DNA of 64,000 nucleotides, from assembly GCA_019448385.1 (NCBI GenBank), contig JAGTXO010000019.1, positions 345,001-409,000 of the forward strand, read 5' to 3'. The notes below the pieces were generated by a model. The model saw only the letters and a program-made list of their open reading frames with translations, ran no database searches and was not told the origin of the DNA. Below, piece by piece: positions 1 through 64,000 of the stretch (position 1 is the stretch's first letter; every line of letters starts with the position of its first letter). This DNA comes from Diacronema lutheri. Its lineage: Eukaryota > Haptophyta > Pavlovophyceae > Pavlovales > Pavlovaceae. The position numbers were made by a program, and so were the translations under genes.

Positions 1-1541
1 GCGGCTTCCCCTCGGCCGCGAGCAGCGGCCAGATCGCACCGGCCAGCGCGACGGCATGCGCGCCGACCGCGACGGCCACGTCCGCGTCGAGCGGCGCAAA
101 GTCGTAGCGCACGAGCGCGGCGGGGCGCGAGTCGTCCGTCGGCCGGTCGGCGACGAGCAGCCCGACCGGGCGCGGCGGCTCGTCGGACGGCGCGGCGACG
201 GGCACGCAGAGGAGCACGACGAGCAGGCGCGACGTGCCGCCGAGCAGCGCGCGCGGCATCCGCACCGTCATCTCCGCCGTGCGCGGCCGCGGCGAGCACC
301 TCGTCCGCGCGCGTCGCTCCCAGCGCCGTGCGCGCGTCCTTGCGCGCGCGTGCGCGCGCCGTGTACGCGGCGCAAGCGTCGTCGAGCACCGCCGCGCTGG
401 GCGCGGTGCCAGTCGTCGCCCACGCGCGCAGCGCGTCGCGCACCCGCGTGACGATCGCCTGGTCGACTGCCGCCTCGCCGGCAGCGTGCGCCGGCGCACA
501 CGCCGGCGGTGCGGCCGCAGGCGCGAGCGCGGGCGCGCCGTCGGCGCCGTCGGCGCAGTCGGCGCCGTCAGCGCGCCGCCACGCAAGCTTCGCCTCGATC
601 TGCTGCCGGACGGCGTGGCAGTGCCGGTCGATGCCGCGCGCGTCGTCGAGCGCGGCCAGCGCGTCCTCAGCGGCGGGACGGTCGCTCGCGTCCGCGACGG
701 CCTGCAGGCAGAGCAGCGCGGCCGCACGCGCGTTGCACGCGCTCTGCGGCTCGGGCGCGAGCGCGAGCTCGAGCTCGAGCGGCAGCGCGCATCTTGCCGC
801 GGCGATCGCGCCCGTTAGCACGTCCAACCGCTGCACCAGCGCCCCGTGCGCGTCGCGCGTCGCGCCCGTCGACGGCGCGCGCGAGCGCGTCGCCACGAGC
901 CCGAGCGCGCGCGCCGGCGCGTCCGCCGGCGTGTGCAGCACGAGCAGCGCCGCGCCCGCCAAGCTCGCGTTGCGCGTGACGAGCGCAAAGATGCGCATCG
1001 CCTCGTGCGCGCCCACCGCTGCCCAGATCGCAGCGCGATCGGCGTCCGTCTGCGCGTCGCACAGGTCGCGCACGTCGTCCGGCGCGAGCAGCGCGCCGCC
1101 GCCGGCGGAGCGCGCGACGATCGCCCGCGCCTCCGCCACGAACACGGCTTGCGGCAGGTCGGCGTGGCGCGCGTCGACGATGGCGCGCGTCGCGTGCACG
1201 CCGAGCTCCACGCCGCGGTAAAAGGCGCGCGCGTTGGCCGCGCGCGCGTGCGCCGGCCGGCCGTCCGCGTCGCGCCTCGCGCGCGCCTGCTTGCTCGTGC
1301 GCGCAAAACCGTCGCGTGGCGGTGGCGGCAGCGTGGCGAGGAATCGCGCGGCGGGCGGCGGCGCGCGCACGCCGCGCTCCCGCCGTGCGATGGCCGCGAG
1401 CCGCCGGCCTGCCGCGCTGCCGCCCGCGCCGACGTGCTGCCGGCGGCCGAACGCCGCCGGTGGCGGCGGCGGTGGCGCGGCGGCGGGCGGCGGCGCGGCG
1501 GCGGGCGGTGGCGCGGCGGCGGGCGGCGGCGCGGCGGCGGT
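1..1541 (-). pseudogene. Broken second copy of the composite-element polyprotein
   Basis: This segment is nearly identical to 41446-43030, in the same orientation, and corresponds to the part of the giant minus-strand frame between the Pro/Ala/Gly-rich linker and the chromodomain. It enters from the window edge and the match stops abruptly near 1541, inside the GGC/GCG-rich linker. The upstream YqaJ and protease parts are absent. Near 245-255 this copy has a CG-dinucleotide length difference relative to the other copy, which breaks the long frame, so it is a decayed or truncated element copy. Its left end lies outside the window, so a downstream chromodomain or Fanzor cannot be checked. The family of this segment itself is not recognised. 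Confidence 0.85.
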
Positions 1542-1594
1542 CAGCTTCGCTCCGACCCTGCAACGTGCCGGCGCCACAATGCCACACCCGTGTC

Positions 1595-1697
1595 GACCTA
1601 CTCAACATTTTTTCAATTATATTTCTCGAACGTTTCGCGCTGTTCGAGAAAGTTGAAAAAAATGACAAATGTTGAGTGCTAGACCTACTCAACATTT
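1595..1697. repeat. AT-rich hairpin flanked by 16-bp direct repeats
   Basis: A 16-bp sequence, gacctactcaacattt, occurs at 1595-1610 and again at 1682-1697. Between them is a strong stem-loop: outer arms ctcaacattt (1601-1610) and aaatgttgag (1667-1676), inner arms tttctcgaac (1622-1631) and gttcgagaaa (1642-1651), and a 10-nt loop. It is AT-rich in a GC-rich background and lies 50 bp from the broken element copy. It could be a transposon end, a small MITE or a transcript-end structure; the sequence does not decide. Confidence 0.7.
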
Positions 1698-1749
1698 AAA
1701 CCGGTTTAAAGATGGCGCGCGTGCGAAACCGGCGATCGCCGTGGCGCTT

Positions 1750-2685
1750 ATGCCACGCGTCGGTCTCGCCGCGCCGCGATTCGCGTGGTTCCACCCCGAG
1801 AAGACGGGCACGTCGTTGGGCAATTCGCTTGTCCACATCGCCAACCCGCAGCTCCCGGCAAACGTCAGCATCTTGTCGTCGTGCGGGCCTCGCGGGCAGC
1901 GGCGACCGTGCCGCGGTACGACCGACAGATTTGGCCAGGACCGCTACACCTACGCGCGCTGGTTCCCTGGCGTCTTTTGGGAGAAGGGGGGCGATTTTGC
2001 TAAGCACGTTGCCGTCGATGACAGCGTCTTTGCCAAGTGGGCAGGCTCATTTGTCGGCCTCTTTCGCGACCCGGCGCGCCGTGCCGTTTCCGCATACTAC
2101 CACAAGTACACGGGGTTTTGCAGGAGCCAACAAGCTACGCGAGGCGCCAGCGCGACGTGCATGACGCTCACACCATACGCGCGCTTTATCGAGGGGCAGG
2201 TCGCCACACTTCTCGCGTGCAAAGTTGGGCGCGACCCAGCAACGGGCCGGCGCTACAGGCGGACCAATCTGTTCTGGTGCAAACGACCGCACGCAGATGC
2301 CCTGAATGTTGCGCTCAAACGGCTGGCCAGTTTCTCTTTTGTCGGGCTAACCGACGAGTTTGACGTCTCAGTCTGCCTCCTCCACGTCATGCACCGCGCG
2401 CCGTGCCGGCCGGTCGAGCTCACGAACGAGCGCCCCACCGACTACCGGCAGCGGGCGCGCGCGCATGGGGAGGCATTTCAGTCCGTCGACGAGCTCGCGC
2501 AGGCGCTTCGGGAGAAGTACGTCGATCCTCTCGACACGCCACTCTACAACATGGCGGTGCGCCGCTTTGAGGCCGACATCCGCGAGCACAACGTGACGCA
2601 GAGCGCGTGCGCACAGCTTCGATGCGCGACCTCGGCAACCACGCGCTACTTTGACTCCCGTGAGCGCCTGTTGTCAGGCAAGTAG
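1750..2685 (+). CDS. Sulfotransferase-family protein
   Basis: A cytosolic/Golgi-type sulfotransferase fold that would transfer sulfate from PAPS to a carbohydrate or other acceptor. The 5'-phosphosulfate loop is visible near the start (HPEKTGTSLGNS). The 3'-phosphate-binding stretch follows (GLFRDPARRAVSAYYHKY, an R...S pair typical of the family). Several cysteines downstream suggest a lumenal protein. The start is uncertain: the ATG at 1750 gives 311 residues, while an in-frame ATG at 1669 would place the N-terminus inside the hairpin. No clear signal anchor is visible, so an upstream exon may be missing. The acceptor substrate cannot be told. The next gene starts only 35 bp downstream on the same strand. 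Confidence 0.75.
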   Translation: MPRVGLAAPRFAWFHPEKTGTSLGNSLVHIANPQLPANVSILSSCGPRGQRRPCRGTTDRFGQDRYTYARWFPGVFWEKGGDFAKHVAVDDSVFAKWAGSFVGLFRDPARRAVSAYYHKYTGFCRSQQATRGASATCMTLTPYARFIEGQVATLLACKVGRDPATGRRYRRTNLFWCKRPHADALNVALKRLASFSFVGLTDEFDVSVCLLHVMHRAPCRPVELTNERPTDYRQRARAHGEAFQSVDELAQALREKYVDPLDTPLYNMAVRRFEADIREHNVTQSACAQLRCATSATTRYFDSRERLLSGK

Positions 2686-2720
2686 GGGCAGTGGCACAAC
2701 GGGTTGGGAATGGGCAAAGT

Positions 2721-4058
2721 ATGCGAGGTCCGGTGCGACCAAGGACCGTGGAGGACAACGAGACGCTCCTCGCGGCGGGCGAGGCGGGCGATGCGGACGC
2801 GGTGCGCGCGCTGCTCGGCACGGGCGTGGCGCCAGCCATCGCGTGCAAGGACGCGGCGCTGCTCGCCGCCGCGTTCACCGGCCACGCCGCCTGCGCGCGC
2901 GCGCTGTTGGACGCGGGCACGAGCGCCGGCGCCGAGCGCGACGGCGACACGGCGCTCATGGTGGCGGGCATCGTGGGGCACGCGGAGTGCTTGCGCGCTC
3001 TCGTCGCACCGGGTGCGCGCGTCGACGACGGTGGCTGCGGCTCGGACGCGGCGCTCATCCTCGCGAGCCACGTTGGGCACGCCAAGTGCGTGCGCGTGCT
3101 GCTCGCCGCCGGCGCGCGCATGAATCTGCCGGGCGGCGATGACTGCACAGCGCTCGCGGCGGCGTGCTCGCGCGGGCAGAGGAGAAGTGACGGCGCTGTT
3201 CGTCGCAGTGAATTGCGTGCATGCCGACCTGTGCGCGCCTCCGTCTCGCCGCCCGCGCCGACATCGACCTCCGCACAAACGGACTCACGGCCCTTCTGTT
3301 CTCACCTCGGCTACGACGCCTCCCTTCCTTCCCCCCGCGGCGCCCGACGACGCGCGCGGCGGGAGCGGCACGACCGCGCTGATCATGGCGACGGCCGACG
3401 GCCATGCTGGCTGCGTGCGCACGCTGCTCGCCGCCGGCGCCAACTCAAACCTGTCGAACGCGACCGGCGAGACAGCACTCGGCGTGGCCGCCGCGAACGC
3501 GCACATTGAATGCGCGCGCGCTCTGCTTGGCGGTGGCGCGGTGGTGCGCGAGCGCGAATCGCTCGTGGCGGTTCGCCACCTGCCCGTCGTTCAGCTCCTC
3601 TGCGCGCGCCGCGCGCCGTGCGCCGCGCTGCTCGACCCGGCGCAGCCGGCGCCGGCTGCGCCGAGTGGCTGTGCCGCTCGCGCCGGTGAACCACCGAGCT
3701 GCACCACGTCGAGACGCTGCCCGCCGAGCGCGGGCGCGCGCTCCTCGTCGTCGGCGCCGACGTGCACGCGACCGACGGCGCCAGCGGAGACGCGCTCACG
3801 CCGCTCGCGCTCGCGCGCGCCGTGCTCGCCACGTGCGGCGGTGGCAGCGGCGCGCGCGAGGGCGCGGCGCTCATCGTCGACGTGGCGGCGCCGTGGTCGC
3901 CTGCGGCGCACGCGCTCTTCGCCGCGCCAGCGCGCGCACGCGCCGTCCAGCTGTGCCTTCTTGGCCGGCTGCTCTCGCGCGAAAGGCGGTTTGCGACGGT
4001 CGAGATGGCGGCGTGCGACGTCTGGCCACGAGTGCTCGCGCATGCGGTGCGGCGGTGA
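2721..4058 (+). CDS. Ankyrin-repeat protein (exon structure unresolved)
   Basis: The first 150 codons carry four clear ankyrin units (for example ALLAAAFTGHAACARALLDA and AALILASHVGHAKCVRVLLA). After about 3180 the frame changes. Another ankyrin-like stretch (AARADIDLRTNGLTALL) is readable around 3255-3300, and the repeats resume at 3360-3530 (TALIMATADGHAGCVRTLL). A further frame change near 3600-3690 leads to a non-ankyrin tail ending at TGA 4058. The frame changes fit short introns, but clean GTGCG/CAG pairs could not be assigned at each, so small lesions are possible. Ankyrin repeats mediate protein binding; no catalytic domain is visible and no specific function can be assigned. The ATG at 2721 was chosen because it directly precedes the first repeat. 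Confidence 0.6.
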
Positions 4059-4519
4059 CGGGTGGTGCCGGGGCTCTCGCTCGCGACGCCATGCGGCCAT
4101 GGCCTCCGCCACGCGCGTATCGGTCGGCTGAACAAGCGCCAAGATTGACCGCCTCCTGAGGCCGTCCGCGTAGCACGTGGACCCCGAGTCGCTCGCGCCG
4201 GCGTCCCATATCGTCGTGAGAGCCCCGCCGACGGGATTGCGCGCGCGCGGTGCCGGGCGCGGTTCGTTGGAGCCTGCCTCCCGCCCGCCTCCTAACAAAG
4301 CGCGCCTCGAAAAAGAGAATCGGCGTCCCAGACGCAGATAAAAGATTCTCAGCATTTGAATACTCGGCGTCGAAGCTTGCGGCCCGCGTGTTTCGGCGTG
4401 CGAGCAAACCAGGCTTGCTTTTTCGACGACGCCAACTGCGCGTACTACGCGCACGCGTACGAGGGTCCGCCACCATTTCCGCGCGCGCGCGCACGCCCAA
4501 GGCGCCGGCCGAAGGGAAG
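4059..4519. other. Intergenic region upstream of the homeobox gene
   Basis: A 461-bp stretch with no supported gene. The part around 4300-4370 is less GC-rich than its surroundings and contains ataaaag, a possible core-promoter element for the homeobox gene. The homeobox frame is open upstream to 4250 but has no recognisable protein content there, so it is read as 5' UTR. Confidence 0.4.
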
Positions 4520-5884
4520 ATGGCCGAGGGAAAGTGCCGGAACAAGCGTTGGCGCGTCACCTCCGCCGAGACTTCCTTCCTCGAGGCCGTCTTCCTGCGC
4601 ACGCGCAAGCCGAGCCGGGCGACCATCGAGCACCTCGCGACGTCGCTCGCCGTGCGGCCGCGGCAGGTGCAGGTGTGGTTCCAAAACCGGCGGCAGCGCT
4701 GGCGCAAGGAGTTCTCCTCCGAGGCTGCCTTTTCGCCCACCGATGCTGACGGCATGCAGGACGGCGACACCGTCCACCCAGCGTCGCTCGACGCGATCAT
4801 GCGCCAGTTTCTCGGTCCGCGCCCGCGCGGCGGCGGCGGCGGCGGTGGCGAGGGCGTGGGCGGCGGATCGCATGGCGGCTCGGAGCGGCGTGAAGGCGAC
4901 GACGAAATGGACGATTTTGAGCTCGAGCTCGACGGCGACGACACGGCCGCCGGCTCGCACGGCGGCTCGCGCGACGGCGGCGGCGCGTGCGGCGGAAACG
5001 GCGGCGCGCGCTCCGACGGCGAGATGGAGCAGCCGTGGACATCGCTGTCGCGCGCGTTCCGGCCGGCGCCGAGGCGAGTCGCGGCGCACGCCACGTTGAG
5101 CTCGGACGGCGCGGTCGACGAGGACGAGGCCGCCTACCTTCACGACCTTGCATCGGTGCTCGACATTCGTCCAGAGCGCGACGGCGCGCGCGGCGCACAT
5201 GGCGACGGCGACCCCGACGCGGACGGCGACGGCTCGCTGCACCGTTTCGGCGCGGATGGCGAGGCGCGCAGCGGGCGCGATGACGGCTGCGCCGACGACG
5301 ATGCCGAATCGGAGGTGCAGCAGCACGAGTGGAGTCGCATCATTCGGATGGACTGGCTCGACGACGATGCGGCAACGGCGGACGGCGCGGACGCTGGAAG
5401 CGCCAACGGGTGCGCCGGCGGCGATGCGGACGCGCCTGCTGGCGCCGGCGGCGCGGCGCCGCTCGGCGCGCACGCCGCGCCGCCGCTGCCGCCGCTCTCC
5501 ATGCCGACGCACGTGCCCACGTCGTTCTCGGCGGCGAGCGACACCGCGCTCGCGGCGCATGGCGCGCCCAAGGCGGGCGGGCTGGCGCACAAGGGCTGGG
5601 CGGAGGGCGAGGGCTTCCTCACGCCCACGCTCCGGCTCGGCGCGCCGCCGCCGCCGCAGCAGCAGCCCGCCGCCGCCGCCGCCACTGGCGCGGACAGCGC
5701 GGGCAGCGCGGGCGCCCTTCTGCTCAAAACGTTCGAAGCGCTCGCGCGCGCAGATGGCGGCGGAGGCGGTGCGGGCTCCGACGGCGCGGGCGCAGGCGTT
5801 GGCGGCGCCGAACAGCACTGCGCCGCAAAGGCGATGGCGATCGCGAGTTACCTCGAGAGCGTGTGCGACGTGCTCGCGATTTAA
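4520..5884 (+). CDS. Homeodomain transcription factor
   Basis: A 454-residue protein with a canonical homeodomain almost at the N-terminus (about residues 6-62), beginning KRWRVTSAETSFLEAVF and ending with the recognition helix VQVWFQNRRQRWRKE. The W-F-x-N-R invariant residues are intact, so sequence-specific DNA binding in the nucleus is expected. The rest is low complexity: Gly/Asp-rich and acidic stretches that could act as activation regions, plus Ala/Gly/Pro runs. The ATG at 4520 is the last in-frame Met before the homeodomain; an upstream Met at 4250 would add 90 residues of arginine-rich, non-conserved sequence. The spacing fits a typical homeodomain, not the TALE class, since no three-residue insertion is seen between helices 1 and 2. 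Confidence 0.85.
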   Translation: MAEGKCRNKRWRVTSAETSFLEAVFLRTRKPSRATIEHLATSLAVRPRQVQVWFQNRRQRWRKEFSSEAAFSPTDADGMQDGDTVHPASLDAIMRQFLGPRPRGGGGGGGEGVGGGSHGGSERREGDDEMDDFELELDGDDTAAGSHGGSRDGGGACGGNGGARSDGEMEQPWTSLSRAFRPAPRRVAAHATLSSDGAVDEDEAAYLHDLASVLDIRPERDGARGAHGDGDPDADGDGSLHRFGADGEARSGRDDGCADDDAESEVQQHEWSRIIRMDWLDDDAATADGADAGSANGCAGGDADAPAGAGGAAPLGAHAAPPLPPLSMPTHVPTSFSAASDTALAAHGAPKAGGLAHKGWAEGEGFLTPTLRLGAPPPPQQQPAAAAATGADSAGSAGALLLKTFEALARADGGGGGAGSDGAGAGVGGAEQHCAAKAMAIASYLESVCDVLAI

Positions 5885-6753
5885 AGCGGAGTCCGCGCGC
5901 TTGCGTGGGCCCCTCCTCTTCTGGAGGCGAGGCGGGCGGCGCGCGTCCGTCGCTCGCCCTTGCCTTGCCTGTACACCACACCACCGCACCCGCCCTCTCA
6001 CACCCCACTCTCTCATCTCGAGCACCCAACACGCTCGATTTCCGAAGATACACGCAGCGCACGCCTGCGCCCTCCTTTCAAAAAGGGCGCGGGCGCTTCG
6101 CGCTGCCGCGTGCCCCTCCGCACGCGGAGCTTCTCGGCGCAAGAGCCGGCCCGCGCCGCACCGCCTCGCCCGTCCCGCCGCGCCCCGCCTGCCCCCATGC
6201 CGGGGATGGGCGGGGCGAGGTGGCGGGCGATGCGCGCGCGCGCGTGTGGCCCGGCGCGCCCTGCAAAGCATACCACGGCCGCGCATCCCCTGGCATCGGC
6301 CCCCTTTCGCTCGCCATCCGCATTCCGGCCTTTCCCAACCCGTCTCTTCCTCGCATGCCCGTCATCCATCTCTCTCAACGAGCCGCTTGGCGCCGAGCCG
6401 ACGCGCGTGGCGACTCCCGCAAGCCCGCGCTCCCTTCGACCAGCCGCGCCGCGCGCTCGAGCCTCGCCAACCATGCCCCGATTTCCTCGCATGCTCTTCC
6501 ACCTCTCGTCCATTCTCGAATCACAAGCGTCGGCTTCGACCCGTGCATGTTCCGCTCCGCGTACGCGAGCGCCGGCTTCTCTTGCCACCCATGCACCGCA
6601 CATCCTTGTGACCGTGATTGCTGTCTGCGCACACACATGCCGCGTTCTCTGACGCCAATAAAGCTTACACATGACTCAACCTTTCTTCGCTCCCGCGTGC
6701 CGGCCGGCGAACGGTCCTCCCGCCTCCTTGCCTTCCGCTCTCGCGTCTGCCCG
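5885..6753. other. Intergenic region between convergent genes
   Basis: 869 bp between the stop codons of the plus-strand homeobox gene and the minus-strand BLOC1S1-like gene. Open frames here have no domain-like content and are overlapping shadows. A plus-strand aataaa lies at about 6657, which could be a poly(A) signal for a long homeobox 3' UTR. Nothing else is supported. Confidence 0.4.
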
Positions 6754-7461
6754 TCACGTCCAGCCTTCCGACTTGGCGCGGTGCACGCCCGGCGCGCTTG
6801 CTCCGCCGACTGGCCTGACGTTCTGCCCTCGCGCGGGCGAAGCCGCACTGCGCGGCGCCGCGCACGGGCTGCCGAGCGGCGCAGCTGGCGCGCCGCCGCG
6901 GTCTCCGCGCGCGCCGGCACGCACGGTCGGCGTGCCCGCGCTGCTGCCGCCGCCATCCGACCGCGGCGTGCGCGGAGGGAGGGAGAGCGGCGTGTACACG
7001 TCGCTCTGCCCGCTCGCCGCCGCCTGTTCACGCTGCGCGCGCTCGATGGTGCCAGAGACGAGCGCCATGTCGCGCCGCAGGACGTCAGCCCAGTTCTCGA
7101 CGTCGCCGAGCGCCTTGAGCGCGCCGTGGAACGCCTCGTACATGTGCACCCACGACTGCGCCTGCGCGCAGAGCTGGCCCGACTCGCGCTGGAGCGTACA
7201 CATCTCCGTCTTGAGCCGCTGCTGGTTGTGCCACACCCGCCGCATGTCGTCGTTGAGCGCATCCACAGCCGCGCCCGCTGCGGGCACGGCCGCGTCGCAC
7301 GCTCGCCGCTGGCTCCGAGCTGACGCGCGCGCGACAGACAGGGCGCGGAGCGAGGCGCGGGCGCGCTGAGCGCGCACGCCGGCGCGCGCGGAGCGGCGCT
7401 CGCGCGGCGCCTTGGCGCCCACCCGCCGCTGTGACGAGTTCCGCTCGCCGTAGCTCGGCAT
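6754..7461 (-). CDS. BLOC1S1: BLOC-1 subunit 1 / GCN5L1-like protein
   Basis: A 235-residue protein whose central helical part (about residues 65-135) matches the BLOS1 family. The conserved block is TLQRESGQLCAQAQSWVHMY followed by ALKALGDVENWADVLRRDM, which parallels the animal Q-W...NQALKEIGDVENWA signature. In animals and plants BLOS1 is part of BLOC-1 and BORC-type complexes that position endosomes and lysosomes. The family is normally about 125-150 residues; here a basic Arg/Ala-rich N-terminus and a roughly 100-residue Ser/Pro/Gly-rich C-terminus are added. The domain is one coiled-coil-forming helix pair with no catalytic residues. The gene is head to head with the RING/PHD gene, with only 40 bp between start codons. 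Confidence 0.8.
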   Translation of the reverse strand: MPSYGERNSSQRRVGAKAPRERRSARAGVRAQRARASLRALSVARASARSQRRACDAAVPAAGAAVDALNDDMRRVWHNQQRLKTEMCTLQRESGQLCAQAQSWVHMYEAFHGALKALGDVENWADVLRRDMALVSGTIERAQREQAAASGQSDVYTPLSLPPRTPRSDGGGSSAGTPTVRAGARGDRGGAPAAPLGSPCAAPRSAASPARGQNVRPVGGASAPGVHRAKSEGWT

Positions 7462-7501
7462 CTCGCAAAACGTCGCGCATCGTGCGGTTCACGCCCAGTC
7501 G
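7462..7501. promoter_or_regulatory. Very short shared promoter region
   Basis: Only 40 bp separate the start codons of the BLOC1S1-like gene (minus) and the RING/PHD gene (plus). Core-promoter elements for both must lie here or inside the opposing 5' ends. No TATA-like element is visible. Confidence 0.45.
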
Positions 7502-8941
7502 ATGGCGTCGCCCGCACGGCGGCTGTTCCGGACGCCGCGTCGATTGCCAAAAGAGTCGGAGGACGAGGACGAGGATGAGGCGCGCACGGCAGCGCCACCG
7601 GCGAGCTGTGTGCCCACCTGCGCGCACCATGCCATGCCCGCGCCGCCCGCACGCGCGGCCGAACCAGCGCCGTCTCTTGGCGGCGACCGTGACACTCGAC
7701 CCTGCCCTCCGCCGGCCGCCACTGGCGTGCGAAAGCGGCCGCGCGGACCGGGCGCGCGTGCGCCCGTTCCAGGGTTGGAAGGGCGCAATACCCTGCGCCA
7801 CGGCGCGCGCGTGACTTCTGGCGCCCAGCCGGAGCTCGATCCGCGCGAGCCGCGCGCCTCGCTCGTGAGCGCGGCCCCGCGCGAAGGCAACGCCCGCGCG
7901 GCCACTCTACGCCACGGAGCCACGCCGCCCGGGTCCTACGATGGGCGCGAGGCAACCATCATCGCCGAGGCTGCGGCAGCGCCGGCGGCGACGGCGTCGC
8001 CTTCGGCGCAGTGCGAGCGCGAGCCCGAGCGCGACGGCGACAGTGATGGCGACGGCGACGGCGACGGGGAGGAGGAGGACGCACCGACGTGCGGCATTTG
8101 CCTCCAGCAGATTACGGCACGCGGCGTGCTCGACTGCTGCGCGCACCTCTTCTGCACGGAGTGCATCGTGCGCTGGGCGCGCTGCGCAACCAACCGCTGC
8201 CCCTTCTGTCACGCGCGCGTCACAGCCGTTACGGAGGCGCTCAGCGGCCGCGTGCACACGCTGCTCGATCGCGAGCAGCGGACTGCGCCGGCCAACGATG
8301 CGACGTGGTGGCTCGACGAGCAGGCGGCGTTCGTCGACGCGGACGCAGGCGGCGGCGCGGTCACGCGCGCGCACGAGGCGCGGCATGGCGCCACCGCCGG
8401 CCAGGCGCTCGCCGCGCGGCTGAGCGCGTGGGATGCGCACAGGCGGCGACTGGCCGCTGCGCACGCGCACGCGTCACCGTGGCAGATTGCAATCTCGCTG
8501 TGGCAGATGCGCGGGCTGGGCGCGGGCGGCACGGAGCTGGCGCACGCGCGCGGCGTGGCGGGCGCGCCGCTCGACGCCGACGGCGGTGGCGCGCCGGCGT
8601 CGGACGCGCCTCGCCCTGGCGGCGACGGGGCGTGCGTCGCGTGCGCGGACGGCGGGCTGCTGCTCCTGTGTGACCGTTGCGACGACGCGTGGCACCTCAA
8701 TTGCCTACCACATCCGCTCCGCGCCGTACCCCCGGGCGAGTGGTACTGCCCGTGGTGCGCCGAGCTGCGCGCGCAGCACGCTGCCGACGCGCTCTCCCGC
8801 GCGCGCGCGCCGAGCGCCGCCGCCGGCCGCTTCCGGATCCCGCGGACGCGCCGGGCGGCGAGCGCGAGCGCCGGCGGCGCAGCCGAAGCGGCGGACGGCT
8901 CAGCCCGCGCGCGCGCCGTTGATCAAGGCTGCCGCGCGTGA
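7502..8941 (+). CDS. RING and PHD finger protein (PHRF1-like E3 ligase)
   Basis: A 479-residue protein. A C3HC4 RING finger lies at about residues 197-240 (CGICLQQ...CAHLFCTECIVRWARC...CPFC), preceded by an acidic Asp/Gly run. A PHD finger lies at about residues 378-423 (CVACADGG...CDRCDDAWHLNCL...WYCPWC). The order RING then PHD, with an intervening linker, is that of PHRF1-type proteins, which act as ubiquitin E3 ligases that read histone tails. All zinc ligands are visible in both fingers. The C-terminal region after the PHD finger is short and Arg/Ala-rich; no Ser/Arg-rich CTD-binding domain is seen, unlike animal PHRF1. Likely nuclear. Confidence 0.85.
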   Translation: MASPARRLFRTPRRLPKESEDEDEDEARTAAPPASCVPTCAHHAMPAPPARAAEPAPSLGGDRDTRPCPPPAATGVRKRPRGPGARAPVPGLEGRNTLRHGARVTSGAQPELDPREPRASLVSAAPREGNARAATLRHGATPPGSYDGREATIIAEAAAAPAATASPSAQCEREPERDGDSDGDGDGDGEEEDAPTCGICLQQITARGVLDCCAHLFCTECIVRWARCATNRCPFCHARVTAVTEALSGRVHTLLDREQRTAPANDATWWLDEQAAFVDADAGGGAVTRAHEARHGATAGQALAARLSAWDAHRRRLAAAHAHASPWQIAISLWQMRGLGAGGTELAHARGVAGAPLDADGGGAPASDAPRPGGDGACVACADGGLLLLCDRCDDAWHLNCLPHPLRAVPPGEWYCPWCAELRAQHAADALSRARAPSAAAGRFRIPRTRRAASASAGGAAEAADGSARARAVDQGCRA

Positions 8942-9054
8942 GGGCGCAGCGCGGCACGTCCTTGACAAGCGGTGCTGGCCACAGTCTGCAGTGGCCCAAG
9001 AGACAAGAGTCCATGACTCATGAGGCTCTGACTGTAGGTAGGTTTGACACAATC

Positions 9055-10743
9055 ATGAGCTCGACGCGGACTGCCCCGCCGCCGGCCGGGCCCGACGAGG
9101 CGGCCGGCTGCGACAGCGGTGGGGACGCGGACGGCGACGCGGACGGCGACGCGGACGCGGACGCGCGCGTCGTTGGCGAGCTGGTCGCCGGCTTCCCCTT
9201 CTCCGCCTTCCACGTCGCGCAGTGGCTCGCGTGCGCGGGCACATATGCGGCGTGCGCGTCGACGGCCGCGGTCGTGCCGTGGCTCGTGCAGTCGATGCGC
9301 GTGGAGCTGCCCCTCGGGCCGGCGGAGGAAGGCGCGCTCTCCAGCTGCGTCTACTGGGGCATGGCCGCTGGCTCGCTCGCCTCGGGGCCTGCCGCAGACA
9401 CGCTTGGCCGGCGGCGCGCGGTCTGCGCCGGACTCGGCGCGCTCGCGCTGCTCCAGCTCTCGCTCGGCGGGCTGCGCTCGGCGCCGCCCGTGGGCGCGTC
9501 GCTCGTGCTACGCGGCCTGGCCTACATCCTCGCCGAGAACGTGTCCAAGACACAGCTCGCCGAGTGCGCGCCCGCCGCGCGGCGAGGTCTTCTCCTTAAT
9601 CTCGTCCACCCGATGTGGCAGGTCGGCGCGATACTCGGCACGTCGTACACGTTCGTGGCGAGCGACTACCGGCGGCTCGCGCTGCTTTCGGCGATCGGGC
9701 CTGCCGCCGCGCTCCTCTTCGTCGCCGCCGCATCCGTCGAGTCACCCATGTGGCTGCGGCGCGCGCGCGGGCGCGCGGCGGCCGAGCGGTCGCTGCGCGC
9801 AATGGGCAAGCGCTGTGGCGTCGCGCCGCTCGCCACGCCGCTCTTCGCGCGGCGCGGCTGGTCGGTCAACGGCTCATTCCACACCGCCGCGGACGAGGTG
9901 GAGGGCGGCGCGCGCCGCGTACACGCGCCCGCCGGCGCCGTGGACCCCGCAGACGGCGCTTCGGACCCCGCAGACGGCGCTTCAGACGTCGAAGGCGCGC
10001 GCCGGTCGGGCGACGCGTCCACCGAGCTGCGCACGGCACGCAGCAGCCGTTACAGCTGTCCGTTCGGTGCGTGGCCACGTGCCAAGCACTCGCGCAGCCG
10101 CTGGGCCGACGCGCCCGCGCGGTCGGCGCACACGTCGGCTTGGGCGCGGCCGAGCGCGGCCGCTGCGCTCGGCTCGCAACGCGCGCTCGCCCTCGCCGTC
10201 GGCTCGGTGTGGGTGTGCCTCACATCGGCGGCGCTGTCAAACGATTTTCTGCTCATCCGCTTCCTCGCGCGCACCGGCCGCGCGCGACTGCAGCGCCCGC
10301 TCTCCTTCGCGCAGTTCGGCTCGAAGCTCGTCGGCGGCGTGCTCGGCGCGGCGGTTGTCGACCGCCTCGGGCGCAAGCGCGTCCTCGCGCCGTGCTTCGT
10401 GCTCACCGCCGCGGGCACGTGGGCGCTTGCGCACGCGCCATCCGAGCGCGCGCTCTTCGCCGCGACCGTGCTGCTCTACTCGGCGAACGAGGTGCTGTGG
10501 GCGACGCTCATGACCTTCACGTGCGAGGCGTTCGCGACGCGGCTGCGCGCGCGCGCGCTCGGCTTCTGCATCGCGCTCGGCCGGCTGAGCGCGGCGGCGA
10601 GCGTGGCGGTCGGTCCCAAGCTGATGGAGTCGGCACGCGGCGCGACGACGCCCTTCGACGTGAACGCGCTCGTCCTCCTGCTCGGCGGTGCGCTCAGCCT
10701 CGGCGTGTTGCCCGCTGAAACGTCCGGCGTGCCACTCCGGTGA
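9055..10743 (+). CDS. Major facilitator superfamily transporter (SV2/organic-cation type)
   Basis: A 562-residue membrane protein with 10-12 hydrophobic segments in two halves separated by a charged loop, as in MFS carriers. The loop between segments 2 and 3 has the family signature (GPAADTLGRRRAV, compare G-x-x-x-D-x-x-G-R-R). A second copy appears in the C-terminal half (GAAVVDRLGRKRVL). The long first exposed region and the large loop of about 100 residues after segment 6 resemble the SV2/sugar-porter and organic-ion branch; the substrate cannot be inferred. The N-terminus has Asp/Gly repeats encoded by gacgcg runs. The ATG at 9055 is chosen because an upstream in-frame extension to 8938 overlaps the end of the RING/PHD gene. 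Confidence 0.8.
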   Translation: MSSTRTAPPPAGPDEAAGCDSGGDADGDADGDADADARVVGELVAGFPFSAFHVAQWLACAGTYAACASTAAVVPWLVQSMRVELPLGPAEEGALSSCVYWGMAAGSLASGPAADTLGRRRAVCAGLGALALLQLSLGGLRSAPPVGASLVLRGLAYILAENVSKTQLAECAPAARRGLLLNLVHPMWQVGAILGTSYTFVASDYRRLALLSAIGPAAALLFVAAASVESPMWLRRARGRAAAERSLRAMGKRCGVAPLATPLFARRGWSVNGSFHTAADEVEGGARRVHAPAGAVDPADGASDPADGASDVEGARRSGDASTELRTARSSRYSCPFGAWPRAKHSRSRWADAPARSAHTSAWARPSAAAALGSQRALALAVGSVWVCLTSAALSNDFLLIRFLARTGRARLQRPLSFAQFGSKLVGGVLGAAVVDRLGRKRVLAPCFVLTAAGTWALAHAPSERALFAATVLLYSANEVLWATLMTFTCEAFATRLRARALGFCIALGRLSAAASVAVGPKLMESARGATTPFDVNALVLLLGGALSLGVLPAETSGVPLR

Positions 10744-10822
10744 GCGACCGCGAACGCGTCGGAGGCCCGGACCGCGCCGTGTATAGATCCAGCGCCGGGT
10801 TCCCCTCGGAGTGTGCGGCCCC

Positions 10823-12507
10823 TTACCACGGGCTCTCACCGCCACCCTGCGCGTTCTGCGCGCGCCAGCCGCCGGCGTAGGCAGCCGCGCATGCAGCGCA
10901 CGTGGTCGCGCTCGCGCTCGGCGGCGGGCGTGGCGGCGCGCGCGGCCGGTGCGGCCGGTGCGGCGAGAGCGGGAAATGACCGGACGCCGCCCCCGGCTCG
11001 ACAGCTTCGGGCTGCGGTGGCGAGAGCCGCTCATCTCGCGCCGATGGCGGGGCACGGCGCCGCGCGCCCGCTGCCACGCACGGGCCACCACGCGCGAGGT
11101 CGAGCGCGGCGAGAAGCGCGGTCTGCGGGTTGCACGGCAGGCCGGGCTCAGGCGCGCAGGGGTGCGCGGAGCCGCGCGCCATCACTACGCCGCGCGCCGC
11201 GCACGCGCGCACGCCGCCAGCGCCCGCCGCGCGCGCGCAGACGCCGAGTTCCGCGGCGCACGCGCGCCCGCGCGCGCTGTGCGCGAGCGCGGTGGCGCAG
11301 AAAAAGTAGTCGGCGTACTCGCTTGCGCAGACGTGCAGCCGCCAGCCGAGCGCGTGCACAAACGCCGCCTCGAGTTTGGCCAGGTCGGCGGGTCCGATCG
11401 AAATGCCGAGGTGGGGCAGAAATGTCTCGGAAAGGTCGGAATTCCACGTCGCAGCCTCGAGCAGCACCTTTTGAGCCTCGAGCAGCGCGCAGAGCAGCAG
11501 CCGGCGCCACGTCGATCGGCGCAGCGGCCAGCGCGTGTGCTCGAGCGCGCGCTCGACGAAGATGAGCGCTGCGCTCGCGCGGGCCGCCGGCGCGCGCGCG
11601 GCGCGCTGTGGCGTGGGCGGTGCGCGCGCCCGAGGCCGCAGCCCGCCATCGCTCGCGCGCGCCACGCGCCGTGCTCGCGCGCACGCGCACCAGTCACAGG
11701 CAGCGACATGTCGACGTCCAGCAGCGCGTAGAAGCGCGAGAGGAGGCCGTGGATCGCGTGCACGGACGGCTCGGGCGGCGACGTGGCCGCGCGCGCGACT
11801 CGGCGGCAGGCGCCCGCAAGCGCCGGCGCGGAGGAGTGGCGTGCGCGCGAAAGGGCGAGCGTCTGGTCGAGCGGGTGGAGCAGCTCGCAGAACGGACGCT
11901 CGGCCGCGCTCAACGCCGTCGTGGGCTGCGCCATGTCGCGCGCTGCACGCGCGCGCGCATCCGCCGCGCCGCACCGCGCCGTCGCGTGCGCCGCGCGCGT
12001 GTCGCCGCGCGCGTCTCGCTCGGCGGAGGTGCGGCGCACGAGCGCTGGCAGCGGCGAGGTCGCACCCTCGGCATGCGCGCGCGCGTGCGCGTGCAGCGCC
12101 ATCGCGATGCCGAGGAGCGCGGCGTCAAGCTCGGGCGCGGCGCGGCCAAAGATGTCGACGGATTGTCCGCGCCGGCTGTGCGTGTCAGCGCTTACGTGCG
12201 AACGCGAGGCGGCGATGGTAGGTGGGAATGGCGGAGCGCGCAAAGCCCCGAGCATGCCGCGCGCCGCGCGCTGCGGCGGCCCGTCGCAACCCAGTCGGTT
12301 GTCCGGGCGGCGCGCCGGCACCACGGCGCTCCACGGCGGCAGGTGCGTGAAGGCGGGACTGCGCGGCGGCCGTGCTGGCGGCGACGACGTAACAGCCACA
12401 TGGCCGAGCGGCACGCATCGGGCCTCATCGAATCGGCGGCGCGCCCATTCCGCCCTGCGCTGCGCCTCCGCGGCCTCGCGTTCCGCCCGGGCGATGAGGA
12501 CGTCCAT
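10823..12507 (-). CDS. Cyclin-Y / PHO80-like cyclin
   Basis: Two exons. Exon 1 runs from ATG 12507 to about 11698. Exon 2 runs from 11605 to the stop at 10823, after an intron of about 92 bp ending in CAG. The cyclin box spans the junction: a first helix (VHAIHGLLSRFYALL) in exon 1, then ALIFVERALEHTRWPLRRS, CALLEAQKVLLEAATWNSD, LEAAFVHALGWRLHV and SEYADYFF in exon 2. The W-N-x-D block and the S-x-Y-A-x-Y-F end resemble cyclin Y and PHO80-type cyclins, which activate PCTAIRE or PHO85-type kinases. The N-terminal roughly 200 residues are low complexity. The exact donor is ambiguous: a phase-compatible GTGACT at 11697 was used, and a GTGCGC at 11690 is out of phase. Confidence 0.75.
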
Positions 12508-12533
12508 GACGTCGATTCATGGACGTCCTCATC
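12493..12533. repeat. Perfect 17-bp palindrome over the cyclin start
   Basis: Arms gatgaggacgtccatga (12493-12509) and tcatggacgtcctcatc (12517-12533) are exact reverse complements with a 7-nt spacer. The left arm includes the minus-strand start codon of the cyclin-Y-like gene. As RNA it would form a stable hairpin around the start; as DNA it is a symmetrical site containing two GACGTC cores, as recognised by bZIP proteins. Confidence 0.8.
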
Positions 12534-12701
12534 AGTCTAATAAAACGACTTGCCTCGCACAGTCTGCCGTCCGAGTACGACGTCGTGACGTTTTCAGCCA
12601 GCTGGTCGTGACCACCGTCGGGCTCAACTCGCTCGAGCCCAACTGACTGTGCTGACGAGAAGGAGCTCGACGACCAGAGCGTGCCCCATACGCTCGCACG
12701 C

Positions 12702-14480
12702 TCACGGCACGCGCAAGACGGCCATCTTGAGCAAGTGCGACGGCACCCTCGCGTCGCCTCCGGACGCGGTGTCCTCGTCGCCGTCGCAGCGGCGCCCGCC
12801 GCCGTCGGCGGCGCCGTCAGCGCGAGCTTGCGCCGAGCCCCGCGGCGGCGGCTCCCACTCCGAGCTGTCTTCAACAGCCGCCTCCTCCCCCGCCTCGCCC
12901 TCAAAGAAGGCGGGCGGAAAATCAACGTCAGGTGCGATCGTCTCGGGAGCGCATGCAAGCGGTCGGCCGGCCTTGGCGGCGCAGCGCTCGCACGTGTCGA
13001 GCCATGCCGCCATGCTGACGGACGCGGCGTGGTTGGTGCACAGCAGCGCCCCGCCCGGCGCAAGTGCGAGGAGGGCCGGCTTGAGAAGGCTCTGGTAATC
13101 ACGCACAATGTCAACCGCACCGAAGCGGCCCTTTGCAAAAGTAGGCGGGTCGAGCACAATCAGGTCAAATTGGCGCGGCGCGAGGGGCGGCGCGCTCGAG
13201 GTCACGCGCGCCGCCGCGCCCTCCGCCGCGGGCTGCGCGGCTGCGCGCCGCGCCGGCCGCGCTCGGCCGGCGCCGCCTCCTGAACGCCGCGTGCCTGAAG
13301 TGGGTTTGTGCCGCCTGTCGACCGCCTCGGGCAGCGCGGCATACGCGCGCAGCACCTGCAACGCATCGCCACGCACGCTCTCGACGAGCGGCGCGCCATT
13401 CTCGCCCCGCCCGCCGCCATCGCCGCCGCCGCCGCAGCCCGCCACGCGCATCCCCGCGTTGAGCGCGTTGTGCGTCGCTGCGACCAACGCGCTCAGCGAG
13501 ACGTCGAGGTTGACGACCGAGCTCGCGCCGCACGCGGCGGCGGCGACGCCGGCCGTGCCCGTGTAGCTAAACACGTTGAGCACGCGCACACCGCTCCCGC
13601 TCCCGCTCCCGCTCCCGCTCCCGCTCCCGCCCCCGCTCCCGCCCCCGCTCCCGCCCCCGCTCCCGCCCCCGCTCCCGCTCCCGCTCCCGCCCCCGCTATC
13701 GCCCCCGCTCCCGCTCCCGCTCCCGCTCCCGCCGCGTCGTGCCGCCGCCGCAGCCGCGGCGCTCCGCGCGGTCACCTCCGCACGCACCCACCGCCTGCCC
13801 GCGCGGAAGTCGAGAAAGATGCCCGCATCGCGCCCAGGCACGATCGCGCTCAGCACCTTGAGCCCAAACTCGACGCACGTCTCGTCTGCCGCCGGTCGCT
13901 GCGGGTCTGCGCCCGCCATGTCGCCCAACGCCGCGCCGCGCGCCACACGCGCGCCGGCCGAACCGGCGGTGACCCCGTCGCGCCGCGCCTCGTCGAGCGC
14001 GGCCTGCAGCAGGACATACGTGCTTTCCGGCCGGTCGCGCGACGCGACGCCCGCGCCGCGGTGCGAGAGGACGATTCGCGGCGGTGCGACGAGCTCGAGC
14101 GCGTCGCGCACCTGCTCGGCGATCGCGAGCAGCTCATCGCGCACGCCGTGAAAGGCGTCGTCGCCGGCGGGCAACCCGCCAATGAGCGCCGCATTGTCAA
14201 CAGAGTCGCGCGCGCGCGGCTGCGCGCCGTCGAGCGGCGCACGGAACGTCTGTACGAGCAGCGCGCCGCCGTACTTGTCGAGCGTCACGCCCGCGCCCGG
14301 CTGCCCTTCCGTCTGCGCGAGGACGCGAACGCAGTCGGTGCGCTCGGAGCGCAGCGTGGCGAGGAGGGCGGAGCGCGTCTCGAGCGCGGCGCGCAGCTGC
14401 GCGGGCGACGGCAGCCGCGCCGGGCTCGGCGCCGTCACTCCGACAGTCCATATGCACAGGGCGACGACACGTGCCGCCAT
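12702..14480 (-). CDS. RlmI/RlmK-like rRNA (cytosine-C5) methyltransferase
   Basis: A single-exon protein of about 592 residues from ATG 14480. The SAM-binding motif I is clear ([20 protein letters not shown], then NLDVS). The catalytic motif follows ([14 protein letters not shown]), then the RlmI-type ending with NHAASVS and a late DFPP. The N-terminal part ([19 protein letters not shown]...GGALLVQ) corresponds to the PUA-side region of class I methyltransferases acting on 23S rRNA. A hydrophobic N-terminus suggests an organelle address, fitting methylation of plastid or mitochondrial large-subunit rRNA. An upstream Met at 14660 overlaps the 5' region of CCT7. A Gly/Ser repeat encoded at 13590-13730 separates the two domains, and further unconserved insertions lie in the SAM domain. 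Confidence 0.8.
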
Positions 14481-14710
14481 CGCTCCAACGCTCTCTCGCA
14501 ACCGCCGCGAGCGCGCGGACAACCGTAGGTGGCGCCCCCGCGAGCGAGTCGGCGGCGCGTCGAGCGCGTTGGGCGGGAGCGCGGGAGCGCGCGCGGCGGC
14601 TGGCGGACGCTCACGCGCACGCATGCGCGCGCGCCACGCTTCGCGCCCTCCGCCTGCCACCCGCCGCCCGCACGCGTCGCGCGCAGCTCCCCCTACCCCC
14701 GCCCGGCGCG

Positions 14711-17243
14711 ATGAGCCACATGATGCAGCCGACCATCTTGCTCCTGCGCGAGGGGACGGACACGTCGCAAGGCAAGGCGCAGCTCATCTCCAACATCAAT
14801 GCGATCTCCGCCGTTGTCGACATCCTCCGCACCACCCTTGGGCCGCGCGGCATGGACAAGCTCATCAACCGGTGCGCGAGCCGCGGGCGGGGGCGGCGCG
14901 CGCGCGGAGCGGCGCGCGCCGGCCGCGGCGTGCGCGCGGTCGGCTCGCGCGTCAGTCGGCACGGGTGTCGGCTGTTCGATGCTCGCTTGCGTTGCTCGCC
15001 AGTCGCTTGCCGACGCGCATGCGCTCGACGCGGGCCAGCGGGGCGCCCTCACGCCGCGCGCGCCCTGCGCTCGCCGACCGCACGCGCGACATGGCCTGCG
15101 CCGCCGCCGGCGCGCAGCGACGGCCACGTGACCATCTCGAACGACGGCGCGACGCTGATGAAGCTGCTCGACATCGTCCACCCAGCCGCGCAGACGCTCG
15201 TCGACATTGCGCGCTCGCAGGATGCGGAGGTAGGCGACGGCACGACATCTGTCGTCGTCCTCGCCGGCGAATTCTTGCGCGAGGCGAAGCCGTTTGTCGA
15301 GGATGGCGTGCACCCGCAGATCATCATCAAGGCCTTCCGCCACGTGCGCGCGCACGCGCGCCGCGGCGCGCGCCGCGCTCGCGCGCCGCGCAGCTCACGG
15401 GCCGCACGCCTGCCCCCCTTGCCCCCCCCCCCCCCCCACCCCCCCCCCCCCCTCCCTCATTGCCGCCGCTCGCGCGCCGCGCGCGCAGGCGTGCGCGCTC
15501 GCGCTGGGCAAGGTGGACACGCTGCAGGTGCACGTGGCGGCGGACGGCGACCTGCGCACGATGCTCGAGCGGCAGGCCGCCACTTCGCTCTCGTCCAAGC
15601 TCGTCTCGGGGCACAAGTCCTTCTTCGCGAAGATGGTCGTCGACGCGGTCCTGTCGCTCGACGCCGACATGCCGATGCACATGATCGGGATCAAAAAGGT
15701 GCAGGGCGGTGCGCTGCAGGACTCGCAGCTCGTGCTCGGCGTCGCGTTCAAGAAGACCTTCTCGTACGCTGGCTTCGAGCAGCAGCCCAAGGGCTTCACC
15801 GACCCGAAGGTGCTCCTTTTGAATGTCGAGCTCGAGCTGAAGGCGGAGCGCGACAATGCGGAGATCCGCATCTCGAAGCCGTCCGAGTACCAGGCGATCG
15901 TCGACGCGGAGTGGTCGATCATCTACGAGAAGCTCGACCTGATCTTCGCCACCGGCGCCAAGGTCGTCCTCTCGCGCCTGCCCATCGGCGACCTCGCGAC
16001 GCAGTACTTCGCCGACCGTGACGTCTTTTGCGCCGGCCGCGTTCCCGAGGAAGACCTCAAGCGCGTCGCGGCCGCGTGCGGCGGGACGATGCAGGCGACG
16101 TGCAACGGCCTCTCCGAGAGCGTGCTCGGCAGCTGCGCGCGTTTTGAAGAGAAGCAGGTGGGCGGTGACCGTTTCAACTTTTTCACCGGGTGCGTGCACG
16201 CGCGCGCGCGCGCGCGCGCGAGGCCGCTGCGCGGGCCGACGGCGGCGGCACGGCGCGCGCGGCGCGGCAGTGCTTAGCGCGCCTCACCGCGCGCCGCGCC
16301 CGCTCGCGCGCCCGCCCGCGCGCAGCTGCCAGGCGGCGCACTCCGCGACGATCTTGCTGCGCGGCGGAGCCGAGCAGTTCATCGACGAGGCGGAGCGCTC
16401 GTTGCAGGATGCCATCCTCTCGACGCGCAGGCTGGTCAAGGTGCGCGGCGCAGTGGCGCGAGTGGCGAGCGGCGAGCGGCGAGTGGCGAGCTGCTACCGT
16501 GCCTCCCACGGCCCGTGTGCTCTGCCCTTCCCCCCCCCCCCCCCCTCCCCCCAATCCTCCGCATCCCATTCACCCACTCACCCGCCCACGAGCGCTTCCG
16601 CCCGCCCGCCCGCCCGCCCGCCCGCCCGCTCGCGCGATGCTGCCGCGCTGCGGTCGCGCGCGCAGAACCCGTCCATTGTCGCGGGCGGCGGTGCGATCGA
16701 GATGGAGGTGTCACGCCACTTGCGCGAGGCGTCGCGCGCTATCTATGGCAAGCAGCAGCTCCTCGTCGGCGCGTACGCCAAGGCCCTGGAGGTGATCCCG
16801 CGCCAGGTGGCTGAGAACGCCGGCCTCGACGCGACCGACATCCTCAACAAGCTGCGGCAGAAGCACGCGCAGGGCGCGACCTGGTTTGGCGTGGACGTCA
16901 ACGAGGGCGATGTGTGCGACACACACAAGGCCTTCGTCTGGGAGGTTCGCGCCGGGTGCTCTCTCTGCGCGGCATCCTTCTCACGACCGCGCGCGCGCAG
17001 CAGCAGCAGCAGCGGTGCTCACCCGCCCCTTCCGCATCGCGCGCGCCGCGCGTTCCGCAGGCGACGGTGATGAAGCGCAACGCCATCGCCGCCGCGACTG
17101 AGGCGGCGTGCCTCGTGCTCAGTGTGGACGAGACTGTGCGCAACCCACAGTCAGAGAAGCCACAGCAGGGCTCGATGATGGGCGGGCGCGGCGTGGGCGC
17201 GCTGCGCGGCCGCGGCCGCGGGCGTGGCGGAGGCCGGCGCTGA
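14711..17243 (+). CDS. CCT7: T-complex chaperonin subunit eta
   Basis: Six exons reconstruct a full 554-residue CCT eta subunit: 14711-14871, 15118-15343, 15489-16189, 16326-16440, 16666-16944 and 17061-17243. All junctions keep frame. Donors are GTGCG or GTTCG and acceptors CAG. Landmarks are [28 protein letters not shown], the ATPase motif [21 protein letters not shown]-type [11 protein letters not shown], the eta-typical FFTGC junction and [20 protein letters not shown] and GVDVNEGDV near the end. This is one of eight subunits of the cytosolic folding chamber for actin and tubulin. The C-terminus ends in a GRGRGRGGG tail. Introns carry C-runs and AGC repeats. It is head to head with the methyltransferase gene. 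Confidence 0.97.
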
Positions 17244-17752
17244 TCGCGCGCGCGAGGGCGGCGGTGCGGCGCGTTGGTGCTCGCGCGCGTCGTCGAGCGT
17301 GCCGGTGCTCGAGGCGCACGCGTGGGGAGACAGGCCGTCGCCCCCCGTCGCCTCTTTGCTATGCGGCGCTGGCGCGCTCTGCGCTCGTGCCGGGGCGACG
17401 CGCGCTGCGCGCTCGGAGCCGACGCGACGTGGCGACGTGGCCTCCTCGAGTACGCGAGATGAGCGCGTGCGCTCAGCGGTGCTGACTTCTGAGGTGTGAC
17501 GCTCGCGCTCTGACCGCGTGCGGCTTGGCACTGGGTGCCGTTGTGAGTTGCGCTTGCGGATCAAACCGCTCGAGAGGCCGACGAGGCCAGTCGCCGCCAT
17601 CGGGCCCGGGCGTGGCTGCCCTCGCCGGCCTCAAACTCGGAGGCCCGGGCGGGCGTGGCTGAAAGCCATCAAACTGATCAAAGGCGATCCAACTCTCTTG
17701 CGCGACCAAAAATTCGCGTTGGCGCGCGATTGGCCGGCCCCCTCCCCCCGGG
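17244..17752. other. Intergenic region between CCT7 and the helicase gene
   Basis: 509 bp with no supported coding content. It must hold the CCT7 3' end and the promoter of the following plus-strand helicase gene. No TATA box or repeat stands out. Frames here are arginine-rich shadows. Confidence 0.35.
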
Positions 17753-20700
17753 ATGCGCGCGGCGGCGCTGGCCGAGGTCGGCGGGCTAGACGATCCTGTG
17801 GATCTGGACGCGTGGGAGGAGGAGGACGTGCTTCCGCCCTTTTCGTCGCCGCCACCGCGTGCGTCGGCCGATGAGTGGACGTGTGTCCGGTGCACGTTGC
17901 TCAACCCGCGCGCGCGCACGACGTGCGCGGCGTGCTTTGCCATTCAAGTGCCGCCCGCGTCATCGGCCGCGCGGCCGTCGGCGATGCAGCCGCGTATCGA
18001 CCAGCACCTCTACGCCGCGCCTCCTCGCGCCGACGACAATGGCGGCACATGCGGCCGCGCGAGCGCGCTCGCGAGCGCTGTGCTCGCCGACCTTGCAGCG
18101 ACGCGTGAGCGCGCGCGCGCGCGCGAGGCGGCGACGGCGGCCGCGACAGCGGCAGCGACGAGCAGCGCGGACGCGGGCGCGCGTGCCTTTGCGCTGCCCA
18201 CGCCGCACGCGCCTTCGCGCTCGGCACCGACGGACGCGCGGCCGGGCCGTTCGCAGCCGCCCGCCCCGCGAGGCGCGGCCGAGCCGCCGCCGCCCGTCAA
18301 CCTGACGCACTCGTACGCGGGCGAGCAGCAGCGGGCGGCGGCGGCCGCTGCGTTCTTCGACAGGCTCGAGGCCGAGGAGGCTGCCGCCGACGCAGGGATG
18401 GACGCCGAATGGGAGGGCTGGCCTCGCGCGCCGTACGCGGCTGCCTTTGGTGGCAGCTGCAATCATGGCTTTGGTGGCAGCTGCAATCATGGCTTTGGTG
18501 GCAGCTGCAATCATGGCTTTGGTGGCAGCTGCAATCATGGCTTTGGTGGCAGCTGCAATCATGGCTTTGGCGGCAGCTGCAATCATGGCTTTGGCGGCAG
18601 CTGCAATCATGGCTTTGGCGGCAGCTGCAATCATGGCTTTGGCGGCAGCTGCAATCATGGCTTTGGTGGCAGCTGCAATCATGGCACGCGCGCCGCGCGA
18701 GGCTTTAGCGCGAGCGGCGGCGCAATGCAGCGCGCGGCGCACGCCGACGGGTCGCGCGAGTGGCGCAAGCGCGGCACGAGCGGGCCGAGCGCGACCGGCG
18801 CCGCCGCCGCCGCCGGAGCGCCGGGCGGCGCGGGCGGAGGCGGCGGCGGCGTGCCCGGCTCGAACGCCGGGCGGCGCGCGCAGCCGACGCCGGCGATGCG
18901 GCAGGCACGCGCGCTCGCCGCGCAGGCGCAGCACGCGAGGCGCGCGGCGTCCGTCGCGACCGCGCGCGCCGCCTTGCCGCCGCGACCGCCACCGCCGCAC
19001 CGCGCGGCATTGGGCGCGCGCCGGACGGGCGCGCCGGGCTTTGCGGGCGCGGCCGGCGCGGGCGCGCGTGCGGGCGACGACGAAGGAACGCCTGCGCCGG
19101 CGAGCGGGCGACGGATGCAGCGCGTGGAGCCGCTTGGCACGAACGCGCCATCCGGCGCGCGCGCCGGCGGCCCGAGCGCGGCGTGCGGCGTGGACGCGGC
19201 GCGCGCTTCGTTGATCGCTGCGCGAGAGGCGGAGGCGCGCGCCACGTCGATGCTTGTACCGTCGATTGCGTCGTTCCACCGCGCGGCGCTCTCGTGGCCT
19301 CCCCACGCGCTCGAGTCAGTCGCGCTGCCGCTGCCGCGGGCGCCCGCCCATCCGTCCGCCTCCGCCGCCATGTCGTCGATGCCGACGACGACGACGACGA
19401 CGACAACGACGTCGCCGGCGGCTTTCTCGAGCGGCGCGCAGCACGCCGCCTTCTTCCTGCCGCTCCTCTTCCTCGAGGCGCGCGCGCAGCTCAGCGCGGC
19501 GGTAGCGGAGGCGCTCCCATCGGCGAGCCGCGTGAGCGCCACGGTCGTTTCGATCCGAGCGGTTGACGAATTCCACCTCGTCCAGTTTGAGCTTGTCGAC
19601 CCGGCTCAGGCTGGCGATGGCGGCGGCCGAGCGGGCGCGCAGGTGCGCGCGGGCGCGCGTCGCGGCGGCGGTGCCGCCGCGACGCGGGCGGTGAGGTGCG
19701 CCACGGTGGGATTGCCGTCACGAGCGCTCCTGCGCGCGCGCGCCGGCACCGCCGGCACCCGCCCTCTCGTCCGCCAATCCCCCTATGGCCGCCAATCCTC
19801 CCCCGCCCCCGTCCTTCTTCCCCCCTCCCCCCCTTCCCCCCCCCCCTCCCCCCCCCCCTTCCCCGCCCCCCACAAAACCCTTCCTTGGCGCCCGCCGGCG
19901 CGCTCGTGCGCCCCTCACGCCGCGCTCGCGCGCCCGTCACACCGCGCTCGCGCGCCCGTCACACCGCGCTCGCGCGCCCGTCACACCGCGCTCGCGCGCA
20001 GGAGAATGACGAAATCGGCCGCGGACGGGGCGCAGCGCCCTCGCGCGCGGAAGCACGTCAGCGCATGCGCGCGCTCCTCGCTTCCTTTGGCGACGAGGCT
20101 GTCTTCATCGTCCGACCGGCAACCACCGCCGCCGCCGGCGGCGTCGGCCCCCGGCGCGGCGCGGCCGTCGGCGCCGACGGCAGCGCGGATGGCGTGTCGC
20201 TGTGCGCGCTCGCAAAAGTTGAGAGCCGCGAGGGGCCGGGCATGCCCGCGCGCGGAACGGCCGCGAGCGCGGCGGGCGCGGCGGGCGCGCCGCCCGCGCG
20301 TGCGCCGGGCGCGGGCGCGCGCGCGACCGACGCCGCGCGCGTGACACTCCGCTTCTCGTTGGTGCACGCGCCGGCGATCCGCGGCGCGGCTGAGGCGAGC
20401 GCGGCGGACGCGAGCCGTCGGCGCGGCGTGCTCGGCGCGCTCAGGCCGAGCTCGGCGTGGGCCATGTGGCCCCTGTCCACGCTCGTGACGCTGAACCGCG
20501 AGTTCCGCGCCCTCGCGTCGGTTTCCAAATTGCGCGCTTGCCAGCTGCTCCTCCGCCCGCAGCTGCAGCTGCGCTGCGCGCCGCCCGCGCCGCCCGCGCC
20601 GCCCGCGCCCGCACCCACCGGCGCGCCGCCGGACGTTGTCGGCCGCCCGGCCGGTCCGGCGCCGGTCGCGCGGCCGGCCGGACTGCCCGCTGCGCTGTGG

Positions 20701-21266
20701 GCGTCGCTCGGCCTCGCGCTCAACCGCTCGCAGCTCGCCGCCATCGCGCAGGCGGCTTCGCACGGCGCAGCGACGCTCGGCGCGGTCGCGCGATCGAGCG
20801 CGCCACCCGACGCAGCCGACGGCTGCCGCCTCACTCTCGTGCAGGGCCCGCCTGGGACAGGAAAGACGACGGTGATACTCGCGCTCATCGCTACCCTCCT
20901 CGCGCTGCGCCGGCGCGCGCTCGCGACGGCCACGGACGGCGGCGGCGAGAGCGGCGCTCCGCGCGGCGGGAGCCGCGCGCTCCCATCGTCATCCGCCTTC
21001 GCGCGCGCCGCCGCCGCCGCTGCCGCCGGCGGCGGCGGCGATGCGGCAGGGCGCGGCGGCGCGCGCGCGCTCGTGTGCGCGCCGTCCAACGCTGCTGTTG
21101 ACGAGATTGCTCGGCGAATCCTTCTGGCCGGGCTGGTGGGGGACGACGGCAAGCCATTTGCGCCGCGCCTCGTGCGGCTGGGTGCAGCCGGGGGCACGTC
21201 GCGCGCGGTGGAGGCGGCGACGCTCGGCGCGCAGATGCAGCGGGGCGGAGGCGGAGGCGGCGGCGA

Positions 21267-21298
<32 letters not shown>

Positions 21299-23067
21299 GC
21301 GGCGGTGTCGGCGGCGGCGGCGGGTTGGGCTGCGGCCGGAGTTCGGCGGGCGCAACCGGCGGCTGCGGCGGCGGTGGTGCGAAAATGGAGACGCACAAGG
21401 CCGCGGCCGAGCAGCGCAGGCGCGCGGCGCTTGACGAGCTTGCCGCCGTGCGCAAGCTCCTTGACGAAGCGAGCGCGCGCGCGCAGGCGGACAGCGACGG
21501 CGCCTCGGTCGCACCGGGCGTGGCCGGCGCGGGCGCGAGCGTAGCGGCGGGCGCGGCCAGCGCGGTCGAGGGCGGCAACGGCGGCGCGGGCGCGGGCTGC
21601 GCGGCGCTCGTCGTCTCGTCGCTGCTCGCGCGCAAGCGGCTGGCGCAGAGCGAGGTGCGCGCGGCGTCGGAGGGCCTCGACCGCGCGATGAGCGCGGCCG
21701 CGGCCGAGTCGGCTGAGCGCAAGCTGGCGCTCGTCGCGAGCGCGGACGTGGTCTGCTGCACGCTGAGCGGCGCGGGCGCGGAGACGCTCGTCGAGCTTGC
21801 GCTGCCGCGCGGCGCGGGCGGTGGCGCGGCGAGCGGCGCGGCCGCCGCCGCGACCGGCGGCGAGGGCAGCGGCGACGGCGGCGGCGGCGGTTGTCACAAC
21901 GGCGGCGGTGTGGGCGGCGGCGGCGGTGGCGCCTTGCGCTTCCCTCTCGTCGTGATCGACGAGGCCGCGCAGGCGATCGAGCTGTCCGCGCTGATCCCGT
22001 TCAAGTTCGGCGCACGCCACGCCGTGCTCGTCGGCGACCCGAAGCAGCTGCCCGCGACCGTGCTCTCGACGGAGGCCGCGCGCTGCTTGTACGCCGAGGG
22101 CCTCTTCCACAGAGCCGTGCGAGCTGGGCTCAAACCCGCCATGCTGAGCGTGCAGTACCGCATGCACCCGCAAATCGCAGCGTTTCCCGCGCGCCATTTT
22201 TATGCCGGTGCCCTTAACGATGGCGTCAGCGCCGCGCAGCGCCAGCGGCCGCACCACGCGAGCGCGCGCGGCGCGCTCGGCCCCTTTGCGCTGCACTCGG
22301 TGGGCGAGGGCCGCGAGCGCGGCGGCGGCGCGGGCGGCTCGCTGCGCAACGACGCGGAGGCGGCGCACGTCGCGCGGCTCCTCGGCGCACTGCGCGAGCA
22401 CGCGCCCGAGCTCTTCGCACCACCCGCCGGCGGCGGCGGCTCGGGCGCCGCGCTTGGTGGCTACGGCGCTGGCGGCTGCGGCGCGCCCGGCGGCTGTCGC
22501 GAGCGCGAGCGACTGTCGGTGGCGTGCATCGCGCCGTACAAGGAACAGGTGCGCGCGCTCCGCCGCGCGGCGACCGCGCTGCTCGGCGAGCCGTTCGTCG
22601 CCGGCGCGTCGAGCTCGGGCGCGCTCGAATTCGCGACCGTCGACGGCTTTCAGGGGCGCGAGGTCGATGTGCTGCTCTACTCCGCCACGCGCGCGTCGCC
22701 TAGCGGTGGGCTCGGCTTCGTCGCGGACATGCGCCGGCTCAACGTTGCGCTCACGCGCGCGCGCACGAGCCTCGTGCTCGTCGGCCACGCGCCGACGCTC
22801 GCGCGCAACGCGCAGTTCAGCGCTCTGCTCGAGCACGCGCGCAGCACGGGCGCGCTCTTCGACGCGGACGACGCACTGCGCAGGTGCGAGCGGGAGGCGG
22901 CGCCCGTCGCGCCTGCGGGCGTGCTCGAGCGTGCGCGAGCATCGGGCGGGGCGGCCGTTGGCGGCAAGCGCGTAGTCGGTGAGGCGGGCGGTGATGCGCG
23001 CGCCGACGCACTGCCGCTGAGCAAGCGAAGCGCCCGGCGCCGCACGGCGCGAAGTGAGCCTGTGTGA
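17753..23067 (+). CDS. Senataxin/Sen1-like superfamily 1B helicase with RanBP2 zinc finger
   Basis: Two exons: 17753-19690 and 20002-23067, joined in phase 0 across an intron starting GTGAGG and ending GCAG. The N-terminus has a RanBP2-type zinc finger (WTCVRCTLLNPRARTTCAAC). Ten copies of an octapeptide FGGSCNHG follow, then a low-complexity linker. The helicase core is in exon 2: Walker A GPPGTGKTTV, motif Ia CAPSNAAVDEIARR, DEAAQ with ...LVGDPKQLPATV, the QYRMHPQI motif, VDGFQGREVDVLLYS and RRLNVALTRAR. These are diagnostic of the UPF1/Sen1 family; the order and spacing fit Sen1/IGHMBP2-type enzymes that unwind RNA:DNA hybrids in the nucleus. Large Gly/Ala inserts interrupt the core between motif Ia and DEAA. 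The start Met at 17753 is the first before the zinc finger. Confidence 0.9.
18446..18685 (+). repeat. Coding minisatellite: ten 24-bp units (FGGSCNHG)
   Basis: Ten tandem 24-bp units beginning tttggtggcagctgcaatca encode the octapeptide FGGSCNHG. Units differ almost only at one synonymous base (ggt or ggc). The GGC variants are clustered in the second half, a sign of recent block expansion. The array lies in exon 1 of the helicase gene. Confidence 0.95.
19914..20001. repeat. 22-bp tandem repeat in the helicase intron
   Basis: The unit ccgcgctcgcgcgcccgtca plus ca is repeated about four times just before the 3' splice site of the helicase intron; the last unit merges into the acceptor CAG. 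Upstream the same intron is a C-rich polypyrimidine stretch (19790-19880). Confidence 0.85.
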
Positions 23068-23392
23068 CACTGACCACTGCCGGGGGGTCCGCCGTTGACT
23101 TTGCGACTGTGAGTCGAGCGTTTGCGCCCGGTCGCAACCGACACTGCGACACACCCGGGCTGCAGCGCGCCGCCAATGAGCTCGAGCGCGAGCGGCAGAG
23201 AGTCAGACGGGTGTTGGCCCATGTTGGTGAGCGAGTCGGCCCATGCCGAGTACCCACATGGGCTCGGCAGCAGTGGCGGGACCAGAAGGTCCACCCACGT
23301 CCGCGGGACTGGTCCGTGGAACGTTTTTCGTTGTGCGAGGCCATCAAAATTCGGCCGGCGGATCGTGGCGACGCGCGCGCGCGCGTCCTCGA
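23068..23392. other. Intergenic region between the helicase and USP22-like genes
   Basis: 325 bp between the helicase stop and the deubiquitinase ATG, both on the plus strand. It is less GC-biased than the neighbouring exons and contains gatcgtggcg near 23362. No gene or clear promoter motif is seen. Confidence 0.35.
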
Positions 23393-26300
23393 ATGGCGCC
23401 CGCAAGCGACGAGTCGCCATCGGAGAAGCGGCAGTGCTGCGCGCACGCACGGCCTGGATGTGGCGGCGGCGGCTGCGCCCACCTGGACGAGCACAGGCGC
23501 GCGGGCGGCGCGCGCGCTGTCGACGCGATCTGCCGCTACATGCGCGCGCTCGCCAATCGCACGCCGTCGTGCGCGCCGGCCGGCGCCGACGGCGTAAGCG
23601 ATGCAACGGGCGCGCACACGCCCGCTTTCAGCCATCAGTCGCTCCCGCCGCGCCGGTGCGCGCTCTGCGCGCCCGGCAGGACGGGGCGGCGCGTGCACGC
23701 GTGCCTTCATTGCGTCTTCCTCGGATGTCGCGCGCCGGCCGGCGGCGGCGGCGGTTGCTGCGCGGCCGGCGGAGGCGGAGTGCCGTCCGCGTGCGCGAGC
23801 ACGCGCATGGGACGTAGCGGCGCCGCTTTGGCAGCGGCCGCGCCGTCGGGCACGCTCTCCGCCAGCGTCGCGCCCGCCGGTGGCCACCTAGCGGCGCACG
23901 TGCGCGAGACCAGCGGCACGCACGCGCTCGCGCTCGACCTGGACAGCGGCGAGGTGTGGTGCGCGGCGTGCGCGGACTACGTGTACGACCCGCTCTACTC
24001 GGCCATCGTCGCGTGCGCGCGCGCGCGCGCACGCGCTTGTCGCGCGGCTGCGCGGTGCCATGCTGAAGACGGGCCCGTGCGGTGCCATTCTGGGGACGGG
24101 GCACCACGCCGCGCCGCGCCGCGCTGTGATGGTTGGGTTGGGACGGGGACGGGGACGGGAATGGGGACGGGGACGGAGCGGACGCGGACGGGGACGGAGC
24201 AGACGGGGACGGAGCGGACGGGGACGGGGCGGACGGGGACGGATACGAGGACGGAGCGGACGGGGACGGGGCGGACAGGGACGGGGACGGAGCGGACGGG
24301 AACGGGGACGGGGACGGGGCGGACTGGGGCCAGCCGATGCCGCGCCATTTGACGGCCGGCTCGCGCGGCGGCCGGCGTCGAGAGTTGCGGCGCCGTGCGC
24401 GCGCTGCGATGCGCGACCTGCCGGTGTGTGTGGGGGGGAGGAGGGGGGGAAAGGGGGTTGACGGTGTGTGTGGGGGGGAGGACGGGGGGGAAAGGGGGTT
24501 GACGGTGTGTGTGGGGGGGAGGACGGGGGGGAGGGGGGGGGGGGGGGGGGGGGGATCAACGCATTGCAGCATGCGCGGCGTGCGTGGCGTTCGCCACCCA
24601 CGCCGCGTGCTTGCCACCCGATGCGACGAACCCCACCCACCCCCCGCCCCCTTCTCTTCTCTTCTCTTCGCCCATCTGCCCACCCACCCACTTCAAACCA
24701 TGACCACCCCTGCCCCCACCCCTGCCTCCATCCCCATACCCTCCCCCCCCCATCCCCCCCCACCCCCGCCCTTCTCCCGCGCAGCTCCCAGCTGGGAACT
24801 CGCGGCTCCGAGCGCGCGCCAATTTTGCCGCCTCAGCCCGACGCCATTGCTAAGCACGATGGCCTCCTCGCCGCGTCTGTCGCACCGTCGCCGCCATCCT
24901 CGGCTCAGCCATCGGGCGGCGCGCGCTCCGGCGCGGGCGCGGGCGCGGGTGACGTGGGCGGCAGTCGCCTTCGCGAGATCGGCGTGCCGCGGCCGCTGCT
25001 CGGCTTGCGTGGCTTGAACAACCTGGGCAACACGTGCTTCATGAACGCAGTGCTGCAGGCGAGCGCGCGCGCGCGCTGCACGGGCGCGGTCGCTCGTACA
25101 CCGCGCGCGCCGCGCGAGACGCGCACGGGTTGAGCGTGCGCGACCAACGTGGGCATCTTGCTCTGCCCCGCCTCTTGGCCCACGTGCCCTCCCTCCCCCC
25201 CCCCCCCCCAACCCCTCCGCATGCCCTCGCCACCACCATTGCCATCGCAACGCTGCCCCAGGTCCTAGCGCACAACCCGCTCATCGCCTCCTTCTTTCTG
25301 GCTGACCACCATAACCGGCATGTCTGCGCACGGCTGCGCGCTGACATGCGCAAGAGCCGGCGAGCGCGCACGGGCGCGGCCACCGGCACCGGCGCAGTTG
25401 CGGGTGTGGGTGCGGGCGCGGGCTCTGCGGACGGCGTCGGCGGCGTCGGCGGCGAGGGCCGCTGCGGTGGGCTGCGTGAAGGCGAGGATGGCGATGGCAG
25501 CTTTGGCGATGGAGGCCTCCTGCCAGCCGACTACCACGCGCGCGGCGCGCCGGCCGCGGCCAGCGGCATGCCAGCCGTGCGGCGCGGCGCGAGCGCGGCT
25601 AGCGGTGGGCATGGTGCCATTGACGACAGTGGCGACCTCAGCGGCGCGTCACCCGTCGAGGCGGCGGGCGCCGACGCGACGAACGGCGCGCCGCTGCTTG
25701 ATGGCGCGCTCGGGCCCAGCGCCTCCCAGGGCGAGGCGGACAAGGCCGGCGCCGAAACTCGCGCGGCCGTTGGCGGCGGCGATGACGACGAACGCCTGAG
25801 CGTGTGCGTCGGGTGCGAGGTTGACGCGGTCTTTGCGCAGCTATGGTCCGGCGGCAGATCAGCTGTCAACCCGCATCAGCTTCTCTGTGCGATATGGGCC
25901 AAAGTGGGGCAGCTTGCCGCCTACAAGCAGCAGGTGCGCACTGCAAGGCGTCCACCGGCAGACAAGCGCTTGCCCGCCCGCCCGCCCCGCCCGCCCGCCC
26001 GCCCACCGCCGTTTCGCACCCACCCACCGCCATTTCGCACCCACCCACTGTGCATGCGCGCAGGACGCACACGAGTTTTACGTCGCCCTACTGCAGCAGC
26101 TGCACCAGACGACCAAACAGTCCGGTGCAAGCGCAGAGCTCGCTCCGGACGCAGCTGGCGGGTCCGGTCCGGACGGTGGCGCGCGCGCGACCGGACCGCT
26201 GTCGCCTGCGCCGGCTGGTACGGCCGCGGACTGCCCCTGCTTCATGCACAGGCTCTGCTGCGGCGTGCTCGCCTCCGAGGTGGTCTGCGCCACGTGCGGT

Positions 26301-27554
26301 CACAGTCGCGCAAAGCTCGAAACGTTTTCTGATCTCTCGTGCGACCTTCTCGCCGCTGCGGACGCGGACACGGCTCCTGCTGCGACCGGCGGCGCGGCAC
26401 GCGCGCACGTCGGCGGGCGCGACGGCGAGGCGGCGGGCGGTGACACGTTGCGCAGCTGCCTCGAACGGTGCGACCGCGCGGCGCGCGCTCTTGCCCACTG
26501 CAGCACTCGGCGCCATGCGCGGCTCCGCTCGGCGCGCGGCGCGCGTTCATCGCATGCTCTGCTCGCCCCCTCTTGCTGCTGCTGCTGCTGCTGCTGCTGC
26601 CCCCCCCCCCCCCTTACTGTGTCGCAGCTTCACCCTGCCGGAATGCCTCGGCACGGACGGTCGCTTCCACTGCGACCAGTGCCGCTCGCTGCAGCCATCG
26701 CTCAAGCAGATGAGCATCGCGCGCCTTCCACACGTCCTCGCCCTCCATCTCAAGAGATTTCGCACCGACACGGTCGGCACAGGCGGCACGGGCGGCGGCG
26801 CTGCCGCGGCGGGTGGAGGCGCCGCCGGCGCGAGTGGCGGATGCGGCGGTGGGAGCACTGGCAAGGCGCGCGCGGGTACGCCGCTCGGCTCCGTGTCCGC
26901 AAAGGTCGACTCCTTCGTGCGCTTTCCTCTCAACGTGAGGCGCACGCGCGCGGCTCGGTCGCACGGGGAATGGGATCGCGCGCCGAGCGGGTGCGCCGCG
27001 CGCTGCACCGCGACGCGGCGCGGCGCGGCCCCCGCCGTCGCCCACACTGAGCCGCACACGCGACGCGTCACTGACTGCCCGCGTCTTCTCGTGAGCAGGG
27101 TCTTGACATGGCGCCCTATCTCGCGCACGCCGTCGCGCGCGGGCGCGAGCGCCGCACGCGCGACGGCGCACGGCAGCGCGGCGCGACGGCGGGAGGCGCG
27201 GTGCGTGACGGCGCGGACGAGGGTGAGGCGGGCGATGACGAGAAGGGTGGCGGCGGCGACTGCGGCGGGGGCACCATTTTTGATTGTTTCGCGGTTGTCG
27301 TGCATCATGGCACAATGAACGCAGGCCATTACACGACCTACGTGCGGCATTGCGGGCTGTGGTATGCATGCGATGACGCGTGGGTCGTCGCGGTCAGCGA
27401 GGAGGAGGTGGCGAGCGCAAGGGCCTACCTCGTCTTCTACCTGCGCCGCGGCGTAACGGAGCAGGCGCTCGACGGCGTCGCGAGCCTCGTGCCCGCCGCG
27501 CTTGGTGGCGGGCTCAGCAGGCAGCCAGATGGGTCTGAGCAGCCGCCCGCCTAG
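23393..27554 (+). CDS. SAGA-type deubiquitinase (USP22/Ubp8-like)
   Basis: Six exons give a 910-residue ubiquitin-specific protease: 23393-24012, 24785-25058, 25262-25933, 26064-26467, 26628-26934 and 27099-27554. Exon 1 carries a ZnF-UBP domain (CAHLDEH...CALC...HACLHCVFLGC...HLAAHV...VWCAACADYVYD). The catalytic domain starts GLNNLGNTCFMNAVLQ (Cys box). It continues through QQ|DAHEFYVALLQQLH, two CxxC pairs (VCATCGHS and HCDQC), LALHLKRF and the His box TMNAGHYTTYVRH, and ends AYLVFYLRR. The order ZnF-UBP then USP core is that of Ubp8/USP22, which removes ubiquitin from histone H2B as part of SAGA. Intron 2 uses a GC donor (GCGAGC). A large insert sits between the Cys and DAHEF boxes. Intron 1 (772 bp) is full of G-rich tandem repeats. 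Confidence 0.92.
24144..24552. repeat. G-rich minisatellites in intron 1 of the USP22-like gene
   Basis: Two arrays. At 24144-24325 are irregular 6- and 12-bp repeats of the gacggg/gacgga/gcggac type. At 24425-24552 are about three units of roughly 41 bp containing gtgtgtgtgggggggagga and ending in a run of about 18 G. On the transcript both are very G-rich and could form G-quadruplexes. They do not encode part of the protein. Confidence 0.85.
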
Positions 27555-27683
27555 TCGACCGAGGGACAGGGTCTTAGGGAGGCGAGGGCACGTTCGTGGC
27601 TGCGAACAGTCGGTACGCCCGATGCGGCCGTGGTCACTGGACACCGCAGGAAGGACCACGTCCGCAGCCCCTGCCGATGCGGC

Positions 27684-30600
27684 CTAAAAGGCACGCTGCT
27701 GAGAGGGCAGAACGACGCGCGGCCTTGCATACCCGTCGGCAAACGGCTGGCGCGGCTCGGCCGGCCGGTCGGAGTACGTTTCGGCCGGGTCGACCGCGCG
27801 AGTGAACGCGGTGTAGTTGATCGACTGGTCGTTGCTGTCGTCGTACTTTGCGTACAAAAGCTCGAGCTGCGCGGCGGGCAGCTCGATCCCGGCGGTGGAG
27901 AGCGCCTGGCGGAATTGCTTGCGAGTCACGTGGTCTGCAACCGTCGCTTTCATCCTGCGCGCGCCGCACGACGATGACCAGCCATGCCCGGGGGAGCCGG
28001 GGGGGGGGGGGAGGGGAAGTTTGTCGGTCGGTTGGTTGGTTGGCCGCGCATGCGCGCGCAAAACATGCGCGCACGCGCCACGTGCCGCGTGCACGCGCGC
28101 CGTGCGACGGACCGCGAGTGCGCAAAGTCCTGGAAGAACGGCTTTAAAAGCACGCGCCGCGTCACAAAGCGGTGGCGGATCGATGCGAGCAGCTGCGCGA
28201 GCGCCTCCTGCCGCGCGCCGCGCGCGGCGCAGCAGCGCGGCAAGGAAGATGGGTCGGTGAGAAGCGCGCGGAGGGCGCGATCATGTCGGCGCTGGGCGGC
28301 CGCTTGCATGGAGCTCGTCGCGTGCGTGCGCTCCTACTTCGTCCTCGTCGCTGAGCACCTGAAGCGCGCGGTCGGCGCGCAGCGCATGGACCTCCGCGAG
28401 CGGGTCCTTCTCGAGGCCCGTCATGACGGGCTCGACGTCCGCGCAGAAGGCGCGCCAGTCGACGAGCAGCACGCCGGGCGGCACGGCGCGCTTGCGTGCG
28501 CCAGTGGCAGCCGCGGGCGGTTCGGCCGCTTCAGCAGACGCCGGCGCCGACTCCGCGGGCGGCGACTGCGTGCCGGACGCACCCGCGTTGATGGTCGCGA
28601 GCGCGCTCTCGGCGGCAGGCGCTCGCTGGTAGTGACGCACGAGGAGGCCAAACTCTGCCTCAGTAAGGGCGAGGCTTGCCGTGTCAAAGGCGCGAGAAAT
28701 GGCGGAACGGAAATGCTCGACGCTGACGCACCCCGAGTTGAGATGGTCGTGATCGCGGAAAGCGTCCTCCACCTGCGCCGGGTAGGGCGGGGGGGAGGGG
28801 GGGGGGGGGGGGGGGGTAAGCGGCATGCGGCGAAAACGCGGCGCGGTGCGGCGAGGCGCGGCGGCGGCAATGATGGCGCGTACGCGCAGCCGCAGGACGA
28901 GCGTCTTGTTGCGCATGCGCGAGACGAGGTCTGCGACATTTGAGCTCGGCTTCTCGAGCAGGCGCGGCTGGTCGAGCGAGGTGGGCGGCCGACCGGGTTG
29001 GTATGCGGAGCGTGACGCCGGCTCGAGCACGCGCGGGTGGTGGTATCCGCACGTCGAGCGCACAGCGCGGCCTGGCGCGAGCTGATGGGCCTCGGATGGG
29101 TCGACGAGATGGACAAACTGCACGTAGTCGACCGAGCCGTCGCGCCGCGTGTCGAAGCGCTTGACGAGCGCGGCGAACTCGCCGTTGGTCAGCTCGAGCT
29201 GCGCGGAGCCGAGCGCCTGCCGGAACTGCGTCTGCGTGACGCGACCAACCATCAATGGCGAGCGCGCCGAGCGTTCAAAGTCGCGCAGCTGCGGCGCGAG
29301 GGCGAGCGAGCGCTGCCGCACCGCGCGCGAGAAGCGCTCGAGCACCGCCTCGACGAGCGCGAGCTCCTCCGCCGTCACCTCGGGCAGCGCCCGCACCTCC
29401 TCGAGAAACGATGGCGCCGCGAGGGGCGTGCGCTCGAGCTCTTTGACGCCAAATGCGGCGTCCACGTCGTCTGCAAAATCGCGCCAGCGTACCAACGTGG
29501 GCTGCGCGTCGCTGCCGCCACCGCCGCCGCCATCGCCTGCCGCGTACGCGCGGATCAGCGCAACGACCTGCGCCTCGGACAGCGCGAGGCGCCGTTCGAA
29601 CGCGCCGCGCAGCGCGATACGAAAGTGCGCCGGCGAGAGCTTGCGCGAGCGATGGCGGTCAAAGTCGACAAAGAAATCCGACACGCGGATCCCGTACCGG
29701 CGCGCGCACAGCTGCAGCTCGCGCACGATCGCGCCGGGCTCGACGGGCGGCGTGGGCGTGCCGGGCAGCCGCGGCACGTCGGCCGTCGGCTCGGCGCGGC
29801 CGGGCTGTACGTACGTGCCGTACCTGCGCGCGCGGACGGCGGTGTGCAGGCGAACGCCGGTGAGCCGCGCGTGCCGCTGCGCCGTGGCGGAGCGCGTGGG
29901 CGGTCGCGGCCGTGGCGCGCGCGCGTGGGGGGGGGGGGAGGGGGGGCGCTCGCTCGCTCGCTTGGCACGCTCACGGCAGGTTTGGGTCGGGCGCAAAGGT
30001 CTTCGGCTTGTTGAAGCCGCCGTCTCCAATGCCGCGGTTCCACGTGGAGAGCCTGTGCGAGAAGGTCTCGTAGTCGTCCATCTCGGCGGCGAAGAGGACG
30101 TAATGCACCTGAGGAAGGGAAGGAAAGGGGAAGGAGGGGGGAAGGGGGTAGGGAAGGGATGGGGATGGTTGAGTATGGACTGCGCGGAGCCGCAGTGCGT
30201 TCGCCCCTACGCGCGTGCACGAGCGCCATTGCCCCGCCATTGCCCCGCCATTGCCCCGCCATTGCCCCGCCATTGCCCCGCCATCGCCCCGCCCGTGCCA
30301 AGCTCGCGCGCGCGCGCGCCGCGCCGCGCGCTGCGCTTGGCGGCGCGGCGCTTGGCGGCGCGGCGTGTGCGCGGCGCGGCGTGTGCGCGGCGCGTGCGGC
30401 TGCGCGGGCGCGCACCGTCGAATCGCGAGCCGTGTCGTAGCGGTGGAAGAGGATCTCGAGCTCATCGCGCGAGACGGAGAGGCCGAGCGTGACGAGTCCC
30501 TGCTGGAATTGCGTGCGCGTCACGTGGTCAACGAGCCTCGCCGTGCCCGTGCGCGAGAGATCATCAAAGGGCGGTCGGAGGAGAAGGGAGCGGTCGGCCG

Positions 30601-32124
30601 TCTGCTTGCGGATGCGCGCGCGCAGGGCCTCCCACTCCGCCTCGCGCCCAGCGGGCGGCGGGCGGAGCTTGTCGGAGGCGCAGACGGCGTGCTGCACCGG
30701 CTCCATCAGCGGCGCCTGCTCGATCCCGCGCGGAGGCGCGAGCAGCTCCTCGATGTCATCGATGAACGCGCGCCACCGAACCGCCGCCGACCCGTCGGTG
30801 AGCGACGCGGCGTACCGCGTGGCGACGAGGACGAATTCGGCCTCCGTGAGCTCGATGCCTGCGTGGCGCGCGGCAGCCCGCGCGCGGGGGCAGCGCGCGC
30901 GCATCAGCGGCACGCGACGGCGACGGCAGTGCGAACCGGCGCGCGGTACGCCTGTCTGCGCGGCGCTGCGGTCGGCGCGGCGCGGCGCGGCGCGGCGCGG
31001 CGCACAGAGTCGGTCAAAGGCAATCGACAGTGCGGTGCGGAAGGCGGGGATCGAGATCTTGCCCGAGCGGCCCTTGTCGTAGTCAGCAAAAAAATCGACG
31101 AGCCGCACGCGGTTTGTCGCGACCTTCTCCGCGCACCGCCGCAGGAGGGCGGCGAGCGCGTCGGCGTCGGATGGCGGCGGTGGCTCGCGCAGCGGCAGCC
31201 GCGGCTCGTCGAGCGTGACGGGCGGCCGGCCGGGCTGGTAGCCGTTGGGCTGGGCGGAGGCGACGTGCGAGGTGCGGAAGCCCGAGTGCAGCTTCTTTGT
31301 CTCGATCGATCCGCCGAGCGCGGGCGGCAGCGCGGCCGCGACGGACGGGTCGACGAGTACGGCGAACTCTAGGTAGTTGCACGTCCGATCGTTGTGAGTG
31401 TCGAGCTTGGCGCACAGCAGCTCGGCCTCGGCGTTGGTCAGCTCGATGTGCAGCCAGCCGAGGACCTGCCGAAACTGCGAGCGCGTCACGCGGTGGATCG
31501 TGCCCGAGCCGCGCGCAAAGTCGTCGAAGGGCTGCTTGACCGCGAGCCTGTTGATGAGCACGTGCTTGCGCATGCGCGCGATCAGAGCCGCGACCTCTGC
31601 CTCCTGCGCGTCGCTCAGCGTCGGAAGCGGCTTGCGAATGGACGCGGCGGCGAGTACGGGCACGGTTGCCGCTGGGTACCGCTCCATGTCGGGCACGACG
31701 AACGCCTGCTCGAGGTAGTTGATCAAGTCGATGTACTTGACGCTGTCGGGCGTCGGGCCCGCGTACGCCGCCGCGAGCGTCGCGTACTCCTTGTCCGACA
31801 AGTCGTCAAGACCGGCAATGGAGAGGGCGGTGCGGAATTTGTGCACCGAGATGGCGCCGGTGCGCAGCGAGTCGAACTCGACGAAGCGCTCCTTGAGCCG
31901 CAGCCGCCGCTTGTACACGCGCTCGAGCAGCGCGCGCAGCAGGCCGTCGAGGTCGACGCTCTTGTGCGCCTGCGCGCGGCGCGCGCAGCGGGCGGCGCGC
32001 AGGCACGGCGCAGCGACAGGTTAGTTGGTCGCCACGCGCGCGCGGCTTGGCGCGCGGTCGTCGGGTGCAGGCGTGCGCACACCTCGACGACGCGGAACAT
32101 GTCCGAGCGCCCAGGGAAGGACAT
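27684..32124 (-). CDS. Multi-EF-hand protein, EFCAB6-like
   Basis: Eight exons reconstruct an 1,100-residue protein: 32124-32083, 31969-31006, 30858-30416, 30108-29975, 29823-28884, 28772-28359, 28207-28113 and 27954-27684. All junctions keep phase, with mostly GTGCG or similar donors and CAG acceptors. The protein is built of repeated modules of about 130 residues, each with EF-hand pairs of the form F-x-x-F-D...F-R-x-A-L...L-x-x-x-E, for example FVEFDSLRTGAISVHKFRTAL, FFADYDKGRSGKISIPAFR and FFVDFDRHRSRKLSPAHFR. Many loops lack full calcium-ligand sets, as in EFCAB6/DJBP and other axonemal EF-hand proteins. Linker motifs such as GYQPGRPPVTLDEPRL recur between modules. This fits a structural flagellar or cytoskeletal protein; the exact role is inferred. 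The gene is head to head with the shikimate-kinase-like gene. Confidence 0.82.
30224..30295. repeat. 11-bp tandem repeat in an intron of the EF-hand gene
   Basis: About six copies of cattgccccgc in the intron between exons 3 and 4 of the EF-hand gene; the last copy has cat(c)gcc. It is non-coding in the reconstructed model. Confidence 0.85.
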
Positions 32125-32180
32125 GGTGTCGCCCCCAGAAAGCGAAACAGCCACCGACTTTTTAAAAGTCGCACGTCGCC
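32125..32180. promoter_or_regulatory. 56-bp bidirectional promoter
   Basis: Only 56 bp lie between the start codons of the EF-hand gene (minus) and the shikimate-kinase-like gene (plus). It is locally AT-richer and contains gactttttaaaagtc, an almost perfect palindrome and the only TATA-like sequence here, so it may serve both directions. Confidence 0.5.
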
Positions 32181-33067
32181 ATGCTCGCCTGCGTGCTCTT
32201 CGTCGCGTCGTTCGCCGGCGGCGGCTCGGGTGGCCATGCGGCGCTCGCTGGCCGTGCGCGGCTGGCACGCGCGCGCCCGCTTGCCTCCACGCACGAGCCC
32301 GCGCCGGGCCAATTCGCTGGTGATCCTAGCCTTCCGCCATCCCTGCTGGCAAACGCGTGGGGTGCGGCTGACACGGCCGCGCAGCTCGCCGAGAAGCTCA
32401 AGGGCTGCTCGGTGCACCTGATTGGGCACCGGACGGGCATAAGTTCCACAGCGGCGCTTGCGTTCGCCCGCCGGCTGCAAGGCAGCCGTTACCGCTTCCT
32501 CGACCTGGACGCCGTCGTGCAGCAGCTGCTCGCGAGCGGCGCGGACGCGGCTGCCCGACCAGCGGCCGCGACGCCGTCCGACGCGGAGCTGCGCGAGGTG
32601 GAGCACGCAGTGCTCGAGGAGGCCAAAGCGTGGTCGCGCAGCATCCTCTTTGCCGCCGGCCGGCCCGCCTCTGACCCGGCCAACTGGGCCGCGCTCCACC
32701 AGGGGGTGTGTGTCCTCCTCCTCTCGCCGCCTGGCGCGTCGGGCGCGGGCGTGCCCGACGAGCTGTGGGTCGAGCAGGCGGATGTGACCGTGCAGCTCGA
32801 CGGCGCGGTACGCCACGCCCGCCGCTCGCCGCGCGCACGCACACGCGTGCGCATTGCCCTCACGCGCTCCGGCCCGTGCGGCGCCCCACCCACCGGTGCG
32901 GCGCCCCGCGCCCGCAGGAGTCACCTGACGAGAGCGCGATGCGCATAGCGAGCGAGACGCTCAAGGCACTCATCGAGCGGCCACCCCAAAGCGAGGAGTG
33001 GCGCAAGCAGCGCGACGCGGCTCTCAAGGAGAGGGGGATCGACCCCGCCGGGTATGACAGCGCCTGA
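32181..33067 (+). CDS. Plastid shikimate-kinase-like protein
   Basis: Two exons, 32181-32807 and 32918-33067, joined in phase 0 (donor GTACGC, acceptor CAG), give 258 residues. The N-terminus is a signal peptide (MLACVLFVASFAGGGSGG) followed by a basic stretch, consistent with import into a secondary plastid or the secretory route. The P-loop position of shikimate kinases reads LIGHRTGISSTAALAFARRL, followed by YRFLDLDAVVQQ, where the D-x-D shikimate-binding pair is retained. The canonical G-x-x-G-x-G-K-S/T P-loop is altered: the lysine is absent. This is typical of the SKL1/SKL2 paralogues of plants, which lack shikimate kinase activity and act in plastid biogenesis. A catalytic role is therefore doubtful. 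Confidence 0.7.
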
Positions 33068-33353
33068 CAGCGCCTGAGCGCTGTCACACCCGGAGCGCGG
33101 TGCCGGTGAAAGGAATTGGGTTCCGCATGTCAGGGTTTTTTTTGTTCTTTTCAGCAATGAAGCGCTTAGTAACTGTTGGCGGCACGCACGTCCCCTCACA
33201 ACCTCGAGGCACGCCTGCGCCGTGCTCGCAGGCGAGCGCGTTGCCGCGGACATGATCGTCGGCGCGGCGCCCCGCGGCGCACAACGCCCGCGCTGCGCCG
33301 CGTCCGCACGCCTCGCGGCGATCTCGGCGGCGCGCATCGCTCCGACGCGCATC
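33068..33353. other. Convergent 3' region
   Basis: 286 bp between the stop codons of the shikimate-kinase-like gene (plus) and RPL8 (minus). A short inverted repeat (gacagcgc...gcgctgtc, about 33067-33087) and a T-run (33135-33144) lie here and may help end transcripts. No gene is seen. Confidence 0.4.
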
Positions 33354-34399
33354 TTAGTCCTCCTTCGTCTTCTGGAAGGACTTCTGGCCGCGAAGGCGGC
33401 CAGTGCGGCGCGCGGCGATGAGGCCAACCTTCTGGCCAGGCGACGACTGGCGCTTCACCGTCGACGGGTGGCCGATGTGCTGGTGGTTGCCACCACCGTG
33501 CGGGTGCTCGACGGGGTTCATCGCCACGCCGCGCACCTTTGGCCACGAGTTGCGCTTCACGCGGTACTTGTGGTAGGCGCGGCCAGCCTTGAGGAGCGGC
33601 TTGTCGATGCGGCCGCCACCGGCGACGATGCCGATCTGCGCGCGGCACAGCTTGTGCACCGTCTTCTTCATGCCCGACGGCAGGCGGATGCGCACGCGGT
33701 CGTTGTCCAGAATGTTGATCACCTGCGCAAAGTCGCCAGACGCGCGCGCAAACGAGCCGCGGTCGCCAGGCTTGTGCTCGACGTTGCAGATGATGGTGCC
33801 GGGCACCATTGAGCCGACGGGCATCACGTTGCCCGGCACGAGGTCGGCTGCACGTACGCCGCGGACGGCGACGAGCCGGAGCGCGCGGCGCGGCGAGACG
33901 CGGGCGCGGCAGGGCGTATGGGCGGACGTACGTCAGCGGGCCGCTGGGCCGCGCCTAGCGCGCTGCAGCCTGACTCTCGAGCGCGCGCTAGGCACCGGCT
34001 CGCCGTGCGAACCTCGCGCGCGCCGACGCCGGCAAAGGCAGGCGGCGTCGCGCGCACAGGCGCGCACGCCTCGCGCTAGCCGCGCCGGGTGCGGATCGCG
34101 CGCGCGCGCGCGCGCGCACCCTTCTTGCCGCAATAGATCGACTGGCCGGTGTACATGCCCTCGCTCGCGATGAGCGTCTCCTTGTTCTTCCTGTACTTGT
34201 ACGGGTCGCGGAAGTCCACGCGCGCGAGCGGCGCACCCCGTCCCGGGTCGTGGATGATGTCGGTGACGACGCCCTTGATGTAGCCTTCGCGCTCAGCGTA
34301 ATCGAGCGAGCGCAGCTTGGCCGCGCCCTTGCGGCGGTGCGTGTGCGACTTGAAGATCGAGCCGCGGCCTTTCCGGCAGGCGCGGATCACGCGGCCCAT
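33354..34399 (-). CDS. RPL8: Cytosolic 60S ribosomal protein L8 (uL2)
   Basis: Two exons, 34399-34120 and 33847-33354, phase 1, with a GTGCGCG donor and CAG acceptor. They give 257 residues, the same length as animal RPL8. Landmarks are [14 protein letters not shown], the [15 protein letters not shown] block, [38 protein letters not shown] and the invariant [20 protein letters not shown] at the peptidyl-transferase-proximal loop, including the conserved histidine. It binds 28S rRNA at the peptidyl-transferase centre. The gene is divergent from the plastid PDZ gene with 120 bp between start codons. Confidence 0.97.
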
Positions 34400-34519
34400 G
34401 GTGGCTCGCCCTTTGTGGGAGACGCCCTACTGCCACGCGCCCGCGAGTCCGGGGTTTGCGCCCGGAGCGTTGCATTGAAAAATAATGGCAAAAAGCAGCG
34501 TTGCCACACGCAATCTCCA

Positions 34520-35137
34520 ATGACGGGATCTTCTCGAATGTTCACTGGCCTGTGGGCGCTCGCGCTCGCGCTTGGGCTCGGCTGCCTTGGGCGCGCGGCG
34601 GCGTTCGCGCCGGGCGGCAGCGCGCTGCGTGTGCCGAGCTCGCGCGTGCCCGCCGCTGCGCGCGTCGTCGCCGGCCTCTTTGGCGACGTCAAGGACGCGT
34701 TCAAAAACCCGTCGGCGCCGCAGGACGAGGATCGCATCACGCCGATCGACCGCTGGCTGGGTATTGACAAGGACCGGCGCAGCTCGCAGCCGGTGAAGAC
34801 GTTTGTCGACCCGCAAAGCACCGCCAACTACGTCCGCATCGAGCTCGCGAAGCCGATGGGCATCAAGTTTGTCGAGAACGAGGACGGTAAGGGCATCCTC
34901 GTCGACGCGCTCGTCGCGTCCGGCTCGGCCGCGACGACCGGAGCGGACGTCAAGTCGGGCGACCAGCTTGTCGGTGTCGACGGCGCGCTCGTACTCGGCG
35001 CCGACTTTGACGCCGCACTCGGCGCGATCACCGGCTCGTCGGCCGCGACCGTCAAGCTCTGCCTGTTCCGCGGCCCCGCTCAGTTCCTCTACGGCCCAAC
35101 GCGCCCCGACGACGCGTGGCTGGCGAGCGTCTTGTAA
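34520..35137 (+). CDS. Plastid-targeted PDZ-domain protein
   Basis: A 205-residue protein. The N-terminus (MTGSSRMFTGLWALALALG then LGRAAAFAPGG) is a signal peptide ending in an A-F-A-P motif, the signature of bipartite plastid-targeting sequences in algae with red secondary plastids. The mature part has a short linker and a PDZ-like domain: VRIELAKPMGIKFVENE, GILVDALVASGSAATTG, VKSGDQLVGVDG and an SSAATVKLCLFRG strand. PDZ domains bind peptide C-termini; no protease domain is attached. The domain call rests on the GIKF...V..G..A...G...GDQL pattern. It likely acts in the plastid, partner unknown. Confidence 0.75.
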   Translation: MTGSSRMFTGLWALALALGLGCLGRAAAFAPGGSALRVPSSRVPAAARVVAGLFGDVKDAFKNPSAPQDEDRITPIDRWLGIDKDRRSSQPVKTFVDPQSTANYVRIELAKPMGIKFVENEDGKGILVDALVASGSAATTGADVKSGDQLVGVDGALVLGADFDAALGAITGSSAATVKLCLFRGPAQFLYGPTRPDDAWLASVL

Positions 35138-35288
35138 AAATATGTCCATGTAGCACTCGCGTGACTAGAGGGGGGGGGCGTCAAGCCGGGCGACCAGCTC
35201 GTCGGTGTCGAGTGTCGACCGCGCAAGGAACAGGACTCACATCATTGAACCTCGCCATCCGACCGGCCATCCGACGCCATCAAACATC

Positions 35289-37592
35289 ATGGCGCGAAGA
35301 CGGCGGCTGTCGGCGCAGTCCGAGCTCTTCGCGCTCTTCACCGCGGAGCCCTCCGTGCGCGCGCGCATGAACTCGATCAAGATGGTCGGCGTGCTGATGC
35401 TCGACGCGCAACCGACTGTTGCCGGCGTGCGCGCGGTCGTGGGCGAGCAGCTGCCGTCGCTCGAGCGCTTCATGGCGCGCTGCGAGTTCCGGCCGGGCGA
35501 GGGCGCGTTCATGTGCTGGGATCGGCCCGTCGACATCGACTACCACGTGCGCGCGCTGCCCGAGACCGATGGCGCCGGCGCGCTCAGCGTCGCGGACGTG
35601 GAGGAGATTGTGCGGCGGGTCGGGCTCGCGCGCTTTACGCCCGAGCGGCCCCTCTGGCGGCTGTGGGTGTGCGCGCGGCCGCTCCTCTCGCACGCGGGCG
35701 AGCACGTGTGCGCCGGCGCGATCTTTGCGGTCGTCGACCACGCGCTCGGCGACGGCGCAAGCACCGTCGCGTCGCTCGCACACCTGCTCGGCGCGAGCGC
35801 GGACGAGCTGGCCGCATCGCTTCCGCGCTCGGGGCGTACGCGCGCGCCGGCGTGCGCCTCCGAGCCCGGCGAGCGCGCGTGCGCGTACGTGCGCACCGCG
35901 CTGGCTGGCGCGCGCGCGCGCGAGGCGTTGCGCGGGCTGGCAGTCGGCCTTTTCGCCCAGTTCGCGCCGCGCGATGCGCCGACGCCGCTGCAGCTGGCGA
36001 GGCCGCTCGACGTGAGCTCGCACGCGCCGTTCGTCCTGGGCTCGGCGCCGCCCGTGCCACTGCGCCTGCTGCGCGAGATCGCCGCGCGCTTCGCCGGCGC
36101 GACGGTGAACGACGTTGCCGTCAGCGCGCTCGCACTCGCCGTCCGCCGCCGGCTCGCGCAGCGCGCGCGCGAGGAAGAGGCAGGGGCCCGGGAGGAGGCG
36201 GGTGCCAAGGATGGGGCCGGCGGGCAGGCGGTGACACGTGGCGAGCCGGCGCAGCGCGTGCATGCCGCTGCGCGCCGCGCGGGCGCATGGATGCCAATTG
36301 GGACTGCCGGCCGTGGCCCCGCCGCTCGCCCTCCGTGGGCGCAGCATCTTCGCGCGGCTGTTTCCATGTCGACACGGCCCGCGGGCGAGGCTGTGCTCAA
36401 AACATCGCCGGGCAACCGCGTGGGCACGCTGAACGTCGAGCTGCCGTTCTGTTCGCCCGAGCCGTGCCCGCGCTCGCCTGACGCGGCCGCGCGCTGGGCC
36501 ACCGCGCTCGTGCATGCGGCGATGGCGGAGACGCGCTCGCTCCGCCTCAGCCCGGCCCCCGCGATCACGTACGCAGCCCGCCGCGCGTTCGCGCGCGCGT
36601 GCACGTGTGCATGGCGCGCCGCACGCCGCCACGCAGCGCGCGGCGGGCGGGCACGCCCTGGCGCAGCGTCTGACGCGCCTTGTCCGCCCGCCCGCGCTCG
36701 CCGCTCTCTCCCGCGCGCGCCGTCGCAGCGGCGCACTCAGCCGAGCGGTCGTGCCGCGCCTCGCCGCGCTGCCGCGCGCAGCCGGCGTGCACTCGCTTGT
36801 GAACGTGCGCGCGCTGCGCCTGCGCCTGCGCCTGCGCCAGCCGCGTGGGCTGGCGCCATCCACTCCGCCCCTGAGCCCGCCCTTAGCCACTCTCACACCG
36901 CCTCATCCACACGTGTCGGATGCATGCGTGCAGACGTACTTGACGCTCGCCTCGAAGGCGACGATCGTCTTCTCCAACGTGCCTGGCCCGCGCGAGCCGC
37001 TGCACGTGCCGCGCGCGCTCAGCGCACCCGACCGCAGCGCACCAGGGCCTCCACGCGAGCCGTCAACTGCCGCGCCTGACGGCATGGACTGCACTGCCGA
37101 TGCAATTCGAGTGGTGAATTGCCGTTTTTACGCGTTTGGGCACATGGCTGTCTACTGTGGCCTCCTCTCGTACGGCGGGCAGGTGCGCGCGCGCTTGGCT
37201 GGCGATGCGCGCGAGGGCGCGCCCGACTGCGCGCGCTGGCGCAGCCGCGCGGACACGCGCGTTTACGGCCGACGCTCGTGCCGTGCGCGGCCTGCCCCTG
37301 CCGCGCCGCGCCGCGCACGCCGTCGGCGCAGGTGTCCGTCAGCTGTACGACCGACTCGCGCGCGGAGCCGCGGCCCGAAAAGCTCGCGCGCGAGTTGGTC
37401 GACGCGCTGCGTGAGCTGCACGGCGCAGTCTCGCAGCTGAGCGCGCCGCAGCACGCACCGCGCCCGCCGTTGGGCGACTGGCTGGTCGGCGCCGCGCTCC
37501 AGCTGCTGCGATGCGCGCTTGGCGCCGTGCTGTGCGCCGCATGCGCATGCCTGTGCGCGTGCACCGCTTACTGGACAATTATCGTCAAATGA
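35289..37592 (+). CDS. WS/DGAT-like acyltransferase (DUF1298 type)
   Basis: Three exons: 35289 to about 36596, 36934-37182 and 37332-37592. The last two junctions are in phase with CAG acceptors. The N-terminal condensation-like domain has RPLWRLWVC and an active-site motif VVDHALGDGAS, where bifunctional wax synthase/DGAT enzymes have HHxxxDG. Later blocks are GATVNDVAVSALALAVRRR and, in exon 2, TIVFSNVPGPREPL with ...GLLSYGGQ, which define the DUF1298 half. These enzymes make triacylglycerol or wax esters from acyl-CoA. The C-terminus ends in a hydrophobic Cys/Ala-rich segment, probably a membrane anchor. The first His of the motif is Asp here. The first donor is uncertain; a GC donor at 36597 is the only phase-0 option seen. 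Confidence 0.75.
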
Positions 37593-37998
37593 AGTATAGA
37601 TGGTCAAGCCAAATCCGATCAGGGGCACGATCGCGCCCCGAGTGCAGCGCGGGCCGTTCGGAAGGACGTCCTTGTGAGGGAGCTCTTCGCGTTTGGCGAG
37701 CGGGGGAGCACGACGCGCAGCGTTGCTGCGGCGGCGTGCGGGCGGCGAGCAGCGGTCGGGCTGCTCGCGACGAGGCCGGAGCAGACGGCGCCGTGGCCGC
37801 CGGCGCAGGTGACGCGCGCCGACGAGCCGTAGCGAGCGTCCGTGATCCGCACGGCGGTTGGAGCGGGCCGGCTGGTGCGGCGCGCTCGGCCACGGGTGGC
37901 GGCGTGCACGGTCGTGCCGCGCGCGGCACGCGTCGCCAGCCGCGCGCGACCTGGGCAGAGCCCGCAAAGCGTCGACCGCTGCGCGGCTCGGCCGTGCG
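37593..37998 (-). other. Downstream flank of the Fanzor frame; possible guide-RNA region and element end
   Basis: About 400 bp between the stop codon of the Fanzor frame (minus) and the end of the acyltransferase gene (plus). In TnpB and Fanzor loci the omega RNA is transcribed from the 3' end of the nuclease gene up to the element end. This segment is in that position and is rich in self-complementary GC stretches (for example around 37960-38030). No domain-like protein is readable. The element boundary must lie between about 37593 and 37998, but no terminal inverted repeat or target-site duplication could be identified by eye. Confidence 0.35.
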
Positions 37999-40727
37999 TC
38001 AACGCCGGCCGCGCTTCGGCCCGCGCGCGCTGCCGCCGCCGGCACTGGCGCTGGCAGCTCCGCGGGCGGGGGTGCGGGCGCGAGAGCCGCCGCCGCCACC
38101 GCCGCCGCGCCCGCCGCCGTCGTCGCCACCGCCGTCGCCGCCGCCGCCTCCCCCGCCGTCATCGTCGTCGTCGCCGCCGCCGCCTCCGTCGCCGTCGCCG
38201 TCGCCGTCGCCCTCGCCGCCGCCGCCGTCGCCGCTGCCATCGTCGTCGTCGTCGTCGTCGCCCTCGTCGTCGCCCTCGTCGTCGCCGTCGCACTCGTCGT
38301 CGCAGTCGTCGCCCTCGCCGTGCACCATGCGCTCCTCACGCTCCCACACCTCGCCGCGCGCCCACCAGGCGAGCACGAGGGCAAAGCGCTCAGGCGTCGA
38401 CGTGGTGTCGCGCCCGGCCGCGTGCGCCGCCATGTCGTGCACGTCGTAGAAGATGTTGCGCGCGGCGTTGTAGTCGCGGTGCACGGGCTTCTTGCCGCCG
38501 TTGCACGCCGGGCAGATGACGAGCGCGTGCACCGTGCGCGTGCCGCCCTTTGCCACGGGCAGGCGCGGGTTCTGCGCGAGCTCCGCGCCGCAGCGCTGCA
38601 GCCTGCCGCCCTTGGCGAGCCGCGGCATCGAGCAGTGCATCGACGTGTACGGCTCGGGCACGAAGACGGCCGCGACGCCGCGCCGCCGCAGCTCGCGCAG
38701 CAGCCCCACCTGGAAGGCGGGCGGCGCGCCCTTGGGCTGCGCGCCCTTGTGGTCGCGCAGCCACTTGCCCACGCACACGAGCAGCCGGTCGCGCGTCACG
38801 CCGTCGACACAGTGCGCCGCGATGAGCGCCTCGGCGACGCGCGCCGCGTTGGACCGCCCGCCGCTGTCGCGCCGCCAGCGCTCCTTCCGGCGCGCCGGCG
38901 CGTCGTACACGTGCTCGGCGGCGCGCTCGCGCACCCGCGCGCTCTCGCGGTGGAAGGCGATGTATTTGCCCGCGTCGAGCACCTTGGCGCTGTGCGCCTC
39001 GCCAAGCCGCGCCTCGTCCGCCTCCACGCTGAACTCCTCGCCGCGCCCGTCGGTGCGCACGCGCCGCCGCGCCGCGTTGGTCTTGGCCGTCTCGCGCGCA
39101 AAGCCCGCGGCGCGCGCGCGCGCGCGCTGCGTGAACTGCCGCCAGACGGCCGCCCGCCCGACGTGCGCAGAGTAGGTGGTGATGTTGCCCATGTTCGGGT
39201 CGGCCGCGACGACGACCGCCGCCTCGACGTCGATCGCCCGCCGCAGCTCGGAGCCGAGCGCGACGGCGATGCGCCCGTCCGGCCGGCGCCAGCGGTGCAG
39301 GACGCCCGAGCCGCCGGCCGGCGCCTGCGCCTTCGGCACGAGGACGGTCCCGACGGCGTGCACGGCGACGCCATCTGTCACCACCGACTTGACGGGCTGC
39401 CGGCCCGGGAGCGGCACGCGCGGCAGCGGCGCGAGGCCAACCCACGAGCGCCGCGCGTGCCACGGCAGATCGGCCGGCGGCCGCTCGCGCCCGGCGTAGT
39501 CGAAGACGCGGTTGGAGATGTCGAAGCGCGTCGCAAAGACCGCGTACCTGACGCGCACGTCCGACATCGGCGGGGTGTTGCCGTTTGTGCCTGTCCACTT
39601 GATCGGCTCGCCATCGTGGTCGCGCAGGTCCAGCGCCTTGAGCCGCGCGCGCAGCTCCTTGCGCTCGTCATCCGAAAGCGTCACCCAGATGGCGCTCGCG
39701 GCGAAGCGCACGTTGCGCGGCACCTGCGCGCAGCGCGCGGCGCGCGAGCGCGCGGGCGCGTGACCAACCTGGCCGCGGGGCGGCGCGCACGGCGGCGGCG
39801 CGCGCGCGCTTGGGCCCTCGGCGGCGGCAGCGGCAGCCACGCCTCGCGCGCACATTGTGCGTGCGCAGCGGCGCCACATTGTACCGCGGCGGCCGTCCGG
39901 TCAGCTGCGTGTGGATGTGCGCGAGCCGGCAGAGCAGCGCCTGCCCCTCGGCCACGTGCTGCAGGGTGCGGATCTGCACGAGGAAGTAGCGCGTCGTGTG
40001 CCGGTCGTAGTTCCACCTTTTCGTGGGCGTGCACTTGTAGTCGATCTTGTGGAGGACCATGTCGGGCAGGTGGCGGTCGAGCGCGGCGGGGCAGCCGACG
40101 CGCGCGCCCTCCACGTCGCCGCGCAGCAGCCGCTCGCACAGCTCGCGCACGCGCGCGTTTCGCTGCATCTCGGGCAGCGCGACGAGCGCCTCGTCGCGCT
40201 CGACTGCCGCGCGGACGACGTCGCGGAGCAGCCCGTTCACGACGCGCGATGGATGCATCAGGCACGCGGTGGACACCTGCGTCGCCTCCGCCTCGAGGAT
40301 CTCCGTGAGGCCCACCGCGCAGACGGGCTGGACGCCCTCGGCCATCTCGCCGACGGCGCGCGCCGTCGCCGCCTTGGTCTGCGCGGCGGCTTGCTCGGCG
40401 GGCTTGCCTCGGGGCGCTGCACCGTACGTGCTCTCGTCCTTGTGCCAGCCGATGGCCGAGAAGATCGCACGGACGGTTCCCTTGTCCATCGTGGTCGACG
40501 TGTGCACGCTGGTCGACGGGCCGCCCGACGCCGCGCCGACGGCCTGCGCGCTCGCCACCGCAGCCTCGTCGCGCACCACCTTGTTGATGACGCGGTACGC
40601 CTGTGTCGTGAGCCTGTGCACGGCCGCCGCGATGCGCCGCAGCTCCTTCCGCGCACCGGGCTGCGCCGTCACCGCCTGCGGCCCCGCGTTGAGCGTCGAG
40701 CGCTTGACCACGAAGCCCGGGAGCACG
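37999..40727 (-). CDS. Fanzor (eukaryotic TnpB-like) RNA-guided nuclease portion
   Basis: The C-terminal exon (39723-37999) has all three RuvC-like acidic residues. These are D in AADPNMGNITTY (codon 39201-39199), E in VFVPEPYTSMHC (38655-38653) and D in KPVHRDYNAARNI (38475-38473). A zinc ribbon sits between the last two (C in MHCSM, QRCG and CPAC). The HRDYNAARNI block is the strongest TnpB/Fanzor signature. The exon joins the giant frame by a 130-bp intron (39853-39724; GTGCGCG donor, GCGCAG acceptor, phase 0), which unites RYNVAPLRTHN with VPRNVRFAASAIW. The N-terminal part (from about 40727, PGFVVKRSTLN, ELRRIAAAVHRLTTQAY) fits the helical start of Fanzors. The C-terminus is an Asp/Gly-rich acidic tail encoded at 38150-38335, followed by a basic end. 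Confidence 0.88.
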
Positions 40728-43700
40728 CTGCCGCGCGTGCGCGCCGTCGCGCCGCCGGCGGCGCGCGCGCTCGGCGCAGCGGGCTCGTCCACGCGCGCGC
40801 GCTCGACGCCGCGCGCGCGGGGAACGCTCGGCGCGCGCGCGCCCGCGGCGTCGCGCGCGCTCGCGGCGGCACCCGCCGCGGCGCGCTTGCCCGCGGCGCC
40901 CGACTCGCCGTGCGCGCGAAGCGGCGCCGACGCCAATGCCGACGCCGCGCCCGCGCCGCCGCTGCCGCTGCCCGATACGCCCGCGCGCCGCTTCTGCTCG
41001 TCGCGCGTCTTGCGGAACTGGGCGACGAGGTCGCTGCTCACGTTGGCCTCAGGCTCCCACGTGTCGGCGCTCTCGTCGTAGCCCCGCCACCTGATCCGGA
41101 ACTGGAACGTCACCTTCTTGCCCGCCTTGCGGCGCTCGTCGACGACCGCCTCGACCTCGTACGTGCGCGCCTCCTCGTCGACGCTCGCGCCCGCCGCGCT
41201 CGCGCCCGTGTCCGGCCACCCAGCGACCGTGCCGCCCAGCCTCTCGGCGGCCGCGCGCAGCTGCCGCTCGCGCTGGGCGGCCGCGGCGCCTCGCGCGACC
41301 AGCGCGGGCAGCATGCCCGCGCCGCCCGCGAGGCCGTGCGCGCCGACGCTGGCGGTCATCAGCGCGTCGAGGCACGCGAACGTTGCGAGCGCACGCGCGC
41401 CATCGTCGCCGCCGCGCGGCTGCGAGCGCACGACGGGCGATGGCCGCGGCTCCCCCTCGGCCGCGAGCAGCGGCCAGATCGCACTGGCCAGCGCGACGGC
41501 ATGCGCGCCGACCGCGACGGCCACGTCCGCGTCGAGCGGCGCAAAGTCGTAGCGCACGAGCGCGGCCGGGCGCGAGTCGTCCGTCGGCCGGTCGGCGACG
41601 AGCAGCCCGACCGGGCGCGGCGGCTCGCCGGACGGCGCGGCGACGGGCACGCAGAGGAGCACGACGAGCAGGCGCGGCGTGCCGCCGAGCAGCGCGCGCG
41701 CGGCATCCGCCCCGTCGGCTCCGCCGCGCGCGGCCGCGGCGAGCAGCTCGGCCGCGCGCGTCGGGCCCAGCGCCGTGCGCGCGTCCTTGCGCGCGCGTGC
41801 GCGGGCCGTGTACGCGGCGCAGGCGTCGTCGAGCACCGCCGCGCTGGGCGCGGTGCCAGTCGTCGCCCACGCGCGCAGCGCGTCGCGCACCCGCGTGACG
41901 ATCGCCTGGTCGACCGCCGCCTCGCCGGCAGCGTGCGCCGGCGCGCACGCCGGCGGTGCGGCGGCAGGCGCGAGCGCGGGCGCGCCGTCGGCGCCGTCAA
42001 CGCCGACGGCGCCGTCGGCGCGCCGCCACGCGAGCTTCGCCTCGATCTGCTGCCGGACGGCGTGGCAGTGCCGGTCGATGCCGCGCGCGTCGTCGAGCGC
42101 GGCCAGCGCGTCCTCAGCGGCGGGACGGCCGCTCGCGTCCGCGACGGCCTGCAGGCAGAGCAGCGCGGCCGCACGCGCGTTGCACGCGCTCTGCGGCTCG
42201 GGCGCGAGCGCGAGCTCGAGCTCGAGCGGCGACGCGCCTCGCGCCGCGGCGATCGCGTCCATCAGCACGTCCAACCGCTGCACCAGCGCCCTGTGCGCGT
42301 CGCGCGGCGCGCCCGTCGACGGCGCGCGCGAGCGCGTCGCCACGAGCCCGAGCGCGCGCGCCGGCGCGCCCGCCGGCGTGTGCAGCACGAGCAGCGCCGC
42401 GCCCGCCAAGCTCGCGTTGCGCGTGACGAGCGCGAAGATGCGCGTCGCCTCGTGCGCGCCCACCGACGCCCAGATCGCAGCGCGATCGGCGTCCGTCTGC
42501 GCGTCGCACAGGTCGCGCACGTCGTCCGGCGCGAGCAGCGCGCCGCCGCCGGCGGAGCGCGCGACGATCGCCCGCGCCTCCGCCACGAAGACGGCCTGCG
42601 GCAGGTCGGCGTGGCGCGCGTCGACGATGGCGCGCGTCGCGTGCACGCCGAGCTCCACGCCGCGGTAGAAGGCGCGCGCGTTGGCCGCGCGCGCGTGCGC
42701 CGGCCGTCCGTCCGCGTTGCGCCTCGCGCGCGCCTGCTTGCTCGTGCGCGCGAGGCCGTCGCGTGGCGGTGGCGGCAGCGTGGCGAGGAAGCGCGCGGCG
42801 GGCGGCGGCGCGCGCACGCCGCGCTGCCGCCGTGCGATGGCCGCGAGCCGCCGGCCCGCCGCGCTGCCGCCCGCGCCGACGTGCTGCCGGCGGCCGAGCG
42901 CCGCCGGTGGCGGCGGCGGCGGCGGCGCGGCGGCGGGCGGCGGCGCGACGGCGGGCGGCGGCGCGGCGGCGGGCGGCGGCGCGGCGGTGGGCGGCGGCGC
43001 GGCGGCGGGCGGCGGCGCGGCGGCGGGCGGCAGCGGCGGCGGCGCGGCGGCGACGGCAGCACCAGTCGGCTTGTCCGCCCACGCACCCGAGACTCTGTCC
43101 CAGACCTTGCCCCATGGCGCGCGCCCACGCGGCCGCGCGAACTGCCCCGGCTCGAGCGCCTGGCCGCGCTTGGCGGCGGCGGCGGCGGCAGGGGGCGGGC
43201 GGCCGGCGCGCCAGTCGAAGACAGGTGCAACCGTGGCGGCAGGCGCCGAGTGCCGCGCGTCGGTCACAGAGCGCGTGGTGCGCGCGGCGACCGTGGCACG
43301 CCTGGCGGGCGGGCGGTGAGCAGCGCCCGCCGGCGCGCCGGCGGGCGCGGCCGCCTCGAGCCCGGCGGAGGCGCCGCGCTTGCGCTTGCGCGTGCCGCCG
43401 CGCGTGCGCCTGCGCGCGCGCCCGCCGCGCGCCCGTTCGGCCTGCGCGTCGCCAGCCGCGTCGCCGGCCGCGTCGCCGCGCCGCACGTAGACGACCGCGA
43501 ACGCCTCCTCGCCGGTCCCGTCGACGCCGCCGCGCGCGCGGCGCAGGACCGACCGCCACTGCAGCCGCCGCGCGCGGCCGGGCTCGCACGCAAACCAGCG
43601 CCCACCGCGCCTGACGACGGCCACAAAGTCGTCGTCGCGCCGCCCGCGCCGGCGCGTGCGCAGCAGCACGCACTGCACGTCGAGCCAGCCCTCGTGCCAG

Positions 43701-46700
43701 TCGGCCGTGCTGGGGGCGACGCGAATCGACTGCGGGAGCTCGACGCCAAAGCCGGCGAGCCGCACGATGTGCGCGACGATGACGCTCGAAATGGCGGGGG
43801 CGCTCGACGGGTCGCCCGCTGCAGCGAGCACCGCCCCGCCCCAGTGCTCACGCGTGACGCAATCCGCGTCCTCGACGTGCACGTGCGCCACGCTCGCGCC
43901 GAGCTGGTGCAGCAACGCGCAGATGTCGGCGTCGACCGTCCTCTCCTCCTCGGCCGCCTCGGCCGTGCCGCGGGCGGCGGCGTCGCCTGCCGGCTGCCCG
44001 AGGTACGCGATCGCCCGCTCGACGGCCGCGCGCTCCGCACGCGCTGCGCTGTCGATCGCCGCATTGCCGACGGGCGCGCGCAGCGCCGCGATCGCGTCTT
44101 GCAACGCCGTCGCGTCGCCCGTCGCCGCCGTCGCCGCCACCGCCGCCGCGCTCGCGGTGCCGTGCGCGACGGCGTGCAGCGCGGCGGCGCGCGCGGCGGG
44201 GATGCGCCCGTCCAGCGCGAGCACGAGCGGCGGCCCGGCCGGCGTCTGCTGCCGCCGGTGCCGCCGGCTCGCAGCCGGGTGGTCGGCGCGCGCGCGCTCG
44301 AGCCGCGCGCGCCGCTCGACGACGCGCGCCCAGAAGGCCTGCACCCTCGGCTGCGCGAATGCAAGCCAGCCGACGCCGCGCGTCACGACGTGCACGACGA
44401 TCCGGTCCTCGTGCCTGAGGTACTGCACGTAGAGCGCTTTGCGCACGCCGAGGACGTGCATGCCGAGCTGCAGCTGATCGCGGTGCGGCTGCGGCGGCCC
44501 GTCCTCGTGCGCCTTGGCGTCCGCCTTGGTGAGCGTCTTCACCTCGACGAGGACCTGCTCGTTGTCTTCGGGGAGGATGGCGAGCCCGTCCGGCGAGAAG
44601 GCGAACGGCGCGCTCTTGTCGTGCGGGTCCGCACGCACCATCGGCAGGTTGCACACGACGGTGATGCCGTACGCGGCCGCCAGCTTGCGCAGCGCGACGG
44701 CCTCGCCGAGGATGCCCGCGGTCGTCGCCTTGGTCCGCACCTCGCGCCGCCGCCGGTGCACGTACTCGTCGGTGAGCGTCTCGTGCGCGACGCCGGCGTT
44801 GTCGTTCACGACGTCGCCAACCTTGCTGCCCGTGACCTCCTCCCATCGCTCGTCGTGCCAGCGCGGGCTGCGCTGCGCGGGCGCGCCCGCGCCGACGGCG
44901 TCGAGCACGCGGCGCAGCGCTGTGCCGTCGGGCGCAGCAGGCACGCGCGCGCGGTCCTGGGCCTCGCGAGCGTCGAGGACGCAGCCCGTAGTGGAATCTT
45001 GGGGTAGGTCGAGCTTGCTCGCCTCGCCGTAGCGGCTCTCCAGCTGGCGCGGTGCGTCGGCAGGGCCGCCGTCCGTGCGCGCACCCGACGCGCCCGCCAG
45101 TGCACGGGGCGCAGCGTCCGAGGCGCCCGCCGCGCCCGCGCCGCCGCCAATCGCGCCAGCGCACGCGCGCGCCGCGACCTGCGGACGGCCAGCCGCAGGG
45201 ACCTCGTCCGCTCGGCCGGCCGCTGCGTCGGCCGTCCGCTTGGCCACCTCGCGCACGTCTCCGAGCGCGAGCGTGGCTGGCGCCGTCGAGCTCCCGTGGC
45301 GTTTGTTCCAAAACTCGAGCAGCCCGCCAAGGAAGGGCGTGCCCGTCGGGCGGTCCTCGGGCACCTCCGCCAGGATCGCGTCGACGCGCAGCGCGGCCGC
45401 CACATCGCAAAACGCGCGCGCGGCGCGCGCCATCCGCTCGGCGCGCGCGCCGCCGTCGTCCGCCGCGCGGCGGATGGCGTGGCTCACGTGCGCGACGCGG
45501 AGCGAGACGACGGCGTGCGCCGGCGCGTCGGCGCCCGTGCCGAGCGTGTGCCGCCGGATGGCCAGCTGCCCATCGCCCATGCGCGGCGGGAGCGACGCGC
45601 ACGCCGCGACGGTCGTCTTGCCGGCCGCGCTGTCGCACAGCCAGCTCGCCTCGCCGCCGCCCGCAAACTCAAAGGTCGCGAAGCCCTCGCGGCCGAAAAG
45701 CGCGACGAAGTGGTCGAGCACCGCCTTGTTGATCGCGCGCGCCGCCGGCCGCGTCGATGCGCCGCGGGCAGCGCCACCCGCCGCGCCGCGCGCATCGCTG
45801 CACGTCGCAGGGCAGGTGCAGCCGGACGCGCGCACGCCGTCCGACCGCGTCCGCGGCAGCTCGAGCTCGCGCACCTTGGGGCAGAACCAGAGCGGGTTGG
45901 ACGCCTCGAGGCACAGCACGACGAGCCGCCCGTCCGTGCCGGCCAGCGCGCGCGCGTCGCGCAGCAGCTCGACGGCGAGCTCGGACGTCGCCGCGTGCAC
46001 CGCCGGCTCGCCCGTCGCGCGGTCGGGCGGGAAGAGGCCGCCGCCGACGAGCGGGCTGGGGCAGCGGCCGAGCATCACGAGCAGCGGCGGCGGCGGCGTC
46101 TGCGGCGCCTGCTGCCCGACCGCAGCCGCCGTCAGCCCGGCCAGGTCGGAGCTCGTGCGGAGGGCCTTGAGCGCGACGCGCGAGCCGGTGCCCGCCTGCT
46201 CGGAAAACGTGGCGAGCATGGCGCACGTGCTCGCCCTCGCGCCGCACTGCCAGCTGACGCGCGCGAGGAGGCCTTCCAGCGTGTCGTTTTCGCGCGGCCG
46301 CGTGACCGCGTCGAGCGCCGCCGGGCCGAGCTGGAGGCTGCCGGGCGTGACGCACAGCACCGCCTCGTGGTAGGCGCGCAGCAGCTCCCTCGGCAGCTGC
46401 TCGGCGGGCGTCGCCGCCTGCCCGCCCACCCACCGTGCACCGTGGCCGCCGTCGCCCGCGCCCGCGAGCCGCACCGCCGGCCCGCCCGTGATCGCCGAGG
46501 TCGGTGGCGTGCCGAGCGCGTCGACGAGCGCGCGCACGGGCGCGACACGCCTGCGCGCAGCGTCCGCGCCGACGGCGAGCGCGGCGATCTGAGCGCCCTC
46601 CCATGCGCGCTCCCTCGCGTCGTCCCGCGCGGCCGCCGGCGCGGCGCCCGGCCGCGCGCCGTGCGGCACCGCGCACGCCGCCGCGACGACCTCCGCGCGC

Positions 46701-48569
46701 GCGCCGGCGGCGTCGGGCGCGTGCAGCTGCGCGAGCGCGCCAAAGAGCGCGGCGGCCGAGCGGTAGCGGCCGTGCGCCGCGACGAGCGCGTAGAGCACGC
46801 GCAGCGCGGCCACGCCCGCCTGGTCGGGCGCGTCGTCAGCGATGCGCTCGACCTCCCACGTGCGCGTGGGCGGCGGGCTGCCGTCGGCCGGGTCCGGACG
46901 CAGCGCCCACGCGCGCTCGACGATCGCGTTGAACACGCCGTGCGCGGCGCCCTCGTCAAACTCGGCGGCGCCCGCCGCGTGCGCGCACCACCCGTGCACG
47001 CGCGACGTGGGCGCGTCCACGGCGCGCTGCACGACGAGCACCGCCGGCCGGTCGACGCAGCCGAGGCTCACCGCCGCGTGCTTGCCCTCGAGCAGCGCCG
47101 CCGCCGCAGCCTCGACCAAGGCGTCACCAGGCGCGTCGCCGACGACGACGGCACAGCCGTCGCCGTACTCGGCCTGCATCGCGGCGACGCACGACGCGAC
47201 AAAGTCGCCGCCCGCGGCCGCCGCGTGTCGCGCCGCCAGCATCCGGCGCGCGATGGCAAGCCAGACGTACTCGGCCGGCGCGCGCGCGGCGCGCGCGCGA
47301 GGCGCGCCGGCCGCGCCGCGTGCGCCCGCGCGTGCGCCTCCAGCGGCCGCAACGGCCGAGGCGGCTGGAGCGGCGGTGAGCGTGCGCCGCGCGCGCTTCG
47401 CCGGCCGCGTGATGGGCGATGCACCCGCCGTCGCACCGCCCGCAGCAGCCGGTGCGGCCGCCACAGCGCCCGCCGCGACGCCACTCGTCACGACGCCCGT
47501 GGCGGGCGGCGCGGCGTCGGACGCGGCCGCGTCGACGGGCGTCGCGCAACTACCGCCAGCGGTCGCGGACGCGCCCGGCGACGCGTCGGCGAGGAGGTGG
47601 CGCAGCACGCCGCGCGCGAGCGCGACTCGCACGGCGAGCGTCAGCGCGCGCAGGCGGTCGGAAGGCGAGGCGTCGCGCTCGGCGTCGGCGGACGTGGCGG
47701 CAGCAGGCGGGGCGGCGGGCGGCGCGGCGGCGGACTGGGCGGCCGCCGGCGCAACCTCGTCGGCCTTGGCCAGCCAGACGAGCCCGGCGACTGCGAGCAC
47801 GACGCTGTACGCGCCGACATCGTCACCCGCAACGCGCGCCAGCCGGGCGTGGGCGTCGGCCTCGGACACGGCGACGCGGAAGAGCACGTCGTCGCGGGCA
47901 GCTTGCTCGGCAAACTGACGCAGCTGCTTGGCCATCGTCACGCCGGCGACGCACGCCTCGCCCGCCTCTGCCTCGACCTGCTCGTCCTGGCCGATGGCGG
48001 ACGCGCCGGCCTCGGCGCCAGCGTCGAGTGTCCGGCGGCGCTCGAGGGCAAAGCCACGCACACAGACGCTCTGGAGGCCGCCGAGCGCGCCCGCCTTCTC
48101 GTGCAGCGCGCACGACAGCTCGACCACCGAGTCCACGCGCCTCGCGGCGGCGCCCCCCCGCTCGCCGCGCGTGGCCGCGCGCACGACGAACACCGTGAAT
48201 TGCGCGCGCTTCGCCGCGCGCGCCGACGCGCACGCGTGCTTCAGGAGCCGGCAAAGCGCGGGCCTTTGCGCCGCTGCGCCCCGCGTGCACAGCAGCAGTT
48301 GGCCGCGCTCGTCGCCCAGCTCCTGCTCGACGGCGGCCTCGAGCGCGTCGTCCGTCAAATCGCCGTGCTCCGTCGAGGCGAGCGCGCGCGCAGCCGCGAG
48401 CGCCAGCTCGCCTGCGCCCGCGCGCCGCCGGCGGCGCGCATCGGCGGGCGCGTGCGGCGCCGACGCGTGTGACGACGCCGCCGCGTCCGCGCGCGCACAC
48501 GCGGCGCGCAACGCCTCGCGCGCCGAGGCGGCCGCGCGCGCCCTGGGCGCGAGCTTCAAGAACGTGCGC

Positions 48570-48617
<48 letters not shown>

Positions 48618-51600
48618 TCGCCCTCGTCGCCGGCACGCGGCGGCGGTGGCGGCGGTGGCGGCGCGGCCACGGCGGCGGCAGCAGCGGCAGCGGCGGTGGT
48701 GGTGGCGGCGGCGGCGCCCAGCGCGGGCGGCGGAGGTGGCGGCGGCGGCGGAACGGCGGCAGCGGCGGCGGCGTCTGCGGCGGCCTTGGCGCCGCGCGTC
48801 TGCCGCGGCGCTTCGGCAGCGCGATCGCGGCTGCCCCCGCCGCGCACCGCGCCCGCCCCGGCGCAGGCGCCGCTCGGCGCACGCCCGCTGACCGCGCCAG
48901 TCAACGCGACGCGGAGGTGCTCGCCAACAGCGTACATGTCCGCCACGCTGAACGTGCGCGGCGCGGATGCACCGCCCGCCGCAGCGAGCGCGGCGTCGTT
49001 GAGCGCGCCCACCACGGCGAGGCCGCACGTCGCGCCACGCTGCGCCGCGTTGTCGAGCAGCCGCGCGCGGCGCACGGGCAAGACGTCGAGGCCCGCCGCG
49101 TGCAGCGTGGCGGTTATCGACCTGGCACGCTTGAGCGCCTGCCTGCTCGGCGACGCGAGCGTGTCGACAAGCACCGCGTCGTAGCGATGCTCGCCCGCGC
49201 GCGCGACGCGCACGAGGCGCAACGCGGTGAAATGGCCGGAGGCGGGCGGCGTGCCATCGTCACTGCCCGCACCGCCGCGCCCGCCCGGCGGGCTCCACAT
49301 GCCGATGACCGCCTGCGTCGTCGCCTCGCTGTGCAGGCGGTGCAGCAGCGCGGCGCGCTCGGCGCCGTCCTGGAACACCGCGGGCTGAGCGGCAAGCGGT
49401 ACGTGGCAGACGCGCCCTTCGCCGGCCTGCCCGTGCACGCGCAGCACGACCTCGCAGCAAGCGTCCACAGTGGAGGCGAGCATGTCGCCGCCCGCAATGC
49501 AGTCCACCTCTGCCTGCGGGATGCCGGCGCGCGCGGCGGCATCGGCCAGCCGGAGCGCAGCCGCGTCGCCCGCCCACGCGAGCAGCGCCGGGGCGGCGGA
49601 CTGGACGTCGCGCTGCGCCACGGCGGGCTCGGCCGCGGCGGGCTGGGCAGCGGCTGGCTCGGCAGCGGCGGGCTGGGCGGGGGCTGGCGCGGCGGCGGTG
49701 GGCTCGGCGGCCGACGATTGCGTGGCAGGCTGCGGCGCGGCCAAGGCGGCGGTCGGGCGGGCGGCGGAGGCGAAGGCGGCCCATGCGGCGGCCGAGCACA
49801 CGGCGACGAGCCAAAAGGCGGTGGCTGCAGACGGGCGAGCGGCCGGAGCAATGGCGGCCCGGACGGCAGAGGCGGCGACGACACTCGCGAAGATGCCGAC
49901 GGCGCACCGGACAGTGGCGACGGCGACGGCGGCACCGGCACACGGGCGGCGGTGGGGGCTGTCGGGCTCGGCGGCAGGCTCGGCGGCATGCTCGGCCGAG
50001 GGCCGATCGGTGCGCGACGGCGGGCTGCGACTCGCGCGGCGGAGCGGCTGCGGTGCGTGCTGGCCGCCCGTCGCGCACCTGCGCTTGCGCTCGCGGCGCG
50101 CGTCGCCGCCACGCAATCGGCGGCCGACAGCCCGCTCTGACCTGTCGATTGATCTCCGCAGCCGGTCGCGCGCGCGCTTTGCCGCCCGCCGTGCGCGCCG
50201 CGGCGGTGCGCGCGGGCACTGGTCGGGCGAGCTGCGCGCGGCAGGCTCGCAGCAGCCGCCGTCGCGTGCGTGCGCGCAGCCTCGGTCGCACGGCGCGCAA
50301 ACGAGGTCGTCGGCGCCATCGACGCCGTCGAGGCCGTCGCCGCGCGCTGCGGCTGCGAGCGCGCGTGCCACGCCGTCGTCGCCGGCCGCCGGCGCCGCTG
50401 CGGCGGCCGCGGCGTCGGCTGCACGGCGCTCGGGCTGCGGCTCGAGCGGCGGGACGGCGCCGGCCGCCGCGGGCGGCGCCGTGTCGAGCGGAGCAGCCGC
50501 GGCGCGCGCGCGCGCGCGCGCACCCTTTGCGCCTACCGCGAGACGCCACCCGCGCGGGCGCCACGCGCGCCGCGGCTCGGCGGCCGCGCGACCGGCGGTG
50601 CCGGGCGTGGCGGCGAGCGCAGCGCTCGAACTTGCGTCTGGCTCGGTGGCGGCGAGCCGGCGCAGTTGCCGCGCAATGCAGGGCTGCACGTCGAGGTGCG
50701 CCTCGTCGAGTCGCGAGAGGAGCTCGCGCGCGCGAGTGCCGAGCGCGGCGCCGTCGCACTCGGCACGCGCGCCCGCCGGAGCCACCGAGCCTTCGGGGTC
50801 GCGCGGCGCGAGCAGCTCGCGCGCAGTCGCGAGCAGCTCCGCCTGCTCGGCGGTGGGGATGCAGGCGCGGCGCAGCGCGAGCTCTGTGTGCGCGGGCAGG
50901 TGGGCGCCCACGGCCTCGGCGTGCATGAGTAGCGCGCGCGCCTCCGCAGGTGCGTCCGCCTCGCCCATCTCGGACGCGGCGAGCACGCCCGCCGCCTCAG
51001 CGGCGAGCGCGAGCCGCGGCGACGCGAGGTCGCGCAGCGACCGCAGCAGGTGCGGAGGCAGCGCGTGGCCACGCGCCTTGACGCGCTCGAGCAGGGCGCG
51101 CGCGCGCGCTGCATCGTCCGCAGAGCCCAGCGCGCACTGCTCGATCAGGCGGCCGGCCGCGCGCTTGTCCTCGCGAAAAAGCTGCTCGCGGTGGAGCGCG
51201 CGGCGGGTCTCGCGCTTGGCGAGCGCGTCGGCACGCGCCCTGCAGCCCTCGTCGGCGGCGGCGGCGAGCTCGGCAACGCCGCCAGGCTCGGTGGCGGCGG
51301 CAAGCGTGGCGGCGACGGCGCCTACCTCAGCGGCAGCAATGCGGTCGTCAGCGCGCTTGGCGGCAGCGCATTTGACGGCGGGCTGGTCGGCTGGCTTGGC
51401 GTCAGGCACGGTGGGAGGCTGGGCCGTGGACTGGGCGGCGGGCTCGGCGGTGGGCTTGGCAGCGGCTGGCTTGGCGGCGGGCTCGGCGGCGGGCTGGGCG
51501 GCGGGCTGGGCGGCGGCGGGCTCGGTGGCGGGCACGTCCGCCTCGGCCAACAAGAGCGGCTCGAAGCGGTTGCTCGCGCGCATGCTGGCGCGCGGATGGC

Positions 51601-51931
51601 TCGGCGGCAGAGCAGCGGGCCGAACGCCAGCGCCCGCGCCGAGGCCTGGCCGCGCTGGCTGCCAGGGCTGCTCGCGCTGCTCGCGCTGCTCGCGCTGCAC
51701 GCGCTGCACGCGCTGCTCGCGCTGCTCGCGCTGCTCGCGCTGCTCGCGCTGCTCGCGCTGCTCGCGCTGCTCGCGCTGCTCGCGCTGCTCGTGCTGCGGG
51801 CACCACGTGCGCTTGCGCCAGTTGTGCTGCGCATCCCCGCCCTCCGCTGCCGGCTCAAAATTTGCGCATGCCCAGATTTGGCCGCGCCCAACAATTGGCG
51901 TGCGCTGGTCCTGCGCGCGGCCGGCGGGCAA
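39854..51931 (-). CDS. Giant composite ORF (protease - YqaJ - chromodomain - Fanzor N-terminus)
   Basis: One frame stays open for 4,087 codons (51931 to 39668); the spliced coding part ends at 39854 (residue 4026). Domain order: EQR repeat (residues about 48-88), Ulp1-like protease (about 870-1010), Ala/Gly low-complexity block (encoded at 48560-48790), regions of unknown fold, and a second unknown block with a Cys cluster (GCTCPATCSD). Then come a YqaJ-like nuclease (about 2350-2530), a USP-like fold remnant (about 2745-2820), an RPRGRAPWGKVWD motif (about 2935), the segment repeated at 1-1541, a chromodomain (about 3588-3631) and the Fanzor start. Such length without a stop, with in-frame domains from end to end, argues for a real coding sequence. 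The start is uncertain: the frame may be an internal exon beginning at 51910 after a CAG acceptor. Confidence 0.75.
41035..41170 (-). other. Chromodomain within the giant ORF
   Basis: Residues about 3588-3631 read YEVEAVVDERRKAGKKVTFQ, then FRIRWRGYDESADTWEPEANV. The Y-x-V-E-x-I/V start, the Y/F-x-I/V-x-W-x-G-Y core and the T-W-E-P end are the chromodomain signature, with aromatic cage positions Y, W and Y/F present. In LTR retroelements chromodomains steer integration to modified chromatin. Here it sits directly before the Fanzor part, so it could tether the nuclease to chromatin marks. Confidence 0.9.
44300..44880 (-). other. YqaJ / lambda-exonuclease-like domain within the giant ORF
   Basis: Ordered motifs of the PD-(D/E)xK YqaJ family are all present: RSPRWHDERWEEVTGSKVGD, GILGEAVALRKLA with the first acidic residue, FAFSPDGLAI (the S-P-D-G aspartate), VLVEVKTL (E-x-K) and HRDQLQLGMHVLG (Q-x-Q helix). 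The following VQYLRHEDRIVVHVV strand also fits. YqaJ enzymes are 5'-3' exonucleases used in single-strand-annealing recombination by phages, giant viruses and some eukaryotic transposons. The catalytic set appears intact. Confidence 0.88.
48950..49330 (-). other. Ulp1-like (C48) cysteine protease domain within the giant ORF
   Basis: A catalytic set in the Ulp1/adenain order is visible: H900 in GHFTALRLVR, D923 in YDAVLVDTLAS, Q964 and C969 in AAQRGATCGLAVVGAL. The Q-to-C spacing is one residue shorter than in yeast Ulp1. C48-type proteases cleave SUMO or process polyproteins and are common in plant and algal DNA transposons. Here it could cut the large protein into units or remove SUMO from target chromatin; neither is shown. 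Confidence 0.72.
51660..51795 (-). repeat. 9-bp coding repeat (EQR)n
   Basis: About fourteen copies of gcgctgctc on the plus strand, read on the minus strand as a Glu-Gln-Arg repeat with two Val substitutions. It would form a highly charged helix. It lies at the N-terminus of the giant frame. Confidence 0.9.
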
Positions 51932-52208
51932 GAGGTCGGGCGGGCGGGAGGCGTAGGGGATGCGTGAGGGTGCTGCACGCTATACGCGCAAACTTTACCT
52001 GGCGCGAACGCAAGCGCCGGGCGCCACGCTGTGGACAGCGGACGGCGTGCGCGTGCGAGGCACTCACCGCCATTGGCAATGCGCGCGTCGCGGAGACAAC
52101 TTGGCGGGCCTCGCACGCAGCTGGGCCGATCGCCGCCGCAGAGGTGTCTGCAGCCGTCTCCGCGATGCCGATCGTCGCATCTGTTGGCACCGCTGCCATC
52201 TGCCGCAC

Positions 52209-53461
52209 CCGCGACCAGGCTGCCGACAGGGTCGGCGCGTCGGGCGCCGAGCTCGGCCACGCAGGCGATGCGGCCGACGGCGGTGACGCTGAGCCCAGCG
52301 CCGGGTCCAACGGTTCCGCGTCGAGCCGGCTGTAGAAGAGCATGCTCGCACCACTTGCCCACGCCAGCGCGTCGGACTGAGACAAGTTGTGCATCTGCGC
52401 GGGCAACGCGCGTGCGTGCGGCAGGCGCGCGGCGCGAGCTTTCAGGCCACGCGCGCGTGCCGCGCGGGAGGACGGGGCGGCTGCGGCTGCGATCAACCGC
52501 CGGTCGCGGCGCCAAGCGGCCGTGCGCGCCGCCGCACGTTGTCGTCGTCGCACAGAAACCAAGCCCCGTTGCGGAGCACGATGGCGACAAGGTGCCCGCT
52601 CGTCGACTCCTCGCCCAAGTGCACGACGGCGGCGACGAGGAGGTAGTCGCGCCCGCCGAGTAGCAGCCGCGGCGCGCACACGAACGCGTGCTTGTTCTTG
52701 CACTGCGAGCCATTGCCGCGCGTCGTGCGCGGCACCTCGACGGCAATGCTGGCTGGCATGAGCACGTCCGAGCGGCACGCGTCCGGGCTGCCACCCTGCG
52801 GCGGCCCAGCGACGCCCCCCAGAGCGTGTGCGAGCGTGCGCGCCGCATCGCCGCCAATGCTGACGAGGATGGCGATGCCCTCACCGCGCTCGCTCGAGGC
52901 CACAGCGATCGGCTCGAGCACTACGCGTCTGTCGTCTTCGAAGGCAGCAGCGAGCCCGGGCACTCGGCCGAGTAGCATCTGGAAGAACTCAGCAGCGTCC
53001 TGCTGCGTCCCTCGCGTGCCACGGCCCAAGATGACGTCGACGACGGACACAAGACACAGCTGTGCCGGCGCCTCGGTGTCCTCGAGCAGCGTGCCAAAGT
53101 CCCGAAAAAGCGCCTTCTCGACTCTTCCCGCACGGCGCGAAGCGGAGCGGGGCATCGGACGGAGCACGTTCAAGGCGACGAGCGATTGCGCGAGGGCGTT
53201 CACGTAGCACGCGTTGCCCTCGTTTTTCACGCCTGCGCCGCGCCGCGCAGCGCCGGGTGTGCGGGGTGCGCACGCAAGGTTTACGGCGGGTCGGAGAGAG
53301 GCCGACTGGGAACGCGCCGAACCCGGCGAGCCGTGCAGGCGCTCACCACGCGGCACGTCGGGCACTCTCACCGGCCACATCGGGCCGATGAACGCGCCCC
53401 CCACAGGCTGCCGGCCGACGACTCGGAAGTTGCTCCAGGCGCTGCGCCGTGCACGCGTCAT
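52209..53461 (-). CDS. USP-fold cysteine protease of the mobile element
   Basis: Reconstructed exons are 53461-53347, 53232-52538 and 52394-52209. Junctions are in phase (GTGAGC or GTGCGG donors, CAG acceptors). The Cys box is GVKNEGNACYVNALAQSL, the middle has GTQQDAAEFFQMLL (the Q-x-D-A-x-E-F block), and the His box is STSGHLVAIVLRNGAWFLCDDDN. The third exon closes the fold with ALAWASGASMLFYSRL. This is a compact USP/UCH domain without the usual zinc-finger insertion. The element may carry it to stabilise its own protein or alter host ubiquitin marks. The exact start is uncertain. A donor GTGCGG at 52208 is phase-compatible with an acceptor at 51911 at the start of the giant frame, so this may be the N-terminus of one large protein. 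Without that splice the frame runs on to a stop at 51855. Confidence 0.78.
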
Positions 53462-55149
53462 GCGCGCGCTGTTGCGGGCTACGCAGCAGAAACGACGGGG
53501 GAATAGGCGAGCGAGGGTTGGGCGCAGATCAGCGTGGTGGCGCGGCAAGACGAGCGCGCGCCGGGCGCCTGGCGCGGAGGCGCCCCGCGCGAGGACGCGA
53601 GCCGCTTCTCGCACCGGACGGGCGCCCACGCGCAAACCGGCTTTAGAGGGCCAGATGGATGGTGGCCGATGACGAATCAGCGCGGCACCCGCCTTTGAAA
53701 AAGGGCGTCGCGGCACTGCCCGAAAGCGGTACGGACGAGCCGGGCGCCATGCATGGAACGATGCGACGGCGGCGTGAGCGCGGGACGATCTTGCCCAGGC
53801 AATTGTGCGCGTTCAGCGGGCGGCGCGCGCGTTGCGCGTGACGGGGCGCCGAGCGGCACACCGGCGGGGACCCGCTCGCCGCTGCCGTGGCATCCTCCGC
53901 TGCCGGCGTGCTGGCACGCACGCGCATTGCCGGCGCGAGGGGACGGCGAGTGCGCCTCGGCCGAACAGGCGCGAACGTTACGCCCGAGCGCGTGGCCGAG
54001 CACCGGATGGAAGCATGCTTCGTCATGCGGCGGCGACCCGCGCCGATTGCACGCAGCGCCGGCCTAGGCGCGCATCCGCCCGACGCGGATTTGGACGACG
54101 CGTCGACCGGCACGCCGAGCGTCTGCGTCTGCCTCGCGGCCGGTCGCGCCGGCCCCTCTTCGGCTCGCGGCCGCACGTGCGCCGCGCGCCGCTTCGGCGC
54201 GCGGCGCGGCGCGCCTGGAACGCGCGGAACATACGCGCGGTGCGCGGGCACGCCCGCAACGCGCCATTTTAGCGCGAGCAGTTCGGCAAGCTTGCAGCTC
54301 GCGAGCAGCCGGGCATGTGCCGCGGACACACAGTTCGCTGTGTGCGCCGGCCGCGACGACACGGCGTAGCGGCGCGAGGCTGGCGGCCGGGGCCACGGGC
54401 GTAATCGTGGCGCGACGCCATGGCATGAGTAATAAATCCATGAGTAATAAATCACGGGCCCAAGCTCACGCGCTGTACGGCCTCTCCCGCATGGCGTGCC
54501 AGGACCGCATTTTCGCTCGGCCACGCAGCGGACCACGGCGCGTTGTGCGCGCCCGGCGCGAGTGGTGCGAGTGGCGGGCCAAGCCGCGTCGCCCACGGAG
54601 CCCGCCCCCGGCTCGGCGGCACCGCTACCGCTTGCTCGCCGGGCCGCGCACCGCCGTCGCCGCCGCTGCGCGCTTGCCCTGCTTGCCGGCAGGCGGCGGC
54701 GGCGGCGGCGGCTGAGGTTGCGGCAGCGGCGCGAGCGCGACGCCGGACGGCGGCAGCGCCGACGGCACGCGCGCGGCGGCGACCCACGCGGCGTCGGGCA
54801 GCGCGCCGGCTTGAGGCCCCTGCTTGCCGGCCGCATTGGCGCCGCCCTGCGCGCCCTAGAAGGGCGCGCAGGTACGCGGGCCAGTCGCGCGGCGCGCGGT
54901 GTTGGCGAGCACCCGCCGGCTGCGTGTCGGCCGCGAGCGGCGCGACGGGCGTCGCGCCGGCGGGTGCTGGGCAGCACCGCGCGCCGGCGTCGCGCCCGCC
55001 GCCAGCGCGCCGCCCGCCGCCGGCGCCGCGCGCGCCGTCCGAGCCGCGCCCGCCGCGCCCGCCGCCACCGCGCGCCGCCGCCGCGCATTCGCGCGCGGCG
55101 GCGACGGCGGCCGCGGCGAATGCCGCCGCCGCCGCCGCCGCCTCGCCAC
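53462..55149 (-). other. Region between the USP-like gene and the Pif1 relic
   Basis: No confident gene. On the minus strand around 54050-54360 a short readable stretch (ARLLASCKLAELLALKW, then a Lys/Arg/Pro-rich AT-hook-like part GAPRRAPKRRAAHVRPR) may be a remnant exon of an element protein. From 55150 to about 54690 a Gly/Ala-rich frame follows the Pif1 relic and may have been its C-terminal tail. Confidence 0.3.
54424..54453. repeat. 15-bp perfect tandem duplication
   Basis: catgagtaataaatc occurs twice in direct succession (54424-54438 and 54439-54453). It is strikingly AT-rich for this region. It could be a small insertion footprint or a duplicated poly(A)-type signal (aataaa). Confidence 0.85.
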
Positions 55150-56720
55150 CGCTGACCGCGCGGAGCACCTCTTTGAAGACGACGGTGCGCGTCACATGGT
55201 CCGGGCCAAGCGCAAAGCGGATGCGCGACGCGTGCCCGACGCGCGAAGCGGCCACGTAGAGCTGGCCGTGCGTGAAGCACGGCTCGGCGAGCCACACGCC
55301 CGCGCACCCGAGCGCTTGACCCTGCGCCTTGTTACGCCGGCCGCACCGGGAACTGGCGGTGCAGCCATGCAAACGCGAACGTGCCCTCGTCGGGCGAGTG
55401 GTGGTCGATGCGCGCGATGAGCACGGTGCTGTCGCGCCCGGCGGCCGCGCCGGGGCGCGCGCACTCGAGCAGCCGGCCGCCGGCGCGCACGCCGCGCACG
55501 ACCAGCCGCGTGCCGCTGCACAGCCCCTCGCCGAGCGAGAGGAGGCGAGTGGCTACGAGCTCCGCCGGGTAGGCCGAGACGCCTCGGGCAGCTGCACGGG
55601 ATCGAGCGGGAATGCGCCGGGCATGGCCCCCGCAGGCGGCACCGCCGCGGGAAAGGCGCCGTCGCCGAGGCTGCGCGGCAGCTTCGCCCACTCGCCCGCG
55701 CCGAGCGCGTCGCCCGTGTCGCGCGCCGCGTTCGAGGCGCGAGAGTTCTCGACCAAGGCGTACGGCCGATCGTGCTGCCACGATGCCGAGTACTCGAGGC
55801 AGGAGCGCACGATCTGCGCGCGCGAGCCGCGCCGCACCACCGGCAAGCACTGGCAAAAGTCGCCGGCGAGCAGCAACGTCTTGCCGCCGAAGCGCTCGTC
55901 GACGCCCGTCACGTCGCGCAAACACCGATCGAGCGAGTCGAGGCGGCCCCGCTTCTGCATCGGCGCCTCGTCCCCCACGATCATTCGCCGCGGCGGCCAC
56001 GGAGCGCCCGCGCTCGGAGCGCGGCACGCCATTGAACGGCTTGCCCGTCCGAGTCGGCGCCGACGGGCACCTTGAAGGTCGAGTGGAAGGTGCGGCCGTC
56101 GGGCAGCAGCGTGGCGGCGACGCCCGAGGACGCGCACACGACGACCGCGTGCCCATCCGCGCGCACGGCGGCGATGATGGCGCGCTCGACGAACGTCTTG
56201 CCCGTGCCGCCCGGCGCGTCGCAAAAGTGCAGCCGGTCGCCCACGCCGCGCAGCGCCGAGTCGACGACCGCGCCGTGGAGCGCGCGCTGCTGGCCGGTCT
56301 CGGCCATCGCCGCGCGCGCCGCCGCCGCGCTCGCAGCCTGCTCGGCGCGATCGTAGCCCTGCGCGCGCGCGAGCTCGCGCCCGCCCGGCCCGGCCGGCGC
56401 GCGCGCCGTGCGCAGACCGGCCACCGCCGCGAGCGCCGCCGCGCGCTCGCGCTCGTCGGGCACGTACAGCCCCGTGGAGTCGAACGTGTCGGCCCAGGCG
56501 GCCACGCTGTACGAGGCGAAGGCGTCCGAGCCGGGCTGCGGCCGCTGCTCGGCGCGCTTCGGGAGCATGACCCCGCACACGTTCCACTTGGTGCCAAACA
56601 TCGAGCCCGTGAGCCCCGTGTAGACGCAGTCGAGCTGCGTGGCGATGGCGCAGACGTCCTCGTGCCGGATCTCGTCGACCGGTTCGCCATCCGTGGCGTC
56701 CAGGATGGCGACTGCGCCCG
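55150..56720 (-). pseudogene. Decayed Pif1-like helicase
   Basis: Pif1 motifs are readable in order but in several frames. Frame 1 (to about 56050) has DEIRHEDVCAIATQLDCVYT, the Walker A motif DAPGGTGKTFV and CASSGVAATLL. A +1 shift near 56053 gives KPFNGVPRSERG. Another shift near 55988 gives the Walker B region MIVGDEAPM and LLAGDFCQCLPVV. Near 55570 the frame changes again to YPAELVA...CSGTRLVVRG. At about 55325 the segment normally linking FPVRLAFAMTI to NKAQGQ is missing: FPVRPA is followed by a stop, and NKAQGQ...CFTHGQLYVAASRVG continues in another frame. Shifts without splice sites plus a lost motif mean it cannot encode an active helicase. Pif1-type helicases are typical of Helitrons and large viruses. 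Confidence 0.85.
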
Positions 56721-56871
56721 GGCCGTGACGCCGCGGCGTCGTTCGGCTGCGTCACGGAGGAGCGCCATCCGTGCGCCACGGAGGAGCGGCAGGACCACGA
56801 CGCGGCGTGACGCTGGACGACGCCATGCTGTCGAGGCGCCATGCTGTCGAGCCGCCATGCTCCGAGGCGCC

Positions 56872-57184
56872 GCCGCTTTCTAAAAGGGTGTAGGGTGTAG
56901 GGTGTAGGATGCAAAACAAGCCCTCCCCACATTTGGGCCCGACGTCATTCCTTCTTTCGTCACAGCGTCATTCCTTCTCCCCCCTATGGGACTTTCATAA
57001 CCGTACGTATCCTACACCCTACACTATGCAAATACCTAGAGAATAGATACATCCTACACTAAGTAAAGGTACTCGTATGTGAGTAACGTCACGGCTTCGA
57101 AGAAGGAATGACGTCGGGCCCAAATGTGGGGAGGGCTTGTTTTGCATCCTACACCCTACACCCTACACCCTTTTAGAAAGCGGC
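56872..57184. mobile_element. Foldback element / MITE with perfect 85-bp inverted repeats
   Basis: The arms at 56872-56956 and 57100-57184 are exact reverse complements over 85 bp, separated by 143 bp. Each arm contains three copies of gggtgta or its complement near its outer end. The interior is AT-rich and repeats parts of the arms (cgtcattccttct; cctacaccctacact). No open frame with protein content is inside. Its base composition is unlike the surroundings. A target-site duplication is not clear; only GCC flanks both sides. Confidence 0.9.
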
Positions 57185-57602
57185 GCCGAAGGTGGGAGGA
57201 TGCCACCCGTATGCGCGCGTTTGAACGTGCGCGGACGGCCGTTGGCTTCGCGCCCTTTCGCCCACGGTTTGCGCGCCAACGGACCAGTCCTCCGCGGGCG
57301 CCGCGCATCGTCTCAGGGGCGGTCGGTGTGGTACGCCGCGCGCATCGTCAGCGCCGCGGCGTCGAGCTCGGCGAGCGAGGGCGCGTACGTGACGCCGCTC
57401 AGCACCTCGTCCGCGCCCGCCCTCGTCGCGCTCGCCGCCTCCGCAGTGCGCGCAGGCGGCTTCGTGACGGCACGCGAGGCCACGCCGCGCGCCGCAGGTG
57501 CCTTCGCGCGCTGCATCGTCTGTCTGCCGGTCCGACGCGCTCTGCTCTGAACGAACGGACGGCACGCCCGACGAGATCTCGTCGCGTGCACGCTCGCACA
57601 GC
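57185..57602. other. Flank between the foldback element and an eroded ORF
   Basis: 418 bp with no supported gene. Frames here are low-complexity shadows. It may contain the former promoter or first exon of the eroded plus-strand reading frame that follows. Confidence 0.3.
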
Positions 57603-58435
57603 ATGTACCCCCAGAACGTCTCCGAGCTGCTGCCCGACGAGATCTTCGGCGACGAGCTGCTCGTCGACCGGCACTACCGCGTGCGCATCCTTCAGCGCGT
57701 CGCCCGCCGCCGCGATGCGGCCGAGGCCAACTTTTGGCTCGACGGCGGGCCCGCCGACTCGGTCGTCGGCGCGTGCATGTGCGGCCGAATCTACGCGCTC
57801 AAGTGCATGGGCCGGCTCGTCCGCGGCGCCCGGATCCTCGCGCTGCTGCGCAAAAATGTGGCGCTCGCCACGTGCCGCGCACACCTCATGGGCCACATGC
57901 TCCAGCGCATCGTCGGCGACAGCGGCGTCGCGCGGCTGCTGCAGCTGGTTGCAGCTCGTTCGCGAGGATCACGACACGCTCAACGCCGAGCACCAGGCCT
58001 TGGAAGCACAGCATGACACCGGCCAAGTCATGCGACGGCATGTGCGCGCGCGCCGACGCGCTCTCCAAGGACCTCGCACGGGCGCACGAGCACGCTCACA
58101 AGCTCGATGGCTATCTGGTGTGGTGCAGCGAGCGCCTCGGTGAGAGTGACTCTTTCAACGGAGCGCTCGAGAACCTGAACACGCGGTGCAGCATGAGATG
58201 TGCTGGCTCCACGCCGAGATGTCGTCGCTCGTTGCGAGTTCGCCCGAGGCTTACGCGAACGACAGCGAGGCCACCGACTTCAAGGACCACGGCGTGTGCG
58301 TCGAGTTCGATGTCTTCAACCGCGACGGGGTCGAGGGCGCGCCCGTGCCCGCGACCGCGCCCACGAAGGCAGAGCCGGGCATCGAGTCCGAGTGCATCGC
58401 GCCCGCACAGGCAGAGCCGGGCAGCGAGTCCGAAG

Positions 58436-58468
<33 letters not shown>

Positions 58469-58500
58469 GGCAGAGCCGCGCACCGAGCCCAAGTGAGCCA
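57603..58500 (+). pseudogene. Eroded gene of unknown family
   Basis: A protein-like text is readable from ATG 57603 (MYPQNVSELLPDEIFGDEL, then YRVRILQRVARRRDAAEANF and ACMCGRIYALKCMGRLVRG) but changes frame several times. After GVARLLQ the text LVREDHDTLNAEHQALEAQH is in a second frame; a 10-nt duplication (ctggttgcag) explains the shift. CDGMCARADALSKDLARAHE continues in a third frame, and QHEMCWLHAEMSSL...FDVFNRDGVEG in the next. The Leu/Glu/His-rich middle looks like a coiled coil. The family is not recognised. Short introns are a less likely explanation, since no GTGCG/CAG pairs sit at the shifts. Confidence 0.5.
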
Positions 58501-59361
58501 ACGTGCCGCCGAACTCGCCCAAGCTCTCGTCGGTCGACAGTCAGGCCACCGAGTACAAGACCTCCTACGCGAACTCACGTGCTCGCCACCTGCAACGCCT
58601 CGAGTTTACGCACGCGTTCGAGTCTGTGCAGGCCGAGGTCGCTTAGCCAAAGCGCGCCAAGGTTCCGGCCACCGGCGCATCCAGCCGCTGGCTGCGCAAC
58701 ACGGCGGTGCGCAACACCCGCAGCTCGGCCAACGGCAAGTAGCGCGCCGGCGCAGCGCACGGTATGCCGCGGCGAGCTCAGTCGCGAAGAGTGTCCGACT
58801 GGCCGCGCCCTCCACGGGGTGCACGCGCACTCGGCGCGGTCCGGTCAGTCAGGGGGCCTCAGCTTGCGCGATGCCAGTTGCGAGCCCCCCCGGAATCCGC
58901 CATTCTATTCTACTAGGCGTAAATCACCCAAGCCCTTCCGGTCGCCCGCATTCCGGGGTCGGACCCTCCGTCGGCCCGGCTCGGGCCCTCCGTCCGCCGC
59001 GCCCGCTCGACCCCGAATTCTACTCCAAATCGGCCGGTCAGGAGGGTGTCTCGGTCCTAGGCTCGTCATAAGCCTCGCCCCGACCCCTCGAGCGCTCATT
59101 GGCTGGCTTTTAACCATTGATTGTACGACCCGGGTCGTACTCTCAGCCTTACACTGGCCGGACCAGCCCGGACCGCGCCGTATATAGATTAGGTGTGCGG
59201 AGGGGTTCGCGCTGATGCAAGCACGGCTGCAGCGCGCGAGCATGGCTGCCCGACGGGATCACAGCCACGCGCGAGGCCCGCAACTGCGCACCAGCCCGCA
59301 GCCGCGCGACGCCGGAAGCGACAGTGGCGCGCGCCCGTCCAGCCTGCGGCGGCGGCGCGCG
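58501..59361. other. Intergenic region with palindrome
   Basis: 861 bp without a supported gene, less GC-rich than the rest and with runs such as attctattctac. A perfect 18-bp palindrome, gtacgacccgggtcgtac, lies at 59123-59140. A 24-bp stretch at 59166-59189 ending in tatatagat is shared with 10765-10788. The lipoxygenase gene ends at 59362 on the other strand. Confidence 0.45.
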
Positions 59362-61822
59362 TCAGATGGCGACCGAGCCGGGCACCTGCGCGGGCAGGAG
59401 CACCTCGTACTTGAGCGACGAGCCGTGGGTCGTGCCCTCGGCGTTGCGCTCGCCGTCGACCTGCACGAGCGCCATCTTGTCGGTGAAGGCCTTGACGGCG
59501 TCGAGGCCCGGCCCGCTGGTCCACAGCTCCTGGTAGCGCTCGCCAGGGGGCGGCAGCAGGTTGAGCTTGTCCGAGCCGTACTGCGAGAGGATCCAGACGG
59601 TCGCCGCTTGCCCGACCGACGCGCTGCGCGTGGTCGAGTAGGCGAGCACGTCGTCGCTTGTCGAGACGACGCCCTTGGCGGGCGGCAGCTTGTGCGCCCA
59701 GAGCGGCGCGTTGGGGCCGAAGGCCATCTGCGAGTACTGCAAAAAGTTGACCGCAGCATGCCGGCCGGACGCAACCCAGATGACGGTCGTCAGGAGCTCG
59801 ATGAGCTCGGCGCGGCTCTGGAAGTTGCTCGAGCGGAAGTGCCCGAGCGGGAAGCCATCTGTCTGCAGCTCGGAAAGCCACGCCTGCAGCTCATTGTCAT
59901 CGAGCACGTCGCGCTCTGACGTGTAGAAGGCGAGGACCGTCTGCGAGACGAGCGCCTGCTCGGCGGGTGGCACGCGCGCGCGGCGGCGGCGGCGAAGCAG
60001 CGTGTGAGCCGTCAGGCCGCCGCCGCTGAAGGCGCGGCGGGGCGGCAAGACGCGCGCGCGCGGCCGCGCGCAGCTAGGCCGCCGGCGCGCGCGCACGTTG
60101 ATCTGATCCCAGATTGGGAGGGCAAAGTCGCGGTACGGGTAGTCGCCTTCCTTGAGCGCGCACTGCTCGGGCATCAGCCCGGCGGCACGCAGCTTGCGCG
60201 GCACGTGCTGGTGGAGCGGGCCGTACTGCGCGTACTGGTCGGCCATCATCTTGAGGAAGCCTTGCTTGCTACCGGCGAGGGTGGAGACCGTGTCGAAGAC
60301 GCCGCCGGGCGAGATGAGCGCCTGGCGCGCGAGGAAGTTGATCAGGATCGTTGAGCGCAGGTGCGGGTAGAGCAGCTTGTAGATTGGGTGGCGCACCGAC
60401 AGGCAGCGGCGCGCGGCGACGGCGTACGGCTCGGAGCGCAAGTGGCAATCGAGCGCGTGCACGACGGCCTCGTGCTGGTTGCTCAGCGCGAAGCGCGCGT
60501 ACGTCTTCGCGAGCAGCCAGTCCGCCGGCGTGTCCTCCTCGGGCGAGTACCACTGCGTGCGGCTCGCGCCCGTCTCGTCCGTCCAGTTGAGCTTGATGCC
60601 CACGAACGAGAGCAGCTTGGACGCTGGCAGCTTCACCGTCACGATCATCGCGCCGACGGCCGGCCCCTGCGCGAGCGGCTGGTACTCGGCGACGAATGAG
60701 ACGTCCGAGAGGAACAGGCTCTTCTGGCGCAGCAGCTCGCCGACGGACAGGCCGCTCGGCAGCCGCTGCGTCGCGCACAGCGCGCCGACCGACGCACCGA
60801 GGTGCGGCGCGAGCGCAATCGGCACGGAGCGCATGAGCACCATCGAGTCTGGGTACACGCCCTGCACCAGCTGCGCGGCGAACTCTCGGTCGTCCTGCCA
60901 CGCCTCGACCGAGCGGCGCGACGTCCACAGGAGCGGCGCCTTGAGCGGCGTGAAGAGCCACGTGTTCGTCACCTCCTCCGACGAGCGCCACGTCTCGTGC
61001 AGCGCCTCCTTGCTCGCGAGATGCGCCTCGAAGCTGGCGATCGCGCTGGTCACGCCCGCCTTGTAAAAGTCGAGCGTCTTTTGAGCGCCAAAGTACTCGT
61101 TGACGGGCACGAACTCCTGCTGCTTGCCCGAGAAGCCGAGGAGCGGCACGCCATTGGTCGACGTCCGCCCAAACCAGCACGCGGACGGGAGCGCCGCGTC
61201 CTGCTGCGCGCCCCACGCCTCGTTGGTGAAGCCGGTCTCGCGCGTGTACAGCTGCCAGCGCCACTCCTTGCTCGTCACGTCGAGCGCCTCGCGTCGCGCG
61301 AGCCGGACGCGCTCCGAGTCCTTGTGCGGTAGGGACGCCATGCCCTCGAAAACGCGCGTCCAAAACTGATTGACGCCAAGCTTGTAGTAGGCGGGGAAGA
61401 TCCATTCGCTTCCGCCGCTCGGCCGCACGCTTGCGCTGAGCGAGCGCACCTTGAGCCAGTGCACGTAGAAGACCGACTTGCTGTTCTCGGGTACCTGCAG
61501 GTCGATCCACTTGAGGTCTTGCGAGCTGCCAAGCCGGTCAGCCGGGATGCGGAACGTGAGCTCGTAGATGTTGCTCGCGACGCGCAGCTCGGGGTGCTCG
61601 TCGTAGAGCGCGATGACTGACGAGCCCTTGAGGCCAGTGCGCTCGGGCACCTGCTGCAGATCGAGCTCATTGCGGCCGATCACGCGACCGCCCCACCACG
61701 TGCCGACCACCCAAAGCCGGCGTGGCGCCCCCATCGCGCCCGTGTCGCCGAAGACCTGCACGGCAGCAGCGGCGGCGCGCGCGAGCGGCAGTGTGTGTGT
61801 GCGCGCGTGTGTGTGTGGTGGG

Positions 61823-61897
<75 letters not shown>

Positions 61898-62667
61898 GGG
61901 GGAACAGTCGAACGCAAGGCGACGGCGCACGCGCGCGCGCGCGTGGAGAGCCGGCTGGAGTGCGTGCTGGCGGCAAGCAAATGAGCGCAACGCACCTGCA
62001 CGGTCGGGATGATCTTCTGGCCGCAGCAGCACGCCTTGAGGGTCTGCGCGAGCGCGGAGATGTCGGTGTTGGGCAAGTACTCGTACACCATCGTCACCTC
62101 GTACCCGTCCGGGAAAAGGCAGCACGAGACGAGCTTGTCGATCAGCCGGAGCAGCCGGGCAAGAACGAAGCGGAGGAACAGAAAGACGACGAGCAGGCTG
62201 GCGTAGCTTGCCCCCTCGATCAGGTAGTAGGGCGCACGGCTGTTGCTCGGGTTGATCATCGCGCACGCCGCGAGCGCCGCGCTGATGAGCGCGAGCCCGA
62301 AGAGCGTGATCGTCGTCCGACGCTTACTCGCGCCAAAGTAGGCCATGCTCACGCTCGACTGGCCACCGATCGCTTCGAGCGCGCGGTAGCGCTCCGGCCG
62401 GCAGCGCTGCCACAAGCCAACGAGCGCGTGCACGACGAGAAAGAACACAAGTGCGACGGCGAGCGCGGCCGCGCCGAGCTCGAGCTGGTCGGCGAGCTGC
62501 ACGCTGGCTGTCGCATCCGACGAGCTCGCCAGCACACCGGCGAGCGGAGCGAGCGCGGGGCGCGGCGAGAGCGGCGGCGACACCGCGCGAGTAAGGCTCG
62601 GCGAAAGGGATGCCGACGGCACCGGAAAAGGCGACGCCGGCGGCGGAGACGAGGCCGGTGTGCTCAT
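59362..62667 (-). CDS. Membrane-anchored lipoxygenase
   Basis: Three exons, 62667-61996, 61755-60097 and 59955-59362, all phase 0 with GTGCG donors and CAG acceptors, encode 974 residues. The catalytic domain has the iron-ligand pattern of lipoxygenases: H657 and H662 in VVHALDCHLRSEPY, the block LSVRHPIYKLLYPHLRSTIL, H843 and N847 in WVASGRHAAVNFLQY, and the C-terminal isoleucine (PGSVAI, I974). It would add O2 to polyunsaturated fatty acids to give hydroperoxides (oxylipin synthesis). Unusually, the N-terminus has a Ser/Pro-rich stretch and then three or four hydrophobic segments (AAALAVALVFFLVVHALVGL, TITLFGLALISAALAACAMI, YASLLVVFLFLRFVLARLL), so the enzyme is probably embedded in a membrane. 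No typical PLAT domain is recognised, though a beta-rich part follows intron 1. ATG 62667 is the first in frame. Confidence 0.9.
61824..61892. repeat. 69-bp G homopolymer in a lipoxygenase intron
   Basis: An uninterrupted run of 69 G on the plus strand (C on the transcript), preceded by a (gt)n tract. It lies in intron 1 of the lipoxygenase gene, just upstream of the 3' splice site, where it acts as an extreme polypyrimidine tract. The true length is probably uncertain because of sequencing limits. Confidence 0.9.
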
Positions 62668-64000
62668 CCTCAAGGGTGACTACGCGGCGGCAGAGATCGC
62701 GGCGCGGCGCGGCGAGTACTAGCGATTGTATTCAACGGTGGAACGGCGCACGAATGTTGAGCGCCGCGGCGGCCCGGACTCCCGTCCGACTTGATTGAGT
62801 GTGGGCACGCAGAAAAGCGTTTTAAGCGTTTATGGTAATACCGTGTATGTGGCGTGCCCAGATACAGTGAGTACTCCATAGTGAATATATACTAACGACG
62901 CTTCCGACGGGTCAGGAAGTGCGGGGTCAGGAAGTGCGCAGCGAGGCGCCAGGCGAAGCAGGCCCAAAGGCCCACACGCGCCTAGCCACCGCGCGCCGCC
63001 GCCCGCGCGCCGCCGCACCGGTGTCCGCCGTCAACCACACCACCGGCCGACCCGCACGCGCACGCCGAGGCCCGAAGATCGTCGACGACGACCGCCACCC
63101 CCGAGCCGCCGCCTGCCACGTCGCCAAGCCGCCCGCCGATAGTGAATACGATAAGGGGGCGCTGCCCTGGGGCTGGAGACCCCGCCGGGGGGCGGGGGGC
63201 CGTTTTTCCTTAATGCCGGACTAAAGAATGCACGGAGTCGAGGCTTGTGAGCGACCGAGGCTTGAGGGCCTGCCGGCCGGGTTTGAGGCTGCGACACGTT
63301 TGGCCGTCTCGGCGTGTGGCAGTGACGACGGCCGGCGGCCGGTGGAGGACCACGCCGAAGTGGCGGACCGGGTGTGAGGCGAGGGCGGGCGGTTGGTGCA
63401 GGGGAAGGCGCGTGGAGGCGGATATGCGTAGCGTCGAGGCAGTGGCGGTGTGAGGGGCGGCGCGCGCATGGCGGCCGCGCCGCGGTCGGTCCGACGGCGC
63501 GAGCTGCGGCGTGATCGCGGACGGTGGTGGCGCGCATCGGCTAGCATCCCTCGGGCAGCGCGAGTGGCCGGCAAGCGGGCCGGCGGCGGCGGCGGCGTTC
63601 GCGACGTTGGCGGTGACGGGCTCGTCGTGGCCGAGGACGTCATACACGCGCTTGGAGTCGTTGAAGTAAGCGAGGCGCCGGCGTGCGTGGTGCCAGGCGC
63701 GGCGCTGCCGGTCGTGTCTGTCGCGTCGTCTGCCGTGCCCAGAGTGCGCGCGCCGCCGCCGCGCGCAGCCACGTGCGCACCGGTCGGTGCCAGGCGTTGG
63801 CGCACGGCACGGCCACCCGTGCCGGCGGACGCGGCGGGAGCGTCCGCCGCGGAGCGACTGATGCCGGTGGCGGCAACCGTTGCGTTCAGCGTTGTGCCGT
63901 CCGTCGTGCGGCGGGCGCCGCCGAGCGCGAGCGGGCCACCGCCGGCGTGCGCGTTGAGAACCGGGTGGCTCGCCGGACGAACAGCACGCACGAGTCCGGG
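62668..64000. other. Upstream flank of the lipoxygenase gene to the window end
   Basis: 62700-62930 is AT-richer and likely holds the lipoxygenase promoter (for example agcgttttaagcgttt near 62815). From 63200 on, the minus strand has a readable stretch at about 63680-63540 (AYFNDSKRVYDVLGHDEPVT) with a different frame upstream (ATGISRSAADAPAASAGT...). This could be the end of an unknown gene entering from outside the window, but no family is recognised and frames do not connect cleanly. Confidence 0.3.

Follow-up and report, generated by a model that had tools for sequence, protein, structure and literature searches.

In IS200/IS605 and IS607 elements, the guide RNA of TnpB comes from the 3' end of the element and the nuclease acts on the empty site. 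The eukaryotic relatives of TnpB, the Fanzor1 proteins (e.g. SpuFz1, GtFz1 and PpFz1), also reside in mobile elements. Cut-and-copy is discussed for TnpB, and suggested for Fanzor as well, in one paper (PMC10432273), and another mentions that some Fanzor1 proteins reach ~800 residues (PMC10711439). Bao and Jurka in 2013 reported that some Helitron2 elements carry Fanzor1; full-length copies of these elements have no target site duplications (TSDs), and their 3' ends are in excess (PMC3627910). Giant algal DNA transposons of Ectocarpus have been assigned to KDZ, EnSpm and Sola-1 (PMC12477816).

We analysed a stretch of 64,000 nucleotides of the Diacronema lutheri genome (contig JAGTXO010000019.1), hereafter the window. 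A YqaJ/RecE exonuclease, a chromodomain and a Fanzor form here a single reading frame broken only by one intron, and this block lies within a giant mobile element that has recently amplified in this haptophyte. The features are listed in Table 1.

Comparison with the described systems

The Fanzor of the window has in common with SpuFz1, GtFz1 and PpFz1 the [TS][TS]xx-C4 zinc finger-RD motif and the RuvC acidic residues, as judged by eye, and lies near the 3' end of its element, but unlike them it is preceded by a chromodomain and an exonuclease, in a protein predicted to have ~4600 residues. The element shares with the Chlamydomonas Helitron2 elements CRe-1,2,3 (PMC3627910) the Fanzor, the absence of TSDs in full-length copies and the excess of 3' ends, while it differs in having no Rep that we could find, a length of ~31 kb, an exonuclease and a chromodomain in the Fanzor frame, and a ubiquitin-specific protease (USP). 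The Ectocarpus elements (PMC12477816) are comparable in size (more than 10 kb, some more than 30 kb) and in high copy number; they belong to named DNA transposon superfamilies, whereas no terminal inverted repeat (TIR), variable TSD or transposase of such kinds was recognised here. By analogy, the logic of the IS200/IS605 and IS607 TnpBs, i.e. a guide RNA from the 3' end and cutting of the empty site, would be expected here too, although this is a giant eukaryotic element in which no TnpA-type HUH protein or serine recombinase was recognised. The exonuclease falls in the same domain family (PHROG 434) as the phage RecE/YqaJ enzymes, but is in one frame with a predicted RNA-guided nuclease, and no adjoining annealing protein was recognised.

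Our limited literature search found no Fanzor joined to a YqaJ exonuclease, a chromodomain or such proteases. No relatives of the giant protein outside this family were found among the 1602 and 1609 candidates scored, in which low-complexity words may crowd out real ones. These limited searches agree with the first-pass annotation, made from the sequence alone, which knew of no described system with the same domain order.

Table 1. Features of the window and their positions
Feature	Position	Strand	Remarks
Piece of older element copy	1..1540	-	96% to 41446-42987; same orientation
Whole mobile element, 21.6-kb form	37594..59187	-	boundaries common to other genomic copies; 5' end 59187, 3' end 37594
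Fanzor stop to element 3' end	37594..37998	-	405 nt; candidate guide-RNA scaffold, by position alone
Fanzor exon 2	37999..39723	-	RuvC D..E..D (by eye), C4 zinc finger, acidic tail, stop
Intron	39724..39853	-	130 nt, phase 0, GTGCGC...GCGCAG (GT...AG borders)
Giant gene exon 1	39854..51979	-	4042 codons to predicted splice donor; 51979 is the frame limit
Fanzor N-terminal half (putative)	39854..40732	-	residues ~3750-4042; by eye and continuity with exon 2
Chromodomain	41009..41161	-	residues 3607-3657; Pfam PF00385, E 6.1e-12
YqaJ / RecE-like exonuclease	44309..44884	-	residues 2366-2557; PHROG 434, E 8.1e-16
Ulp1/C48-like protease candidate	48872..49606	-	H..D..Q..C motif order, by eye
Ubiquitin-specific protease (UCH) frame	52493..53812	-	PF00443, E 7.3e-15
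PIF1 helicase, several frames/exons	54452..56944	-	PF05970, E 2.7e-23 and 6.5e-19; C-terminal part by eye
Inverted repeat	56868..57188	.	89 nt, 99%, around 143 nt; telomere-like CCCTACA units
Opposite-strand open frames of element	57124..59187	+	

The giant reading frame and its domains

The minus strand is free of stop codons in one frame from 39668 to 51979, i.e. over 12.3 kb or 4103 codons, which bears out the uninterrupted 12-kb frame of the first-pass annotation. We reject a chance ORF arising from the high GC content, since the longest ORF over 200 dinucleotide shuffles of this stretch has 1516 codons (median 795). The YqaJ-like exonuclease and the chromodomain, both proposed from the sequence alone, are confirmed by the PHROG 434 and Pfam matches in Table 1. 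The YqaJ part also matches Pfam YqaJ with E 0.015 for the whole protein and 2.8e-4 for the piece, both under the Pfam cut-off, and NCBIfam TIGR03033 with E 6.9e-6, below the cut-off; the D..ExK residues of the RecE/YqaJ exonucleases are present by eye.

The two cysteine-protease domains assigned earlier to the same giant protein were not confirmed there. The USP lies upstream in another frame that closes at a stop codon, and a 31-kb copy, C30, has a further frame of 1345 codons (L020:175-4212) between the USP and the giant frame, so we do not count the USP as part of the giant protein. The Ulp1-like candidate shows its motif order by eye and has no sequence match in Pfam, NCBIfam or PDB. Its AF2 model is of low confidence (pLDDT 41), and Foldseek with this model gave nothing significant (best E 0.78), with NopD, a C48 enzyme, at rank 3 (E 1.2). 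The structure prediction that had been suggested for each block helped neither this part nor Fanzor exon 2 (pLDDT 35), and we give these two predictions no weight as evidence.

Exon 2 matches the TnpB/Cas12f domain PF07282 with E 2e-6 and 28.3 bits against a cut-off of 26.3, and NCBIfam guided_TnpB with E 0.024, below the cut-off. The published Fanzor motif, D-X(125-275)-[TS][TS]xx-C4 zinc finger-X(5-50)-RD in the C-terminal half (PMC3627910), is found in exon 2 by regular expression with X of 274 and 30, while the likely catalytic D and RD, chosen by eye, give spacings of 184 and 8. Among the 15 distinct copies with matched borders, the intron has 130 nt in ten and 128 nt in five; the C93 copy did not fit the pattern. 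The NCBI D. lutheri protein KFE25_006464, a captured fragment, joins the same two exon ends according to its protein record. Thus the RuvC core and the phase-0 intron of the first-pass annotation stand, whereas the Fanzor N-terminus is placed by continuity, its segment having no family match of its own. With 8000 candidates scored, the Fanzor matched only a 98% protein on an ENA contig and the D. lutheri fragment. The solved Fanzors gave no sequence match, Cas12f1 aligns weakly with the RuvC/zinc part (E 0.41), and searches of viral contigs with the Fanzor exon and with the YqaJ part found no relatives. In its folding, the candidate guide-RNA scaffold does not stand out clearly from shuffles (z -1.29 and -1.13), and it has no Rfam match.

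The joint frame is retained across the genomic copies, which supports the proposal that Fanzor, chromodomain and RecE-like exonuclease are coupled in one reading frame. No stop codon interrupts the YqaJ-to-Fanzor stretch in any of the five copies readable across it, the very place where stops between modules would have spoken against a fusion. Once the intron is subtracted, the distance from the YqaJ words to the Fanzor words is divisible by 3 in 11/11 copies with both values known; of 90 spacings, five leave a remainder that is accounted for by neither of the two intron lengths. The chromodomain and the Fanzor N-terminus share one stop-free frame in all 16 distinct copies compared, a sample from the top of a similarity-ranked list and hence biased to intact copies; similarly, 84 of the 85 Fanzor exons scored have no stop, in a sample that favours intact copies.

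At PIF1/USP, the divergence between the 21.6-kb form of the window and the C30 copy amounts to 4.5-10%, and beyond the Ulp1-like part, on its upstream side, the two no longer match. The block from about residue 1110 on is nevertheless nearly identical, so it behaves as a unit. From residues 3000 to 4042 there are 0 synonymous differences, and selection on so uniform a 3' part is beyond measurement.

We consider it unlikely that the modules are translated or processed separately and that, with no working fusion, the continuous frame either encodes a polyprotein or results from the 79% GC. Such a reading fits with the long accidental frames of GC-rich DNA, e.g. a frame of 1747 codons that the ORF scan also found on the opposite strand, and with the proteases encoded nearby. 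It also fits with the 2-nt deletion that shifts the frame of the older copy and with the C83 copy, in which the giant frame is lost upstream of YqaJ; some copies have thus decayed or been misassembled. However, the frame far exceeds the shuffle maximum, GC3 is the highest of the codon positions in 13 of 14 blocks along it, and the chromodomain and the Fanzor keep their common frame. Even the older copy keeps all 510 aligned codons free of stops, with 17, 13 and 26 differences at codon positions 1, 2 and 3.

The mobile element and its class

The 12 stretches that extend to the 3' end all start at 37594, three of them coinciding with a contig start, and all 39 other copies among the matches listed stop at 59185-59191 on the 5' side, 22 of them at 59187. 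The genes of the element lie mostly on the minus strand, and its plus-strand open frames were assigned to no family. Counted with at most one mismatch, the genome has 230 occurrences of a Fanzor 30-mer and 219 of a YqaJ 30-mer, and there are 210 of the 3'-end 25-mer, 148 of the inner 5' 25-mer and 101 of the other 5' end word, giving roughly 200 copies. On contigs C1-C45 we found 99 3' ends, 55 paired with a 5' end and 44 unpaired. The paired elements measure 29-33 kb in 36 cases, 20-24 kb in 12, 24-29 kb in six and 12.7 kb in one, the commonest full form being ~31 kb. The mobile-element context and the PIF1 helicase were absent from the first-pass annotation. In the window PIF1 lacks ~0.9 kb of N-terminal side that the C30 copy has, and the 89-nt inverted repeat with CCCTACA units is kept in that copy.

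The termini are 5'-CTATATAC...CATCTATAC-3'. No TIRs were seen by eye, and the flanks of 11 paired copies (the C30 pair was left out as it has no 5' key) share 0-2 bp by eye, i.e. no variable target duplication. None of these 11 joined flank pairs, used as empty-site queries, was cleanly spanned at the junction among the best candidates scored. Contigs C1, C12 and C83 start at the element end, and C5, C6 and C10 have it near base 1; telomere targeting was set aside, as this fits an assembly break at a repeat boundary. Stop codons adjoin 6 of 21 left flanks versus 9.0% in the control (P 0.009), and 5 of 14 right flanks versus 9.9%; since the right flanks are enriched too, we rejected stop-codon-adjacent targeting, and an AT-rich site preference is probably the cause. 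The C17 copy adjoins exactly the start of another repeat family.

No transposase was recognised in the element. It could be a highly derived Helitron-type rolling-circle transposon carrying the Fanzor fusion as cargo, with its Rep lost, unrecognisable or supplied in trans, which we regard as somewhat unlikely. The PIF1-type helicase, the absence of TIRs and of target duplications in the 11 paired copies (barring a constant TATAG), a small hairpin near the 3' end, and 3' end words outnumbering 5' ones all point in this direction, and Helitron2 of Chlamydomonas likewise picked up a Fanzor. Yet neither Pfam in the ORFs scanned, nor a motif scan, nor a tblastn search whose query was the 3.3-kb Helitron locus of this genome gave a Rep (HUH) domain in the element, through which scans a very divergent one could escape, and the single genome match of Helitron_like_N lies outside it. 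The termini do not have the 5'-TC...CTRR-3' form of Helitron1, and beside the one 3' hairpin, the asymmetric terminal inverted repeats (ATIRs) of Helitron2 were looked for by eye. The idea of 5' truncation as a rule is weakened, since copies without the 5' word can keep complete or slightly deleted 5' ends (C75, C2).

A distinctly unlikely alternative is that the element is moved by a Crypton/Starship-like tyrosine recombinase, or else by a DDE transposase whose target is always TATAG, the end repeat being target-derived. On the plus strand the near-direct repeat GTATAG and GTATATAG stands at both ends, one copy differs exactly there (CGTTAG), and a constant 5-bp TATAG duplication is possible. 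Against this enzyme speak the tandem-repeat neighbour at the C39 site, without TATAG by eye, and the frames scanned, which gave no integrase or transposase family match. In particular, Pfam found no Crypton/Starship tyrosine recombinase there, a search that a divergent one could escape, and no TIRs plus TSD of a DDE transposon (KDZ, Sola, MuDR, Mariner) were seen by eye, the constant TATAG aside. Pfam matched no Polinton or virus capsid, PolB or packaging ATPase in these frames either. The element is possibly a new transposon superfamily.

Proposed mechanism and meaning

The first-pass annotation had proposed a self-contained cut-resect-anneal insertion system, which is not supported. Because the ends are fixed and the flanks share 0-2 bp, new insertions do not depend on homology to the target for annealing, provided that TATAG does not stem from the target. 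Both resection and annealing might nevertheless contribute when the element is copied into an empty allelic site. We infer that a TnpB-like role in retention fits better. We give our tentative model somewhat less than an even chance. The element would be moved by an enzyme leaving no variable target duplication, perhaps in a rolling-circle-like manner using its own PIF1 helicase, and the new sites would not be chosen by the Fanzor. The Fanzor would be led to the empty allele or the sister by a guide RNA derived from the 3' end, the variable part of which would be the host flank of each copy. Resection of the cut by the fused exonuclease would follow, and repair templated by the filled copy would restore or duplicate the element. 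The chromodomain may keep the nuclease on chromatin, and the USP and the Ulp1-like proteases may protect it against control by ubiquitin/SUMO or serve in processing of the polyprotein. We speculate, as a quite improbable extension, that the fusion of Fanzor, RecE-like exonuclease and chromatin reader is itself the copying engine, cutting and resecting alleles and sisters, of a new giant superfamily without a classical transposase.

If the fusion is real, nature would have joined an RNA-guided cutter, an end-resecting exonuclease and a chromatin reader into the kind of tool that engineers otherwise assemble themselves when DNA is to be copied into breaks. The role of Fanzors for eukaryotic transposons would then become testable in a small culturable marine microalga with ~200 near-identical copies, the flank of each being a presumed guide.

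Boundaries, copies and genomic setting of the element

The boundaries of the element are shared among its copies. The match starts at 37594 in all 12 of the fetched 10-kb genome stretches that reach the 3' boundary (20 were fetched), and in three of these the contig itself begins there. At the 5' boundary all 39 other copies among the matches listed end between 59185 and 59191, with 22 ending at 59187. The element in the window (C47:345001-409000) is hence 21.6 kb long, with the termini 5'-CTATATACGGCG ... CCATCTATAC-3' in gene orientation. No terminal inverted repeats were seen at its ends. A constant 5-bp TATAG target duplication is possible as TATAG stands at both ends, with one copy deviating (CGTTAG). 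The flanks of 11 paired copies, compared by eye, have 0-2 bp in common and share no motif; the twelfth pair, on contig C30, was omitted as it gave no 5' key.

Several element ends lie beside, or directly abut, short repeats whose own ends are palindromic by eye (TACTAACG[AG]CGCTTAC; stretches L018, L051 and L052). A separate repeat family (L054-L059), with tandem units of ~305 bp, begins with TCCGACCTTGTC; TTA precedes every start read except the one on C17, where the family exactly abuts the 5' end of the element. Two copies, C39:323469 and C45:2073, have an identical 5'-side flank and represent either contig ends that overlap or a pair of alleles both with the insertion. A host gene at 35169-37590 (+), by eye a candidate acyltransferase of the WS/DGAT kind, has its stop codon 1 nt before the element 3' end.

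We counted short sequence words of the element across the assembly (43.49 Mb, 103 contigs). Exact matches number 210 for the 3' end, 148 for the inner 5' end and 101 for the outer 5' end, and with at most one mismatch the Fanzor catalytic word occurs 230 times and the YqaJ word 219 times. When ends on contigs C1-C45 were paired on the same strand within 40 kb, 55 of the 99 3' ends found a 5' end and 44 remained unpaired. The paired lengths are 29-33 kb in 36 cases (mostly near 31.0), 20-24 kb in 12, 24-29 kb in six and 12.7 kb in one. We estimate that 219-230 copies of 21-31 kb make up 11-16% of the assembly (~5-7 Mb), and less if copies are truncated. The scored copies are near-identical in sequence, which points to recent spread or homogenisation. 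The available part of the published genome description, which used BRAKER2 with RNA-seq for gene prediction, gives 22.9% repetitive sequence, with annotated repeats mostly LTR and LINE, and has no mention of the element (PMC8379373).

A giant frame from protease candidate to Fanzor

Besides an exonuclease and a Fanzor, the element encodes a PIF1 helicase and a ubiquitin-specific protease (USP). From N- to C-terminus, the giant frame holds a Ulp1-like candidate, a YqaJ/RecE exonuclease, a chromodomain and the Fanzor, with a predicted 4042 + 574 residues counted along the open frame. The Fanzor assignment is based on the zinc-ribbon domain and a published motif, the Ulp1-like one on a motif read by eye; structure models of the Ulp1-like part and of Fanzor exon 2 failed and lend nothing to either. 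Among the candidates scored in protein database searches, none tied the fusion to another genome as an independent homologue.

Features of the element (residues count along the minus-strand frame 39668-51979; L020 is a fetched part of the C30 copy)
Feature	Position	Strand	Evidence or remark
Ulp1-like protease candidate	residues 792-1036	minus	motif read by eye only
YqaJ/RecE exonuclease	residues 2366-2557	minus	PHROG E 8.1e-16
Chromodomain	residues 3607-3657	minus	E 6.1e-12
Fanzor	from residue ~3750, across intron 39724-39853, to zinc-ribbon/RuvC end	minus	PF07282 E 2e-6
1345-codon frame of 31-kb form	L020:175-4212	minus	by eye second C48-like protease and perhaps a PD-(D/E)XK-like region; matched no family
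Inverted repeat, 89 nt, 99%, around 143 nt	56868-57188		CCCTACA/TGTAGGG telomere-like units; kept in C30 copy
Open frames at element 5' end	57124-59187	opposite	99.4% conserved, window vs C30; no family match above chance

The length of the giant frame against shuffles and its GC3 pattern speak for its use as coding sequence. In copies drawn from similarity-ranked lists, and hence biased to intact ones, the chromodomain and Fanzor N-terminus share one frame in 16 of 16 distinct copies, YqaJ joins them in all five copies readable across (window, C1, C12, C83 and C30), and the Fanzor exon is stop-free in 84 of 85 scored. The C83 copy loses the frame at most 671 codons upstream of YqaJ. Among the first 99 Fanzor words listed, 90 pair with a YqaJ word; modulo 3, 72 of these spacings fall in one class, 13 in the one that an intron longer by 2 nt would give and five in the third. 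Of 15 distinct copies, 10 have an intron of 130 nt and five one of 128 nt. Spacing minus intron, combined by hand for window, C1, C2, C5, C9, C12, C29, C30, C34 (twice) and C83, takes the values 5961, 5964 and 5988 and is divisible by 3 in all 11 copies, without a non-coding control. The Diacronema lutheri NCBI protein KFE25_006464 has a Fanzor piece spliced at the same junction; it is a host SAM-domain gene model with ~100 captured residues of the element's Fanzor.

Positions 1-1540 hold a piece of an older copy (96% identity), broken at element position ~42990 inside a GC-rich repeat. It has no stops in 510 aligned codons, 17, 13 and 26 differences at codon positions 1, 2 and 3, and a frame-shifting deletion of 2 nt.

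Two forms of the element

The window copy and the 31-kb copy on C30 are 99.9% identical over 37594-42697 and 97.6% over 42698-49590; identity is 90-96% across the USP/PIF1 part, and 99.4% for positions 56853-59191. Window positions 49591-52034 have no blastn match in C30, which carries 10.3 kb of other sequence there. The codons of the giant frame are near-identical from residue 1110 on, whereas the Ulp1-like part has 83% protein identity, and thus YqaJ-chromodomain-Fanzor is a block common to both forms. The frame stays open into this block in both (4103 codons in the window, 4509 in C30). The window copy lacks the 1345-codon frame and ~0.9 kb on the PIF1 N-terminal side, both present in C30.

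Classification and movement

The nearest precedent we found comes from Chlamydomonas, where Helitron2 elements carry Fanzor1 and their full-length copies are without target duplications, in the part of the source available (PMC3627910). The Rep domain, a defining feature of Helitrons, was searched for in the element and not found, and we therefore do not class it as a Helitron; no tyrosine recombinase or DDE enzyme was recognised in the frames scanned either. The genome's only Helitron_like_N match lies in a separate Helitron candidate (L050, C63:35738). We leave the element unclassified and, judged by sequence, assign its nuclease to the Fanzor type, with an architecture that is new.

The first-pass annotation had proposed insertion by a break and annealing. 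Neither a variable target duplication nor junction homology is seen, which speaks against this and fits a rolling-circle-like or recombinase-type movement. The logic of TnpB, an RNA-guided break in an empty site repaired from the filled copy, has been discussed for Fanzor, in the portion of that paper at hand (PMC10432273). A Fanzor in the fusion could likewise break an empty site, which would be healed from a filled copy, and the attached resecting exonuclease would aid this healing. Such a TnpB-like role with exonuclease help is, by analogy, the likeliest of the candidate roles of the fusion.
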